Positions 1 to 64,000 are shown, numbered from the stretch's first letter. The stretch: DNA of 64,000 nucleotides from an uncultured Pelagibacteraceae bacterium (GCA_902596675.1 CACJUO010000006.1:1-64000); one strand, 5' to 3'. Translations and numbers: made by a program. The notes: generated by a model from the letters alone, not told the origin.

Positions 1-61
1 TTTTTTAAATTCTAAGTAAATTCTTTTTATTCTTGGATCATTTAATTTTTTTGAATAAAAA

Positions 62-1081
62 TTACGAATTTTCTTTTTTACACTCAAATTCTTTTTCTTC
101 ATAATACTTTGCTTTTTGAAGCACAGATTGAGTTGCATTAGGATATTGTTTTTTTACTCCCGCAATCATCAAGCATCCTTGATCTTTTTCTCCCATCTGA
201 ACCAATGACACTCCTAGTTTTAATAAATTTTCAGGAGCAATTTTGCTTTTTGGATACTTTTGATAACCCTCTAAATATGCAGTTGCAGCATCAGTGTACA
301 TTTGCCTTATTCTATATGTTTCTGCATACCAATATTGTGCATTACCTGACAATTCATTATCAGGATTAGTCAATACGAACTCTCTAAATGCTTTCTCGGC
401 ATTAGTATAATCACCAACTTTTAAAAAATTTCTTGCAAATTGATACTGCTCTTTGGGAGTAGCATCAGGTAATAATTTTTCCTCTGCGTTAAAAACTTCT
501 GAAATTATTGCTTCAGTCTGCTCTACTGACTCTATTACTTGTGTATCATCACTGGTAGTCATTTCTTTATATGACAGCTCTCCCAGTGATTGTGGTTCTG
601 AGGATCCAGGAAGAATTTTTTTTTTTGTTATCTCCTCATTCATCAATGATTGATCAGTTTTGGTTAAAGAAGAAAGTGATTTATTATTTGAATTTATAAT
701 AGAATTTTGTTCAATTTGCTCAAATCTTAATTGATTATCCTGTTGTACTTTAGAAAGTTTATTAGAAAGTTTGTCTAATTTAAAATTAATTTCCTCAAAC
801 TTATTTGTTAATTCTTGAAATTGCATCTCTATTTCATTTAACTTTAATAGATGTTTTGTTAGCGCCTGTTCAGACTCTTTTGTTGATGCTTTTTGGATTG
901 TACTTTTATCAGAATTTTCAGTAAATGACTGTGAATAGACTGCTCTTTCTAAAGTTCTAAGATCTTTTTGAATATTTTCTAAAATTTCCCCGACTTCTTG
1001 ATCTTGAGAAAATGAAATATTCGTTGAAAAAAGTAAAAATGAAAAAAAATTAACTAAAACTAACTTAATTAATGATCTCAT
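62..1081 (-). CDS. cpoB: Tol-pal system protein CpoB/YbgF (coiled coil + TPR)
   Basis: Signal peptide, coiled coil, C-terminal TPR (QYQFARNFLKVGDYTNAEKAFREFVLTNPDNELSGNAQYWYAETYR); next to pal. Confidence 0.9.
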   Translation of the reverse strand: MRSLIKLVLVNFFSFLLFSTNISFSQDQEVGEILENIQKDLRTLERAVYSQSFTENSDKSTIQKASTKESEQALTKHLLKLNEIEMQFQELTNKFEEINFKLDKLSNKLSKVQQDNQLRFEQIEQNSIINSNNKSLSSLTKTDQSLMNEEITKKKILPGSSEPQSLGELSYKEMTTSDDTQVIESVEQTEAIISEVFNAEEKLLPDATPKEQYQFARNFLKVGDYTNAEKAFREFVLTNPDNELSGNAQYWYAETYRIRQMYTDAATAYLEGYQKYPKSKIAPENLLKLGVSLVQMGEKDQGCLMIAGVKKQYPNATQSVLQKAKYYEEKEFECKKENS

Positions 1082-1107
1082 AGAAACATTTGTAGTTATA
1101 ATAATGG

Positions 1108-1147
1108 CAAAAAGAAGACCCTTGCTCTAAATTAAAGTAAGGGTCTT
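1108..1147 (-). terminator. Intrinsic terminator downstream of pal
   Basis: Perfect 9-bp inverted repeat AAGACCCTT (1115-1123) / AAGGGTCTT (1139-1147), followed by a T-rich stretch on the minus strand, between pal and cpoB. Confidence 0.7.
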
Positions 1148-1159
1148 TATAATCTAGTT

Positions 1160-1711
1160 TTAATTTGCTTTTACTGTAACTGATCTTCTATTTTTCGACC
1201 ATGAGAGTGGATTTGAACCCGAATCAACTGGTCTCTCTTTTCCGTAACTTAAAACTTTAATTCGATCAGATGAAACACCGTAAGTCATCAAATAATCCTT
1301 TGCAGCATTTGCTCTTCTCTCACCTAAAGCTAGGTTGTACTCTCTAGTACCTCTCTCATCTGCATGGCCTTCTACTACAACAGTAACGTCTGAGTTTTGT
1401 CTTAACCAAGCGGCTTGTTTTCTTAAAGTCTCTCTTGAAGCTGTTGTTAATATTGTTTCATTTGTTGCAAAGAATACTCTGTCAGGAACCCCGCTAGCTA
1501 GTTCTCCTACAGTGTCAGTACCTATATATACATCTCCCTGCATTAATGCATCTAATTTTTCAATTGGATCTGCTTTTTGAGTCTCGGCTGCTTTAGTAGT
1601 AGTCGATGACTCTGTTGTTGTTTTTACAGACTTCTTTGTTGCACATGCAGTAACTATTAAACCAAATATAACAACGAGAAATGCATTTTTTAAAATTTTG
1701 CTTAGATTCAT
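1160..1711 (-). CDS. pal: Peptidoglycan-associated lipoprotein Pal (OmpA-like)
   Basis: Lipobox (VTACA), OmpA-like domain VVVEGHADERGTREYNLALGERRANAAKDYL. Confidence 0.95.
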   Translation of the reverse strand: MNLSKILKNAFLVVIFGLIVTACATKKSVKTTTESSTTTKAAETQKADPIEKLDALMQGDVYIGTDTVGELASGVPDRVFFATNETILTTASRETLRKQAAWLRQNSDVTVVVEGHADERGTREYNLALGERRANAAKDYLMTYGVSSDRIKVLSYGKERPVDSGSNPLSWSKNRRSVTVKAN

Positions 1712-1805
1712 TTTTGCTCCTTAAATAGAATATTATGAATTAACCATGTAATTAGATGCTTTGTCCAGAAAAATCAACCTAATTTAACAGAATCTTAGAT
1801 TTTCT

Positions 1806-3167
1806 TCAATTTCCTAATAAAGAAGACCATGATGGGTCTGAGGCGTCTGTCTCAGTAGATACCAACCTCTCGTTGTATCCAGTTAAATCAATTGACCATA
1901 GTTTTGCTGAAAATCCTTGACCTTTTTCATCAGTTTTTGTTTCTCTATAGAATATAATTATTCTGCCATTTGGAGACCATGAGGGTGCTTCTTGATAAAA
2001 ATTTTCTGTTAGTAATCTCTCTCCAGTTCCATCCGTCCTCATAACTCCAATAAAAAATTTACCTTTATGTAACTTTGTAAATGCAATTAAATCTCCCCTT
2101 GGTGACCATACGGGTGTACCATATATTCCTTTTCCAAATGATATTCTTTTAACTTTAGTTCCATCACTTCTCATTACATAAATTTGCTGATAGCCACTTC
2201 TATCAGAATTAAATGTAATAAATTTACCATCAGGTGAATATGACGGAGATGTATCTATAGAGGGATGATCAGTTAATTTTTCTTGAATGTTTGTCTCTAA
2301 GTTTCTAACCCATATCTCGGAATTACCGTCTTTTGCTAAACTCATTATAATTTTTTTTCCATCTGGAGAAAATCTTGGAGCAAATGTCATCCCAGGAAAA
2401 TCACCAACAACCTCTTGTTTACCTGTTTCAATGTCCAAAAGATAAACTCTAGGCATATTTCTAAAGTATGAGAGATAAGTTACCATTTGATTTGTTGGAT
2501 TAAATCTTGGAGTTAATACTAACTCATTTCCTAAAGTTAAATACTTTGTATTAAATCCATCTTGGTCCATTATAGCTAATTTTTTTACTCTTTGAGTTTT
2601 AGGCCCTTCTTCTGCAACATATATTATTCTAGTATCAAAATAACCACTTTCTCCAGTTAAACGCTCATATACTTTGTCTGAAATTTTATGACCAACTCTT
2701 CTCCAATTAGTGGGTACTGTTGTTAAAGAAAAGCCATCAACCATCTTAGCTCCTAAAACATCCCAAAGTTTAAACTCAATCCTAATATAATCTTTTTCAT
2801 TTATTATTTTAGAAGTAACCTTGCCAGTAATCAAAACTTGAGACTTAATTAAAGCCCAATCTTCAAATCTTGGTTTTAAATGGGCGATATCTGGTTTTTG
2901 TAAAAAAGACTCTTTATCCAACGTATCAAACAATCCTGTTTTCCTTAAATTATTCTCAATTACTTTTGAAATTTCTAGTCCTAAATTATCTACATCTAAA
3001 TTTTTTTTAATTTTTTCTTTGGAGATTTCATCTGCAAAAAAAGGAGAAACAGAAATTGGTAAGGGATCAAGGTTTCCTCTTGTTATATCAATTTCAACAA
3101 GTGAATAAGATATGTTGGACTTCAAAATAAAACAAAAAACAAATAATAATAAAAGTTTATTTCTCAT
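1806..3167 (-). CDS. tolB: Tol-Pal system beta-propeller protein TolB
   Basis: Repeated FSPDGKKI / [16 protein letters not shown] propeller motifs; position between tolA and pal. Confidence 0.95.
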
Positions 3168-4231
3168 CCGCCCATCATTTCTATTGGATTAAATCTTAAT
3201 ATCATTGTTTTCCACTTTTCGTAGCTTGTTGTTGGAAGATTTTTTATAGGGTTACAAAGTCTAATCGCTCTAATTACACTTTGGGCTATTTGATAAAAAG
3301 CTCCTTCACCAGGTGTATTCATCCTTACATGATCCAACATTTCAAAGTTTTTTACAATTCCATTCTTTTCTAAATTTAGTTTAACAGTAACCAGTAAATC
3401 TTCACTATATGGCAACCCAGTGGGTACTGACCAACATGTATAAATTTGATGTCTAACTGCATATTCAGTGGTTACGCTCAATTTAGAGAGCTTCATAGAC
3501 TTATCATCAGATTGTGTAATTCCCTCTGCCTTTTTTTTAACTTCTCCTACATTCTCATATTGCTTTGCAATTAAACCCTTAATTTTGTTAACATCTATAT
3601 CTTTTTTTTCATATTCCGACACTTGTTTTGCCTTTTCATCTTTCAAGGGTTTTTTAATTTTTGCAAATTCTTTTATCACTTCATCATTTTCAATTTTTTT
3701 TTCAATTTTTTTTCTTTTTTCCTTTTCAACAACTATTTTTTTATTTTCTTTTGAGGGTTGTTGTTCAGTTTCTTGTTTAGTTTCTATTTTTTCTAACTTT
3801 TTATCAGGTAATGGAACAGCTTCTGATTTTTCTAGCTTTACTTTTTCTTGTTTTTTTTCAGGAATAGGTACTTTTTTTGATTTTGATAAATCAATTTCAT
3901 CTTTTTGATTTTCAAGTTTTGCTATCTTTTTTTCCTCTTTTTTTATTTCTTTTGGTGGTGCTTGTTCTGATAGCAGTTTTTTATTGTCATTTTTTGCCTT
4001 TTCGATAATTTTTGCAGCCTTTGGTGCATATGGAATATTTGTTTTCTCAGAAATTTGTATCAATTCAACGGAAACAATTGGAATTAATTCCAAAGGTTTT
4101 TTAACAACTAATGGGAGAGCAAATATTGTGGCAAAAAATATTGTCCCATGAAAAATTACAGAAAATAACATTCCAAAAGAAAAATTATTCAATCCAACTT
4201 TAAAACCACTAAATGAAATTTTTTTAAGCAA
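3164..4231 (-). CDS. tolA: TolA-like protein
   Basis: N-terminal TM helix, long Lys/Glu-rich region, C-terminal TolA-like domain; synteny. Confidence 0.85.
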
Positions 4232-4233
4232 TA

Positions 4234-4650
4234 CTATCTCTCTTTGTATGGCTCAGATATTAAGGCAACTTTAGTGAATCCTGATCCTGAAAGTTTGCCC
4301 ATTATCTCTAATACTCTTCCATAATTAATTGTTTTGTCGCCTCTTACATAAATTCTTGTATCAGTTCTATTGTTGGAAACAGCTAAAATTTTTTTAATTA
4401 AGTTATCAAATTCAATTTTTGTCTCTTGAATAAAAACCTCACCTTTTGAATTAATAGTTAATGTGAGAGGTTCACTTTCCTCAGGCAAAGTATCGGCTGA
4501 GGTTTCAGGTAAATCAACTTGTACTCCAACAGTAAGCAAGGGTGCCGTAACCATAAAGATAATTAAAAGGACAAGCATTACATCAACAAATGGGGTTACA
4601 TTTATTTCACTCATTGGTTCTCTTTCTGAACGCTTTAAGTTAAATGCCAT
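4234..4650 (-). CDS. tolR: TolR/ExbD biopolymer transport protein
   Basis: MSEINVTPFVDVMLVLLIIFMVTAPLL. Confidence 0.95.
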   Translation of the reverse strand: MAFNLKRSEREPMSEINVTPFVDVMLVLLIIFMVTAPLLTVGVQVDLPETSADTLPEESEPLTLTINSKGEVFIQETKIEFDNLIKKILAVSNNRTDTRIYVRGDKTINYGRVLEIMGKLSGSGFTKVALISEPYKER

Positions 4651-4651
4651 A

Positions 4652-5326
4652 TTAAATTATTGAAATAAATCTTTTTGAAAAATTTTCTAATTTTTGTGAA
4701 TATTTTTTAGAGTCATTGCCAAATTTATTGTAAGCAATCACCGCTGGTATTGCAGCTAACAAACCTAGAGCAGTTGCAAATAATGCTTCAGCTATACCAG
4801 GGGCTACAATAGCTAGACTAGTATTTCTTGATATTGCAATTGATTGAAAAGAATTCATTATTCCCCAAACTGTTCCAAATAATCCAATAAACGGTGCTGT
4901 AGATCCTACTGTTGCAAGAAAAGTAAATTTGTTGTTAACAACATTCATTTGCTTTTCAATATTTACCTCTAATATGTTTTCAAGTCTTTGACTTATATTT
5001 GTTTTTGATCTTGATTTCATAACAGCTTGCATTGAGTCTTTGAATAATTGGGCCATTGGATTATCTAATGCTGCAGGTAAACTATTATAAAATGTTTCTG
5101 CAGACTTAGACTTCCAAAATCTTTCCTCAAAATCTTCAGAGTCTTTGTTTATTCTTCTAAACATTACTATTTTATCGAAAATTATAGCCCAGGAATAAAC
5201 TGAGCAAGCGATTAGAATAACAATCACAGATTTGACGATAAAATCTGCTCTCAAAAATAAACTTAAAATTGAAAAATCCGTGTTGCTTGCCAATCCTACT
5301 GCCTGAGAAGTTATATCTGCGTCCAT
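4652..5326 (-). CDS. tolQ: TolQ/ExbB proton channel
   Basis: FLATVGSTAPFIGLFGTVWGIMNSF ... GIAEALFATALGLLAAIPAVIAYN. Confidence 0.95.
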   Translation of the reverse strand: MDADITSQAVGLASNTDFSILSLFLRADFIVKSVIVILIACSVYSWAIIFDKIVMFRRINKDSEDFEERFWKSKSAETFYNSLPAALDNPMAQLFKDSMQAVMKSRSKTNISQRLENILEVNIEKQMNVVNNKFTFLATVGSTAPFIGLFGTVWGIMNSFQSIAISRNTSLAIVAPGIAEALFATALGLLAAIPAVIAYNKFGNDSKKYSQKLENFSKRFISII

Positions 5327-5383
5327 TTAATTGATTTCACACTAAAATGTGTCATGAATTTGTCTATAAAAGTAAGCTTTAAT

Positions 5384-5872
5384 TTATTTTTCTTGTGAAT
5401 TTAGATGATAATTGGCAATTAATATTGCATCTGCTTTGTTGGTATCTTTTTTTCGTGATAACATTGATGAAAATTTAGGAAACATTTCAATTGCTTTAAC
5501 TCTACTCGAATCTTTTTGAGAATTTATTAAATCATAATACTTTTTCCATTTGGCCGGTCTCACAAAAAAAATTGGTAGTTGCATTGCGGCACAAACACCT
5601 TTCAAAACTCCAAATGATTGTCCAAAATTGAACATACTGGTAACACCTTGTCCGGGCATTGCTGAAACTTGCTCTACCACTACATTTATATTCTCAGATT
5701 TGTGGTTTTGAACCCTTAAAGATATTTCGTTAAATATTTGGCTACCATTAATTTGCTTTTTATTTTTATTGCCTGATGCCATAGTAGGCATATCAATTAC
5801 ATCCTTTAATTCTCCATCTTCAAAAAAACAAATTGCACCAGTTATTCCAGGATCTATTCCGATTATTAACAT
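5384..5872 (-). CDS. RuvC-like Holliday junction resolvase (phage-type RuvC/RNase H fold)
   Basis: IGIDPGITGAI, VVVEQVSAMPGQGVTSMFNFGQSFG, KKDTNKADAILIANY acidic motifs; sits at the usual ruvC position next to yebC. Confidence 0.8.
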   Translation of the reverse strand: MLIIGIDPGITGAICFFEDGELKDVIDMPTMASGNKNKKQINGSQIFNEISLRVQNHKSENINVVVEQVSAMPGQGVTSMFNFGQSFGVLKGVCAAMQLPIFFVRPAKWKKYYDLINSQKDSSRVKAIEMFPKFSSMLSRKKDTNKADAILIANYHLNSQEK

Positions 5873-5881
5873 AAAATTAAG

Positions 5882-6595
5882 TTAAATTGCATTTGTAAAA
5901 ACATTTTGAACATCGTCATCTTCTTCTAAAATTTCCAAAAACTTAATCATTTTTTCTTTGTCTTCATCATTTAGTTTAATTTTATTTATAGGAACCCACT
6001 CTATTTCTGTAGATATAAAATTAGAAATTTCTTTTTCTAATACTTTTTTTACATCATATATCTCATCTTTATTTGTGTGGATTTCATAGTAATCTTTGTG
6101 AAATATACAATCATTAGCTCCAGCATCGGTTGCCAGATTAAAAACTTTTTCTTCTTCAACTTCTTCTTTATTAATTTTTATAACACCTAATTGAAGAAAA
6201 TTGTGTGATGCAGAACCTTGAGTACCAAGTCCTCCGCCATATTTTTGAAAAATTGTTCTGAGATTTGATGCACTTCTATTTTTATTATCTGTTAACGTGA
6301 TGACTACTATTGCTGTTTTTGATGGTCCAAATCCTTCATATCTGATATTTTCAAAATTAGTGTCTGCCGCTATTGATGATTTATCAATAGCTCTCTCGAT
6401 ATTTTCTTTAGGCATGTTTGCTGATCTGGCAGCCTGGATTGCAGATCTTAACCTTGAATTCATATCTGGATTTTTCTCGCCAAGTTTTGCGGCTACTGTA
6501 ATTTCTCTTGATAGTTTTGAAAAAATAGCAGATCTTTGTTTATCTGCCTTTCCTTTTTTATGTTTGATACCTGCCCAATGTGAATGACCTGCCAT
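5882..6595 (-). CDS. yebC: YebC/PmpR family regulator
   Basis: MAGHSHWAGIKHKKGKADKQRSAIFSKLSREI. Confidence 0.95.
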   Translation of the reverse strand: MAGHSHWAGIKHKKGKADKQRSAIFSKLSREITVAAKLGEKNPDMNSRLRSAIQAARSANMPKENIERAIDKSSIAADTNFENIRYEGFGPSKTAIVVITLTDNKNRSASNLRTIFQKYGGGLGTQGSASHNFLQLGVIKINKEEVEEEKVFNLATDAGANDCIFHKDYYEIHTNKDEIYDVKKVLEKEISNFISTEIEWVPINKIKLNDEDKEKMIKFLEILEEDDDVQNVFTNAI

Positions 6596-6598
6596 GAT

Positions 6599-7405
6599 TT
6601 AATTATCTTTCTGAAGTTGACCACCAAATATAAACTGACTGATATTTAATGCCAAACCATTTTTCGGATTAGCTTCAATAATTGCTCCACAAAGTGAGGC
6701 CTCTCCCTCAGCTGGGAAGTGTTTTATGGACTCTCGTTTATAAAACCTGTTAATAGAATTTTCAGCATTCATCCCAATAACAGAGTTATAGTCACCACAC
6801 ATTCCTGCATCTGTTAAATATGCTGTTCCCTTGTTTAGAACTCTTCCATCGTTGGTAGGTACATGAGTATGTGTGCCTACAACAAATGTTGCATGACCAT
6901 CAAATATATGACCAATAGCCATTTTTTCACTAGTAATTTCACCGTGGAAGTCAACAATTAGAAAATCATATTTTTCTTTTTCTGTATTTTGATCTAAAAA
7001 TTCTTTGCTTTTTAAAAAGACATCATCACATTTTTTCATAAAAACATTTCCCATTAAATTTAGTACACCAACTTTATATCCACCAATAGAATCGTAAATA
7101 CCAAATCCATTACCTGGAGCATCGTTTGATATGTTTAATGGTCTAAGCAGCCTTTTTTGTTTTTTAATAAATTCGAATGTTTCTTTTTGATCCCAGACAT
7201 GATTACCAGTAGTAATAACATCAACTCCACAACTTAATAATTCATTAACAATATTCTCTGTAATGCCAACACCTTCTTTTGCAGCATTCTCACCATTTAC
7301 AATAACAAAGTTTATTTTTTTTGATTTAATAATATTAGGTAAAAATCTTTTTACAGCACTACAGCCACTATTTCCAACTATATCTCCTAAAAATAAAATA
7401 TTCAT
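6599..7405 (-). CDS. YmdB-family metallophosphoesterase
   Basis: MNILFLGDIVGNSGCSAV, NGENAA, TTGNHVWD, VDFHGEITSEKMA, VGTHTHVPTND. Confidence 0.9.
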   Translation of the reverse strand: MNILFLGDIVGNSGCSAVKRFLPNIIKSKKINFVIVNGENAAKEGVGITENIVNELLSCGVDVITTGNHVWDQKETFEFIKKQKRLLRPLNISNDAPGNGFGIYDSIGGYKVGVLNLMGNVFMKKCDDVFLKSKEFLDQNTEKEKYDFLIVDFHGEITSEKMAIGHIFDGHATFVVGTHTHVPTNDGRVLNKGTAYLTDAGMCGDYNSVIGMNAENSINRFYKRESIKHFPAEGEASLCGAIIEANPKNGLALNISQFIFGGQLQKDN

Positions 7406-7947
7406 TTAATAATTTCTTTATCTGTTAAAATAAAATTTAACTTTTGATCAAATTTATTTACAGGAATTTTTGAGATTTCTTGAAATGAAAAAGCAAAACC
7501 AACTGTTAAAATATTTTTAAACTTAAGAATTTTGCTAATATATCTGTCATAAAATCCACCACCGTATCCTAATCTAAATTTATACCTATCAAATCCAACG
7601 AGGGGTACAATCAAAACATCTGGAATAACTTTTTTTTTAGTATTTGGCTCAGGAATACCTTGCTGACTTACTCTAAGTGAGTCTTGAAAAGACCATTCGT
7701 AAAAATCCATATTACTATTTTTCTTGGTAATAGGTAAAGATATTTTAAAATTATTTTTTTCTAAAATTTTTAGAACACTTAAACAACTAATCTCACTATT
7801 TACAGGATAATAACCACCAATATTAATATTTCCTTTTAAATTATATTTTTTTAATATTTTTTTAAAACGAACAAAAGATATAGTCTGATCTACGAAATTA
7901 TTTCTTCTAATGTAGATTAATTTTTTTCTTAAAATTTTCTTAGACAC
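7402..7947 (-). CDS. 5-formyltetrahydrofolate cyclo-ligase
   Basis: VPLVGFDRYKFRLGYGGGFYDRYI signature. Confidence 0.9.
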   Translation of the reverse strand: MSKKILRKKLIYIRRNNFVDQTISFVRFKKILKKYNLKGNINIGGYYPVNSEISCLSVLKILEKNNFKISLPITKKNSNMDFYEWSFQDSLRVSQQGIPEPNTKKKVIPDVLIVPLVGFDRYKFRLGYGGGFYDRYISKILKFKNILTVGFAFSFQEISKIPVNKFDQKLNFILTDKEIIK

Positions 7948-7953
7948 TTTATA

Positions 7954-8400
7954 TTATTGGATCTTGGAGTCTGAGTCGTTTCTTTTAATAAAATTTTCTA
8001 ATTCAAGAGTGGTCTTATCAACTAAAGTTTCATAGTTATCTCGATTGATCTCGATTTCATTCTTCAGATTATCCTGATTTTTACTTAATTCAGAAATTTC
8101 TTTTTCTTTTAAATCTCTGTAATTATAAACTAATGATTTAAGTTCTTTAAATTTTTCAGTAATTTTATTTAACTCTTTTTTTTGAATATCTATTTTTTTT
8201 TTAGTCTCGTAATATTCGTCTAATACAGAGATAGATGTTATAAGTAAAAGCTTACTTTCTCCTATGTTTCCTAAAGAGTTTTTAAGATTACTAAACTTTT
8301 CGTTTAAATATAAAGCCAATTCCTCTAGGTGTTCTTCTTGCCCATCTTCACAAGATAACAAAAATTCTTTTCCGTTAAATTTAATATTTACATTTGCCAT
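7954..8400 (-). CDS. zapA: Cell division protein ZapA-like
   Basis: N-terminal ZapA-like domain plus coiled coil; adjacent to the cyclo-ligase gene as in other Proteobacteria. Confidence 0.75.
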   Translation of the reverse strand: MANVNIKFNGKEFLLSCEDGQEEHLEELALYLNEKFSNLKNSLGNIGESKLLLITSISVLDEYYETKKKIDIQKKELNKITEKFKELKSLVYNYRDLKEKEISELSKNQDNLKNEIEINRDNYETLVDKTTLELENFIKRNDSDSKIQ

Positions 8401-8741
8401 TTGTCAATTTCTTCTATCAAACTATCTGTTTCTTGGTTTAATTCATCAATTTTTTCAGAAAATTGATCTTCCTTTTTTTTTTCTTCAATTTCTTTTTCTT
8501 TAAAATCATCAAATTTCTGTTTGAGAGATTGATTTTCTTGTTGGAGTGTATTGTACTTTTGTTCTATTTCTTTTTTTTCAATTTCTAATTGATTTTTTTG
8601 GTTTCTGAGATTTTCTAACTCCAAAATTTTATCTGGTTTTATATTTTCAAGATTTTTTAATTTATCTAAAGTTTCTAATAGTTTTTTTTCTTTTTCACTA
8701 ATCGAATTCATATATATATCTATATTATAAAATTGATTCAC
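8388..8741 (-). CDS. Coiled-coil hypothetical protein upstream of zapA
   Basis: Charged heptad-like protein, overlaps the zapA start. Confidence 0.6.
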   Translation of the reverse strand: MNQFYNIDIYMNSISEKEKKLLETLDKLKNLENIKPDKILELENLRNQKNQLEIEKKEIEQKYNTLQQENQSLKQKFDDFKEKEIEEKKKEDQFSEKIDELNQETDSLIEEIDKWQM

Positions 8742-8763
8742 CTAAGTCTACAAAGGATAAATT

Positions 8764-10734
8764 TTGAAAAAATTAAATAAGATCTTATCTAACACTATAC
8801 GTGTTCTTTCGATGGATGCTGTGCAAAAAGCTAATTCTGGGCATCCGGGTATGCCAATGGGAATGGCTGATGTATCTACAATACTTTTCAAATATTTTCT
8901 AAAATTTAATCCAAAAAATCCCAGTTGGATTAATAGAGATAGATTCGTTTTATCTGCTGGTCATGGATCTATGTTGCTTTACTCTTTACTCTACTTAACA
9001 GGTTACAAAAGTGTTAAATTAAGTGATATAAAAAATTTTAGACAAATTAATTCTATTTGTGCAGGTCATCCTGAGTATGTTGAAAACTCAGGTATCGAAA
9101 CAACAACAGGTCCTTTAGGACAAGGAATTTCTAATGCAGTAGGTTTTGCATTAGCAGAAGAAATTTTAAAAATGAAAATCGGTAAAAATATTATAAATCA
9201 TAAAACTTATGTAATTGCAGGAGATGGTTGTCTTATGGAAGGCATAAGTCACGAAGCTATGAGCTTAGCTGGACACTTAAAACTTAAAAATTTAATAATG
9301 TTATTTGATAATAATTCTATATCAATAGATGGGCCAACAAGTTTAGCAGTTTCAGATAATTTTAAGAAAAGATTTGAAAGTTATGGCTGGGATTATATAG
9401 AAATTGATGGTCATAAAGAAAAAGAAATATATAAAGCACTCAAAAAAGTTCAAAATGCAAAAAAACCATCTGTTATTTCTTGTAAGACTAAAATTGGTTA
9501 TGGGTCACCTAACAAATCTGGAAAAGCTTCCTCTCATGGAAGTCCGCTAGGTACTGAAGAAATTAAATTAGTGCGCAAAGAATTAGATTGGGATTATAAA
9601 CCATTTCAAATTCCTAAAAACATATTAAATTCTTGGAGAGAAATTGGAAAAAAGGGAGAAAAAATTGAGTACAAATGGAATAAAATTTATAGGAAGAAAA
9701 AAGGTAAAATAAACAAATTCTTTAAAAATGATTTTATTAAGTCTATCCTAATTGAGAAAAAAATAGCTTTAGAAAAAAGTAAAAGTCTTGCTTCAAGAAA
9801 ATCTTCAGAGTCGATTATTGACTCTCTTGTAAAAAAAAATAATACACTTATTGGCGGGTCAGCAGATCTTGCTGGATCAAACAATACGAAAACAAATTAT
9901 CATAAAATAATTAAACCAGGAAATTTTGACGGAAATTATATTCATTATGGAGTAAGAGAGCACGCAATGTGTGGTATAATGAATGGATTAGCTTTGCATA
10001 GTAAATTTATACCTTTTGGAGGAACTTTTTTAATTTTTTCAGATTATTGTAAACCATCAATAAGATTGGCGGCAATGATGGGGCAACAGGTAATATATGT
10101 AATGACACACGACTCCATTGGACTGGGTGAGGATGGACCAACACACCAACCTATTGAACAATTATCTGGATTAAGGTCAATACCCAACCTTAATGTTTTT
10201 AGACCTGCAGATAGAATCGAAACTATTGAATGTTGGGAACATGCTTTAAAAAGTACTAAAACCCCAAGCATTCTATCTTTGACCAGGCAAAACCTTGATC
10301 CCATTAGAAATAAATACTCAAAAACAAACAAGTGCTCACTTGGAGCATATGAGATTTTAAGAACAAACAAAAAAATAAAATTAACAATTTTAGCTAGTGG
10401 TTCTGAGGTAAATCTAGCAATAGATACCAGCCATAAATTAGCTAAGTATAAGATTTATTCAAAAGTTATTTCAGTGCCATGTATGGAGCTTTTTGATATA
10501 CAATCAAATAGATATAAAGATAAAATTTTAAACGAAACTAAATTAAAAATATCTATCGAAGCAGGCTCAAGGGATTGTTGGAAAAAATATGTAGGTGATT
10601 TTGGAATCACTTTTGGAATTGATGTATTTGGGAAAAGTGCTCCCTATAAAGATATTTATAAATATTTTGGACTTATACCTTCAAATATGGCAGATAAATT
10701 AAAAAATGTAATAAAAAATAGAAATGACTATTAA
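8764..10734 (+). CDS. tkt: Transketolase (TTG start)
   Basis: ANSGHPGMPMGMAD, GPLGQGISNAVG, GDGCLMEGISHEA, GEDGPTHQPIEQL; TTG at 8764 behind AAAGGA. Confidence 0.97.
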   Translation: MKKLNKILSNTIRVLSMDAVQKANSGHPGMPMGMADVSTILFKYFLKFNPKNPSWINRDRFVLSAGHGSMLLYSLLYLTGYKSVKLSDIKNFRQINSICAGHPEYVENSGIETTTGPLGQGISNAVGFALAEEILKMKIGKNIINHKTYVIAGDGCLMEGISHEAMSLAGHLKLKNLIMLFDNNSISIDGPTSLAVSDNFKKRFESYGWDYIEIDGHKEKEIYKALKKVQNAKKPSVISCKTKIGYGSPNKSGKASSHGSPLGTEEIKLVRKELDWDYKPFQIPKNILNSWREIGKKGEKIEYKWNKIYRKKKGKINKFFKNDFIKSILIEKKIALEKSKSLASRKSSESIIDSLVKKNNTLIGGSADLAGSNNTKTNYHKIIKPGNFDGNYIHYGVREHAMCGIMNGLALHSKFIPFGGTFLIFSDYCKPSIRLAAMMGQQVIYVMTHDSIGLGEDGPTHQPIEQLSGLRSIPNLNVFRPADRIETIECWEHALKSTKTPSILSLTRQNLDPIRNKYSKTNKCSLGAYEILRTNKKIKLTILASGSEVNLAIDTSHKLAKYKIYSKVISVPCMELFDIQSNRYKDKILNETKLKISIEAGSRDCWKKYVGDFGITFGIDVFGKSAPYKDIYKYFGLIPSNMADKLKNVIKNRNDY

Positions 10735-11731
10735 AATTGGAATAAATGGGATGGGTAGAATTGGTCGTATGTTGGTGAGATCAATTATTGAGAATCAAAA
10801 AAAAAATTTTAAAATTAGCCATATTAACAATAGGTCAAATGCAGAAGTTACTTATAAATTAATAAAGTATGACTCTATTCATGGAAAATTTAATGCAGAT
10901 TTAAGATTAGACGAAAATGAATTAATAATTAATAAAAATAAAATAACATTTTCTCAGGAGTCTAAAATTGAGAATATTGATTGGAAAAAATATGATGTTG
11001 ACTATGTTTTTGAGTGTACTGGTAAATTTAATTCAAAAGAAAAATTACTTATACACATTAAAAATGGAGCAAAAAAAGTAATCGTCTCTGCTCCATGTAA
11101 AAATGCAGAAAAAACAATAGTGTTTGGTGTGAATGAAAATATTTTATCAAAGGATGATAAAATTATATCTGCTGGCTCATGTACAACAAATTGTTTAGCA
11201 CCAGTAGTAAATGTGCTTAATAATAATTTCATAATTGAAAAAGGTTTTATGACTACTATTCACGCATATACTAGCGATCAAAGAATTTTGGATAATTCCC
11301 ATAAAGATCCAAGAAGAGCAAGGGCTGCAAGTCAATCAATAATCCCTACTTCAACTGGTGCATCGAAAGCAATAGGAGAAATAATTCCGAGCTTAAGAGG
11401 TAAATTAGAAGGAGTTGCAATGAGAGTCCCAACACCAAATGTGTCTCTTGTAGAACTGGTATTCTGTACCAAAAATAAAATTGATATCAAAAAAATTAAC
11501 GATGTATTTGAAACTGCTTCTAAAAATGAATTAAATAATATTTTAGATGTTACTCATGAAAAATTAGTTTCCATTGATTTTAACCATCATTCAGCATCTG
11601 CAATTGTTGATACTTCTCTAACAAATGTAGTTGGAAGCAATATGGGTAAAATTTCTGCTTGGTATGATAATGAGTGGGGTTTTTCAAATAGAATGTGCGA
11701 TATAGCTGAGAATTTGCATAAAATCTCTTAA
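10724..11731 (+). CDS. gap: Type I glyceraldehyde-3-phosphate dehydrogenase
   Basis: IGINGMGRIGRMLVR, SAGSCTTNCLAP, YDNEWGFSNRM. Confidence 0.97.
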   Translation: MTIKIGINGMGRIGRMLVRSIIENQKKNFKISHINNRSNAEVTYKLIKYDSIHGKFNADLRLDENELIINKNKITFSQESKIENIDWKKYDVDYVFECTGKFNSKEKLLIHIKNGAKKVIVSAPCKNAEKTIVFGVNENILSKDDKIISAGSCTTNCLAPVVNVLNNNFIIEKGFMTTIHAYTSDQRILDNSHKDPRRARAASQSIIPTSTGASKAIGEIIPSLRGKLEGVAMRVPTPNVSLVELVFCTKNKIDIKKINDVFETASKNELNNILDVTHEKLVSIDFNHHSASAIVDTSLTNVVGSNMGKISAWYDNEWGFSNRMCDIAENLHKIS

Positions 11732-12909
11732 TGAGAAGTATTTTAAAAGAAAAAAATCTTAATAATAAAATAATATTACTAAGATTAGATTTAAATGTTC
11801 CTCTAGAAAATGGCAAAATAAGCGACACAACAAGAATTGATAAAATTCTACCAACTCTAAATTTTTTAATAAAACAGAAAACGAAAATTATAATTTTATC
11901 TCATGTAGGTAGGCCTAAAGGGAAAATAGTAAAAGAGCTATCGTTAAAACCAATAGGTGAAGATTTGAGAAAAAAATTAAATGTAAGATTAAAACTAATC
12001 ACAGAAAACATTTTTGAAATCAAAAGTAAAGATTTCTTTGAAAAATTTGATGAAGAAATTCTTATTTTAGAAAATATTAGGTTTTATGATGAAGAGGAGA
12101 AAAATGACAATAAATTTGCAAAACACCTGGCAAGCTTAGGGGATATTTATGTGAATGATGCTTTTTCCTGTTCTCATCGAGCTCATGCATCAATTCATCA
12201 AATTCCTAAATATTTACCATCTTACTCAGGACTACAACTTGATTTAGAAGTAGCTGCTCTTAATAAGATTACTAATAAAATAACAAAACCCATAACATGT
12301 ATAATTGGAGGGTCTAAAATTTCGACAAAAATAAATATTATTAAAAATTTAATATCAAAATTTGATTATATTATTATTGTCGGTGGTATGGCTAATAATT
12401 TTATTGAATATTTTGGTAATAATATTGGAAAATCAATAAAAGAACAAAATTGTTATAAGATAGTCGATGAAATTATTTCACTTTCAAAAAAAAAAGAATG
12501 TAAAATTATTTTTCCAGAGGACGTAATTGTATCTAAAAATTTAAATGGATCATCTATAAATAAAGAATTAGATCAAATTTCATCAGATGATATGATTTTA
12601 GATATTGGTCCAAAAACAATTAAAAGAATATTTGATATAATTGGTGTTAGTAGAACAATATTATGGAATGGGCCAGCTGGATATTTTGAAAATCCAAATT
12701 TTGCTAATGGAAGTATTAAAATAGCAAAAAAGATAATTGAGAATAATAAATTTGACAAATTTTTTTCTGTTGTGGGTGGTGGAGATACTGTTTCATTATT
12801 AAATAACTTAAATGTTGTTGGAAGTTTCAATTTTGTTTCAACTGCAGGTGGAGCGTTTTTAGAATATCTTGAAGGCAAAAAGCTTCCTGGTATAACTGCG
12901 TTAAGTTAA
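11731..12909 (+). CDS. pgk: Phosphoglycerate kinase
   Basis: LLRLDLNVPLENG, LSHVGRPKG, NDAFSCSHRAHAS, VVGGGDTVS. Confidence 0.97.
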   Translation: MRSILKEKNLNNKIILLRLDLNVPLENGKISDTTRIDKILPTLNFLIKQKTKIIILSHVGRPKGKIVKELSLKPIGEDLRKKLNVRLKLITENIFEIKSKDFFEKFDEEILILENIRFYDEEEKNDNKFAKHLASLGDIYVNDAFSCSHRAHASIHQIPKYLPSYSGLQLDLEVAALNKITNKITKPITCIIGGSKISTKINIIKNLISKFDYIIIVGGMANNFIEYFGNNIGKSIKEQNCYKIVDEIISLSKKKECKIIFPEDVIVSKNLNGSSINKELDQISSDDMILDIGPKTIKRIFDIIGVSRTILWNGPAGYFENPNFANGSIKIAKKIIENNKFDKFFSVVGGGDTVSLLNNLNVVGSFNFVSTAGGAFLEYLEGKKLPGITALS

Positions 12910-12910
12910 T

Positions 12911-13921
12911 ATGTCAGATCTTAATAAAATTGCCCTGAAGATAATTTCTAATGGTAAAGGTATCCTTGCAGCAGATGAAAGCAATGGAACTATGACTAAA
13001 AGACTTAAGGCAGTAGATGTTGTTTCAACACCAGAAAATAGACTTATGTTTAGAGAAATACTCTTTTCATCTGAAAGTATGAAAGAGTATATAGGTGGTG
13101 TAATTCTTTATGATGAAACAATAAACCAAACAACAAGTTTTGGAAAATCAATCCCCAGCTTAATTTCTTCCACAGGTGCAATACCTGGAATTAAGGTCGA
13201 TATAGGTGCAAAAGATTTGGCAAACTCTTCTGAAGAAAAAATAACTGAAGGCTTAGATGGACTCAGAGAAAGGTTAAAAAGGTACTATGAGCTTGGTGCT
13301 AGATTTACAAAATGGAGAGGAGTTTTTATTATTAATAAGAAATATCCAAGCACGCTAGCAATCAACAGCAATGCACACGCACTTGCCCGATATTCTGCCT
13401 TAGTTCAAGAATGTAAAATGGTTCCAATAGTCGAACCAGAAGTATTGATGGATGGAGACCATTCTGCTGATATTTGCTTAAGAAAAACATCAGATGTTAT
13501 CAAGAAATGTTTTGATGAATTAATATTAAATAAAGTTGATCTTTCAGGAATTATTTTAAAACCTAATATGATATTGGCTGGTAAAAATTCAAAAGTTAAA
13601 ATTTCTAATGAGGAGGTTGCTCAAAAAACACTTCAATGTATTAGAAACTCAGTACCAAGAGAAGTGCCTGGAATTGCCTTCTTATCTGGGGGTCAGTCAG
13701 AAATAGAAGCAACGGAAAATTTAAACTTAATCAATAAAAATAATAATACTGAATTTATTATGACTTACTCCTATGGAAGAGCATTGCAGCAAAGCGCTCT
13801 CAAGATTTGGTCAAAAAATACTAAAGATGTAAAAACAACTCAAAATATTTTCAATCATAGAGCTAAAATGTGTACTTTGGCTGCTCAAGGAAAATGGTCT
13901 TACGAACTTGAAAATAAGTAA
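12911..13921 (+). CDS. Class I fructose-bisphosphate aldolase
   Basis: GKGILAADESNGTMTKRL, VPIVEPEVLMDGDH, IAFLSGGQSE. Confidence 0.95.
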   Translation: MSDLNKIALKIISNGKGILAADESNGTMTKRLKAVDVVSTPENRLMFREILFSSESMKEYIGGVILYDETINQTTSFGKSIPSLISSTGAIPGIKVDIGAKDLANSSEEKITEGLDGLRERLKRYYELGARFTKWRGVFIINKKYPSTLAINSNAHALARYSALVQECKMVPIVEPEVLMDGDHSADICLRKTSDVIKKCFDELILNKVDLSGIILKPNMILAGKNSKVKISNEEVAQKTLQCIRNSVPREVPGIAFLSGGQSEIEATENLNLINKNNNTEFIMTYSYGRALQQSALKIWSKNTKDVKTTQNIFNHRAKMCTLAAQGKWSYELENK

Positions 13922-14522
13922 AAAAAGATTTATTTACCTTATTTCACCAAATAAGATAAATAAAAACTTCTACAATAGTCTAAAATTAGTTTTAAAAACC
14001 AATAAAGTAAGCTTCTTTCAAATGAGGCTTAAAAAATATTCATTAAAGCAAAAAATTATGATTGGAAAAAAAATAAAGAGAGTTTGTGAGTCTCACAAAG
14101 TGAAATTTATAATAAATGATGACCCCTGGTTAACAAAAAAAATTGATGCGGATGGTTGTCATTTGGGACAAAAAGATATGATAATAAATGAGGCTCGTAA
14201 GATAATTGGAGATAAGATTATAGGCGTCACATGCCATAATTCGATTAAACTAGCAAAAAATGCAATAAAATCAAAAGCAAGTTATTTAGCTTTCGGTGCA
14301 TTTTATTCATCAAAAACTAAGAAAACTAAATTTAATGCCACTACAAAAACTTTAATTAAAGTTAAAAAATTAACCAATATTCCTATAGTTGCGATAGGTG
14401 GTATAAACGACAGTAATTATAAAAATCTATTATTGAATAAAGCAAATTTTTTAGCTATCTCAGACTACATTTGGAATAATAAAAAATATAAACCAGAAAA
14501 AGCGACAGACATATTAAAATGA
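13908..14522 (+). CDS. ThiE/TenI-like thiamine phosphate synthase family protein
   Basis: FQMRLK, INDDPWL, DGCHLGQKD, GVTCHN, IPIVAIGGIND; TTG start overlapping the aldolase end. Confidence 0.75.
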   Translation: MKISKKRFIYLISPNKINKNFYNSLKLVLKTNKVSFFQMRLKKYSLKQKIMIGKKIKRVCESHKVKFIINDDPWLTKKIDADGCHLGQKDMIINEARKIIGDKIIGVTCHNSIKLAKNAIKSKASYLAFGAFYSSKTKKTKFNATTKTLIKVKKLTNIPIVAIGGINDSNYKNLLLNKANFLAISDYIWNNKKYKPEKATDILK

Positions 14523-15079
14523 AAATTAATGCAGGTGAAATTAGAGTTGGAATGTTATTAGAGTATAAAAATGATTTATGGCAAGTTCTTAAAACTCAAC
14601 ATGTTAAACCTGGCAAAGGTGGTGCATTTGCTCAAGTGGAAATGAAGAGTGTTGGAAAGAACACAAAATTAAATGAGAGATTTAGATCGAATGAGTCAGT
14701 AGAAAAAGCAACAGTTGAAGAAACTAATTATAATTATCTTTATTCAGATGAAAATAATTATTTCTTCATGGATCCAAAAACTTTTGAACAAGTAGAGATT
14801 AAAAAGGACATAATTGGCGAAAAAGGTAAATTATTGACTGAAAATCTTGAAGTTTCATTAAGTTTCTACAATGAAAATGCAATTTCAATTGAACTTCCTA
14901 ATCAAGTAAAATGTAAAATTTCAAGGACAGATGGCGCCTTAAAAGGTCAGACAGTTTCATCCTCATACAAACCAGCTATACTTGATAATGGAATAAAAAT
15001 ACAGGTCCCACCATTTGTAGAGGTGGATGATGAAATTATTGTGGATACTAGAACATTACAATATGTAAAAAAAATTTAA
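14519..15079 (+). CDS. efp: Elongation factor P
   Basis: HVKPGKGGAFAQVEMKSV; GLnVxxPxFVExGDxI-like C-terminus. Confidence 0.95.
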   Translation: MKINAGEIRVGMLLEYKNDLWQVLKTQHVKPGKGGAFAQVEMKSVGKNTKLNERFRSNESVEKATVEETNYNYLYSDENNYFFMDPKTFEQVEIKKDIIGEKGKLLTENLEVSLSFYNENAISIELPNQVKCKISRTDGALKGQTVSSSYKPAILDNGIKIQVPPFVEVDDEIIVDTRTLQYVKKI

Positions 15080-15082
15080 ATT

Positions 15083-15829
15083 ATGAATTCAATTTCACCT
15101 CATTTAAATATAATGATTAAGGCTTGTGAAAAAGCATCAAAGGTAATTATTAGAGATTTTGGAGAAATTGAAAATCTGCAAGTTTTAAAAAAGGGACCGC
15201 GAGATTTTGTAACTAAGACTGATAAAAGGGTTGAAGAAATTTTGATCAATGAATTTAGTAAAGCAAAAAAAAACTACTCCTTCTTGACTGAAGAAAGCGG
15301 TAAAATTGAAAATAATGATAAAGATAAAATTTGGATTATTGATCCAATTGATGGTACAACAAATTTTTTGCATGGAATACCTCATTTTGCTATTTCGGTC
15401 GCACTAAAAATAGATAATGAATTAAACTCTGCTTTAATACATGATCCAATAAAAAATGAGATATATTTTGCTGAAAAAAATGATGGAGCGTATTTCAATA
15501 ATCATAGAATAAGAGTTTCAAATAAAAGTGATATTGAAGATTGTTTGTTTTCATCTAATCCAGAAGGTTTGAAAATTATTTATCCAAGTTTGAATATGAG
15601 GAATTCAGGATGCACAGCTCTAGATTTGGCATATGTTGGATCAGGTAGGTTAGATGGTTTTTTTCATAATAAAATCAATTTATGGGATATAGCTGCTGGA
15701 GCCCTAATTGTAAAAGAAGCTGGAGGTACCACCAATGATTTTAGTAAGTATAACGTGAATAATATCAATATAAGAGCTGCAAGTGGTACCATATATAAGA
15801 AAATGATTGAAAAATTATCCAACTTTTAA
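15083..15829 (+). CDS. suhB: Inositol monophosphatase family protein (SuhB-like)
   Basis: [43 protein letters not shown]. Confidence 0.9.
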
Positions 15830-15863
15830 TTGTTTTTATTTAACTTTTTGCTATAAAGCCGGC

Positions 15864-16091
15864 ATGAAAAAAAACTTACATCCAAACTATCACAAAATAA
15901 AAGTAGAAATGACTGATGGTAGTCAATTTGAAACTAAATCTACATGGGGTTCCGAGGGAGAAATTTTAAAACTTGAAATTGATCCAAAATCACATTCAGC
16001 TTGGACAGGTGGTAAACAAAAAATACTTGATAAAGGTAGAGTAAGCAAATTCAACAAAAAATTCCAAAATTTTAGATCCGAGACCAAGTAA
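15864..16091 (+). CDS. rpmE: 50S ribosomal protein L31 (start moved from 15807)
   Basis: [29 protein letters not shown]; first 19 residues of the listed ORF are not L31-like. Confidence 0.9.
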
Positions 16092-16666
16092 TGAGCAATG
16101 CACCATTAATGCCTATGGCTACTGCTGTTTGGTTGGTCGAAAATACATCATTAACATTTCGACAAATATCTGAATTTTGCAAATTACATGAGGTGGAAAT
16201 ACAAGGAATTGCTGATGGAGAAGTTGCAAAAGGTATTGTTGGATACAATCCTATCATTGCAGGTCAATTAAGTAGAGAAGAAATTGCTCTTTCATCAGAA
16301 GACTCAAACAGGCCTCTTAAACTCTTGGTAAATGAAATTGAAATTGATAACAAAAATAAAAAATTAAAAAAATACATACCATTATCTAAGAGACAAGACA
16401 AACCAGATTCAGCACTTTGGTTATTAAAGCAACATTCAATTTTGAAAGACTCTCAAATTGCTAAGCTAGTTGGAATTACAAAAAATTCAGTTACAGCAAT
16501 AAGAAATAAGAGCTATTGGAACTACAATAATTTGTCTCCAAAAGATCCAGTAGCAATGGGTCTATTTACTCAGAAAGATCTAATTGAAACTATAGAAAAA
16601 GCCGAAAGAAGAATAATTAGAGAAAAAAAAGAAAAAGAAAAAGAAAAAGAAGGATTAAACAAATAA
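16091..16666 (+). CDS. DUF1013 / TrcR-like transcriptional regulator
   Basis: LMPMATAVWLVENTSLTFRQISEFCKLHEVEIQGIADGEVAKGI... QIAKLVGITKNSVTAIRNKSYWN. Confidence 0.85.
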   Translation: MSNAPLMPMATAVWLVENTSLTFRQISEFCKLHEVEIQGIADGEVAKGIVGYNPIIAGQLSREEIALSSEDSNRPLKLLVNEIEIDNKNKKLKKYIPLSKRQDKPDSALWLLKQHSILKDSQIAKLVGITKNSVTAIRNKSYWNYNNLSPKDPVAMGLFTQKDLIETIEKAERRIIREKKEKEKEKEGLNK

Positions 16667-16732
16667 GAAATATGAATACTAATAGACAAACAAATTATAA
16701 AGTGCTAACTAGTGCTCTTTTTGGAGGTAGTT

Positions 16733-16927
16733 ATTAAAATAGAGGTAAAAGATAATAATATTGAGCAAGCTTTAAGAGTTTTAAAAAGAAAACTTCAAAG
16801 AGATGGTTTTTTTAAAATTATAAAACTCAAAAACACATATGAAAAACCATCTGAAAAAAAGAAGAGAATTCTTCAAGAAAATATTAAGAGAGTTAAAAAG
16901 CTAAATAAACTTAAAAATAGAATATAA
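16733..16927 (+). CDS. rpsU: 30S ribosomal protein S21, probable ATT start
   Basis: KIEVKDNNIEQALRVLKRKLQRDGFFKIIKLKNTYEKPSEKKKR; GGAGG at 16723-16727, 5 nt before ATT; track start at GTG 16712 gives a non-S21 extension. Confidence 0.85.
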   Translation: MKIEVKDNNIEQALRVLKRKLQRDGFFKIIKLKNTYEKPSEKKKRILQENIKRVKKLNKLKNRI

Positions 16928-16931
16928 AAAT

Positions 16932-17008
16932 CGCGGGGTGGAGCAGCCTGGTAGCTCGCAAGGCTCATAACCTTGAGGTCGGCGGTTCAAATCCGTCCCC
17001 CGCAACCA
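16932..17008 (+). tRNA. Initiator tRNA-fMet (CAT anticodon)
   Basis: 77-nt cloverleaf CGCGGGG...CTCATAA...GGTTCAAATCC...CCCCGCAACCA; encoded CCA; unpaired C1/A72 typical of initiator. Confidence 0.95.
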
Positions 17009-17016
17009 ATTATAGA

Positions 17017-17715
17017 TTAAATTTTAAAATTAGATTTTTTACTGTCTTCGAGAAAAGCTTTTACAGTTTCTTTTGTAAGTTGGTTAAATGATTTCCCAAA
17101 GTTTTCAATCTTCTCAATTATAGATGGTGGAACAGTAATAATATGACAACCTAATTGTTTTGCTTGCAAATAATTATATGGTTCACGAACACTGGCCCAT
17201 AAAATTTCAACATTCTTAAAATTCTTTGCCAATCTAATGCTATTTATAAACTCTGGAACTGGATCTTTGCCATTATCGCTTGCTCTCCCTGCAAAAATAG
17301 AAATAATAACTTTTGTTTTTTTGTTAATTAATTTTAAAATCTTTTCAGTTTGTTTGGCATTGTAAACAGCTGTTATGTTAATTTTTATATTTTGATTATT
17401 TAACTCTTTAATAATTTGTCCCATAAATCTTCCCTTTGAATTAGTGACTGGTACTTTTACGTAAACATTTTTACCCCAAGTATTTATCTTCATTGCTTGA
17501 ATTTTCATTGCTTTGTATTCGTCAGCAAATACCTCGAGAGATACAGGTTTATTATTACAAATTTTAAGAAGTTTCTTTGAATACGATTTATAATCTTTTG
17601 CTCCAGCTTTTCTAAATAAACTTGGGTTAGTTGTAAATCCTTTTACAATCTTTTTTTGATTAAATTTTTTAATTTGACCCAATTCAGCAATGTCACAAAA
17701 TATTTTAGTATTCAA
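17017..17715 (-). CDS. Transaldolase / fructose-6-phosphate aldolase family protein
   Basis: GFTTNPSLFRKAG, VSLEVFAD, YVKVPVTNSKG, NITAVYNAKQ. Confidence 0.85.
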   Translation of the reverse strand: MNTKIFCDIAELGQIKKFNQKKIVKGFTTNPSLFRKAGAKDYKSYSKKLLKICNNKPVSLEVFADEYKAMKIQAMKINTWGKNVYVKVPVTNSKGRFMGQIIKELNNQNIKINITAVYNAKQTEKILKLINKKTKVIISIFAGRASDNGKDPVPEFINSIRLAKNFKNVEILWASVREPYNYLQAKQLGCHIITVPPSIIEKIENFGKSFNQLTKETVKAFLEDSKKSNFKI

Positions 17716-17723
17716 ATTTCTGC

Positions 17724-19121
17724 CTATAGATTTTTGGTGATGTCCTCTGTCATTTTTTTTGCATCTGCAAACAACATCAGAGTATTTTCTTGATAAAATA
17801 GATCATTATCGATACCAGCATAACCAGGTGATAAACTGCGTTTAACAAATAATACTGACTTACATTTTTCAACATCAAGAACTGGCATACCATAAATAGG
17901 ACTCTCTGGGTCTGTTTTCGCAACTGGATTGGTTACATCATTGGCACCAATAACAAAAGCTACATCTGCATTTGCAAAATCATTATTGATTTCTTCAAGT
18001 TCGAATACCTCATCGTATGGTACATTTGCCTCTGCAAGTAAAACATTCATATGACCTGGCATTCTTCCAGCTACCGGATGAATCGCATAAGAAACTTTTA
18101 TGTCATTTTTTTTCAATGTATCAACCATTTCTCTTAAAGCATGTTGCGCTTGGGCTACAGCCATACCATATCCTGGTACAATAATTACTGAAGAAGCATT
18201 TTTCATTAAAAAAGCAGCATCATCTGCATTTCCACTTTTAACTGGTCTTTGTTCTTTATTTTGTGATGATGAGGATTGTTCTGTTGCACCAAATCCACCT
18301 AAAATAACATTAAAGAATGACCTATTCATACCTTTACACATAATGTAAGATAAAATTGCCCCAGATGATCCAACTAACGCTCCAGTAATTATTAGTGCAG
18401 TGTTTTCTAAAGTAAAGCCAATTCCTGCAGCGGCCCATCCTGAATATGAATTTAACATTGAAATTACAACTGGCATGTCTGCACCACCAATTGGAATTAT
18501 TAATAAAAAACCAATTAAAAATGATACTGCTAACAGTATCCAAAATAAATTAGAAGATTGTGTAGAGCAAAGTAAATAAATTAATATAATTATAGAAATT
18601 AAAATTAAACCATTTAAAAGGTGTTGACCCTTGAAAGTTATGGGCGATCCAGACATTATCCCCTGAAGTTTTAAAAAAGCTATAATTGAACCTGAAAAAG
18701 TTATTGCGCCAACTGCTGCACCAATTGACATCTCTATTAAGCTTCCAAGCTTAATTTTGCCAGGTGTTCCTAAATTGAATGCCTCGGGATTTAAGAAAGC
18801 AGCTATTGCAACAAAAACAGCTGCCAGACCAACCAAACTGTGAAAACCAGCAACTAATTCTGGCATTGCTGTCATTGGGATTTTGTAGGCAATGAACGCA
18901 CCAATCAAGCCTCCTACCAAAAGAAAAATTAAAACTACAACAAATCCAATAGAAAAATTACCAATAGATAAAAAAGTTACTGTTATTGCAATTATCATAC
19001 CGGCAACTCCAAACAAATTTCCTTGTCTAGATGTCTCAGGTGAAGAAAGTCCTCTTAAAGCAAGAATAAATAATACTCCTGAAATTAGATAAAATATTGC
19101 TGATAAATTTGCTGATATCAT
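17724..19121 (-). CDS. pntB: NAD(P) transhydrogenase subunit beta
   Basis: Multi-TM region; VIIVPGYGMAVAQAQHALREM, YAIHPVAGRMPGHMNVLLAEANVPYDEV. Confidence 0.95.
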   Translation of the reverse strand: MISANLSAIFYLISGVLFILALRGLSSPETSRQGNLFGVAGMIIAITVTFLSIGNFSIGFVVVLIFLLVGGLIGAFIAYKIPMTAMPELVAGFHSLVGLAAVFVAIAAFLNPEAFNLGTPGKIKLGSLIEMSIGAAVGAITFSGSIIAFLKLQGIMSGSPITFKGQHLLNGLILISIIILIYLLCSTQSSNLFWILLAVSFLIGFLLIIPIGGADMPVVISMLNSYSGWAAAGIGFTLENTALIITGALVGSSGAILSYIMCKGMNRSFFNVILGGFGATEQSSSSQNKEQRPVKSGNADDAAFLMKNASSVIIVPGYGMAVAQAQHALREMVDTLKKNDIKVSYAIHPVAGRMPGHMNVLLAEANVPYDEVFELEEINNDFANADVAFVIGANDVTNPVAKTDPESPIYGMPVLDVEKCKSVLFVKRSLSPGYAGIDNDLFYQENTLMLFADAKKMTEDITKNL

Positions 19122-19429
19122 TATTTATTTTTTTTTTTTTTTTTATACATAGCAAGCATTCTCTGGGTTACTAAAAAACCCCCAAAAATATTTATTGCAG
19201 CTAATCCTATAGCTAAAAAACCAAATATGCTTGAAATGTTGAATATAGTATTTGAGTTTCCTGCCAACCCTGCAATTATGGCACCAACAATTATAACTGA
19301 TGAAATTGCATTAGTTACAGACATTAGAGGTGTGTGTAGTGATGGTGTAACACTCCAAACTACATAATATCCAACAAAAATTGAGAGAATAAAAATACTT
19401 AGCCTGAATATAAAAGGATCTATTTCCAT
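19121..19429 (-). CDS. NAD(P) transhydrogenase subunit alpha part 2 (TM)
   Basis: VVWSVTPSLHTPLMSVTNAISSVIIVGA. Confidence 0.92.
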   Translation of the reverse strand: MEIDPFIFRLSIFILSIFVGYYVVWSVTPSLHTPLMSVTNAISSVIIVGAIIAGLAGNSNTIFNISSIFGFLAIGLAAINIFGGFLVTQRMLAMYKKKKKNK

Positions 19430-19431
19430 AA

Positions 19432-20523
19432 TTATTTTTTTATTAGTGTTTTCTCAATTATCTCATCTTCTAAATTAATTTTAATCTTCTTATTCTCTTT
19501 ATCATATAAATTTGAAATAAAATTAAATACATTTTTTGCATACAAATTTGATGCAGATATGGGTAATTTATTTAATATATTAGTTTCTCCCAATATTTTT
19601 ACACCGTTTTTATCTACAATTTCATCTACTAAAGTGGATGCTGTATTTCCTCCTTGAATTGCCGCTAAATCATAAATAACAGATCCCTTTTGTAAATTTT
19701 TAATCATTTCTTCTTTGATTATTATTGGCGCTTTTTTTCCAGGTATTAAGGCTGTACATATTACAATATCAATTTTTTTTAAAGTCTCAAATAACAAATC
19801 CTCTTGTTTTTTCTTAAATTCTTCAGAAGCCTCTTTGGCGTATCCACCCTCTGTTTCTAAATTTTCTGATCCTTCAACGGTTAAAAATTTACCACCTAAA
19901 CTCTCAACCTGTTCTTTTGATGCATTTCTTACATCAGTTGCAAAAACAATTGCACCCATTCTTTTAGCTGTAGCTATAGCCTGGAGACCTGCCACTCCTG
20001 CTCCAACTACTAAAACTTTTGCTGCAGGGACAGTACCAGCCGCAGTCATCATCATTGGTATTGCCTTTTCAAAATATGAAAATGCCTCTATGACCGCCTT
20101 ATAACCAGCCAAATTTGCTTGGGATGAAAGAATATCCATAGATTGAGCCCTTGTTATTCTAGGAAGTAATTCCAAAGAAAAAAGGTTAACATTTTTTTTT
20201 AAAAAATTTTCTATGGATTTTTTATTATTATAAGGATTTAAAACTCCTATCAAATTTTGACCTGCCCCAATTGAATTTATCTTTTCATCACTTATCAAAC
20301 CAATTTGAACAATTATGTCTGCACCATTTAATACTTCATTATCATTATTAGATATCTTGACACCTAGATCTTTATAATCTTGATCTGCAAATCCTAAGTG
20401 TGCTCCATAATTTTGAGATAAGAATATCTCAAAACCAAGATCAACATATTTTTTGACAATCTCAGGGGTAATAGCAATTCTTTTTTCAATTTTATGGTTT
20501 TCAAGAATTGATGCGATTTTCAT
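19432..20523 (-). CDS. NAD(P) transhydrogenase subunit alpha part 1
   Basis: EKRIAITPEIVKKY, VLVVGAGVAGLQAIATAKRMGA. Confidence 0.95.
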   Translation of the reverse strand: MKIASILENHKIEKRIAITPEIVKKYVDLGFEIFLSQNYGAHLGFADQDYKDLGVKISNNDNEVLNGADIIVQIGLISDEKINSIGAGQNLIGVLNPYNNKKSIENFLKKNVNLFSLELLPRITRAQSMDILSSQANLAGYKAVIEAFSYFEKAIPMMMTAAGTVPAAKVLVVGAGVAGLQAIATAKRMGAIVFATDVRNASKEQVESLGGKFLTVEGSENLETEGGYAKEASEEFKKKQEDLLFETLKKIDIVICTALIPGKKAPIIIKEEMIKNLQKGSVIYDLAAIQGGNTASTLVDEIVDKNGVKILGETNILNKLPISASNLYAKNVFNFISNLYDKENKKIKINLEDEIIEKTLIKK

Positions 20524-20629
20524 ATTAATAATTTTATCTAAAAAGTTAAATATAGGTAGAGCGTAACAAAAATATTAAAATCATATAGTTTTTTTTTGAA
20601 ATTTTCATGGTTGAATTTCTCCATAAAAA

Positions 20630-20755
20630 TTATTTTTGTCTAGCTTTAAATTTAGGGTTCACTTTATTGATGATATAAACTCTACCTCTTCTTCTTACCA
20701 ATTTTGAATTTAAATCTCTTTTTTTAATTGATTTTAATGAGCTTTTAATTTTCAT
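20630..20755 (-). CDS. rpmJ: 50S ribosomal protein L36 (41 aa; absent from ORF track)
   Basis: Hand translation: [41 protein letters not shown], matching RRRGRVYVINKxNPxFKARQ of L36. Confidence 0.93.
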
Positions 20756-20766
20756 AACTAATTTTA

Positions 20767-20882
20767 TGCCGGCAACGACTTACTCTCCCGTGCCTTAAGA
20801 CAAAGTACCATCAGCGCTGAAGGGCTTGACTTCCGAGTTCGGAATGGGATCGGGTATAACACCTTCGCAATAATCACCGGCA
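20767..20882 (-). rRNA. rrf: 5S ribosomal RNA (solitary)
   Basis: Minus strand TGCCGGTGATTATTGCGAAGGTGTTATACCCGATCCCATTCCGAACTCGGAAGTCAAGCCCTTCAGCGCTGATGGTACT...GGAGAGTAAGTCGTTGCCGGCA; terminal stem TGCCGG/CCGGCA; no 23S next to it. Confidence 0.95.
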
Positions 20883-20888
20883 AAAGGT

Positions 20889-20916
20889 TTTATACATAAA
20901 TAAATTTTATTGTAAA
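20889..20916 (-). promoter_or_regulatory. Sigma70-like promoter of the 5S rRNA
   Basis: Minus strand TTTACA - 16 nt - TATAAA, with -10 ending 6 nt before the 5S 5' end. Confidence 0.6.
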
Positions 20917-20923
20917 CAATGAA

Positions 20924-21817
20924 TTATTGCAATTTTTGACTATTTTTTAAGAAATTAGCAATATAGGTCTTCAAATCTGTTTTCCCAAATTTTTTAAAAA
21001 CTTTATTTGATAAATTCATACTCGTAAGGGCAGATGCAAATCTCTCACCTTTTCTAGCTGGCAAATATCTAATTCTTGATTTAAACATTTTTGCAACTTG
21101 CAAAATTGTATAACTCTTTTTATTTGAAATACTATAATGACGGCACTTATCATTTTTCCATGCAGTATAACAGACTTTTATTGTATCTTTAATGTGGGTA
21201 AATCTCCTCGATTGTGTGCCAGGTCTAACAACAGTTAAAGGTAATCTATTTTTATATTGATCTTGAAATATACCTATTACTGTAGCCATATCACCCTTGC
21301 TAATTTGCCTATCACCGTAAACGTTATAAAAATAAATTATTTCAAATTTAAAGTTAAACCATTTTTTTAGATTTTGTAACATTTCTATATTTTTGGATTT
21401 TGTAAATGCATAGGGTGATAAGTTTTTATCTTTTCCTTTATTTCCTATGCTAGCAGATGTAGCTGAATAGATTAATTTAATATTATTATATAAACAAAAA
21501 TTAAAAACTTCATGAGTACCTATGGTATTTGAATTTATACATTCATTCATCTTAAAGAAACTTTGGTAGATCCTTGAAAATTCTCCAAAATGAAAGAGAC
21601 ATATTATATTTTTTTTATATTTTTTTAAGATTATTGAAATATTTTTTGTTTGTGACTTTATGTATTTTACTCTTTTATTTTTAATATGATTTTCTTTTTT
21701 TCCTGATGAATAGTTATCCACACTGATAATCTTATGTGTGGTTTTTTCAATTAGATATTCAATTAAATTTGCTCCAACAAAACCCGCCCCACCGGTTACT
21801 ACTATAATTTTTTTCAT
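20924..21817 (-). CDS. NAD-dependent nucleotide-sugar epimerase (UDP-glucose 4-epimerase-like SDR)
   Basis: VTGGAGFVGANLIEYLIE, YAFTKSK, RRFTHIKDT. Confidence 0.8.
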   Translation of the reverse strand: MKKIIVVTGGAGFVGANLIEYLIEKTTHKIISVDNYSSGKKENHIKNKRVKYIKSQTKNISIILKKYKKNIICLFHFGEFSRIYQSFFKMNECINSNTIGTHEVFNFCLYNNIKLIYSATSASIGNKGKDKNLSPYAFTKSKNIEMLQNLKKWFNFKFEIIYFYNVYGDRQISKGDMATVIGIFQDQYKNRLPLTVVRPGTQSRRFTHIKDTIKVCYTAWKNDKCRHYSISNKKSYTILQVAKMFKSRIRYLPARKGERFASALTSMNLSNKVFKKFGKTDLKTYIANFLKNSQKLQ

Positions 21818-21832
21818 TAAATACCGACTAAT

Positions 21833-22696
21833 TTATAATAAATTTTTTAAGTAATTTTTAAGTTTTGTTTCTTTTATTTGTTTAATAACTTTATTAAATT
21901 CTTTTTTACTAATTAACTTTTTTTTATAAGCTATTTCCTCTAAACATCCTATTTGAGCGTTGGTCCTTTTTTCATATATAGATATTAAATTGGATGCAGT
22001 TAAAAAAGCCTCATGTGTTCCTGCATCTAACCAAGAAAATGATCTACCCAACTCAATTTCTTTGGCTTTCTTTTTTTTTATATAAATATTATTTAAATCT
22101 GTAATCTCTTTTTCCTTTCTATTAGATCTTTTTAATGTCTTTGCATATTTTATTGCTAAGTGATCATAAATATATAAGCCTGTAACAGCTAAATTATTTA
22201 ATGGCTTTTTTGGTTTTTCTACTATTTTTTTTAAATTATTTTTTTTGTCTTTATAAAGAATACCAAATCGTTTTGGATCATTAACTCTTGAAGTAAACAA
22301 TACACAACCATGCTTAAAATTTTGAATATTTTCTAGGATTTTTGAAAATTTTTCACCAAAAAAAATATTATCTCCTAATGCAAAAATAAATTTATCTTTT
22401 CCAATAAAATCTTCGGATAATACAATACCTTCAGGAATACCACCTGGCTTTTTTTGAAACTTATAAGAAATTTTTATACCTAAATGACTTCCGTCATTCA
22501 GAAGTTTTTTGAAACTTTCATAATCCTCTTTTTTTGTGATAATTAAAATATTTTTAACACCGGATAGCAATAAAACTGAAATTGGATAGAATATTAAAGG
22601 TTTGTTAAAAATTGGCAATAAATGCTTATTCACCACCTTTGTTGTAGGATACAGCCTAGTACCTAACCCTCCTGCCATAATAATTCCTTTAATCAT
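21833..22696 (-). CDS. rfbA: Glucose-1-phosphate thymidylyltransferase
   Basis: KGIIMAGGLGTRLYPTT, FALGDNIFFG, VEKPKKP, SWLDAGTHEAFLTAS. Confidence 0.9.
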   Translation of the reverse strand: MIKGIIMAGGLGTRLYPTTKVVNKHLLPIFNKPLIFYPISVLLLSGVKNILIITKKEDYESFKKLLNDGSHLGIKISYKFQKKPGGIPEGIVLSEDFIGKDKFIFALGDNIFFGEKFSKILENIQNFKHGCVLFTSRVNDPKRFGILYKDKKNNLKKIVEKPKKPLNNLAVTGLYIYDHLAIKYAKTLKRSNRKEKEITDLNNIYIKKKKAKEIELGRSFSWLDAGTHEAFLTASNLISIYEKRTNAQIGCLEEIAYKKKLISKKEFNKVIKQIKETKLKNYLKNLL

Positions 22697-23750
22697 TTTT
22701 TAATCCTATCCTTTTAATTTGATAACTTTTACTCAAAATTTTTTCCCACCATTGAGTGTTCTGCAAATACCATTTAATGGTTTTATATAATAATTTATCA
22801 AAATTTTTGGAAGGTTTCCAACCTACCTGCTTTTTAATTTTTGTATTATCTATGGCATAACGCGTATCATGAGCTGGTCTATCTTTTACAAATGATATTA
22901 GGTTTAAAAAGCTTTCATTATCCTTTTTTTTGTAATGCTTATCCAAATAGAAACATATTTTTTTTACAATATTAATATTTCTAATTTGATTGTTTGAACC
23001 AATATTATATGTTTCTCCAATTTTACCCTTCTCACTAATTTTTAGCAATGCTGAGATGTGATCTTCAACATAAATCCAATCTCTTATTTGAAGTCCACTT
23101 CCATATATTGGAAGTTTTTTTCCTTTAATAGCTGAAATTATCATATGTGGAATTAGTTTTTCTGGATGCTGATAAGATCCAAAGTTGTTTGAGCAATTAG
23201 TAATAATTGCGGGTATTCCATATGTTTTAAACCAACTATTGACTAAATGATCAGAAGATGCTTTTGAGGCGGAATAAGGTGAAGATGGTTCAAATTTACT
23301 AGTTTCTTTGAATAATTTTTTACTATTTTTTAAATCTCCATAAACTTCATCGGTTGAAATATGTATGAATTTTAAGAAATTATTTTTTTTTTGTTTTTTT
23401 TTTGAGAGATATAACCTGCATGCCTCTAAAATTGCATGTGTTCCAATAATATTGGATTTTATAAAAGGGAAATTATTATCAATAGATCTATCTACGTGAC
23501 TCTCTGCTGCCAAGTTGAATATTATATCTGGTTTAAATTTTTCAATACATCTATAAACTCTTTTATAATTTGATAAATCTATTTTTTTTAACTGACAATT
23601 TTTTCTTTTTAATTCTTTAGAAATATTTGTGATATTAGATGAATACGAAAGATTATCTAAAACACATATTTGGTTTTTTTTTTTTGACAATCTTCTTACT
23701 AGGCAACTACCAATAAAACCAGCTCCCCCAGTAATCAAATATTTTTTCAT
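22689..23750 (-). CDS. rfbB: dTDP-glucose 4,6-dehydratase
   Basis: LITGGAGFIGSCLVRRL, NLAAESHVDRSID, HISTDEVYG, YSASKASSDHLV. Confidence 0.93.
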   Translation of the reverse strand: MKKYLITGGAGFIGSCLVRRLSKKKNQICVLDNLSYSSNITNISKELKRKNCQLKKIDLSNYKRVYRCIEKFKPDIIFNLAAESHVDRSIDNNFPFIKSNIIGTHAILEACRLYLSKKKQKKNNFLKFIHISTDEVYGDLKNSKKLFKETSKFEPSSPYSASKASSDHLVNSWFKTYGIPAIITNCSNNFGSYQHPEKLIPHMIISAIKGKKLPIYGSGLQIRDWIYVEDHISALLKISEKGKIGETYNIGSNNQIRNINIVKKICFYLDKHYKKKDNESFLNLISFVKDRPAHDTRYAIDNTKIKKQVGWKPSKNFDKLLYKTIKWYLQNTQWWEKILSKSYQIKRIGLKND

Positions 23751-23774
23751 TTCAAGTTAAAAAGTTTCAAAAAA

Positions 23775-24767
23775 TTAATATGACTTAGTAAATCTTTGAG
23801 TATTTTCGCCACTTTTAATTTGATCATATATCCAGGCATATGTTTTAACTAAACCACTTTTCAAATCAGTAGAAGGTGACCATTTTAAATCTTTAATTAT
23901 TTTTTCATTATCACTTGATCTACCTCTTACTCCTTTAGGTTTATCTAAAAGATATTTTTTCTCAACCTTAAACTGGGCTATCTCCTCAATAATTTCTATC
24001 ATTTGATTTATTGAAACCTGCTCATCACTGCCAACATTGTAAGGTTCTGATAAATCAGAATTAAATATTTTTTGAGTCCCTTCTAGACAATCGGATATGT
24101 ACATGAAACTTCTAGTTTGATTACCATCTCCCCATACTTCAATTTCTTTTTGATTATTTATTTTTGATAATGCAATCTTTCTACATAATGCTGCAGGTGC
24201 TTTTTCTCTTCCACCATCATAAGTGCCTAATGGTCCATAGACATTATGATATCTAACTACTCTTGTAGCTAAACCAAAATCCTCACTGAAATGTCTGCAC
24301 ATTCTTTCACTGAATAGTTTTTCCCAACCATAACCATCTTCTGGTTCTGCTGGATAGGCATCTGTTTCCTTTAAACCAGGAACAAAAGTTTTTTGTTGTT
24401 TTTTTGCGTTATAAACGCATGCACTAGATGAAAAAAAATATTTTTGTACTTTATTTATTAGACAAGCTCTTAATAAATTTGTATTTATTAAAACTGATAG
24501 CATACATTCGGCTTTGTTATTTTCTATAAATCCCATTCCACCCATGTTGCATGCCATATTATATATGTAATCAACCTCAGCTGTAATTTTTAAACAATTC
24601 TCATATTCTTTTAAATCTAAAGAAAAATTTTTATTTTGTTCGAAAATTTGAAACCAATATTCAAGTGGCTTTATATCAGCACAGACAACCTCATGCCCTT
24701 GATCCATGAGACTTTTTACTAAGTGCCCTCCAATAAATCCACCTGCTCCACAAACTAAATATTTCAT
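23775..24767 (-). CDS. GDP-mannose 3,5-epimerase-like protein
   Basis: NMGGMGFIENNKAE, SSACVYN, LKETDAYPAEPEDGYGWEKLFSERMCRHF, YHNVYGPLGTYDGGREKAPAALCRK closely resembles plant GME. Confidence 0.75.
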   Translation of the reverse strand: MKYLVCGAGGFIGGHLVKSLMDQGHEVVCADIKPLEYWFQIFEQNKNFSLDLKEYENCLKITAEVDYIYNMACNMGGMGFIENNKAECMLSVLINTNLLRACLINKVQKYFFSSSACVYNAKKQQKTFVPGLKETDAYPAEPEDGYGWEKLFSERMCRHFSEDFGLATRVVRYHNVYGPLGTYDGGREKAPAALCRKIALSKINNQKEIEVWGDGNQTRSFMYISDCLEGTQKIFNSDLSEPYNVGSDEQVSINQMIEIIEEIAQFKVEKKYLLDKPKGVRGRSSDNEKIIKDLKWSPSTDLKSGLVKTYAWIYDQIKSGENTQRFTKSY

Positions 24768-24811
24768 AAGTCTAACTAATAGATAAAATATTATTTTTCA
24801 ATCTTAATATT

Positions 24812-25720
24812 TCAGTAATAACCAATAAACTTTGTGTAAAAGTTTACAGATTTAACTCCTTTTAAAGATAGATGCAATGAGTCAGCAAACATTTTACAAT
24901 CTTTATAGAATGTTTTAGGAAGATTTTTATTAATCTCTAAAAAGTTAATTTCTTTTAAATTTTCCTTCGCATAATTTTCTATCATTAAACCATAATTTTT
25001 CTTTTTGCTAAAAATTGGGGTTATAAAAAACTTTATTCTCTGATTTGGATTTTCCTTTAAAATTTTTTTAGCATTTAATATCATTTTATTTTGATTTTCA
25101 TTTTCAACAATCTTTAAAGCAAACGGACTCAACTTTCCTAAAGAACAAGTTTTTTCTGGCATTGTATAATTATTATACCATTTTTGATCCCTATTTTTAA
25201 ATATTGAATAATAAAAAGTTCTTAAAAAAATTTCATTTTTAACTTTAGTTACTGGAAAAAACTTTTCAAGAAAATATTGAGTTTTACAATTTTTTTCTAA
25301 AATTTTTTTATCAATAAAATTTTCTAGATGTGTAAAAATTGTAAACCTACATTCTATATTATCGTAAATGAGAGATGTTAACTCTATATATATTACTGGT
25401 TTATTTTTTGTTTTATTTTTTAATGCATCTAAAATGTTTAACAACTCATTATAATTAATAGAATTATATGAAAGATTAAATATACTATTATAATTCAATG
25501 TAAATTTATTGAATGAAACTGATCTAGAATTGCCTAAAACAAAAGCATTATAATTATTTAATTGTTTATTTGAAAAAATTTGCGAAAATCTAAATTCGGA
25601 TTTTTTAATGGTATAATTTATATACAAAGATATTATGTAAAAAATTATACATCCAAATATTATCCCATAAATAAATTTTATGGAATTAGAATTGAAAATA
25701 AATGAATTTTTTTTCATCAT
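24812..25720 (-). CDS. Membrane-anchored SGNH/DltD-like protein
   Basis: N-terminal TM; AFVLGNSRSVSF and C-terminal FADSLHLSLKG (D..H); overlaps MBOAT gene; start at MMKKN preferred over 25729. Confidence 0.6.
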   Translation of the reverse strand: MMKKNSFIFNSNSIKFIYGIIFGCIIFYIISLYINYTIKKSEFRFSQIFSNKQLNNYNAFVLGNSRSVSFNKFTLNYNSIFNLSYNSINYNELLNILDALKNKTKNKPVIYIELTSLIYDNIECRFTIFTHLENFIDKKILEKNCKTQYFLEKFFPVTKVKNEIFLRTFYYSIFKNRDQKWYNNYTMPEKTCSLGKLSPFALKIVENENQNKMILNAKKILKENPNQRIKFFITPIFSKKKNYGLMIENYAKENLKEINFLEINKNLPKTFYKDCKMFADSLHLSLKGVKSVNFYTKFIGYY

Positions 25721-27050
25721 AAATACCAAATGTTAAAATTAACCCAATTATTATAGTCAAAGAAAAACCAAAAAAGAAATAATTATTTTTAATAAGTATG
25801 AAATTTTTCTTAGTCAATAATAAGTCAAAGAATATAAGCAAAAGAATAATAAAAAAATTTTGCATTACATAAAATTTTTCAATAATTTGACTGAAATTTG
25901 TTATTTCACTAATTTTAAAAATATTGATGTAACTTTTAAGTTCAGAGAAATCTTTTAGAGAAAATGGAATCCAAAGAACAGAAACTAAAATGAAGGTGTA
26001 TATATTTCTTAATATAAGAAACTTTATTTTTAAATTTTTTAAAATTTTTTCTATACATAGAATTATACCATGAAAAAAACCCCAAATAACAAAGTTTAAA
26101 GACGCTCCATGCCATAAACCCCCTAAAGTCATTACAATTAAGATATTTCTTAAAGTAAAAAATAATTTTTTTCTACTCCCCCCAAGTGGAATATACAAGT
26201 AATCTTTTAAAAAACTTGATAGTGAAATATGCCATCTTCTCCAAAAGTCAGTTAAATTTTTTGAAAAATAAGGTGTCAAAAAATTTGCAGGTATATTAAA
26301 ACCTAATATCTTTAAAATACCTATAGCTATTGAACTGTAACCGCAAAAGTCAGCGTAAATTAAAAATGAATAGAATAAAGATGAAATAATTAATGTAGGA
26401 GTATTACTTTCATCAATATAATTATAAACCGAACTTATATATATATCTAAATTATTTGAAACACATAATTTTAAAAAATATCCCCAAAGTATTAATAACA
26501 AACCTTTTTTCAAGTTATTTACATTTGTATTTAGCCCTCTTTTAATTTGAGGAATAAATTTTGATGCTCTAACAATGGGACCTGCAATCAATTGTGGAAA
26601 AAAGCAAAGAAAAACAAATAAATTTGTTAATGAAGTTGGTTTAGACTTTTTATAATAAATGTCCACTAAATATGAAATTGACTGAAATGTATAAAAAGAT
26701 ATTCCTATTGGTAAAATAATTCTTTCAAAAACTGTACCATCCAAATTTATATTTATTATATCAGCAACAAAAAAATTAAAATATTTAAAAACAAAGAGAA
26801 TGGATAACGAGATAAATATTCCTAAAAATAAATATTTTTTTGATGAAATTCTATTTCTGGAAATTAAATTTCCAATCACATAAGTATGCAAAACAGTAAA
26901 TACCAATAATGAACACAACAGATAATTCCAATAAGAGTAAAAAAATAAAGAATATAGAATAGTAACTATTTTCCAATGCTTATTAAAAAAAAATATTGAT
27001 ATAAAAAATAAACTTAAAAATATAAGAAAATCAAATGAGGCGAAAGACAT
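25686..27050 (-). CDS. MBOAT family O-acyltransferase (AlgI/DltB-like)
   Basis: FPQLIAGPIVRASKFIPQ, DFWRRWHISLSSFLKDYLYIPLGGS, GGLWHGASLNFVIWGFFHG. Confidence 0.93.
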   Translation of the reverse strand: MSFASFDFLIFLSLFFISIFFFNKHWKIVTILYSLFFYSYWNYLLCSLLVFTVLHTYVIGNLISRNRISSKKYLFLGIFISLSILFVFKYFNFFVADIININLDGTVFERIILPIGISFYTFQSISYLVDIYYKKSKPTSLTNLFVFLCFFPQLIAGPIVRASKFIPQIKRGLNTNVNNLKKGLLLILWGYFLKLCVSNNLDIYISSVYNYIDESNTPTLIISSLFYSFLIYADFCGYSSIAIGILKILGFNIPANFLTPYFSKNLTDFWRRWHISLSSFLKDYLYIPLGGSRKKLFFTLRNILIVMTLGGLWHGASLNFVIWGFFHGIILCIEKILKNLKIKFLILRNIYTFILVSVLWIPFSLKDFSELKSYINIFKISEITNFSQIIEKFYVMQNFFIILLLIFFDLLLTKKNFILIKNNYFFFGFSLTIIIGLILTFGIYDEKKFIYFQF

Positions 27051-28288
27051 TAAACAAATTTATTGTTTTTTAAAAAAAAACCTAATGGTAAAAAATATAT
27101 TATTGACATCCAATTGTTAAAAAAACTTCCAGTTGGAACAAATGGAAATAAATTTATAAATATTAAAATAGACAAAATTTTTACCTGATCGCTTACATAA
27201 TCATTCTTTTTATAAAATGACCTAGTAAAATATAAAATAATATTTTTACAAATTATTAAAAATATTCCTAATATGAGCACAAATCCAATAAATCCTGTTT
27301 CAGATAAAAGTTGAGCATATGTATTATGAGGATGTGTTGAACAACTTGTTATTGTCTCATAATATCTCTTATCTCTACATAAAATTCTAAAAGATTTTAT
27401 TCCACTACCAATTACAATGTTATCTTTAAATATTTTTATGGCAGTTTTCATGTGATTTTCATGACCCTCAGTAAATATGTTAATTTTATTATCTTTAAAA
27501 ACTTCATTAATTGTCTGATTGATCATTCTTTCGTGTGTTGATTTACTCAAATTTCCTGCAACAAAAAAGCCAAGTGAAGAGATTATTAATGTTATTATCA
27601 TTAAAAATCTTGTTTTTTTAATTATTAATGTAAACAAAACAAAAAAAATAATATTAAGTGCAAATGCTGTTCTTTCAGCTATAAAATAAATAAGAACATT
27701 AAATAAAACTATTCCAATTATAAATAATATTTTATTTAATAAATTAAATGTGACCTTATTAATTAATAATGCTAAAAGCAATGGTAGCAGTCTGACAAGA
27801 TAACTCCCTAAAATATATTCATCCCCAAATAATCCGCTTATTCTATCAGGCACGCTATTTTTCATACCAAAAATATTAAAACCAAAAATTATTTGTATGT
27901 ATGCGTCAATTGAAACAAATAAAATTGTAATAAATAAATATTTAGTGAAAAGACTTTCAAAATTTGGATATTCTTTTAACAAATATATTATTGCTAATGT
28001 AAATAATCCAAATCTAATATAGGATGAACTTGGTAGGATTGAACTAAAAAAATCTACAGAAAAAAAAGATATAATTATTAAATAAATACAAAAAAAAATA
28101 AATAATAGATTTTTTTTTTCAAATAAAATTTTTATTTCATTTCTTATGAACAATATATAAAGGTAAAGAATTGCAATAATAGATACAAATAAATCAGGGA
28201 TAAATGGACCTGTTACAAGTGAGATTGGTATTAATAAAGTTAAATAAATTAAAAATTTATTTAAATAATTAATTTTTATTTGTTTCAT
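27050..28288 (-). CDS. O-antigen ligase/polymerase family protein (Wzy/WaaL-like)
   Basis: ~11 TM helices; HNTYAQLLSETGFIGFVLILG. Confidence 0.8.
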   Translation of the reverse strand: MKQIKINYLNKFLIYLTLLIPISLVTGPFIPDLFVSIIAILYLYILFIRNEIKILFEKKNLLFIFFCIYLIIISFFSVDFFSSILPSSSYIRFGLFTLAIIYLLKEYPNFESLFTKYLFITILFVSIDAYIQIIFGFNIFGMKNSVPDRISGLFGDEYILGSYLVRLLPLLLALLINKVTFNLLNKILFIIGIVLFNVLIYFIAERTAFALNIIFFVLFTLIIKKTRFLMIITLIISSLGFFVAGNLSKSTHERMINQTINEVFKDNKINIFTEGHENHMKTAIKIFKDNIVIGSGIKSFRILCRDKRYYETITSCSTHPHNTYAQLLSETGFIGFVLILGIFLIICKNIILYFTRSFYKKNDYVSDQVKILSILIFINLFPFVPTGSFFNNWMSIIYFLPLGFFLKNNKFV

Positions 28289-29223
28289 CTCATAATTTTC
28301 AGATATTCTTTAAATGCCTCATATGATCTTGCTGGTAGATAATTCTTAATTAAATTTGGATTTTTTTTTAAGCTTAAAATTAAATTTAAATTATTTTTGT
28401 AACCTATTATTTCTCCTTGAAAATCTCTATAAAATGAATGTTGGTTTCGATCTTGATAAACTGTTGCTTTATCAAAAATAACTCTGAAACCTAAACTCTG
28501 AACATAGTATGAGGCCCAAATATCATCCATTCTTCCTATGAAAGGAAACAAAAAATATTTTGAAATGACTTCAGAATTAAAAATTGTGTTTTGAGAATTA
28601 AAAGGTGCAAATTTTACAGTGGAAAAATGTCCAATATTTTTAAAAATGAAGTTTTCTTTTTTTAATGTCATTCTATTTATAGCGTCAATATCTGGATTTT
28701 TGTCCCACAAATTTGCCTGTATATCTGGATTAATTTTTTTAAAACCCTTTCTTAAATTAGGTTTATCTTGAACTAATTGCAAAGGAAAGCCTCTGTGCCA
28801 GATTTTAGAATTAAATTTAAATATCGATAAAGGGTCAAAAGCATCAAAATTAGTATTATAAATTTTTGATTTTATATTTTTATTAATTAAAATTTTTTGT
28901 CCCCAATTTTTGTAAGGTATATTATCATCATCTACAGAAGCTATAAGTTTTGCTCCATTTTTTTTAGCATAAACGTATCCTATGTTTCGTCTTTGAATGC
29001 AATTCCAACCAATTAACTTTGATAGTCTTGGTGCTATTTTTTTTTGCATATTTGGACTTAGATATGTGATATTTTTCATTTTAAAGTACTTTTCATGAGG
29101 AGTTTTTAAATCACCTACAACTACCAAATGCCAATTTTTAATTTTAGAAAATTTTTTAACTGCAAGACTTGGATTAAAAATGGTAGTAGTAACTATAAAA
29201 TTATTCATTAAAATTAAATACAA
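28285..29223 (-). CDS. STELLO/DUF288-like glycosyltransferase
   Basis: W.LVVVGDLKTP, ...GWNCIQRRNIGYVYAKKNGAKLIASVDDDN; start probably at internal MNNF. Confidence 0.55.
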   Translation of the reverse strand: MYLILMNNFIVTTTIFNPSLAVKKFSKIKNWHLVVVGDLKTPHEKYFKMKNITYLSPNMQKKIAPRLSKLIGWNCIQRRNIGYVYAKKNGAKLIASVDDDNIPYKNWGQKILINKNIKSKIYNTNFDAFDPLSIFKFNSKIWHRGFPLQLVQDKPNLRKGFKKINPDIQANLWDKNPDIDAINRMTLKKENFIFKNIGHFSTVKFAPFNSQNTIFNSEVISKYFLFPFIGRMDDIWASYYVQSLGFRVIFDKATVYQDRNQHSFYRDFQGEIIGYKNNLNLILSLKKNPNLIKNYLPARSYEAFKEYLKIMR

Positions 29224-29249
29224 TATAATAAGATATATTCAAGAAATTT

Positions 29250-30116
29250 ATGAAAATACTTTGGATTACAACATTCAGATCTTTTGGCATATCCAAAAAA
29301 AATGATGCTGTTCAAAAAAAATTTTTTAATGGTTTAAGTAAATTGAATAGCAATATAACTTTAAGTGTGACTATATTTAATGAAAAAAATGTAAAGAAAA
29401 ATATTACTTCCAATAAAATAAAAACTGTTTTTTTTAAAAATAAAAATAAACTACTGCACAATTCAAAATACTCACAAAGTATTTGTATGCAAAATGCTGT
29501 GACCCTTTTGGATGAGACTTTTGATTTTGTTATATGGTCAACTGCCGATATTACAATTCCAAAAAACTTTGTTAATAAAATTAATTCTTTTAAAGAAAAA
29601 AATATTTTAATGACAGCATTTCCAATTTATTTTGCTGACTCTAAAAATAATGTCAGTTCATATTCATCGAATTGGGGATTAGATTTATTTGTTCTTAAAA
29701 TAAATTCAAAAAAAAAAATTTTAAAATTTAAGAAAATAATAAATCAATGTCCCAATTATGGTTGGGGATGTTATGAGCATTTTTTTTCCTCTATCTCAGA
29801 TGCACTAAATATTAGGTATATAAATATTTGTAAAAATCTTATAATTAAAAAATATACAAATGATAGAAAAGCTTTTAATGAAATTAGAGAAAACGAAATT
29901 ACATCCTGGAAAATAAACCAAAATTATCTCATTAAGTTTTTAAAAAGAAATAACCTAAATAAATTATATGCTACAGGATCTATGTATTATCTTATATACA
30001 AATTTTTCAACCTCACTGAGTTAAATTTTCGCTCTGTGATAATTTATATTAAAATAATCTTAAGAATACCATTTAGTATTATTAATTTATTCTCAAATAA
30101 ATACAAAAGCTCTTGA
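29250..30116 (+). CDS. Hypothetical protein, possible glycosyltransferase-related
   Basis: Long ORF divergent from 28285-29223; FVIWSTADITIP resembles a GT-A core but is weak. Confidence 0.5.
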   Translation: MKILWITTFRSFGISKKNDAVQKKFFNGLSKLNSNITLSVTIFNEKNVKKNITSNKIKTVFFKNKNKLLHNSKYSQSICMQNAVTLLDETFDFVIWSTADITIPKNFVNKINSFKEKNILMTAFPIYFADSKNNVSSYSSNWGLDLFVLKINSKKKILKFKKIINQCPNYGWGCYEHFFSSISDALNIRYINICKNLIIKKYTNDRKAFNEIRENEITSWKINQNYLIKFLKRNNLNKLYATGSMYYLIYKFFNLTELNFRSVIIYIKIILRIPFSIINLFSNKYKSS

Positions 30117-30117
30117 T

Positions 30118-31203
30118 ATGAAAGGACAATGGAAATCTAATCTGTTAATAATATTAATTTCTACTTTAATAGGTCTTGTAATCTTTGAATTTGTTTTAAA
30201 AATGTATGGACGTTATAATCATTTATCTGAACAAAAATTAGTTTTATCTGATGCAATTTATGAAAAGCCAAAATCCTCTGTGCTTAAAAATGAGCATCCA
30301 GATCTTAAAATCATTATTTTAAATCAATATGATAGTGATGGAATAAGAAATCATGATGAAATTCAAACAAAAGATAAAAAAAACATCTATGGGATATTTG
30401 GAGATAGCCATGTTGAAAATATAAATATAAAGAATGAATTCCAGTTTACAACTTTATTAGATAATCATTTCAAGGATCAAAAATTTGTTAATTATGGAGT
30501 CGGAGGATATTCGATAGACCAAATATTTATAAGATATTTAACATTTTCAAAACACGATATTAAAAAAGTTTATTATGTTTTTAGTGGTAATGATGCTGGT
30601 CCAATTGGTTCTAATAATTTAATTGAATTTACCAACAATGATTATGAATTAATCAAACCAAAATTTAGATTATTGGAAAAAATAATTGGAAAATTAAATA
30701 TTACTTACTTTTTAATTGATACTTATTATATAATAAGATCTAAAATTTATCTTAAACACACCTTGGTTGATATAGATAATTACCCTAAAAAACTTGCTGA
30801 AAAACTTTATTATAAATTTTTATCAGAAAAAGCATCAAATAAAGATCAAATTGATAACGTTGTTATTTTTAATAAAATTTTACAAACTTTTAAAGAAGTT
30901 GCAAATAAAAATAACGCAAGTTTTAGTATTATAGTTCTTCCCTCAAAAGAAGAAAATGCTGCTTTTGAGAGATTGGTAAAAAATAAGGAAAATTTTGAAA
31001 TAATAAATCTTTATAGTTTAAGTAAAGAAATATTAAATGATTTTAATAAAAATTTAAAATTTGAAAACGATAGTCATTTTAATGAATATGGTAATTTAAT
31101 TATTTTCGAAATAATTAAAAATTTTTTAAGCAACCAAAATATAAATAAGGATTATATTCAACAGCTTGAAATAAAGAAAAAAATCGATGAATTTTATAAT
31201 TGA
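30118..31203 (+). CDS. Membrane-anchored SGNH/GDSL-hydrolase-like protein
   Basis: TM helix, IYGIFGDSHVEN, NYGVGGYSIDQ, ENDSHFNEYGN. Confidence 0.7.
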   Translation: MKGQWKSNLLIILISTLIGLVIFEFVLKMYGRYNHLSEQKLVLSDAIYEKPKSSVLKNEHPDLKIIILNQYDSDGIRNHDEIQTKDKKNIYGIFGDSHVENINIKNEFQFTTLLDNHFKDQKFVNYGVGGYSIDQIFIRYLTFSKHDIKKVYYVFSGNDAGPIGSNNLIEFTNNDYELIKPKFRLLEKIIGKLNITYFLIDTYYIIRSKIYLKHTLVDIDNYPKKLAEKLYYKFLSEKASNKDQIDNVVIFNKILQTFKEVANKNNASFSIIVLPSKEENAAFERLVKNKENFEIINLYSLSKEILNDFNKNLKFENDSHFNEYGNLIIFEIIKNFLSNQNINKDYIQQLEIKKKIDEFYN

Positions 31204-32222
31204 TTAATTTTTGGACTTTTCAAAATAGAAATAACAGTAAAATAAATTAAAATAGTTAAAAGATTTACCAAAAAAAGACTGAAATAAAACGAGAGAAATA
31301 CTGGAATTAAAATTAATAATTGTATGAAAAAAATACTTTGATATTTGTTAAATTTTTTCTGAAACAAGTGATGAATATGGCTGTTATCTCCTTTAAATGG
31401 ATTTTTTTTTAAAAAAAGTCTTTCTGAGAAAAGTCTAAACATATCAAGACCAGGAATTGACATTAACAAAAAAATATTATCTGCAAAATAAATCACATTT
31501 TGATTATAGAGTTTTATGATTAGGTATGAAAAAAAAAATCCAATCAATATAGATCCACTATCCCCTAAAAAGCATCTCATTTTTAAGTTTAAATACAGAA
31601 AAGAAAAAAAACTTATTAATAATAAAAAAATAAAAAAATTATAGCCAATCAGTACAAAAATAAAAAAAATGAGGAAAATCGAGTAAAACCCGACTTGACC
31701 GTCAATACCATCAAACATATTTATAGCATTAATAAATAGTAAAAAACACAAACATGTGAAAAATATATTTATTTTGGAGATATCAATTGGTTTTTGATAA
31801 AAAGATAAATGTATTTTATTTATTAAAATACTCTCGTCTAAATAAAGTAAAAAAACTATTACGATTGAAGTAATCAAAAATTTTAATAAATAACTAAGAT
31901 TAAATTTATCGTCAAATATCCCAATTAAATACATAAAAATACAACCCAAAAAAAATAAAATACAACTTTTTTTATTTTCAAAAAAAATCTGGTTAAAATC
32001 TAAAAATTTATTATCGTTAATAAGAAACATTATAATACTGAATAGAAATGGTAATAGTATAAGTGTACCACCCAACAAAGATATTTTATGATGATGTTTT
32101 TTTCTTAATTTATCAGGTATGTCGTAAATATTAAAAAATTGAGATAATTTTTTAAAATTGATAATTAAAAAAAAATTGAATAAAGAAAACAGTAATATGA
32201 GAGTTATATCAATTTTATTCAT
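31194..32222 (-). CDS. WecA/MraY-family undecaprenyl-phosphate glycosyl-1-phosphate transferase
   Basis: IGIFDDKFNLSYLLKF, NAINMFDGIDGQVG, CFLGDSGSILIGF, DNSHIHH. Confidence 0.9.
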   Translation of the reverse strand: MNKIDITLILLFSLFNFFLIINFKKLSQFFNIYDIPDKLRKKHHHKISLLGGTLILLPFLFSIIMFLINDNKFLDFNQIFFENKKSCILFFLGCIFMYLIGIFDDKFNLSYLLKFLITSIVIVFLLYLDESILINKIHLSFYQKPIDISKINIFFTCLCFLLFINAINMFDGIDGQVGFYSIFLIFFIFVLIGYNFFIFLLLISFFSFLYLNLKMRCFLGDSGSILIGFFFSYLIIKLYNQNVIYFADNIFLLMSIPGLDMFRLFSERLFLKKNPFKGDNSHIHHLFQKKFNKYQSIFFIQLLILIPVFLSFYFSLFLVNLLTILIYFTVISILKSPKINQL

Positions 32223-32247
32223 TTATAAGTCTTATGTAAATAAATTA

Positions 32248-33303
32248 TCAAATAACGATTTTTTTTAAATAATTTAAAATTCTTTTATTTAATGAATTTA
32301 ACATTTTATAATTAAGATTAATTTTATAACTTTTATTTTTAATTACTTTTTCTATTTTACTAAAATTTTGGTCATCTATGTTAATATAATGGTTTGAATT
32401 ATAATTTAAAAACGACAATTTTTTTTGATATTTTTTATCAAATAAAACTTTGGTGCCCATATTTAAAGCATCAATTGTGAAGAGAGAATAAGGATTTTCT
32501 GGTGATGAAATAATTAACCTTGTAATTTTAAGAAGTTTTTTGACTTTTGCCCTGCTTATAATTCCAAGATTTTTAAGACCTTTAATATTATTAATTTTAT
32601 CTCCAACACAGCTTACACTATAACCTTTTTTTAAAAGATATTTTATCAGGTTATTTAATTTAAAGTGTTCTTTTACAGAATAATTTCTATTATAGATTAG
32701 TAAATCGATTTTTTTATTTTTAACAGATTTTCCGTTTATTTTTAAATTAGAAAACAAAAGATAATTAAAATTTAGTTTATGATAATCTCTTTTTAGAAAC
32801 ATGCTTGAAAGTAAATCTGTAGAAAAAAGTAAACTTTTAAATCTTTTAAAAATTACAAACATCGATAATCTATAAAAAAATGGGACTAAAATAATTCTTA
32901 TTAATGCTGAAATATTTTCTATTTTTTTTTTAGGTAAAAAACCTGTTATAGGTCCTATTAATGTTTTTGGGGGTAAAAAATAAAATAATAAGAAATTCCA
33001 CAATGGAATAAAATTAAGATATAAAACTTTTTTACTTTGTAAATAGTTTATCCACAGATAGAATATACCAAATAAAGGCCAATAATAATTTTCAAACAAA
33101 GAAAAATTAATTATTTTTTTTTCATTTTTTTTACTTTTTTTAATTTCACCATTGGAAACAAAATAAGTGTTATCAGGAGTTTTAACAAAAATATTTACTT
33201 TTTTAATATTTGAAATGTCCTTTGCAAAATTTCTGGCTAGAATGCCTTCGCCTCTGAATGAAGAAAAATCACAAGCCCATGCAAATATTGTTATTTTTTT
33301 CAT
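32248..33303 (-). CDS. Glycosyltransferase (GT-B/GT4-like)
   Basis: FRGEGILARNFAK; ISSPENPYSLFTIDALNMGTKVLFD. Confidence 0.6.
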   Translation of the reverse strand: MKKITIFAWACDFSSFRGEGILARNFAKDISNIKKVNIFVKTPDNTYFVSNGEIKKSKKNEKKIINFSLFENYYWPLFGIFYLWINYLQSKKVLYLNFIPLWNFLLFYFLPPKTLIGPITGFLPKKKIENISALIRIILVPFFYRLSMFVIFKRFKSLLFSTDLLSSMFLKRDYHKLNFNYLLFSNLKINGKSVKNKKIDLLIYNRNYSVKEHFKLNNLIKYLLKKGYSVSCVGDKINNIKGLKNLGIISRAKVKKLLKITRLIISSPENPYSLFTIDALNMGTKVLFDKKYQKKLSFLNYNSNHYINIDDQNFSKIEKVIKNKSYKINLNYKMLNSLNKRILNYLKKIVI

Positions 33304-34748
33304 TTATAGAAATTTACTATTATTTTTTTAAAATATTTTCCGTATAAGATATATTTAACCATATAAGTAGCTGATAATACCAGTCGTTTTAATCTTCTTT
33401 TTGTTTCATATCTTAATCTCCAAAGCCATTCTAATCCAAGATAATCAAATAACTTAGGGACTTCTTTTTCATCTCCTGCAGCAATTGCTAAACCTCCGCC
33501 TATACAAACAATTTTAAGATTATTATTAATTGTGTGATAGTAAAAAGCAACTTGTTCTTGTTTGGGCGTTGGCAATGTTAAAAATATTAGTTCATTTTCA
33601 TCAACTGATGGTAAATCACTGATAATAGTTTTGATGTCTCCATAAGGTAGGTTCGAATTTTTTAATTCCAAATCTGAAAATTTTCTGCTTAAAAATTTTT
33701 TTGTTTTACCTGTAAGGTTTCCAATTACATGAAGTTTTCGAATATTTTTAGGTTGCTTAATTAGTTCTATCAATTGCCTCCCTGCAATTTTTTTACTTTT
33801 TTGGATCATTATTTTGTGGAAGATACCATCTCCCCAAAAAAATAAATTTTTCGAAACTTTTATGTCCCCTTTGTAGAGAAAACTCAATGAAGCTAAATTT
33901 AATGCAGAAAGGATATATCCTTTGTCCCATTCAAAATTAATATAATCTCTTATAAGTCTAATATTAACTTTTATTTTTTTTAAATTATAAAAATTTTTCT
34001 TAAATAAATATGAAGAAATTATTAAGAAAATGAAAATACCACCTGATATAAACACTCTTTTAAAAATTTTTTTAGGATTAAGAATTAATCGAAACAACCA
34101 TTCAAATCCATATTTTCTAAAAACCATAGGTGCTCTTTTTTCTAGTCCTGTAAAAAAATTAAATGCAGCACCTATACTTAAAAAATTAACACAATTTAAA
34201 TTCCTGGAATTAATTTTTACCCATTTTTCTTGTTTAGGGGCTCCTAATCCTACAAATACAATATCTGGATTAAATTCATTTATATTTTGAACTATTTTAT
34301 GATCGTCAAACTTGAATTTACTACCGAACGGAGGCGATAAAATTGCAATATTTTCTGAGTGAATATTTTTGTATTTCTCACTAATTTTTTTTTTAAGATT
34401 TTCTAAATTTGAAATTTCACCTCCAATAAAAAAAAGTTTTATTTGATGAGGATTATTATTTATCTTCTCTAATAACTTCTCAAAAAAATCATAGCCTGTA
34501 ATACGTAAAGGTTTTGTTTTTTTTTTGTAAAAAATTAAAGATGAAAAATAAACTCCAATACCATCTACAAATATATGTTTACTTTTTAAAACTGATCTCA
34601 TAAAGGATGAATTTTTTAAAGTTTCTATATAAGAGTGTGTATTAAAAAAAATTAGATGTTTAAAATTTTTATTATCTCTGTTCAATAATTGGTCTAAAAC
34701 TAAATCTGGATTACTAATTAGCTTAAGATTGTCTATATATTTTTTCAT
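33300..34748 (-). CDS. Tandem WecG/TagA/CpsF-family glycosyltransferase (two WecG-like domains)
   Basis: N-half FVDGIGV, FVGLGAPKQEKW, IGAAFNFFTGLEKRAP, GFEWLFRL; C-half GDGIFH, LTLPTPKQEQV, IGGGLAIAAGDEKEVP, GLEWLWRL. Confidence 0.8.
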   Translation of the reverse strand: MKKYIDNLKLISNPDLVLDQLLNRDNKNFKHLIFFNTHSYIETLKNSSFMRSVLKSKHIFVDGIGVYFSSLIFYKKKTKPLRITGYDFFEKLLEKINNNPHQIKLFFIGGEISNLENLKKKISEKYKNIHSENIAILSPPFGSKFKFDDHKIVQNINEFNPDIVFVGLGAPKQEKWVKINSRNLNCVNFLSIGAAFNFFTGLEKRAPMVFRKYGFEWLFRLILNPKKIFKRVFISGGIFIFLIISSYLFKKNFYNLKKIKVNIRLIRDYINFEWDKGYILSALNLASLSFLYKGDIKVSKNLFFWGDGIFHKIMIQKSKKIAGRQLIELIKQPKNIRKLHVIGNLTGKTKKFLSRKFSDLELKNSNLPYGDIKTIISDLPSVDENELIFLTLPTPKQEQVAFYYHTINNNLKIVCIGGGLAIAAGDEKEVPKLFDYLGLEWLWRLRYETKRRLKRLVLSATYMVKYILYGKYFKKIIVNFYK

Positions 34749-35466
34749 ATTTATAATTGTATTTTGTAGAATAAATTAATTTATAAAAAAATTTTCTTGA
34801 TGTAAATTTTGATATAATAAATTTTATAATCTCTTTAGCTAAACCTTTAATATCTAAATTTTTTTTCATTATTATCGTTTTTAGAGAAGGAAATGTTGAT
34901 AAACCATCAAGAGAAAAAATAGTTATTGGCAAATATATTTTTTTCAGACCATTTTTTTTAATATTTTCTTTCATCCAATCTCCATCAGCAGTAATTAAAT
35001 AGTTTTCATCATAAAAAATAATATCATTTTTTTTAACTGGGGATCTCACAAAGGAACTATGGGTAAAAGTATTTTTATCATAAAAATATTTTTTTTTAGG
35101 AAAAAATAAAATATTTTTATATTTTAAGATAGTAACAAACTGCCCATTTAGATTTTTTTTTATTTTATTATTTATAATTCTTAGAGAGTTTTTTGAAAAA
35201 AAAATATCTCCTGAATTTAAATAAATTGTAAAATTATCATAAGTTAATTTTTCACCAATATTCATAGCATTATATATTGATGAATCTTTCCCAACAATAA
35301 ATTTTATTTTGTTTGATTTATTTTTTTTTAAAAATTTTTTTTCCAATTTTTTAGCGATAATAAAGTGTTTATATTTTTTAAAACTTTGATTTTTTACTGA
35401 GTCTATGGTTTTTTTTAAATCTTTTTTATTACCATCAGAGACACTAATAATATTGATTATTTTCAT
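34723..35466 (-). CDS. Family 2 glycosyltransferase (WcaA-like)
   Basis: KIINIISVSDGNKKDLKKTIDSVKNQSFK, YNAMNIGEKLTYDNFTIYLNSGDIF. Confidence 0.75.
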   Translation of the reverse strand: MKIINIISVSDGNKKDLKKTIDSVKNQSFKKYKHFIIAKKLEKKFLKKNKSNKIKFIVGKDSSIYNAMNIGEKLTYDNFTIYLNSGDIFFSKNSLRIINNKIKKNLNGQFVTILKYKNILFFPKKKYFYDKNTFTHSSFVRSPVKKNDIIFYDENYLITADGDWMKENIKKNGLKKIYLPITIFSLDGLSTFPSLKTIIMKKNLDIKGLAKEIIKFIISKFTSRKFFYKLIYSTKYNYKYEKIYRQS

Positions 35467-35469
35467 CTA

Positions 35470-36435
35470 TTAAGAATTATTTTTTAAATAATCTAAATAT
35501 GTTAATTCTAAAGCAATTTCTAATTTAGTTTTTTTAAAATTAATAATTTTTCTTAATTTTTTTGTGTTTAATAACTTTCTTAATGTCCCATCTGGCATGT
35601 TTTTACGAAATAAAATCTTATTTTTAAAACCTATTATTTTACTCAAAATTGTTACTAATTTTTTAATACTTATCTCTTGTGAACTACCTATGTTTAAATG
35701 TTTGTTTTTGAAACCATTTAAGTAAAATTTTTTCTTTGATACTCTCAATAATTTTTCTACAACTGATGCCAAATCATCAACAAATAAAAAATCTCTCTTT
35801 GCCTTTCCTGTCCCCCAAACTTCTAGAGTTTTATTTTTAATTTTTGCTTCATGGATTTTTCTTATAAGTGCTGGAATGACATGGCTGTCATTAAGATCAT
35901 AATTGTCTCCATAACCAAATAAATTTGTTGGCATTAAACTTCTATAATCTAAATTATGAGTTTTTTCGTATTGTTTGTTATAAAATTCACACATTTTGAG
36001 ACCTGCTATTTTAGCAATTGCATATGCTTCATTGGTAGGTTCTAAATCACCAGATAACAACTCCTCCTCTTGTATTGGCTGTTTTGAGTATTTTGGATAT
36101 ATACAACTTGACCCTAAAAAAATTATTTTACGAATATTATTTAAAAAGGCTGAGTGAATTAAATTATTCTGAATTGAAATATTTTCATAATAAAATTCTG
36201 CAGGTTTCTCGTTGTTTATTTTTATTCCACCAACTTTTGCGGCACAAATTATAATAATTTTAGGTTTTTTTTTCTTGATAAAATTTTTAACTTTAACAAA
36301 CTCTGTCAAATTTAATTTTTTTTTATTTACGGTTATTATATTTTTATATTTATTTTTTTTTAAACACTTAACTATTGCACTTCCCACCATACCATTGTGG
36401 CCTGCAACAAATATTCTATCTTTTTTGGATATCAT
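35470..36435 (-). CDS. fcl: GDP-L-fucose synthase
   Basis: [54 protein letters not shown]. Confidence 0.93.
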
Positions 36436-37522
36436 TTTTTTTTAATTCAATTTTGGATAAGTATAAATCTTCTTCAACCATTTCTTTCACCATAGATTGA
36501 AAAGATATCTTAGGTTTCCATCCTAAAACTCTTTTAGCCAAAGATGAATCGCCTTTTAAATTTTCAACTTCTGTGGGTCTATAATATTTCTTATCTATTT
36601 TAATAATAGTTTGATTTAAATTTAAATTTGGAAATCTTTTTTTATCAAAACTTTTTAATATTCCTACTTCTTTTAGACCTTTGTTTTTCCAAATAATTTT
36701 TAACTTCAGAGCTTTACATGATATTTCAACAAATTTTCTTACGGTATATTGTTTATTAGTAGATATAACTAAATCATATGGTTTTTTTTGTTGAAGCATA
36801 AGCCATTGCATTTTTGCATAATCTCTCGCATGACCCCAGTCCCTTAATGCATCTAAATTACCTAAATACAATGTCTTCTCCAAACCGTAACAAATTTTGC
36901 TTAAACCTAAAGTTATTTTTCGAGTTACAAATGTTTCTCCTCTTCTAGGAGACTCATGATTAAATAAAATTCCATTACAGGCGTGAATACCGTATGCTTC
37001 TCTATAATTTTTAACAATCCAATAACTGAATAATTTAGATACGGCATATGGTGATCTAGGATAAAATTTTGTTTTTTCGTCCTGAGGAATTTTTTTTGTG
37101 TTTCCGTAAAGTTCTGAAGTGGATGCTTGGTAAAATTTTATTTTTTTTGTCATATTGAGTAACCTAATGGCCTCTAATATTCTTAAAGTCCCCAAAGCAT
37201 TAACATCAGAGGTATATTCTGGAATTTCAAAGCTTACCGAAACATGAGATTGTGCTGCTAAATTATATATTTCATCTGGCTTAATTTTTTGAATTATACT
37301 TATGATACTTGAACTGTCTGTTAAATCTCCATAATGAAGAAAAAATCGTTTACCTTTTTTATGAATATCTTCGTAAATATGATCAATTCTGGCCGTATTG
37401 TTAATTAAAGATGCTCTTCTTTTAATTCCGTGAACTTCGTAGTTTTTATTTAATAAAAACTCTGCCAAATATGAACCATCCTGTCCAGTTACACCCGTAA
37501 TTAAAGCTTTTTTTTTTTTCAT
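36416..37522 (-). CDS. gmd: GDP-mannose 4,6-dehydratase
   Basis: [59 protein letters not shown]. Confidence 0.95.
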
Positions 37523-38604
37523 ACAAATTTATTTATAATTTTACATACCAATCTTATATCTTTTTCTGAATGTGAAAATGAAATTGGCAAACTTATAACC
37601 GATTTGTGAATTTCTTCTGATATTAAAAAACTTTTATTTATAATTTTTTTTAAAGAATTTTGTTTATGAGGAGCAACAGGATAATGACAGGATACCTCAA
37701 TTTTATTTCTTTTTAGGTAATTAATTAAATTTTTTCTGTTTTTGTATCTTATAGGATAAATATGATATACGTTTTCTCCATTTTCTGATGGTGCAGGTTT
37801 AACCACTTTGTCAGTCAGATGTTTGTCATAAATTTTTGCTAATTTAATTTTGTGTTTATTCATTGAATTAAGTTTTTTTAATTTTTTATTTAAAAAAGCA
37901 GCCTGAAAATCATCTAACCTAGAATTAAAACCAATAATTTCAGTAAAATTTTTTTTTTTGAAGCCATAATTTCTAAGATAATTAAGATTTTTAAAAAATT
38001 TTTTTTGATTTGTAGTAACAATTCCTCCATCTCCTAACCCACCTAAATTTTTTGTTGGATAAAAGCTAAAACAACCGAATTCACCAAAGGTTCCAGTAAA
38101 TTTATTCTTATATCTTGATCCATGCGATTGGGCACAGTCCTCTATCAAAAATAATTTATACTTTTTTTTAATATTTATTATTTGATCCATTTGGCAAGAT
38201 CTCCCATACAAATGTGTAATTAATATTGCTTTAGATTTTTTAGTAATTTTCTTTTCTATTTTATTTGGATCAATTGTGTAAGTATTAATGTCAGGTTCAA
38301 CTAAAACTGGTTTAAGATTATTTGCCAGAACTGCATTCAATGCTGCAATATATGAACATGATGACATTATAACCTCTGAATTTTTTGGTAAATTTAAACA
38401 TTTCAATGAAAGAAATAGTGCATCATATCCACTATTAACTCCAACAGCATATTTTGAATTTAAAAAACTTGCAAAATTATGTTCAAAAGTTTTTAAATGT
38501 TTACCAAGTATATATGAACCCGAATTCCAAAATGAACTAAAAACTTTTTTAAAATTTGGAACTGTTGCTTCATTAACTTTTTTTAAATTTTCATATCTAA
38601 TCAT
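37519..38604 (-). CDS. DegT/DnrJ/EryC1 sugar aminotransferase (FdtB/QdtB-like)
   Basis: [45 protein letters not shown]; next to a QdtA/FdtA-like gene. Confidence 0.9.
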
Positions 38605-38608
38605 AATC

Positions 38609-38968
38609 TTAATAAGGAGTATCTATATAATCGTTTTTTTTATAATTTTCTGAGCATAATACAAGTAATATACAATTTTTAGAAAAATTTTTCATGAAGT
38701 GCCAATCTCTTGGATTAAGCAAAAGGCATTTATTTTTTTTGTTCAAAAGGTATTTTTTTTTTGATTTATTATCATTAACAAATATTTCACAGTAACCGTT
38801 AATACATATAAGCGCTTGTGTATTTTTTTTATGTCTATGTTTTCCTCTTATTCCAACAGCGTCGTAAATAAAGTAAACTCTTTTTATTTTAAAATTAATT
38901 TCTTTTTCTATTACTGTAAGTGTACCCCTATTATCTTTAAAATTTTTAAGATTTATTATTTTTGCCAT
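38609..38968 (-). CDS. dTDP-6-deoxy-hex-4-ulose 3,4-ketoisomerase (FdtA/QdtA-like cupin)
   Basis: FKDNRGTLTVIE, IKRVYFIYDA..GIRGKHRHKKNTQALICINGYCEI. Confidence 0.88.
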   Translation of the reverse strand: MAKIINLKNFKDNRGTLTVIEKEINFKIKRVYFIYDAVGIRGKHRHKKNTQALICINGYCEIFVNDNKSKKKYLLNKKNKCLLLNPRDWHFMKNFSKNCILLVLCSENYKKNDYIDTPY

Positions 38969-39927
38969 TATTTTATTTTTAAAAAATTTTCATTCATCAT
39001 TAATCTTTTAATTAATCTAAATATAAAAATACCCTCGGTATAATATTTTTCATAAAAATTAGTGTCTTTAAATATTTTATCTTTATTTAATTTTTTTGTT
39101 ATACTAAGCAATTTCATCAAATAAGGTCTGTAAATTTTTTCCTTTATATTATCTGTAATTCTATAGCCTCCTATATAAATAGTTTTTTTGTTTAAAAGTT
39201 TAACACTATGAAAATGATAAAATATTAAATTAAACTTAATTTTATTGTTTAATTTTAAAAATTTTAAATTTTTCAAAGCTTTATATTGTTGAACATTCCA
39301 GGGCGCAACACCACCACCTAAATTATTTAAAATATGCACTTTATTGTATTTTTTAGGCCATTTATCTAAATATTTTTGATCTCCAAATTTACCGTTTTCA
39401 AATCTATTATAGCACCATTTAATACATTGCTTCCTCCAATCAGAAAGTATTTTTTTTCCTTCTAAATTATTCTTAAAATACATAAACTGAACACAATATA
39501 TCCCACTTGTATCTGTTTGATCGTACCTTTTAGAGTAATTATGTTTTGATATTATACATGAGGATTTATTTGCCTCATTGATTAAAATTTTAGGATCTCT
39601 GTAAAAGAATAAATCTGCATCTAAATATGTACAAGATTTTAATTTAAATTTTTTAAATAAATAAAGAATTGTTGATCCAGTACATGTCCAGAAATACTCA
39701 GTTTGCGTTCTTTCTTTTTTTATTTTTTTTAATTTTTGATCTTCGAAATCATTTAATGAAATAACAATAACATTTTTTAATTTTTTTTTTTTAAGAAATT
39801 CATATGTCAAGTTATCAAATGCAAAAACAAACAAATTAAAATTTTTTGTGACTTTTTTAAGTGAATAGTACAAACTTAATCCTCTTGATAGGTAACTAAA
39901 ATTGAATAATGTGCAATAATTCTGCAT
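38968..39927 (-). CDS. GT-A fold glycosyltransferase (GT8-like)
   Basis: TYLDADLFFYRDP DXD motif; GDQKYLDKWP. Confidence 0.6.
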   Translation of the reverse strand: MQNYCTLFNFSYLSRGLSLYYSLKKVTKNFNLFVFAFDNLTYEFLKKKKLKNVIVISLNDFEDQKLKKIKKERTQTEYFWTCTGSTILYLFKKFKLKSCTYLDADLFFYRDPKILINEANKSSCIISKHNYSKRYDQTDTSGIYCVQFMYFKNNLEGKKILSDWRKQCIKWCYNRFENGKFGDQKYLDKWPKKYNKVHILNNLGGGVAPWNVQQYKALKNLKFLKLNNKIKFNLIFYHFHSVKLLNKKTIYIGGYRITDNIKEKIYRPYLMKLLSITKKLNKDKIFKDTNFYEKYYTEGIFIFRLIKRLMMNENFLKIK

Positions 39928-40634
39928 TATTTTTTTTTTGCCACAACTAAGTTGTCTAAATACATATCGTTATTATTTGGAAAAATAGAAATTATTAAAC
40001 CAATAAAATTGAAAAATGAAAAAAATATTAAGCTTAAACTTTTTGATAAAAAGTTTTTATTTTCATATAATTTTTTATAAATATAACAATTAAGAAGTTG
40101 AGCTATTACAGATAAATCATTTCCAATTTTAACTTGTTCTAAAATTTCAAAATTTTCTTTTTCGAGAATATATTTTAATCCAAAAGAAGTATACCTTGCA
40201 TAATCATATGGCTGCTCGTGCTCGTCCCAAAAAAAAGGTAGGGTTAAAATAATTAATCCATTTTTTTTTAATACTCTATTTGTTTCTCTCAAAAATTGGT
40301 TAGGTTCAAAAACATGTTCCAAAACTTCAGAGCATATCGCTGAGTCAAAAGTTTCGTCCCCAAATGGAAAATTCTTTCCATCGTATGTAAAGTCTGCAGA
40401 ATTTTTATTTTCATTTTCAATTTCTAAACCAAAATAACTTTTGCAATGTTTAAATAAGTTTTTATAAGGTTTGTTTCCACAACCAATGTCAATTAAATTA
40501 CCACCTAATTTTGGGGAATATTTTTTATAAAATTTAAATAAATTTCTTCTAGAAAAATAAAATGGATGTACCAGAAATAACCAGTGTGGTTGAAAATTCA
40601 TAAGTGCTATAAATTTTTTAAAATATTTAATCAT
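39927..40634 (-). CDS. Class I SAM-dependent methyltransferase
   Basis: LIDIGCGNKPYKNL, DSAICSEVLEHVFEP. Confidence 0.88.
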   Translation of the reverse strand: MIKYFKKFIALMNFQPHWLFLVHPFYFSRRNLFKFYKKYSPKLGGNLIDIGCGNKPYKNLFKHCKSYFGLEIENENKNSADFTYDGKNFPFGDETFDSAICSEVLEHVFEPNQFLRETNRVLKKNGLIILTLPFFWDEHEQPYDYARYTSFGLKYILEKENFEILEQVKIGNDLSVIAQLLNCYIYKKLYENKNFLSKSLSLIFFSFFNFIGLIISIFPNNNDMYLDNLVVAKKK

Positions 40635-41391
40635 AATCAGTTTTCTTATTTCGGAAATAAAGATTGAGGTACTTTAACTGAAAAATTTCAGGCTTAGTAA
40701 TTTTTTTTTCTTCTAAAATATACTTTTCTTTAAAAAAGTTTAAAAAGGAATTATAACTTAAAATCCAGCTAGGATAAGTTGATTTATAAACATTTTTACT
40801 TGGTTTTTGAACATAAATTTCATCAAAAATTTTCTGGCTAAATGGTGTTTTAAGAATAATTATATAATCAGGGTTTAAATTTAACAAATCCTTTAATAAC
40901 TTTTGATATTTTTCTAAGTATTGCAATGAACTTGAGGCAATTATTATGTCTGGTAAAAAAATGTTTTTATACTCTTCAATATCATTGAAAAAATTTAATT
41001 CATTATTTTGAAAATTTTTTTTACCTTCTATAACAAAATTTTTTTGCTCAATTATTGACCAATTGAATTTATTTTTTATTTTATCTTTATACTTAAAATA
41101 TAGGGATCCTAATGAACCGCCAAAATCTAGTATATTAATTGATTTATTTTTATCTGAATAATTTTTAAAAATTTTTAATAGATATTCATCAATATCAATT
41201 TGGTATGAAATTACAGAGTCTCTCTCATAACCTTTTTTTGTATTTTTTACATGCAATGCAGATTTGATTACCTTTTCAAGTATTTCTTTTGAGTCATAAC
41301 CTACTGAATTAGCCCTAGCTATTGCCCAGTTTTTGTATGGGCCCTTATAATAAATTTTTCTTCTAACAAATTTTTTAATTAAATTAATCAT
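40627..41391 (-). CDS. TIGR04325-like methyltransferase
   Basis: Y.NWAIARANSVGYDSKEIL, NILDFGGSLGSLYFKYK; internal ATG at 41391 fits the upstream gene end better than 41460. Confidence 0.65.
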   Translation of the reverse strand: MINLIKKFVRRKIYYKGPYKNWAIARANSVGYDSKEILEKVIKSALHVKNTKKGYERDSVISYQIDIDEYLLKIFKNYSDKNKSINILDFGGSLGSLYFKYKDKIKNKFNWSIIEQKNFVIEGKKNFQNNELNFFNDIEEYKNIFLPDIIIASSSLQYLEKYQKLLKDLLNLNPDYIIILKTPFSQKIFDEIYVQKPSKNVYKSTYPSWILSYNSFLNFFKEKYILEEKKITKPEIFQLKYLNLYFRNKKTDYD

Positions 41392-42277
41392 TTTGAAATA
41401 ATTTATTAAAAAATTTTTTAAAAAGATTATTTTTAGAAATAAAATAATTTTCGAATTCATTCCTTAAATCCATATCTTCTATAATCGGTATATTTTCCAA
41501 TTTAATAGGGATGTTTCGTAATTTATTGTCATATATTTTACTATTTGAGCTATTTGTTCCACTTCCATCATTTCCAATATTATGGACCAAAGAATGAGGT
41601 GGGTACAATGTAAGTTTATTTTTTAAGAATGCACTTGCGTACCATTTGATAGCCCAACTGCTATTTTTATCACTCAAAGTTTTCTTTAGTAATTTAAAAT
41701 AATTATAACTATTATTGAAATTAAATTTTTTTTCATAATTATTTTTTTTTATTTCACTATACAAATAATTAGAATCATCATTGTATAAATTCCAACCTCT
41801 TCTCCATGTCGCCCATCCCCAACAATCAGCTCCTTTTAAAAAGGAAGGTTTTAAAATTTTTTTTTCTAAAGGATAAATATAACCGTGAATTGATATTACA
41901 TCGCTTTGATGTTCAAAAAATATTAGTGCATCATTCATATATTTTAAAAAAAATTTATCAGTTAGTAAATCGTCCTCCAAAACAATTATTTTGTCATTTT
42001 TTTCTAAAATTTGTGAAATACCATTTACTAAATTTTTAGCTAAACCAAAATTTATTTCTCTTTCAATAAGAGTTGTAGATTTAAAATTATTTAAATTTGA
42101 GCAATATTTTCTTACACTGTTTACCAACGGTATATCAGCCGATGTTTTGGCACTGTCTGAAAATATATATAAGTCAGATTTATCTGCATATAAATTATTG
42201 GATAATGAATTGAGTGTTTTACGAACATGTTCAATTCTATTGTAAACAAATAAAGCTATCGGTGCTAGTTTTGACAA
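41384..42277 (-). CDS. GT-A glycosyltransferase
   Basis: ALFVYNRIEHVRKTLNSL, IIVLEDDLLTDKFFLKYMN, GWATWRRGW. Confidence 0.75.
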   Translation of the reverse strand: MSKLAPIALFVYNRIEHVRKTLNSLSNNLYADKSDLYIFSDSAKTSADIPLVNSVRKYCSNLNNFKSTTLIEREINFGLAKNLVNGISQILEKNDKIIVLEDDLLTDKFFLKYMNDALIFFEHQSDVISIHGYIYPLEKKILKPSFLKGADCWGWATWRRGWNLYNDDSNYLYSEIKKNNYEKKFNFNNSYNYFKLLKKTLSDKNSSWAIKWYASAFLKNKLTLYPPHSLVHNIGNDGSGTNSSNSKIYDNKLRNIPIKLENIPIIEDMDLRNEFENYFISKNNLFKKFFNKLFQND

Positions 42278-42278
42278 T

Positions 42279-43325
42279 TTACCTCACAATATGTTTAATA
42301 CATGTTTTTTTAACATGACTGTCATCATAAAAATCAAATTCGGTACAACCTAAATCATCTGGAAAAAATGATCCATAAATATCTAACCCAAATTCCTCTG
42401 CAATTTTATTTATTTCGAGATTAGCCTCGTAGATTTTTGGTACAATCCAATCACTTGAAGAAAATACAATTGGATGAAATGGTATAATCAAAATATCTAC
42501 TTCAATGCCTTTGGATTGTATATATTTTATATTATTAATTAAACTTTTTTTTGGTGCATCTTCAAAGTTCAATTCATTGAAACCCCATCTTGCATTTTCA
42601 ACTTTGCGTACATGCTCTCCCTTTCTATTTTTATATTCTCCTGTAAATTCATATGAACCATCAATATTAACTTTTATATTATTAAAATTTGAATTTTTTT
42701 CTGAATTGAAAATAATATTATAAAAATAATATAAATTTTTTTTTAATAATTTTTTATCGTATAGAATTTTTAATTTTTCTCTCAAATTATCAAAAAAAAA
42801 TTTTTTTTCTAAAATTTCTTTATCATTCATTTTAATAAATACACTCTCGAATTTTTTCCATCTTAATTGATAGTCTGAATTATATTTAAATGTATAAGGA
42901 CCCACTCCTAAAAATATTTTTTTAATTTTTTTTTCTCTTATAGTTGTAAAATAAGTATTTATTAAAATATCCTCTAATGAACCTCCTGGTAAACTTAGAT
43001 TTGTGTTTTTTTTACATTTTGGATCAAGTTTATTAATATCCTCTGAACTAATTATAATATGCTGACTTGAACCAAAAAGAAAACAATCATCAAATTTTGA
43101 AAAAAGTGCTAAAGCTCTTTTCATATCTCTGTGCGTAACATTAATCATTTTTGATTTTCCAATATTTATATTTTTTGATATTTGCCTAAGTTCTCTTTGC
43201 ATCAAATTTTTTTTTGAAAATATATTTTCGTAATCAACTAAGTAATTAAAAATACCAATTGAAGAAAAAGATGAAAAAATAATAATTAAAAAAAATATTG
43301 AAAATTTTTTATCTTTTAATTTCAT
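42279..43325 (-). CDS. SGNH/DltD-like membrane-anchored protein
   Basis: N-terminal TM, FLFGSSQH, C-terminal FYDDSHV (D..H); overlaps the MBOAT stop. Confidence 0.6.
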   Translation of the reverse strand: MKLKDKKFSIFFLIIIFSSFSSIGIFNYLVDYENIFSKKNLMQRELRQISKNINIGKSKMINVTHRDMKRALALFSKFDDCFLFGSSQHIIISSEDINKLDPKCKKNTNLSLPGGSLEDILINTYFTTIREKKIKKIFLGVGPYTFKYNSDYQLRWKKFESVFIKMNDKEILEKKFFFDNLREKLKILYDKKLLKKNLYYFYNIIFNSEKNSNFNNIKVNIDGSYEFTGEYKNRKGEHVRKVENARWGFNELNFEDAPKKSLINNIKYIQSKGIEVDILIIPFHPIVFSSSDWIVPKIYEANLEINKIAEEFGLDIYGSFFPDDLGCTEFDFYDDSHVKKTCIKHIVR

Positions 43326-44776
43326 CAGAATTGAAAATAAATAAATTTGTATGAACTAGTAAGATTTATTAAATTAAGAACGAATAAAATTGACATCGCA
43401 ATTAGATAACTAAATTGTCCATTAAATTTTTTTTGTAATTGATTTGTATTTTTAAATAAAAATATTATTATTCCTGATAAAATCAAATAATAAAACAAAA
43501 AGCTATCTGTTCCTAAATTATATAAATATGTTCCAAACTCTATATTTTTATTAACACTAGAACCAATTAATGTTTCAAGACTGCCTGGTAAAACTATTTT
43601 ATTTAACCCTAGCATCGATTTTATAATAGCAATTGATTGACTTATATTTTCAGATCGGAAAAAAATTAAAGTAAAATTTACATAATTCAAAGTTATGAAC
43701 CATGAAATAAAATAACTGAATTTGATACTTATCCTATTAAATAAGTGGTTAATGACAAGTCCTATCCCATGTAAAGCACCAAAAATTACAAATCCCCAAG
43801 TCGCTCCATGCCATAATCCCGCAATAGTCATTGTTATAAAAGTAACAACCATTGCTGCTTTAAATGAAAATAGATTTATTTTCATAACTAAAGGGGTGTA
43901 TATATAGGATGTAATAAACCTTGTTAAAGTTATATGCCAGTTCTGCCAAAACAAAATCAGATTTCTTTGTTTGAGCGGACTATTAAAATTGATAGGTAGT
44001 TTAATATTAAACAAAAGTGCCAAACCAATCGCCATATCTGCATAACCACTTATGTCGAAATATAGCTGAAATAAGTATGCAAAAGTTAATATCCAACTTT
44101 CAATCAAATTAATTTCTAAATAGTTTAAATATCCTACATCAACATAAACTCCAATAGGATCAGCTATTAATACTTTTTTTGATAGTCCAATTATAAAAAT
44201 CAATACTCCTAAGTTGAAATTTTTATAATTAAAAAAGAAATTAGAGTTTTTATTTAGCTGGTTTCTTACTTCTCTAAACAAAACAATTGGGCCAGCAATT
44301 AATTGGGGAAAGAAAGTAACAAAAAAAACATAATCTATAAAAGATCTATTTTTGTTTATGCCTTGCTTTGTGTCAACTATATAGGCAATTTGTTGAAGGG
44401 TAAAAAAACTTATAGCTAATGGCAAAGTGATCTTAAAATAGTTTAGATTATTATCTAAAAAGAAATTTAAATTAAATATCAAAAAATCGACATACTTAAA
44501 AAAAAATAAAATACAAATATTAAAAATTATTGCAGAAAAAAAAAAGTTGATATTATTTATATTCTCTTTAATTTTTTTTGAAAATAGATAATTTACTCCA
44601 ATTGAAAATAAAATTAAAAATATATATTCTATTTTCCAATAAGCATAAAAAAATAAACTACTTAATATTAAGAAAATTTTTAAATACTCCTTTTTGAAAT
44701 TTTTAAAAATAACAAAATATATTATTAAAACAAGAGGTAGGAAAATTAAAATGAAACTAAAACTATTAAAATACAT
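43325..44776 (-). CDS. MBOAT family O-acyltransferase (DltB/AlgI-like)
   Basis: FPQLIAGPIVLFREVRNQL, FWQNWHITLTRFITSYIYTPL, AGLWHGATWGFVIFGALHG. Confidence 0.93.
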   Translation of the reverse strand: MYFNSFSFILIFLPLVLIIYFVIFKNFKKEYLKIFLILSSLFFYAYWKIEYIFLILFSIGVNYLFSKKIKENINNINFFFSAIIFNICILFFFKYVDFLIFNLNFFLDNNLNYFKITLPLAISFFTLQQIAYIVDTKQGINKNRSFIDYVFFVTFFPQLIAGPIVLFREVRNQLNKNSNFFFNYKNFNLGVLIFIIGLSKKVLIADPIGVYVDVGYLNYLEINLIESWILTFAYLFQLYFDISGYADMAIGLALLFNIKLPINFNSPLKQRNLILFWQNWHITLTRFITSYIYTPLVMKINLFSFKAAMVVTFITMTIAGLWHGATWGFVIFGALHGIGLVINHLFNRISIKFSYFISWFITLNYVNFTLIFFRSENISQSIAIIKSMLGLNKIVLPGSLETLIGSSVNKNIEFGTYLYNLGTDSFLFYYLILSGIIIFLFKNTNQLQKKFNGQFSYLIAMSILFVLNLINLTSSYKFIYFQF

Positions 44777-44780
44777 TAAA

Positions 44781-45014
44781 TTAATTAATTTTGGATTTAA
44801 TTAACTTTTTTAAATTTTTTATATTATTAATTTCATCAAATTCACTTAAAGCAAACTTAATATTAAATTCCTTTTCGATACTTAAGACAATTTTGATGTG
44901 ATTTAGACTATCCCATTTTTTAACATTTTTATTATTAGAATTAAGCGTGATTTTAGTTTTAATAATTTTTAAAAAAACTTTTTCAATTTTTTTTTGTATT
45001 AATGAATTATCCAT
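44781..45014 (-). CDS. Acyl carrier protein
   Basis: 77 aa; WDSLNHIKIVLSIEKEFNIKF with phosphopantetheine-accepting DSL serine. Confidence 0.92.
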   Translation of the reverse strand: MDNSLIQKKIEKVFLKIIKTKITLNSNNKNVKKWDSLNHIKIVLSIEKEFNIKFALSEFDEINNIKNLKKLIKSKIN

Positions 45015-46734
45015 ATTTTTTTATATCATCAATTTTTATTTTATAATTACCATTTTTGTTTAATTTTAATCCAAAATTACTTAAAAAATTGATTAAGTAT
45101 TGATTTCTGCCTGAATTAATAAAATTAAAACTTATATTATCTAAATTATTATTATTTGCTAATTTATATATTTCTTTTAATAAATAAAATTCAATCTTTC
45201 TAGAAAAAACTCTACAACTTAAAACCCAATTTAGGATTTCCAGTTGATTTTTTTTTATATTTAAATCAAATGCCAATGCTGAGATAATTCCATAATTTTG
45301 AAATTTATCTCTAAAATTCAATGCTTTAAATTTTTTTGAATTGTCTAACAAAAATCTTTTATTAAAAATGTTATTATTAAGTTTAAATTGATTAGTTTTT
45401 GAAAATAACTGTAGAACTCTTTCAATATTATTTTTATCAATGTTTCTCAACGACATTTGAGGTTTTAAACTTTTTAAAAAAACATCTATATTTTGAACTT
45501 TTTTAAGATCTTCTTGAATTTGTCCTATAACTCTATAACTCTGTAATCTCGATTTATCCTCATTTGTAATCGATAAGAAATAAAATAATGATTTTTGATT
45601 TAACAATTGAACAAATTCATATGGATCTTTGCTCATATTTATTACTGTAACTTCTTTATGAGTTTTTTCTACAAGTTCGCACTCCACTTTATTATCATCT
45701 ATAAATACAAATGAGTTTAAATTTAAATTTAATTGTTGGGATATAGTTTTTATGTTAGTGGCCTTATCTAAATAATTTGCTTTAAATATGATTACATCTG
45801 AGAGTTTTAGTTCCATATTTTTATTTTTTTTAAAAACTTCTTTAGCTATTTTTTCATCATTCTTTGATACAACGCATAATAAAATTCCATTATCCACTAA
45901 AGATTTTAAATATCTCTGAAATAAAACAAAGGACTGCCCCTCTACAGTGTCTCCACCTAGTTTTATGTTTTTCCATCCATCATCTCCTACAACGCCGCCC
46001 CAAATAGTATTATCCAGATCTACAACAACAACTTTTTTTGATTTACCCAGTATGCCATTTATGTGACTTGAAACTTCATTGGCTAAATATTTCATAAATT
46101 CCATACTTAATGGTTGTTTAATTAGTGAGTCTAATCTGTAATTAAAAGATGATGTAATATCATATTTTTTGGATATGAATTCTAAATCAATTAATGTTAC
46201 ATTTGTTGGAGCATTTTTTATTAAATAATGATTTAAAAGATTTATGTAATTATTTGAACCTTTAATATTAACGCTATCATTTAATCCCAAATTCGGAAAA
46301 GATGCCTGATTAAAAAGAGATTGTATTAAAGGCTTTTTTATTTTTTTCCATACATTAATAAACTTATTTCCATCAGCTATGATTTTTTTTTGAATTTGAT
46401 TTTTACTTAGGTCTCTTAATGAAAAATCTAAAATAGATGAGTCTGGTAATAATATATAAAAGTCACATTTTTCAGACCAAAATTTTGATTTATTATCATT
46501 AATATTAAAAATTAAATCTCCGTAAATCTGATTATTGATTTTTAAATCAATATCCTTATTTGCTAGAAAAATTTTTAAAAATTCTACAAAATAATTACTA
46601 GTATATGATGAACTAAGATTTATTTTTGTTACATGTTTTAATTTATTTAGTTTTTTTATATTTACTGACAAAACCTCTTCATAGTCATATGAAAATAAAT
46701 TTTTATCGTAAATATCAATAGTTTTTTTTTTCAT
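45007..46734 (-). CDS. FkbH-like HAD-IIIC phosphatase/acyltransferase
   Basis: VVVDLDNTIWGGVVGDDGWKNIKLG, LCVVSKNDEKIAKEVF, FVFIDDNKVECELV. Confidence 0.93.
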   Translation of the reverse strand: MKKKTIDIYDKNLFSYDYEEVLSVNIKKLNKLKHVTKINLSSSYTSNYFVEFLKIFLANKDIDLKINNQIYGDLIFNINDNKSKFWSEKCDFYILLPDSSILDFSLRDLSKNQIQKKIIADGNKFINVWKKIKKPLIQSLFNQASFPNLGLNDSVNIKGSNNYINLLNHYLIKNAPTNVTLIDLEFISKKYDITSSFNYRLDSLIKQPLSMEFMKYLANEVSSHINGILGKSKKVVVVDLDNTIWGGVVGDDGWKNIKLGGDTVEGQSFVLFQRYLKSLVDNGILLCVVSKNDEKIAKEVFKKNKNMELKLSDVIIFKANYLDKATNIKTISQQLNLNLNSFVFIDDNKVECELVEKTHKEVTVINMSKDPYEFVQLLNQKSLFYFLSITNEDKSRLQSYRVIGQIQEDLKKVQNIDVFLKSLKPQMSLRNIDKNNIERVLQLFSKTNQFKLNNNIFNKRFLLDNSKKFKALNFRDKFQNYGIISALAFDLNIKKNQLEILNWVLSCRVFSRKIEFYLLKEIYKLANNNNLDNISFNFINSGRNQYLINFLSNFGLKLNKNGNYKIKIDDIKKYG

Positions 46735-47129
46735 TATTTCTCAATCAACTCAATAATAAATCCTAATTTTGTTAAAAAAAATACTACTTTTTTATTTCTA
46801 AAGGCCTTTGCATTTTTTGGTTGAGAGATTTGTAAATTACCTTGTGAATTCATAGACTTAATAATTTTTTTAAACTTATTTGTTTTATAAGCAATATGAT
46901 TAATAATATTTACATTTTTTTTTAATGTATTGTCTACTGGATTATTTTTACCCAAACCTGATATCAACTCATAACAAATATTCTTTTTGTCATAAAGAAA
47001 TTGTATTTTAACTTTCAAATTTTCATCTTTAATTATTTTAGATTTTTTCTTAATAACTAATGTTTTTTCAAAATATTTTCTTCCTGAAGGAATTGAATGG
47101 ACAAATATACCAATATGATCAAATATCAT
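46734..47129 (-). CDS. VOC/glyoxalase-fold protein (methylmalonyl-CoA epimerase-like)
   Basis: FDHIGIFVHSI..GRKYFE, NHIAYKT, VVFFLTKLGFIIELIE. Confidence 0.75.
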   Translation of the reverse strand: MIFDHIGIFVHSIPSGRKYFEKTLVIKKKSKIIKDENLKVKIQFLYDKKNICYELISGLGKNNPVDNTLKKNVNIINHIAYKTNKFKKIIKSMNSQGNLQISQPKNAKAFRNKKVVFFLTKLGFIIELIEK

Positions 47130-47169
47130 TTTTCAATCAAAATTTTGAGCACAAATTATTTTACATCTA

Positions 47170-47931
47170 TTATTTATAAATTACTATAATCCTTCGACTA
47201 AAGAGTTTATTTTGATTAAGTTTGCTAAAATAATCAATAATTTCAACATCATAGTCTAAATCAGAAAAATATTTTCTAAAATTGTCAACATAGATATTAT
47301 TAACATCTTCAATAATATAAACTCCATCTTTCTTAAGATATTCAATAGAATTTTCAAAAAAATTAATATTTCCTTTATAATCATGAATTCCATCATCTAT
47401 TATTATATCAAAATTTTTTCTATTTATATCGCGCCACATTTTTTTTATACTTTCAGAAGAATACTGGTCTACGAAATATGTTTTGATACGATCTTCATTA
47501 AAAAGTATTCTTTTATCAACATCTGCACCAAAAATTTCAGCATTAGGAAAGTAAGCTTTCCACATATATAGTGAAGCACCTGGCTTACCATTCGATCCCA
47601 TATTAGATGGTATATCCAAATTATTTGAACCAAGACCTACTTCAAAAACTAACTTGTAATCATTTCTCTTCTTTGAAAATAATTTTTGATAAAGAGGCGT
47701 GTAATTGTTCAAAATTTCTCTTTTTGAAATATTTTTATTAATATTCCCTCCTTTGTCAGTACCAAATTTATCTGCAAGTTTATCTAAAGAGTCATTTTTA
47801 GTTATTAACTCAGTGTTAAAGATATAATTATCTTTGTTACGAAAATAAAAATAAAATTTTCTATTTAATAATGGGTAATAAAGAATTTCTCTTAATAAGA
47901 AATAAATTTTTCTAACAAAAGTTCTAATCAT
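47170..47931 (-). CDS. Class I SAM methyltransferase, TylF/macrocin O-methyltransferase-like
   Basis: LADKFGTDKGG, FEVGLGSN, NFDIIIDDGIHDYKGN. Confidence 0.75.
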   Translation of the reverse strand: MIRTFVRKIYFLLREILYYPLLNRKFYFYFRNKDNYIFNTELITKNDSLDKLADKFGTDKGGNINKNISKREILNNYTPLYQKLFSKKRNDYKLVFEVGLGSNNLDIPSNMGSNGKPGASLYMWKAYFPNAEIFGADVDKRILFNEDRIKTYFVDQYSSESIKKMWRDINRKNFDIIIDDGIHDYKGNINFFENSIEYLKKDGVYIIEDVNNIYVDNFRKYFSDLDYDVEIIDYFSKLNQNKLFSRRIIVIYK

Positions 47932-48085
47932 TCTTATTAAATTTATTTTTTCTATGGTATTGTAATTTATTAATTATCTTAACTTTTATTTAATTAAACA
48001 AGTAAGATATATATCTTTTTTTTGGTATAATTAATAATAGAATATAGTGGACTATAGAATAACCTGAAAAATGTAAAAACTAACT

Positions 48086-50110
48086 ATGTTTCAATTTATT
48101 AAAAAAGAAAAAAATAATTTGATTATAGCTTTAATGTCTCTGGCAATTATTAGTTCACTTGGTATTGAGGCAGGTCAATTCAGAGATTTGAATAGTTTTA
48201 TTTACTTTAACATTACACTAAATGTGGATGATAAAAATTTTCTCATTCCAATTTTTAAAGCTGTAATTAATTTTGGACGTATATTCTCTCCTTTGGTTTG
48301 TTTAATATTTTTATTTTTTTATTTTTTTAAAAATTTTAAAGAAATTAAAAATCATTTTAATTTATCTATTTTAATTTTTTTAGCTTACCCTATATTCAGT
48401 ATAGTTGGATTTTTAGTTAATATGGATTTGTATTATTACGAGTCATATTACGAAAATTTATGGAGGAATACATATTTATCTCTTCAAAGTATTACACTTT
48501 TTTTACTAATGTTATTATTATTAAGTTTACCACAAAAAAATTTTGAAAATTATTTAAAATTGATATTTTTGGTTTTAATAATTGTTTATTCATATTTCTC
48601 TTTTTTAAATGTAAATAATTATCTTTTAGAAATTCCTAACTTAAACTTGTATGCAACTAACTATAATGTAAATGCTATATTGATGGGCTATGAGGTCCCA
48701 AGATCATCAGGTATAGCAAGAGTTTATTTAATTTTAATAATTTCTATTTTAATTTTACTTTTTAATTTAAATAATAAAATAAAATTAAATTTAGTTTATT
48801 TTATAATTTTGCCTCTAATAATATGTTTACTATTTTTGTTAAACTCTAGAATTGCAATTTTATCTTTTTTTTTAATGTTTTTTATAATTTTTATTTTAGG
48901 TCAAAGAAATTTTATTTATAAATTATTAATAACTATTTTAATTTCATTACTATCATATAACTTATTTGTGATAATACCAAAAACTAAAAACATATTATTT
49001 TATAATACTCAAATTAATAAATATTTGTCAGATTGTAATATAAAATTAAGAAAAGAAAATTTAACTATGGCACTTAAGCAAAGTATGTATAAAAATTATA
49101 TTCAATATAAAGATGATGTTAAATGTAACAACAAACTTTTATTAAAAGTAGAAAAGGACTATCCAACTTTATTTATGAACAATAGAGATTTTTATTTAAA
49201 CAATATATTTGAAGTCAAAATAGATAAAAAATTCAATATAATAAAATTCTTATTTTTCCAATTAGATGAAATGGGCGAGGGTCGAGTAAGTTCTGCTCAA
49301 AAAAAAAATGTTTATTTGGAAAGTAAAAATTATGAAACTGAATATAAAAATATTATTAATAATCTAAGCACTGAGAATATAGATTTAAACAGTAGGGATA
49401 TAAATAAACTTAAACTTCAAAATAAAGATTTTAATTATAATAAAGAATTGAAATTACTTGATAGAAATAGTTCTATTTATAAATATATCGACATATTTTC
49501 TCAATCTACAGAAAAATTATCGTCAAAACCGATTGGTTTGGCAAGACAACAAAAATCTATATTAGATAGATTAATTTTAAATAAAAATTTAACAGACAGT
49601 GAAAGATTAATTGTACTTATAAAACTTAAAAAAATTAATGAGGTTATTAGGTTCACAAACACGCTTATAAATTGTCCATATTTAGAATCAAAAATAAATA
49701 ATTTATTAACAGGTAGATTATGCCACTGGTACACCTTGTTGAATGAAACAGGGATTATAGTATTAGGAAACGGGCCAAAGTTTGATAGAAATGTTGTAAA
49801 GTGGGGTGCATCAAGCGCACTCATTTACTCATATGTCACCAGTGGAATTTTTGGGTTAATTTTTTATATATATATAAGTATAAAATTTTTATTCTTCAGT
49901 TTTGAATTCATAAAATTTAGATTTTTTAAGAAATCTTTTAAAACACCAATAATAAAGCAAATATTTTATATGATATTATTTTTTTTACTTTTGAGATCAA
50001 TTTTAGAAGGAAGTTTTGCTTATTTTGGAATTGATCAATTAATTTTTATTTCGATTTTTATTTATTATGAAAAATATATATATAAAAACATAGCGGATAA
50101 TCAAAATTAA
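48086..50110 (+). CDS. O-antigen ligase/polymerase-like protein with large hydrophilic insert
   Basis: Many TM helices; LLNETGIIVLGNGPKFDRNVVKWGASSALIYSYVTSGIFGLIFYI; ~240 aa hydrophilic loop. Confidence 0.65.
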   Translation: MFQFIKKEKNNLIIALMSLAIISSLGIEAGQFRDLNSFIYFNITLNVDDKNFLIPIFKAVINFGRIFSPLVCLIFLFFYFFKNFKEIKNHFNLSILIFLAYPIFSIVGFLVNMDLYYYESYYENLWRNTYLSLQSITLFLLMLLLLSLPQKNFENYLKLIFLVLIIVYSYFSFLNVNNYLLEIPNLNLYATNYNVNAILMGYEVPRSSGIARVYLILIISILILLFNLNNKIKLNLVYFIILPLIICLLFLLNSRIAILSFFLMFFIIFILGQRNFIYKLLITILISLLSYNLFVIIPKTKNILFYNTQINKYLSDCNIKLRKENLTMALKQSMYKNYIQYKDDVKCNNKLLLKVEKDYPTLFMNNRDFYLNNIFEVKIDKKFNIIKFLFFQLDEMGEGRVSSAQKKNVYLESKNYETEYKNIINNLSTENIDLNSRDINKLKLQNKDFNYNKELKLLDRNSSIYKYIDIFSQSTEKLSSKPIGLARQQKSILDRLILNKNLTDSERLIVLIKLKKINEVIRFTNTLINCPYLESKINNLLTGRLCHWYTLLNETGIIVLGNGPKFDRNVVKWGASSALIYSYVTSGIFGLIFYIYISIKFLFFSFEFIKFRFFKKSFKTPIIKQIFYMILFFLLLRSILEGSFAYFGIDQLIFISIFIYYEKYIYKNIADNQN

Positions 50111-50146
50111 TCAAAATGTTGATTTTTAAATAAATTTTTTTCATTT

Positions 50147-51622
50147 ATGAAATCAAATAAAAAAATAAAGACATTCTATGAATTAGAAAAAAATATTGGA
50201 AAAATTATAAATGTTTTTATTAAGAAAAATCATGAAAATTTATTATTAAATTTAAATAATATTTTTTTACAAAAAGCTGTTGAAAAATATCTTTATTATC
50301 GTATTCATACATCAGAGGTTTTTTTTAAGTTATATGATGATATTTTAAATAATAAGTTAGAAAAAAAATATAAGCTTGAGTGTTACGAACTCAAACTTCT
50401 TGCAGATGAACTACTTAAATATTACAACAAAAAAAAATTAAAATTATCATATAAACAAAATTATCTATATAAATTCATATACTTAATCAAATATTTTTTA
50501 TTAATATCTTTTCTTTTTGTCTTTAAGTTTGAAAAAGAAAAAAATAAAAGTATTTATGTTTTACTAAACCACTATAAATTTAAAAATAAATTTAAATTTA
50601 TATTAAAAAATATTAATGAAAAAAAATATATTTATCATTTTAGTCAAATTGTAAATAGTATAATAAAAGCAAAAAAAAAAATTAATTTCAAATTAGTATA
50701 TAAAAAAATTTTTTACCAAAGGAAATTTTTTTTTATGCATAACATTTATACATCGGCTATGATTTATGACACAATATTATCTATTAAAAATCCCTATTTT
50801 GTTTTATTTTTTGAAGGTGATGCATCTGACCATGAAATTGCATCAGCAGTTGCTAATAAAAAAAATATAAAATCAATATGTGTACAATGGGGTTCATTTA
50901 TGACTAGAGCTCCAAAAAATAGCTTAAGAAATGGTGGATTTAAAGATTTTTTGGTTTGGAGCGAGAGATATAAAAAAGATTTTTTAAAATACAATAGAAA
51001 TTCTAAAATTATTCCTAAAGGTAACTGTTTTATTGAGAAAAAAATGAAAAGTAAAAATAAAGTGCTTTTTTTATTACCTCAAGTTTGTCCAGAAACATCA
51101 ATGGAACAAATTAAAACTTTTACCCATATAATAAATTGGTTTTCAAAAAAATATCCTGGTGAGGGAATAATTAGATCACATCCTTATAAAAATGAGTTAA
51201 GCAATGAAAAATATGATCTACAAATATCTAATTGTGTTTTTCATAACGCAAGTAAAATCTCAATAAATAAAAGCTTGTCTGAATCGTATTTGATAATTAC
51301 TTGTGGATCCAGTTTGATTTTTGAAGCTGGAAAATTGGGAGTTATTCCACTTTTAATTTTTGATAAAGACAATACAATTTGGACTGAAAACATTAAAAAA
51401 CTTAATAAAAGTTATGATATTAAATTATTAGAGAATCATAATTTAAATAAAATAAAAGACAAAATTAAATTAATAAGAAACAATTTAAAAATAAGGAAAG
51501 AATTAAAAAGAAAAGTTTCTTCTAATTTTTCAAAAGAGATATCTGATATAGGAAATAAATCTTTAAAAAATTATACATTATATTTTAATGATATAATTAA
51601 TGAAGTTAAAAAAAAATATTAA
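50147..51622 (+). CDS. Hypothetical, capsule/GT-B-like surface polysaccharide protein
   Basis: SICVQWGSFM, VLFLLPQVCPETSM, IRSHPYKNEL, ITCGSSLIFEAGKLGVIPLL resemble KpsS/GT-B cores. Confidence 0.5.
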   Translation: MKSNKKIKTFYELEKNIGKIINVFIKKNHENLLLNLNNIFLQKAVEKYLYYRIHTSEVFFKLYDDILNNKLEKKYKLECYELKLLADELLKYYNKKKLKLSYKQNYLYKFIYLIKYFLLISFLFVFKFEKEKNKSIYVLLNHYKFKNKFKFILKNINEKKYIYHFSQIVNSIIKAKKKINFKLVYKKIFYQRKFFFMHNIYTSAMIYDTILSIKNPYFVLFFEGDASDHEIASAVANKKNIKSICVQWGSFMTRAPKNSLRNGGFKDFLVWSERYKKDFLKYNRNSKIIPKGNCFIEKKMKSKNKVLFLLPQVCPETSMEQIKTFTHIINWFSKKYPGEGIIRSHPYKNELSNEKYDLQISNCVFHNASKISINKSLSESYLIITCGSSLIFEAGKLGVIPLLIFDKDNTIWTENIKKLNKSYDIKLLENHNLNKIKDKIKLIRNNLKIRKELKRKVSSNFSKEISDIGNKSLKNYTLYFNDIINEVKKKY

Positions 51623-51629
51623 TTATAAT

Positions 51630-52397
51630 TTAATTTAAAAATTTTTTATCTTTAGAAAGTGACTCCTGCCACCCTATACTTCTATAAATTTTTTTTTGAT
51701 ATAAAGTTAATTTTGGATTTTTATCTATAAAACGAATAATCTGGGTCATGCTAATGTTGATTATTTCATCTCCAAAATAATCGATCATTGAACAAATTAA
51801 TTTAAAATCATCAGGATAATCAACTGTATATCTATATTTTGAAAGGTCTTTTTTTTCGTTATATTTTTTAATTTTAAATTTATTTGTTTTCCACATATAA
51901 AAGGTAACATGCTCTCTTTCAGATGGTAAAGATGAATTTTCGAATGCATTTTTTAATGTTTTAAAACTGAAAATTTCAATATCTGATCCATCTGGAAATT
52001 TACAAGGATGAGGAACAGTGTTTGCGTAAAAATCTATTTTAAGTTTTTTATAATTTTTAATCATTTTTCTCAGGGTATTAATGTCTATTAATGGACAATC
52101 TGAAGTTAATCTTATAATATTTTTTAATTTAAATTTCTTTGCAGTTTTATAGTATCTGGACAACACATCACTTTCAGAGCCTCTAAAATATAAAATTTTA
52201 TTTTTTTTGCAAAAATTTACGATTCTATTGTCTTTTTTTTTTGTGGTAGTTGTTACAATTATCCTGTTGATTAAATTTAATTTTTTTACTCTCTTGATTA
52301 AGATATCTAATATACTAAATTTTTTGTAAATTTTTAATACCTTTCCCTGCATTCTGTTAGAACCCATTCTAGCCTGTATAACTACATCAAATTTCAT
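51630..52397 (-). CDS. SpsF-like cytidylyltransferase family protein
   Basis: VVIQARMGSNRMQGKVL, LTSDCPLIDINTL, EREHVTFYMW, RYTVDYPDDF. Confidence 0.85.
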   Translation of the reverse strand: MKFDVVIQARMGSNRMQGKVLKIYKKFSILDILIKRVKKLNLINRIIVTTTTKKKDNRIVNFCKKNKILYFRGSESDVLSRYYKTAKKFKLKNIIRLTSDCPLIDINTLRKMIKNYKKLKIDFYANTVPHPCKFPDGSDIEIFSFKTLKNAFENSSLPSEREHVTFYMWKTNKFKIKKYNEKKDLSKYRYTVDYPDDFKLICSMIDYFGDEIINISMTQIIRFIDKNPKLTLYQKKIYRSIGWQESLSKDKKFLN

Positions 52398-52462
52398 ATT
52401 TCTAATTGAATATTATTTATTTTAACAAATTTTATATCTAGTATAACATCAACACACTAGTT

Positions 52463-53491
52463 ATGATGTTTAATAAATTAAAATTAATTTTAAAAGATTT
52501 AAGAAAATCAAATAAAATAAAATGTATTTTTATTGGTAATACAGTAAAAAAAGAAAGTTCTAGCTTTAATATTTCATTTATAAGAGAAAGTAGTAAATTT
52601 ATTTACTCATCTATAATTATTTACAACGATTCTTATGCAAAAAAAATTTGTAATTATATAGATGGTAAAGTGGATTATGTTTTCGTAGATTCAGAAAAAA
52701 AAACCATTTCCAAAAACTACAAAAATTTAGTAAATTTAGAGAAAAGTGTAAAAACAAATATCAAAAAAACTAAAGTATTCACATATAAAGGAAATGATCT
52801 TACCGTTCAGGCTGCAGAAACATTTTTAAACAGTTTTTATTTAAATGATGTAAGAGGTGTCGGAGGAAAGAAGGTTTTGATAATTGGTTCTGGAAACATT
52901 GGTTTTAAAATTGGTTTAAAATTAACCGAAAATGGTTCAAAAGTTTATCTTAATAGAAAAAATAAAAGAAAATTAAAAAACATAGTTAAAACTATTAATA
53001 TTGTTAAACCTATCGGCACTTCTTCAACTGCTAAAGAGATAAGTAATTATAGTAAAATATTAAATGAGATTGACATATTAATAGGGGCAACAAGTGGCTT
53101 GCCAGCTATCACAAAACAAGATGTATTAAAATTTAAAAAAAAACTTCTTATTTTGGACATTGGGAAAGGAATTTTTTTTAAAGACGCACTAAAATTTGCT
53201 ATTTCAAAAAAAATTGTTGTGTACAGATTAGATGTTACACCTGCATATAATTCTTATTTAGAGAATATTTTATCAACAAAAAAATTAAATTATGAAAATA
53301 ATTCGAGAATAGTAAAGATTAAAGGATTTATGGCGGCAAAGAAAGGAATTTTAACTGAAAAAAATACACTAATAGTAGATAATTTAAGAAAACCAAAAAA
53401 ATTATATGGAGTGTCAGATGGATTTGGTAGTTTTAAAAAAATAAATTTAAAAACATTTATTAATTTGAAAAATAAAATTATAAAAAAATGA
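52463..53491 (+). CDS. NAD(P)-binding Rossmann-fold protein, function unknown
   Basis: GKKVLIIGSGNIGFKIGLKLTENGSKVYLNRKN; DILIGATSGLPAI. Confidence 0.6.
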   Translation: MMFNKLKLILKDLRKSNKIKCIFIGNTVKKESSSFNISFIRESSKFIYSSIIIYNDSYAKKICNYIDGKVDYVFVDSEKKTISKNYKNLVNLEKSVKTNIKKTKVFTYKGNDLTVQAAETFLNSFYLNDVRGVGGKKVLIIGSGNIGFKIGLKLTENGSKVYLNRKNKRKLKNIVKTINIVKPIGTSSTAKEISNYSKILNEIDILIGATSGLPAITKQDVLKFKKKLLILDIGKGIFFKDALKFAISKKIVVYRLDVTPAYNSYLENILSTKKLNYENNSRIVKIKGFMAAKKGILTEKNTLIVDNLRKPKKLYGVSDGFGSFKKINLKTFINLKNKIIKK

Positions 53492-55875
53492 TGAATAAAA
53501 AAGCAATAATTTTAGGTGCAGGTCCAGCTGGATTAGTAACGGGTTGGCTACTATCAAAAAGTGGATGGATTGTAGAAATTTATGAAAAAAATAAAGTTGT
53601 TGGTGGAATGTGCAGATCTTGGAAATGGAAAAATAATATTTTAGATACTGGACCACATATTTTTCATACACCTGATAAAAATATGTGGAATTTTTGGAAT
53701 AAAAACTTTGGACATCTATTAATAAAAGGGGAATTCTGGGCAAAAAATACTTATGGTGATGATTTTGAAAATTTATATGACTATCCACTATCATATCAAT
53801 CAATTAAAAAATTTGAGAAAAGTAAAAGAGATAAAATTTATCAGGAGTTAAAAAATTTAAAAAGAAATAGAAATAAAAAAACAAAGAATTTTCATGAACA
53901 TGTTTTAAATCAAGTTGGCACAACATTAACAAATATGTTTTTTAAGGATTATCCAGAAAAAGTTTGGGGTGTAAGTACATTAAAAATGACCTCTGAGTGG
54001 GCACCAAAAAGAATTAAATTCGAAGATAAAATTCTGCCTTTTTTTAGTGGGGAATATGCAGCTGTAGGAAAATATGGTACAGGGAGTGTTTACGAATTTT
54101 TAAAAAGAAAAATTTTAAAAAAAGGGGGTAAAATTTTTTTAAATCAAGAAATTGTAAATTTTTCAAAAAAAAAATTTGAAATTAATAATATTCACTTTAA
54201 AAACAAAAAGAATTTACCTGTCAAAAAAGATAGTATAATTATTTCAACACTTCCGATTACTTTTACTGCAAGGTTGTTAGGATATAAATCAAATTTAAAA
54301 TTCAGAGGCGTAAGAACAGTATATGTCTTAATCAAAAAAAGAAAAGTATTACCAAAAAAAAGTCATTGGATTTACTATTCATCAAAAGACATTATTTTTA
54401 ATCGTGTTTCTGAGCATAAAAAAATGACAAAATTTGTCTCACCAGAAAATCAAACATGCTTAAGTGTAGAAATAGCATATTCTAAAAAAGATAAAATTGA
54501 CAAAATAAACTTTAATAATATAAAAAAAATAGTAAAAAACGATTTAATTAAAACTGGTCTAGTAACAAAAAAAGAGATTATAGATTTTGCAGAGAATAAA
54601 GAAGATTTTGTTTATCCTGTTCAATTTTCAAATTATAAATATGAACTTTCTGAAGTTAATGCTAAGATTTCAAAATATAAAAAAATTTATTCATTAGGAA
54701 CTGGTGGTGAATTTAATTATGCTGATAGCCAAATATTATTTCATAAATCTATGGATTTAGTAGATACATTGAATAAAAAAGACTCAGTTTTAAACCAAGT
54801 TAGGAAAAAAGATTATACAATGAATTTAAATGCTAAAGTTAAACTAGGTAAATACTTGGTAGGTGATGAATGTCCTGTATATATAATTGCTGAAGCTGGA
54901 TTAAATCACAACGGTGACTTAAGTATTGCAAAAAAATTAATAGATGAGGCAAAAAAAGCAGGATGCAATGCTATTAAATTTCAGACATATGAAGCAAAAA
55001 GTCGAGTTTCAAAAAAAGTAAAGGCTGCAAATTATTTTGAAGAGGCAGATGGTTTGCAAGAAAATACTTATGACATGTTTAAAAGATTAAGCTTAAATTT
55101 CAAAGATACAAAAAAAATATTTGATCATGCAAAAAAAAGAAATATAGAAATTTTTTCTACTCCTTTTGATTTAAAAAGTGTTGATTATCTTGAAAAACTG
55201 AATGTAAAGTTTTACAAGATTGCATCTGTTGATCTTGTAAACTTACCACTTTTAGAAAAAGTTGCTAAAACTAAAAAGCCTGTAATTTTATCAACTGGGA
55301 TGTCTAATTTAGCAAATATCGAAGATGCAGTAGAAGTTTTTAAAAAAAATGACAACAAAAATTTAATTTTGTTGCATTGTCTTTCAGCTTATCCTGCAAA
55401 TAAAAATGAAATGAATTTAAAAGCAATTCTAACTTTAAAAAAAAATTTCAATGTGCCAGTAGGTCTATCAGATCATTATCCATCTGAGGAAATATCGCTA
55501 ATGTCAATTGGTCTTGGGGCAAATATTATTGAAAGACATTTTACCTTAAGCAAAAGTTTTGAAGGCCCAGATCACATTTTGTCAAGTGAACCGTCTGAAA
55601 TGAAAAAACTTGTAGATTTTGCTAGAAATTCTAATCATATATTAGGTGACGGCATGAAGATCATACAACAAAGCGAATACCCTACAATAAATTCTCAAAG
55701 AAAAAGTTTATATGCTTCAAAAGATATCCAAGTTGGTGAAAAAATAACCCCTAAAAATCTTACAATAAAAGGTCCGGGTGGAGGAATTCTACCCAAATAT
55801 ATGGATATTGTTATTAATCGGAAAACAAAGAAAAAAATTTTAGAAGATCATCCAATTACTTGGGAAGATATTTAA
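53488..55875 (+). CDS. Fusion: FAD-dependent amine-oxidase-like domain + NeuB-family nonulosonate synthase
   Basis: N: ILGAGPAGLVTGWLLSKSGWIVEIYEKNKVVGGMCRSW; C from M445 (nt 54820): YIIAEAGLNHNGDL...NAIKFQTY...STPFDLKSVDYLEKL...LHCLSAYPA...GLSDHYPSEEIS...IERHFTLSKSFEGPDHILSSEP; SAF-like end. Confidence 0.9.
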   Translation: MMNKKAIILGAGPAGLVTGWLLSKSGWIVEIYEKNKVVGGMCRSWKWKNNILDTGPHIFHTPDKNMWNFWNKNFGHLLIKGEFWAKNTYGDDFENLYDYPLSYQSIKKFEKSKRDKIYQELKNLKRNRNKKTKNFHEHVLNQVGTTLTNMFFKDYPEKVWGVSTLKMTSEWAPKRIKFEDKILPFFSGEYAAVGKYGTGSVYEFLKRKILKKGGKIFLNQEIVNFSKKKFEINNIHFKNKKNLPVKKDSIIISTLPITFTARLLGYKSNLKFRGVRTVYVLIKKRKVLPKKSHWIYYSSKDIIFNRVSEHKKMTKFVSPENQTCLSVEIAYSKKDKIDKINFNNIKKIVKNDLIKTGLVTKKEIIDFAENKEDFVYPVQFSNYKYELSEVNAKISKYKKIYSLGTGGEFNYADSQILFHKSMDLVDTLNKKDSVLNQVRKKDYTMNLNAKVKLGKYLVGDECPVYIIAEAGLNHNGDLSIAKKLIDEAKKAGCNAIKFQTYEAKSRVSKKVKAANYFEEADGLQENTYDMFKRLSLNFKDTKKIFDHAKKRNIEIFSTPFDLKSVDYLEKLNVKFYKIASVDLVNLPLLEKVAKTKKPVILSTGMSNLANIEDAVEVFKKNDNKNLILLHCLSAYPANKNEMNLKAILTLKKNFNVPVGLSDHYPSEEISLMSIGLGANIIERHFTLSKSFEGPDHILSSEPSEMKKLVDFARNSNHILGDGMKIIQQSEYPTINSQRKSLYASKDIQVGEKITPKNLTIKGPGGGILPKYMDIVINRKTKKKILEDHPITWEDI

Positions 55876-55886
55876 TTTTAAAAGTT

Positions 55887-56885
55887 ATGTATAAAAGGAC
55901 AGTCCCACTTGGTAATATTCATCAAAAAACTATTGATATTTTACCAACAGAAAATGAAAAAAAATCATACCTAGAATATAGAAATCAATTTGATGACGCA
56001 GCAAATTTTAAAAAAATACAAAAATATCCAATTCATCTGGACATAGAGCTGGATAATGTTTGCAATTATGCGTGTACATTTTGTCCAATAGGTCAACCTG
56101 AAAATGAATTAAATAACTACTATAAAGATATAAAAAGACTTGATTCTGATAAAGTATATGAAATTTTAGATGAAGCAAAACAAATTGGTGTAAAATCCCT
56201 TCAATTTAATTTAGTTAATGAGCCTCTTGCAAATAAAAGTATTTTTAAAGTATTAGATTATGCCACCAATTTAAAGTTTAATGATATATTTTTTATTTCA
56301 AATGGTTATCTACTAAACGAAAAAAATTCTGAGAAAATATTAAATTCTGGATTAACAAAAATAATGTTTTCTTTAGATGCTTTCAGTCCCGAAACTTACA
56401 AGGAAAGAAAGTTAAAAAACAAAAAACCGGCAAATTATGAAAAAGTAATTAAGAATATATTAGCTTTTTTAGAATTAAAAAAAAAACTTAATAAAAAATT
56501 TCCTCTTACAAGAGTTAGTTTTATAATTATGGACAATAATAAACATGAAGTAGATAATTTTAAAAAATTTTGGAAAAATAAAGTTGATGCAATACATTTT
56601 CAGAAACTAACAGATTATTCTGATAGTAATATAATTGCTGAAAGTGTAACAGACTCTCAATGTAACATGCCGATGTTCAGATTATCTATAAAATCAGATG
56701 GAAATGTTAAACCTTGCTGTGTTGGATATGGTGAGTATATAAATATAGGAAATATTTACAAAGATAGTTTGTATAATATTTGGAACTCAGATTTTATGAG
56801 AGATTTTCAAAATATGCACATTGGAAAAAAAGCAGAGAATAATGAACATTGTAAGAAATGTTTAAAAAATAGCAGCAATGTTTAA
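55887..56885 (+). CDS. Radical SAM/SPASM domain protein
   Basis: CNYACTFCP (CxxxCxxC), C-terminal KPCCVGYG...HCKKCL; start at internal ATG 55887 preferred over 55860. Confidence 0.88.
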   Translation: MYKRTVPLGNIHQKTIDILPTENEKKSYLEYRNQFDDAANFKKIQKYPIHLDIELDNVCNYACTFCPIGQPENELNNYYKDIKRLDSDKVYEILDEAKQIGVKSLQFNLVNEPLANKSIFKVLDYATNLKFNDIFFISNGYLLNEKNSEKILNSGLTKIMFSLDAFSPETYKERKLKNKKPANYEKVIKNILAFLELKKKLNKKFPLTRVSFIIMDNNKHEVDNFKKFWKNKVDAIHFQKLTDYSDSNIIAESVTDSQCNMPMFRLSIKSDGNVKPCCVGYGEYINIGNIYKDSLYNIWNSDFMRDFQNMHIGKKAENNEHCKKCLKNSSNV

Positions 56886-58038
56886 TCCAGCAAAATTAAG
56901 TTCCAAATATATTAATAAAGTTTTATCTAATGGATTTAGAACATCTAGTAATAAAAGTTTTAATATTGCTCTTATAAATGAATTTTGTAAAAAAATTAAT
57001 GTTAAGTATGGAGTTACTTTAAGCAGCGGAACGTCTGCATTACATGTAGCTTTATTAGCATTGAACTTAAAAAAAAATGATGAGGTTATTATGCCCTCAA
57101 TTACAATGTCAGCTGTTGCTTATGCTATTATTCTTGCAGGTGGTAAACCTATTTTTGCTGATGTTGAAAAAGACACATTAAATATTGATCCAAAATCAGT
57201 TGAGTCAAAAATCAATAAGAAAACTAAAGCTATTATTAGTGTAGCATTATTTGGATTACCACCAAATTATACAGAATTAAAAAAAGTTATTTCCAAAAAT
57301 AAAAATAAAATTTTTTTGATAGAAGATAATGCAGAATGTGTGTTTGCAATGCATAATGGAAAATATGCTGGAAGTTTCGGTGATATGTCTACATTTAGTT
57401 TTCAATCAAGCAAAACTTTAACATGTGGTGAAGGTGGAATTTTATTAACTAATAACAAAAAATTATACTTAACTTGTAAAATGAAATCAAATTTAGGCTA
57501 TTATATAAATAATCACAATTACAAAAAAAATAGATTAAATCTTCAGAGAACAAACTTTAGAAGACATGAAATACTTGGATTTAATTACCGTTTATCGGAA
57601 TTGGGGGCAGCGGCTGTATATGGTCAAATAAAAAAATCAACAAAAATAATAAGATATAGGTTACAAGTAGGCAAAAATTTTAAAAAAATTATTAACAATT
57701 ACGCTTTTGTAACTACTCAAAAAATACCAAAGAGAACAAATCATTCATATTGGGCATTTCCATTAATTTTTAAAAAAAAAAATTATTACGAATTATTTAC
57801 AAAATTATTTAATAAAAATGGTGGAGACTTTTATTATGGCTGTTGGATGCTACCATATAAAGAAAAATTTTATAAAGATCTTAAATTTTATAAACCAAAA
57901 TGTAAAAATGCAGAAAGTATACAAGAAAGAACAATTCAATTAAAAACAAATTATTACAATCATAGAGAATTAAAAAAGCAAATTAAAATATTAGACAAAA
58001 CATTAAAACAAATAGAAACGAAATATAATGCTAGATAA
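56878..58038 (+). CDS. DegT/DnrJ/EryC1 sugar aminotransferase
   Basis: LSSGTSALHVALLAL, LIEDNAECVFAMHNGKYAGSFGDMSTFSFQSSKTLTCGEGG. Confidence 0.92.
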   Translation: MFNPAKLSSKYINKVLSNGFRTSSNKSFNIALINEFCKKINVKYGVTLSSGTSALHVALLALNLKKNDEVIMPSITMSAVAYAIILAGGKPIFADVEKDTLNIDPKSVESKINKKTKAIISVALFGLPPNYTELKKVISKNKNKIFLIEDNAECVFAMHNGKYAGSFGDMSTFSFQSSKTLTCGEGGILLTNNKKLYLTCKMKSNLGYYINNHNYKKNRLNLQRTNFRRHEILGFNYRLSELGAAAVYGQIKKSTKIIRYRLQVGKNFKKIINNYAFVTTQKIPKRTNHSYWAFPLIFKKKNYYELFTKLFNKNGGDFYYGCWMLPYKEKFYKDLKFYKPKCKNAESIQERTIQLKTNYYNHRELKKQIKILDKTLKQIETKYNAR

Positions 58039-58789
58039 AATTTTTAATTTTAAAAACAAAATAGTTTTGATCACTGGATGTAACGGACAAATTGGTAAAA
58101 AAGTCAGCGAATTATTTTTAAATTTAGGCGCTAAAGTGTATGGACTTGATTTATATAATAATAAAATTCAGGATAAAAACTTTTTTTATATTAAAATTGA
58201 TATTACAAAAAATAAAATTTTAAAAAAAAAAATAGATGAAATTTTTAAAAAAGAAAAAAAAATTGATATATTAATAAACAATGCAGCAACATCAATCTTC
58301 AGTGGAATTGAAAAAAGAAAAGATGATGAGTTATCAAAAGTTTATGATCTAAATGTAAAGAGTGTAATAAATATAATCAAATATTTTTATATTAATTATA
58401 AAAAATATAATATGAAAAAAGCGTCAATAATAAACTTTGCTTCAATTTACGGTTTTTTAAGTCCAGATTTCAGAATTTATAAAAATGGGAATAGATTTAG
58501 TGCTGAAATATATGGAGCATCAAAAGCTTCTATCATACAAATTACAAAATATTTTGCGGTTCTCTTTGCAAAAAAAAATATTAGAGTTAACTCGATATCA
58601 CCTGGTGGTATATTAAACAAAAAACTTCAATCAAAACAATTTATAAAAAACTATTCTGCAAGAGTTCCTATGAATAGAATGGCAAATGTAGAAGACCTAT
58701 TTACTGCAATCTTATATCTCGCAAGTGATTTTTCAAGATATGGTACAGGACAAAATATTATTATTGATGGTGGATTATCAGTCAAATAA
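58028..58789 (+). CDS. Short-chain dehydrogenase/reductase (PtmA-like)
   Basis: VLITGCNGQIGKKVSELF, INNAAT, YGASKAS, VNSISPGGI, IIDGGLS. Confidence 0.88.
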   Translation: MLDKIFNFKNKIVLITGCNGQIGKKVSELFLNLGAKVYGLDLYNNKIQDKNFFYIKIDITKNKILKKKIDEIFKKEKKIDILINNAATSIFSGIEKRKDDELSKVYDLNVKSVINIIKYFYINYKKYNMKKASIINFASIYGFLSPDFRIYKNGNRFSAEIYGASKASIIQITKYFAVLFAKKNIRVNSISPGGILNKKLQSKQFIKNYSARVPMNRMANVEDLFTAILYLASDFSRYGTGQNIIIDGGLSVK

Positions 58790-58913
58790 TATTTAGGAGT
58801 TTTTAATTCAGTGCTGTTAAATAATTTGAAAATAGGTCTGGATACTTTGGTTTAGATAAATTGAAATTTTTTTCATTTCTAGTTTTTTATGAAAAACATT
58901 TTATATAATATTT

Positions 58914-59588
58914 TTAATCTATGGAAACTCTTAAAATTTGAAAAGCTTCTGCAAATTTATATCCAGATTGTCCTCCACGAATTCTAGACAACGAGCGAAT
59001 AGTTTCAACATTTCTTGAACTTGGGCTATTCAAAATTTGTGATTTATAGATTTTTAAAGCTTTAATTTTAAGGTCTATAAATTTTGAAATATCCACAAAC
59101 AAAGAAGGTTTAAAAGTATCTTTTACTAAAATTAGTCCTTGATCAGTTTCTGATGGTGTTTCCATCAAAAAAATATTTTTGATATAATTATATCTAAATG
59201 GTTTCATTAAATATCTCATATTTTGAAAAACTTCTCTATGATCTGAATGAGCATCATTGTAATGATTCATTATTATTGTATCTGGTTTAATTCGACTTAT
59301 GATTTTTTTTGTATCATTTATAAATCTTGTTTTATCTATTTTGTACAATTGAGAAGCTGGATACTTTAATTCATAAACTTTATCGAAGTTATAAAATTTT
59401 TTAACCTTTTTAATTTCATTATATCTATTTAATAATTTTTTTTTATTAAAAACATATCCTGATGGATCTGAAATAACTAAAAGATAGATTTTTTTTCCCA
59501 ATTTTTTAAGTTTTTGAATTGTACCTCCACAGCCATATGTTTCATCATCATAATGAGTAGCTAATATTAATATTTTATCTAATTTCAT
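58914..59588 (-). CDS. PIG-L family deacetylase
   Basis: ILILATHYDDETYGCGGTIQKL; MNHYNDAHSDHREVF. Confidence 0.9.
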   Translation of the reverse strand: MKLDKILILATHYDDETYGCGGTIQKLKKLGKKIYLLVISDPSGYVFNKKKLLNRYNEIKKVKKFYNFDKVYELKYPASQLYKIDKTRFINDTKKIISRIKPDTIIMNHYNDAHSDHREVFQNMRYLMKPFRYNYIKNIFLMETPSETDQGLILVKDTFKPSLFVDISKFIDLKIKALKIYKSQILNSPSSRNVETIRSLSRIRGGQSGYKFAEAFQILRVSID

Positions 59589-60783
59589 TGATATAACTTT
59601 TTATTTTATTCTCAATTTTATCATAAAAAAATTTAAAATAAAATTTATATGCAGAAAAAAATTTTTTTTTCTTCTCAATATTTTTAAGATAGATGTACAT
59701 TTCTTCCTCTTTTGAATAACTATATTTTTTTAAGCTTGAAAACCACTTTAAAAGAGATTCGTCATTATTAAAAAAAGTATAATCTATGTCATATCCATGA
59801 CATGCTAATCTTTTTACTAAATTATTTAATTGCCATCCATTATTCATTTTATAGAAAGATTTGTCTTTTATATTAGATACTTTACCAATTAAATTGATTA
59901 AATTTTGTTGATTATTTTTTTCATAAAAATTATTTTTAAAATTTTCATTACTAATATACTCCTTAGTTTGTAAAAATTTTTTAATTTGTTTACTAATTTT
60001 TATAGGATCCTCATTTTTTATATTATAAATTAATGAATTATTTTTTGTTAAATATTTTTTGATTCCAGATTTTAAATTTTTACTCACTATTACTTTGGTA
60101 TCTAATAATAAAGCCTCTATAATTACTCTTGGAACTCCCTCCTGATGTGAATTAAGCATAAGCGTTTTGCTTTTACTAATTAAAGAATAAATTAAATCAT
60201 TACTAATGGGAAATCTTCCAAAAAATTTTTCTTCATTACAAATAAAATCTATATTTTTTAATTCTATGGTATCAAATGTCGTTTTAATTTTATTAATAAT
60301 ATATTTTTCATAATTATCTTTTGAAGAAGATATTGGACAAACCAAAAGAAATCTATAATTCTTATTAATTTTAATTAATTGTTTAAAAATGTTTAAAGTT
60401 AAGTTGATTTTTTTTAAATCAGAAAATTTTGCTATACAGCAAATATCATAAATTTTTTTTTTATCATAAAATTGCCTAATAGAATCTGGATAAAAATTTA
60501 TACAATTGAGCTCAATGATTTCATTTTTTTTAACCTTATTTAAAACTTTTGCTTTTTTATCTTGCCACATAAAAAAACTTTGCCAATTTTCTTTTTTCCA
60601 GTAGCCAATCCACGATATATCGCCTTGGATATGAATACCAAAAATGTAGTCATTATTTGATGATTTTTTTAAAAGAAAATCTTTTATATTTTTAAATTTT
60701 GCAGGAACCCCATATAAGGCCTCTCCGTGAGTGAAAACAATTACACCTGGTGTTTTATTTTTTTTCTTTAACAAAATTGGCAT
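59575..60783 (-). CDS. Glycosyltransferase (GT4-like)
   Basis: YDICCIAKFSDLKK, MLNSHQEGVPRVIIEALLLDTKVIVSKN. Confidence 0.75.
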   Translation of the reverse strand: MPILLKKKNKTPGVIVFTHGEALYGVPAKFKNIKDFLLKKSSNNDYIFGIHIQGDISWIGYWKKENWQSFFMWQDKKAKVLNKVKKNEIIELNCINFYPDSIRQFYDKKKIYDICCIAKFSDLKKINLTLNIFKQLIKINKNYRFLLVCPISSSKDNYEKYIINKIKTTFDTIELKNIDFICNEEKFFGRFPISNDLIYSLISKSKTLMLNSHQEGVPRVIIEALLLDTKVIVSKNLKSGIKKYLTKNNSLIYNIKNEDPIKISKQIKKFLQTKEYISNENFKNNFYEKNNQQNLINLIGKVSNIKDKSFYKMNNGWQLNNLVKRLACHGYDIDYTFFNNDESLLKWFSSLKKYSYSKEEEMYIYLKNIEKKKKFFSAYKFYFKFFYDKIENKIKSYINEIR

Positions 60784-61517
60784 TATATGATTATTTTTTT
60801 TAGACCTTTTTGTAATTTTGTAAATTTAAAGTTTTTGGTTTTACGATTATGATGTAATTTAGTAACTTCATCATTAACTATATTTAGTTTTTTTTTGTAA
60901 TTTTTGTTTAACACTTTTTTCATTAATTCTATTAATTGAACTTCATTATAAATATTGTCGGAACATAAATTAATAATTTTTTTTTTATTATCTTTATTAA
61001 GATAACACAAAAAAACCTTATTTAAGTCTTCTTCATGCATATAGTCTCGATAACTGCTATTGTGAACATGTTTGATTTTTTTGTTATTTTTTACAAGTTT
61101 TGAAAATAGCATAAATTTTGTTTTTGATCTCATTTTTAATCCATAGATATTTGGAATTCGAAAAATATTATAGCGATCAAAGTTTGATATGATAAATCTC
61201 TCATTTTTATCTTTTTCTAAATAATACGAATTTTTCTTAAAATTTTTAAGATTTTTATAATTTAGTAAACCGATTGTTGAAGGATAAAACAACTTAAATT
61301 TTTTGATTTTTTTGATTTTTTTTAAAATAGAAATATTTTTAATTAATTCACTATTTTTAAAAAAAAAAGTAAATAAGAATATGTTCTTCATCTCTTTAAT
61401 ATTATTAATTTTACTAATTTCTCTATAAGAAATATTTAAAAATTTAATTTTTTTTTTAATTAAAAAAACTTTTAATGAGTTTGCTAAAAACGATTTTTTT
61501 CCAATGATTATTATCAT
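60783..61517 (-). CDS. NAD-dependent epimerase/dehydratase-like (divergent SDR)
   Basis: N-terminal IIIIGKKSFLANSL; FRIPNIYGLKMRSKTKF, YRDYMHEEDLNKV. Confidence 0.65.
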   Translation of the reverse strand: MIIIIGKKSFLANSLKVFLIKKKIKFLNISYREISKINNIKEMKNIFLFTFFFKNSELIKNISILKKIKKIKKFKLFYPSTIGLLNYKNLKNFKKNSYYLEKDKNERFIISNFDRYNIFRIPNIYGLKMRSKTKFMLFSKLVKNNKKIKHVHNSSYRDYMHEEDLNKVFLCYLNKDNKKKIINLCSDNIYNEVQLIELMKKVLNKNYKKKLNIVNDEVTKLHHNRKTKNFKFTKLQKGLKKIII

Positions 61518-61549
61518 TAAATAAATTTGAATTTATATAAAATTTATTA

Positions 61550-62428
61550 TTACTGTAAATATTTTTTATTTCTATATTTCATAGACAATGATTTATTGAA
61601 TATTTTAATAGAGTCTTTGTAACATTTTATAATGAGAAAATTTTTACTTTTTTTTATTATCTCTCCAGGTATTAAAAATTGTTTTTTATTTGTAATTATC
61701 TCTGATTTATAAATATTATATTTTATGTTTTTTATTTTTACATAAGCACCAGGATATGGTTTTGTTAAGGCTTGTATTAAATTATGAACTGCAAAAGCTG
61801 ACATACGAAAATCAATCCCTCCATCCTCCAAATTTCGTTTGCGCCAATAATTTCCATATTTAATTTTTTTTTTATCTATTTTTAGTTTGTTTTTTTTTAT
61901 TTTTAAATTTTCTATTTGTTTTTTTATTATTTTTTTAAGCTTAAAAAATAGATCAGCAGCATTTTCATTTTTTAGAATTGCAATTTTTTTTCTGTCTATA
62001 ATAATTCCTTGATCAATTTTTTCTGTCATATAAAAAAAACTGGAACCAAAATATTTTAAACCCAAAAATTTTGCCCAAATAATTGGGTGTTTTCCTCTAT
62101 TATGGGGTAAATAACTTGGATGATGTCCTATAACGCCGAATTTTGGAATTTTTAATATCTTAGAATTTATTATATGACTCCAACCTATACAAAAAATTAA
62201 ATCCACTTTACTTTGTTTTAAAAAATTGATTGTATTTTTTTTATTTATATTTTTATCATGAATTACTTTGGTTTTTTTTCCAAAAAATTTTTCTAAATCT
62301 TCGTAATCAGAATTTATTCCGTCATTTTTTTTTGATATAATAAATTTCATATCATAAATTTTAAGTTTATTTAAAGTATTAACAAAAAATTTAGTTAATG
62401 ATGTACAACCAATTATTCCAACTAACAT
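61550..62428 (-). CDS. Formyltransferase family protein (sugar N-formyltransferase-like)
   Basis: IGHHPSYLPHNRGKHPIIWAKFLGLKYFGSSFFYMTEKIDQGIII; KPYPGAY. Confidence 0.8.
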   Translation of the reverse strand: MLVGIIGCTSLTKFFVNTLNKLKIYDMKFIISKKNDGINSDYEDLEKFFGKKTKVIHDKNINKKNTINFLKQSKVDLIFCIGWSHIINSKILKIPKFGVIGHHPSYLPHNRGKHPIIWAKFLGLKYFGSSFFYMTEKIDQGIIIDRKKIAILKNENAADLFFKLKKIIKKQIENLKIKKNKLKIDKKKIKYGNYWRKRNLEDGGIDFRMSAFAVHNLIQALTKPYPGAYVKIKNIKYNIYKSEIITNKKQFLIPGEIIKKSKNFLIIKCYKDSIKIFNKSLSMKYRNKKYLQ

Positions 62429-63136
62429 TTATTTTATCAAACTTCTCTTTAATTTATTAAAGTTATCGTTGGCTTGAAAATAATCGTCTTGTCTTCCTAT
62501 ATCAAACCAAATTCTATTGTGATTGTGTGTATTAATTTTTTTTTTTAATTCTAATAGATTCAAGACTAGATTATCAAAACCATAAAATTTATTTTTTGGT
62601 ATAAATTTTAAAATTTTATAATTTAGTGCATAAATACCCATGCTAACTTTAAACTTATATTTCGGTTTTTCCGAAAAATTAAGCACATGATTCTTTTTCA
62701 CATTCAAAACACCATAGTCAATCTTTTGATTTCGATTAAATGTAGCTATTGTAAATAAATTTTTATTTTTGATATGTTTTTTTAAAAAATTTGAATAATT
62801 AATATCTGTTAATATATCTCCGTTCATAACTATAAAGTCATCTCTTAAATTTTTAACCAAATGAAGTGGTCCCATAGTACCAAGTTTTTTTTTTTCATAG
62901 ACATAGTCAATTTTAATTCCATGCTTTTCACCATTTCCAAAAAAAGATTTTATTAAATTTGCTTTATAACCAACGGCTAGTGTAATTCTATTAAATTTGA
63001 ATTTTTTTAACTGCAAAATAATTAATTCTAGGATTGCATAATTTCCTATCGGCATTAAAGGTTTAGGCAAAACAAGAGTATATGGTCTTAATCTTGAACC
63101 TTCACCACCAGCAAGAATGATTGCATGTTTTATCAT
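62429..63136 (-). CDS. NDP-sugar nucleotidyltransferase (PtmE/mannose-1-P guanylyltransferase-like)
   Basis: AIILAGGEGSRLRPYTLVLPKPLMPIGN, VMNGDILTDINY, WFDIGRQDDYFQAN. Confidence 0.9.
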   Translation of the reverse strand: MIKHAIILAGGEGSRLRPYTLVLPKPLMPIGNYAILELIILQLKKFKFNRITLAVGYKANLIKSFFGNGEKHGIKIDYVYEKKKLGTMGPLHLVKNLRDDFIVMNGDILTDINYSNFLKKHIKNKNLFTIATFNRNQKIDYGVLNVKKNHVLNFSEKPKYKFKVSMGIYALNYKILKFIPKNKFYGFDNLVLNLLELKKKINTHNHNRIWFDIGRQDDYFQANDNFNKLKRSLIK

Positions 63137-64000
63137 TATAGTATGTAATTATTATGCTTGAACAATTCAATATTTTCTCTTTTCAAATACCATTTGATCG
63201 TTTTTCCAATGGCTATTTCTAGACCCTTTCTTCCTTTAAATTTAGGAGACCAATTTAATAATTTTAAAGATTTATTGTTATCAGAACATAGCCTGAAAAC
63301 TTCACTCGTTTTTGGCCTCATCCTAATTTTTTCATTTTTTATTTTGATTTTTTTTTTTATTTTTTTTGAAATTATATTAATAACTTCTTTGATACTTATT
63401 TCATAACCAGTTCCTAAATTAATTATCTCTCCATTTATTTTATTTTGGTCTGTTTTTAAAACACTCAAAAATCCTTCTATTGTGTCGTCTACAAAAGTGA
63501 AGTCTCTTGTTGGTTTTGTGGATCCAATCTTAATCACTTTATTTTGAATAGCTTGTGTAATTATTGTTGGTATAATTGCTCTCAATGATTGTCTAGGTCC
63601 AAAAGTATTAAATGGTCTTATTACTGTTATAGGCAAATCAAAAGATCTTTGATAAGAAAGTGCTAGTTGATCTGCACCAATTTTTGTTGCGGAATATGGT
63701 GAATAAGCTTGAACACTAACATTTTCGTCTAATGGCTGTTTTGGAGAATTTCCATATATTTCACTTGTTGATGTATGAACAAATAATTTAACTTTAGATC
63801 CTTTTTGTCTGCAAGATTCTAAGAGATTTAACGTACCAATTATATTTGTCTCAACATATGAGTGTGGAGACACATACGAATATGGAATACCAACCAAAGC
63901 TGCTAAATGAAAAATATAATTACAGTCTAGAGATATCCTATTTATCAAATGTGGATCGCGTATATCTAATTTTATAATTTCAAGATTTTTTTTTAAATTA
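63136..64000 (-). CDS. NAD-dependent 4,6-dehydratase, LegB-like (5' end beyond window)
   Basis: FHLAALVGIPYSYVSPHSYVETNIIGTLNLLE, TSTSEIYG, YSPYSATKIGADQL; frame stays open to the window edge (NLKKNLEIIKLDIRDPHLINRIS), so the listed start at 63948 is artificial. Confidence 0.88.
   Translation of the reverse strand, partial: NLKKNLEIIKLDIRDPHLINRISLDCNYIFHLAALVGIPYSYVSPHSYVETNIIGTLNLLESCRQKGSKVKLFVHTSTSEIYGNSPKQPLDENVSVQAYSPYSATKIGADQLALSYQRSFDLPITVIRPFNTFGPRQSLRAIIPTIITQAIQNKVIKIGSTKPTRDFTFVDDTIEGFLSVLKTDQNKINGEIINLGTGYEISIKEVINIISKKIKKKIKIKNEKIRMRPKTSEVFRLCSDNNKSLKLLNWSPKFKGRKGLEIAIGKTIKWYLKRENIELFKHNNYIL

Follow-up and report, generated by a model that had tools for sequence, protein, structure and literature searches.

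The Dlt system (DltA, DltB, DltC, DltD and DltX) combines a loader, a stand-alone acyl carrier protein (ACP), an MBOAT, a membrane-anchored SGNH-type protein and a tyrosine in an FxYxxF motif. Peptidoglycan O-acetylation by PatA/PatB and alginate acetylation by AlgI/AlgJ–AlgX similarly employ an MBOAT, here with a fused C-terminal FxYxxF motif, and a partner SGNH protein. In PatA the tyrosine of this motif is auto-acetylated and then donates the group to the SGNH partner, and the shuttle mechanism is established for PatA as well as for DltB/DltX (PMC12148441). The same paper, published in 2025, states that outside Dlt no carrier protein is part of the MBOAT/SGNH pathways (PMC12148441). FkbH proteins are found with stand-alone ACPs in tetronate and methoxymalonyl-ACP biosynthesis (for example Mad7/Mad8 and Mad14/Mad12), and the accepted role of FkbH is the conversion of 1,3-bisphosphoglycerate into glyceryl-ACP (PMC7489565).

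In the window, that is, the whole 64,000-nucleotide stretch of Pelagibacteraceae DNA that was analysed, positions 42279–47129 on the minus strand hold five ORFs, all of which abut or overlap. In gene order, these encode a VOC-fold protein of the glyoxalase/epimerase superfamily (46734–47129, 131 aa; PF13669, 40.5 bits against a cut-off of 27), an FkbH-like HAD-IIIC protein (45007–46734, 575 aa; TIGR01686, 221 bits, cut-off 146.65), a stand-alone ACP (44781–45014, 77 aa; PF00550, 23.1 bits, cut-off 20.8), an MBOAT O-acyltransferase (43325–44776, 483 aa; PF03062, 79 bits, cut-off 27) and a membrane-anchored SGNH-like protein (42279–43325, 348 aa; assigned from motifs). A previous sequence-only reading had described five overlapping or abutting minus-strand genes, the coordinates of which were reproduced exactly, and the VOC, FkbH, ACP and MBOAT families it had named each scored above their Pfam or NCBIfam cut-offs.

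The cassette resembles Dlt in having a loader, a stand-alone ACP, an MBOAT, a putative membrane-anchored SGNH-type protein and an FxYxxF tyrosine. It differs in that the loader is an FkbH protein, with no AMP ligase or DltA in the operon, in that the shuttle motif is fused to the MBOAT instead of residing in a separate DltX, and in its extra VOC gene and its location in a Gram-negative polysaccharide locus. Against the DltB equivalog model TIGR04091, the window MBOAT scored 144 bits (cut-off 375) and is hence homologous but below the threshold, and the ACP scored far below the cut-off of the DltC model. A genuine Dlt operon is ruled out by these cut-offs and by the type of loader. The earlier label of a Dlt-like operon thus describes well how the cassette would work, but not its membership, as DltA and DltX are missing and the DltB model falls below cut-off. 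Compared to PatA/PatB and AlgI/AlgJ–AlgX, stated to be carrier-free (PMC12148441), the cassette has a dedicated ACP and a loader, and compared to the Mad-type units its proposed outlet is an MBOAT–SGNH pair, while a polyketide synthase, a FabH-like enzyme and dehydrogenases are all absent.

The window FkbH is homologous to 3slr, and its nearest named match (47% identity) comes from a Pelagibacteraceae genome (locus L024), in the assembly of which the protein is split into two pieces. The sequence-only reading was to be abandoned if FkbH lacked its catalytic residues, but these are intact: D239, D241, T243, K324, D346 and D347 were identical in 95 of 95 aligned homologues, whether MBOAT-linked or not, and the conserved C507 was present in 94, the remaining one having a gap at this position. 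The codons of the HAD catalytic residues D239/D241 lie at 46012–46020 and that of C507 at 45214–45216, both on the minus strand. By analogy with its family, the window FkbH probably loads glyceryl onto the ACP, which carries its phosphopantetheine serine, S36, in a WDSL motif (PF00550; codon 44907–44909, minus strand). The genome encodes a fatty-acid ACP of its own elsewhere (106 bits) as well as an AcpS, and the operon ACP is therefore an extra, divergent second ACP. FkbH–ACP units were also observed beside GNAT or WcbI-type acyltransferases instead of an MBOAT (L012 7934–10377, L017 7406–9982, L020 5812–8860), and the L017 unit again has a VOC gene. The occurrence of FkbH–ACP with these other acyltransferases suggests a portable charging unit that feeds different outlets.

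The MBOAT contains the motif AGLWHGATWGF and aligns with DltB (6bug) around the WHG histidine, corresponding to the catalytic-type His323 (codon 43808–43810, minus strand). Its C-terminal FIYFQF (43328–43345, minus strand) fits the FxYxxF acyl-shuttle motif, and the protein thereby displays the pattern of the MBOAT–SGNH family, a conserved His together with this C-terminal motif. The adjoining SGNH-like protein has an N-terminal TM-like hydrophobic segment, FGSS (S87) after a predicted strand and a C-terminal D334xxH337, giving a candidate triad of S87, D334 and H337 (S87 codon 43065–43067, H337 codon 42315–42317, minus strand). All of these features recur in two homologues, those of L162 and L163, each of which adjoins an ACP–MBOAT pair. 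Profile searches of this protein against Pfam (E up to 10), NCBIfam and PDB gave no match, hhalign comparison with two other MBOAT-neighbour families gave none either, and a broader search across the order recovered the window alone. The predicted structure, built from a 3-sequence alignment, had a pLDDT of 39.8. Since no profile matched and the model was of low confidence, the protein is regarded as a putative SGNH enzyme; the ORF, motifs, TM-like segment and MBOAT neighbour agree with the SGNH/DltD-like assignment made previously, while profile searches and structure prediction lend it no support.

In the VOC protein, H5, E54, H78 and E127 were invariant among the 14 VOC proteins from FkbH/MBOAT loci. 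They form a 2-His/2-Glu ligand pattern as in glyoxalase I, with a predicted metal site, and the closest solved relatives (3hdp/2qh0) are annotated as glyoxalase I. Methylmalonyl-CoA epimerase has a Gln at one of these four ligand positions; this identity was ruled out by the ligand pattern together with the TIGR03081 score (32.8 bits, cut-off 114.95). The cassette protein has the fold family and conserved metal ligands of both methylmalonyl-CoA epimerase and glyoxalase I, but is set apart from them by its linkage to FkbH–ACP. It probably acts on the ACP-bound acyl group at C2, and may be a glyceryl-ACP epimerase interconverting D and L forms, which is our best guess.

The cassette is set in a SAR11-type surface-polysaccharide locus. 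The co-directional genes downstream (31194–42277, minus strand; Pfam scans) encode glycosyltransferases, methyltransferases, sugar dehydratases, a WecG/TagA family protein and a WecA-type PF00953 transferase, placing the cassette inside a polysaccharide operon, and O-antigen ligase-like, NeuB and CMP-sugar genes lie elsewhere in the window. An unusual 795 aa protein (53488–55875, plus strand), in which a NeuB synthase and a SAF domain are fused to a part resembling FAD/NAD-binding oxidoreductases, belongs to a nonulosonic-acid-like gene set. The window's assembly comprises 1.08 Mb in 47 contigs and is 74% complete. Promoter and terminator scans gave signals no better than those in shuffles.

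Directly upstream of the cassette and on the same strand is a methyltransferase gene (47170–47931, minus strand; weak Methyltransf_24 match, below cut-off), which is a possible member of the cassette that would O-methylate either the acyl group or the glycan. Other methyltransferases adjoin FkbH–ACP in two further loci (L162 and L103), and FkbH domains of peptide clusters have been interpreted as suppliers of methylated glycerate (PMC13122637, PMC10143770). Both observations favour a variant in which the same ACP–MBOAT–SGNH route carries an acyl group other than plain D-glyceryl, either O-methylglyceryl, formed by the adjacent methyltransferase, or another 2-hydroxyacyl group such as lactyl. 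The methyltransferases, however, are not orthologous to one another and may act on the glycan, and the operon has none of the dehydrogenases that take glyceryl-ACP to hydroxymalonyl-ACP (PMC7489565). We consider this variant possible, but less probable than glyceryl, which is the preferred acyl group because of the precedent in the FkbH family.

The association of FkbH with MBOATs was assessed in 299 Pseudomonadota genomes, 42 of which have FkbH above cut-off. Excluding the window, an MBOAT lay within 5 kb of 15 of the 72 FkbH genes in 41 genomes, compared to approximately 0.5 expected at random, which corresponds to an enrichment of about 30-fold over a random-placement null that takes no account of the tendency of both families to cluster in polysaccharide loci. 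An ACP was present at 14 of these 15 FkbH-linked MBOAT loci and at only one of 20 other MBOAT loci in the same genomes (Fisher p 9e-8), while the fused shuttle motif occurred in all 20 of the FkbH-unlinked MBOATs. Among the best 80 FkbH loci from GTDB genomes, a sample biased towards query-like FkbH proteins, an MBOAT was found in 35 and a VOC gene in 14 (flanks of up to 8 kb). FkbH–MBOAT linkage is widespread, and related machines with the loader swapped occur in many bacterial phyla. Homologous operons keep the MBOAT together with FkbH and ACP, a result in favour of the sequence-only reading. On the MBOAT tree, linkage to FkbH needs 11 changes, 8 of them forced by well-supported branches, against a mean of 24.8 after shuffling, so that linkage is clustered but has been gained or lost repeatedly.

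Adjacency could also be explained if the MBOAT–SGNH pair were an ordinary acetyl-CoA-dependent glycan O-acetyltransferase, and the FkbH–ACP unit, with or without VOC, served another transfer or a small metabolite, the two having become neighbours through the gathering of genes in polysaccharide loci. Consistent with this, 57 of the 72 FkbH genes have no MBOAT within 5 kb and FkbH–ACP occurs with GNAT enzymes and without an MBOAT in SAR11; the pair is hence modular, and adjacency alone is no proof of a hand-over. The window itself also contains a second MBOAT (24812–27050; 454 aa, ending in FIYFQF) with an SGNH-like partner of 305 aa (FVLGNS and DSLH), together with a Wzy/O-antigen ligase gene. 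This pair has neither ACP nor FkbH and is presumably of the acyl-CoA type, providing an internal contrast to the cassette. The enrichment of about 30-fold and the restriction of ACP to loader-bearing MBOAT loci nevertheless argue against independent neighbours, as does the fact that the window FkbH groups with those of L024 and L169 in a single supported clade, all three being MBOAT-linked.

More decisive in this respect was the comparison of the MBOATs nearest to that of the window in SAR11, an ACP adjoining every one in all nine loci. In four of the nine (the window, L024, L162 and L169) the loader is FkbH, while in the other five (L113, L114, L163, L167 and L168) it is an AMP-forming, AcsA-like ligase. 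The three ligases that were scanned contain PF00501 and ACAS_N and score below the cut-off of the AcsA model, and the SAR11 AMP ligases score far below that of DltA. The exchange is most apparent between L162 and L163, which have matching flanking genes and a common SGNH–MBOAT pair, with FkbH–ACP in the former and an AMP ligase plus ACP in the latter. On the tree, the loader must have changed at least 4 times across the nine loci; a single clade for the nine was neither shown nor rejected (AU p 0.40). The proposal that FkbH replaces DltA gains from these loci, in which an AMP-forming ligase occupies the place held by FkbH in their relatives. As read from gene content, the loader exchange is the strongest evidence for the mechanism proposed here, and since the loader changed repeatedly while ACP and MBOAT stayed paired, an ordinary acetyltransferase beside an unrelated charging unit appears unlikely. 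Two of the ligase loci show further layouts: L168 has the order possible SGNH-like gene, MBOAT, DltX-like microprotein, ligase and ACP, a Dlt-like layout in alphaproteobacteria, and an AT3–SGNH fusion follows the MBOAT in L114 and L167.

The shuttle tyrosine occurs in two forms among the nine SAR11 loci. It is fused to the MBOAT in three (the window, L162 and L163), and the other six have a shorter MBOAT without the motif and a nearby ORF of 38–50 aa with one hydrophobic segment and an FxYxxF end, although in 4 of these 6 the micro-ORF and the loader gene are on opposite strands, which counts against the mechanism proposed here. One form or the other being present in each, 9 of 9 loci combine an ACP with one loader and one shuttle tyrosine, and on the tree a single change accounts for the fused and separate forms of the shuttle. 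The first 1.89 Mb scanned yielded 7 FxYxxF micro-ORFs compared to 0.4 in shuffles: three lay in SAR11 ACP–MBOAT loci, two immediately followed short MBOATs (L036, L079), and the remaining two were of the DUF5989 type, which Pfam confirmed for one. Microproteins of the latter type, with a FIYTIF-like end resembling the DltX motif, were seen on the minus strand in L024 (13987–14136), L118 (7191–7343; PF19451 confirmed), L170 (5412–5564) and L171 (4261–4413 and 6379–6531). The one in L024 is flanked on one side by a carbamoyltransferase-like gene and on the other by that of a small membrane protein, SxtJ-like as judged by eye, an arrangement that hints at transmembrane carbamoyl transfer of the acyl-Tyr type.

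A clade of FkbH-linked short MBOATs (about 390–460 aa; L027, L038, L040, L042, L052, L054, L070, L080, L083, L087 and L102) has nearly throughout neither the shuttle motif nor a detected microprotein. Such relatives would fit transfer to a lipid-linked intermediate or to a small molecule that is secreted, instead of to a finished surface polymer. For the window this seems improbable, as its MBOAT has both the fused motif and an SGNH-like partner, a combination typical of systems that acylate extracytoplasmic polymers (PMC12148441), and the cassette lies in a polysaccharide operon. Among 197 genomes of the family, FkbH occurs in 9 and MBOAT in 8, a sporadic distribution that could point to a horizontally acquired cassette decaying without function, but all frames are open, the genes overlap and the catalytic residues are intact, making decay very hard to credit. 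No relatives of the window FkbH or MBOAT were found in viral contigs.

Outside SAR11, pSymB of Sinorhizobium meliloti (L023) carries consecutive genes of the VOC, MBOAT, SGNH-like, ACP and FkbH types, and capsule export genes come next. The resemblance between the two loci covers all five gene types, the WDSL ACP and the MBOAT C-terminus, which reads PFLYQGF in S. meliloti; the FkbH proteins are about 27% identical and the gene order differs. The SGNH-like gene between MBOAT and ACP (L023 6698–7927) is annotated as a TonB-dependent receptor, which is very likely a misannotation. Suomilide and aeruginosin were rejected as precedents, since the target of FkbH loading there is a peptide synthetase and the acyl group that the MBOAT attaches to a sugar is another one, and the sphingan papers contained no FkbH or glyceryl transferase. 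The gene sets are already present in public genomes, but in a search covering chiefly open-access literature, and few subscription papers, no published description of FkbH combined with an MBOAT in glycan acylation was found.

We therefore propose, with a probability of about 0.68, that the cassette is an ACP-dependent MBOAT–SGNH envelope acyltransferase in which FkbH takes the role of DltA, the acyl group probably being glyceryl and the acceptor a surface glycan. FkbH would take a glycolytic acyl phosphate (1,3-bisphosphoglycerate by family precedent), dephosphorylate it and load glyceryl onto the dedicated ACP, where the VOC protein would act at C2, possibly by D/L epimerisation. The MBOAT would then move the acyl group from the ACP to the tyrosine (Y480) of its own C-terminal FIYFQF, on the outer-face side of the membrane, and the SGNH-like protein may pass it on to a hydroxyl group on the surface polysaccharide that the neighbouring genes produce. 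The proposal draws on what can be read from the genes themselves, namely their content, the intact catalytic residues, the shuttle motif, the conserved linkage and the exchange of loaders with ACP and MBOAT kept.

A bolder and rather doubtful extension is that such cassettes make up a third and widespread class of envelope acylation, namely ACP-dependent MBOAT–SGNH systems with interchangeable loaders, in which 1,3-bisphosphoglycerate from glycolysis, and not acyl-CoA or an ATP-activated amino acid, gives rise to glyceryl esters on surface glycans, and a glyoxalase-fold glyceryl-ACP epimerase sets the stereochemistry. L-glyceryl, an example of a configuration that such an epimerase might set, is known from gellan, a polymer of Sphingomonas elodea that bears glyceryl esters. 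The loci point to a widespread exception to the carrier-free MBOAT/SGNH pathways, and the natural series of loader exchanges shows which of the parts can be swapped. If the mechanism is true, it would connect a central intermediate of glycolysis to esters on surface polymers and provide a candidate source of the glyceryl esters on bacterial polysaccharides, as well as related systems in hosts that can be cultured, S. meliloti included, for direct tests of loading, shuttling and transfer. For SAR11, which are among the most abundant bacteria in the ocean, the loci point to a variable surface chemistry, and a bearing of this on recognition by phages or grazers is speculation.
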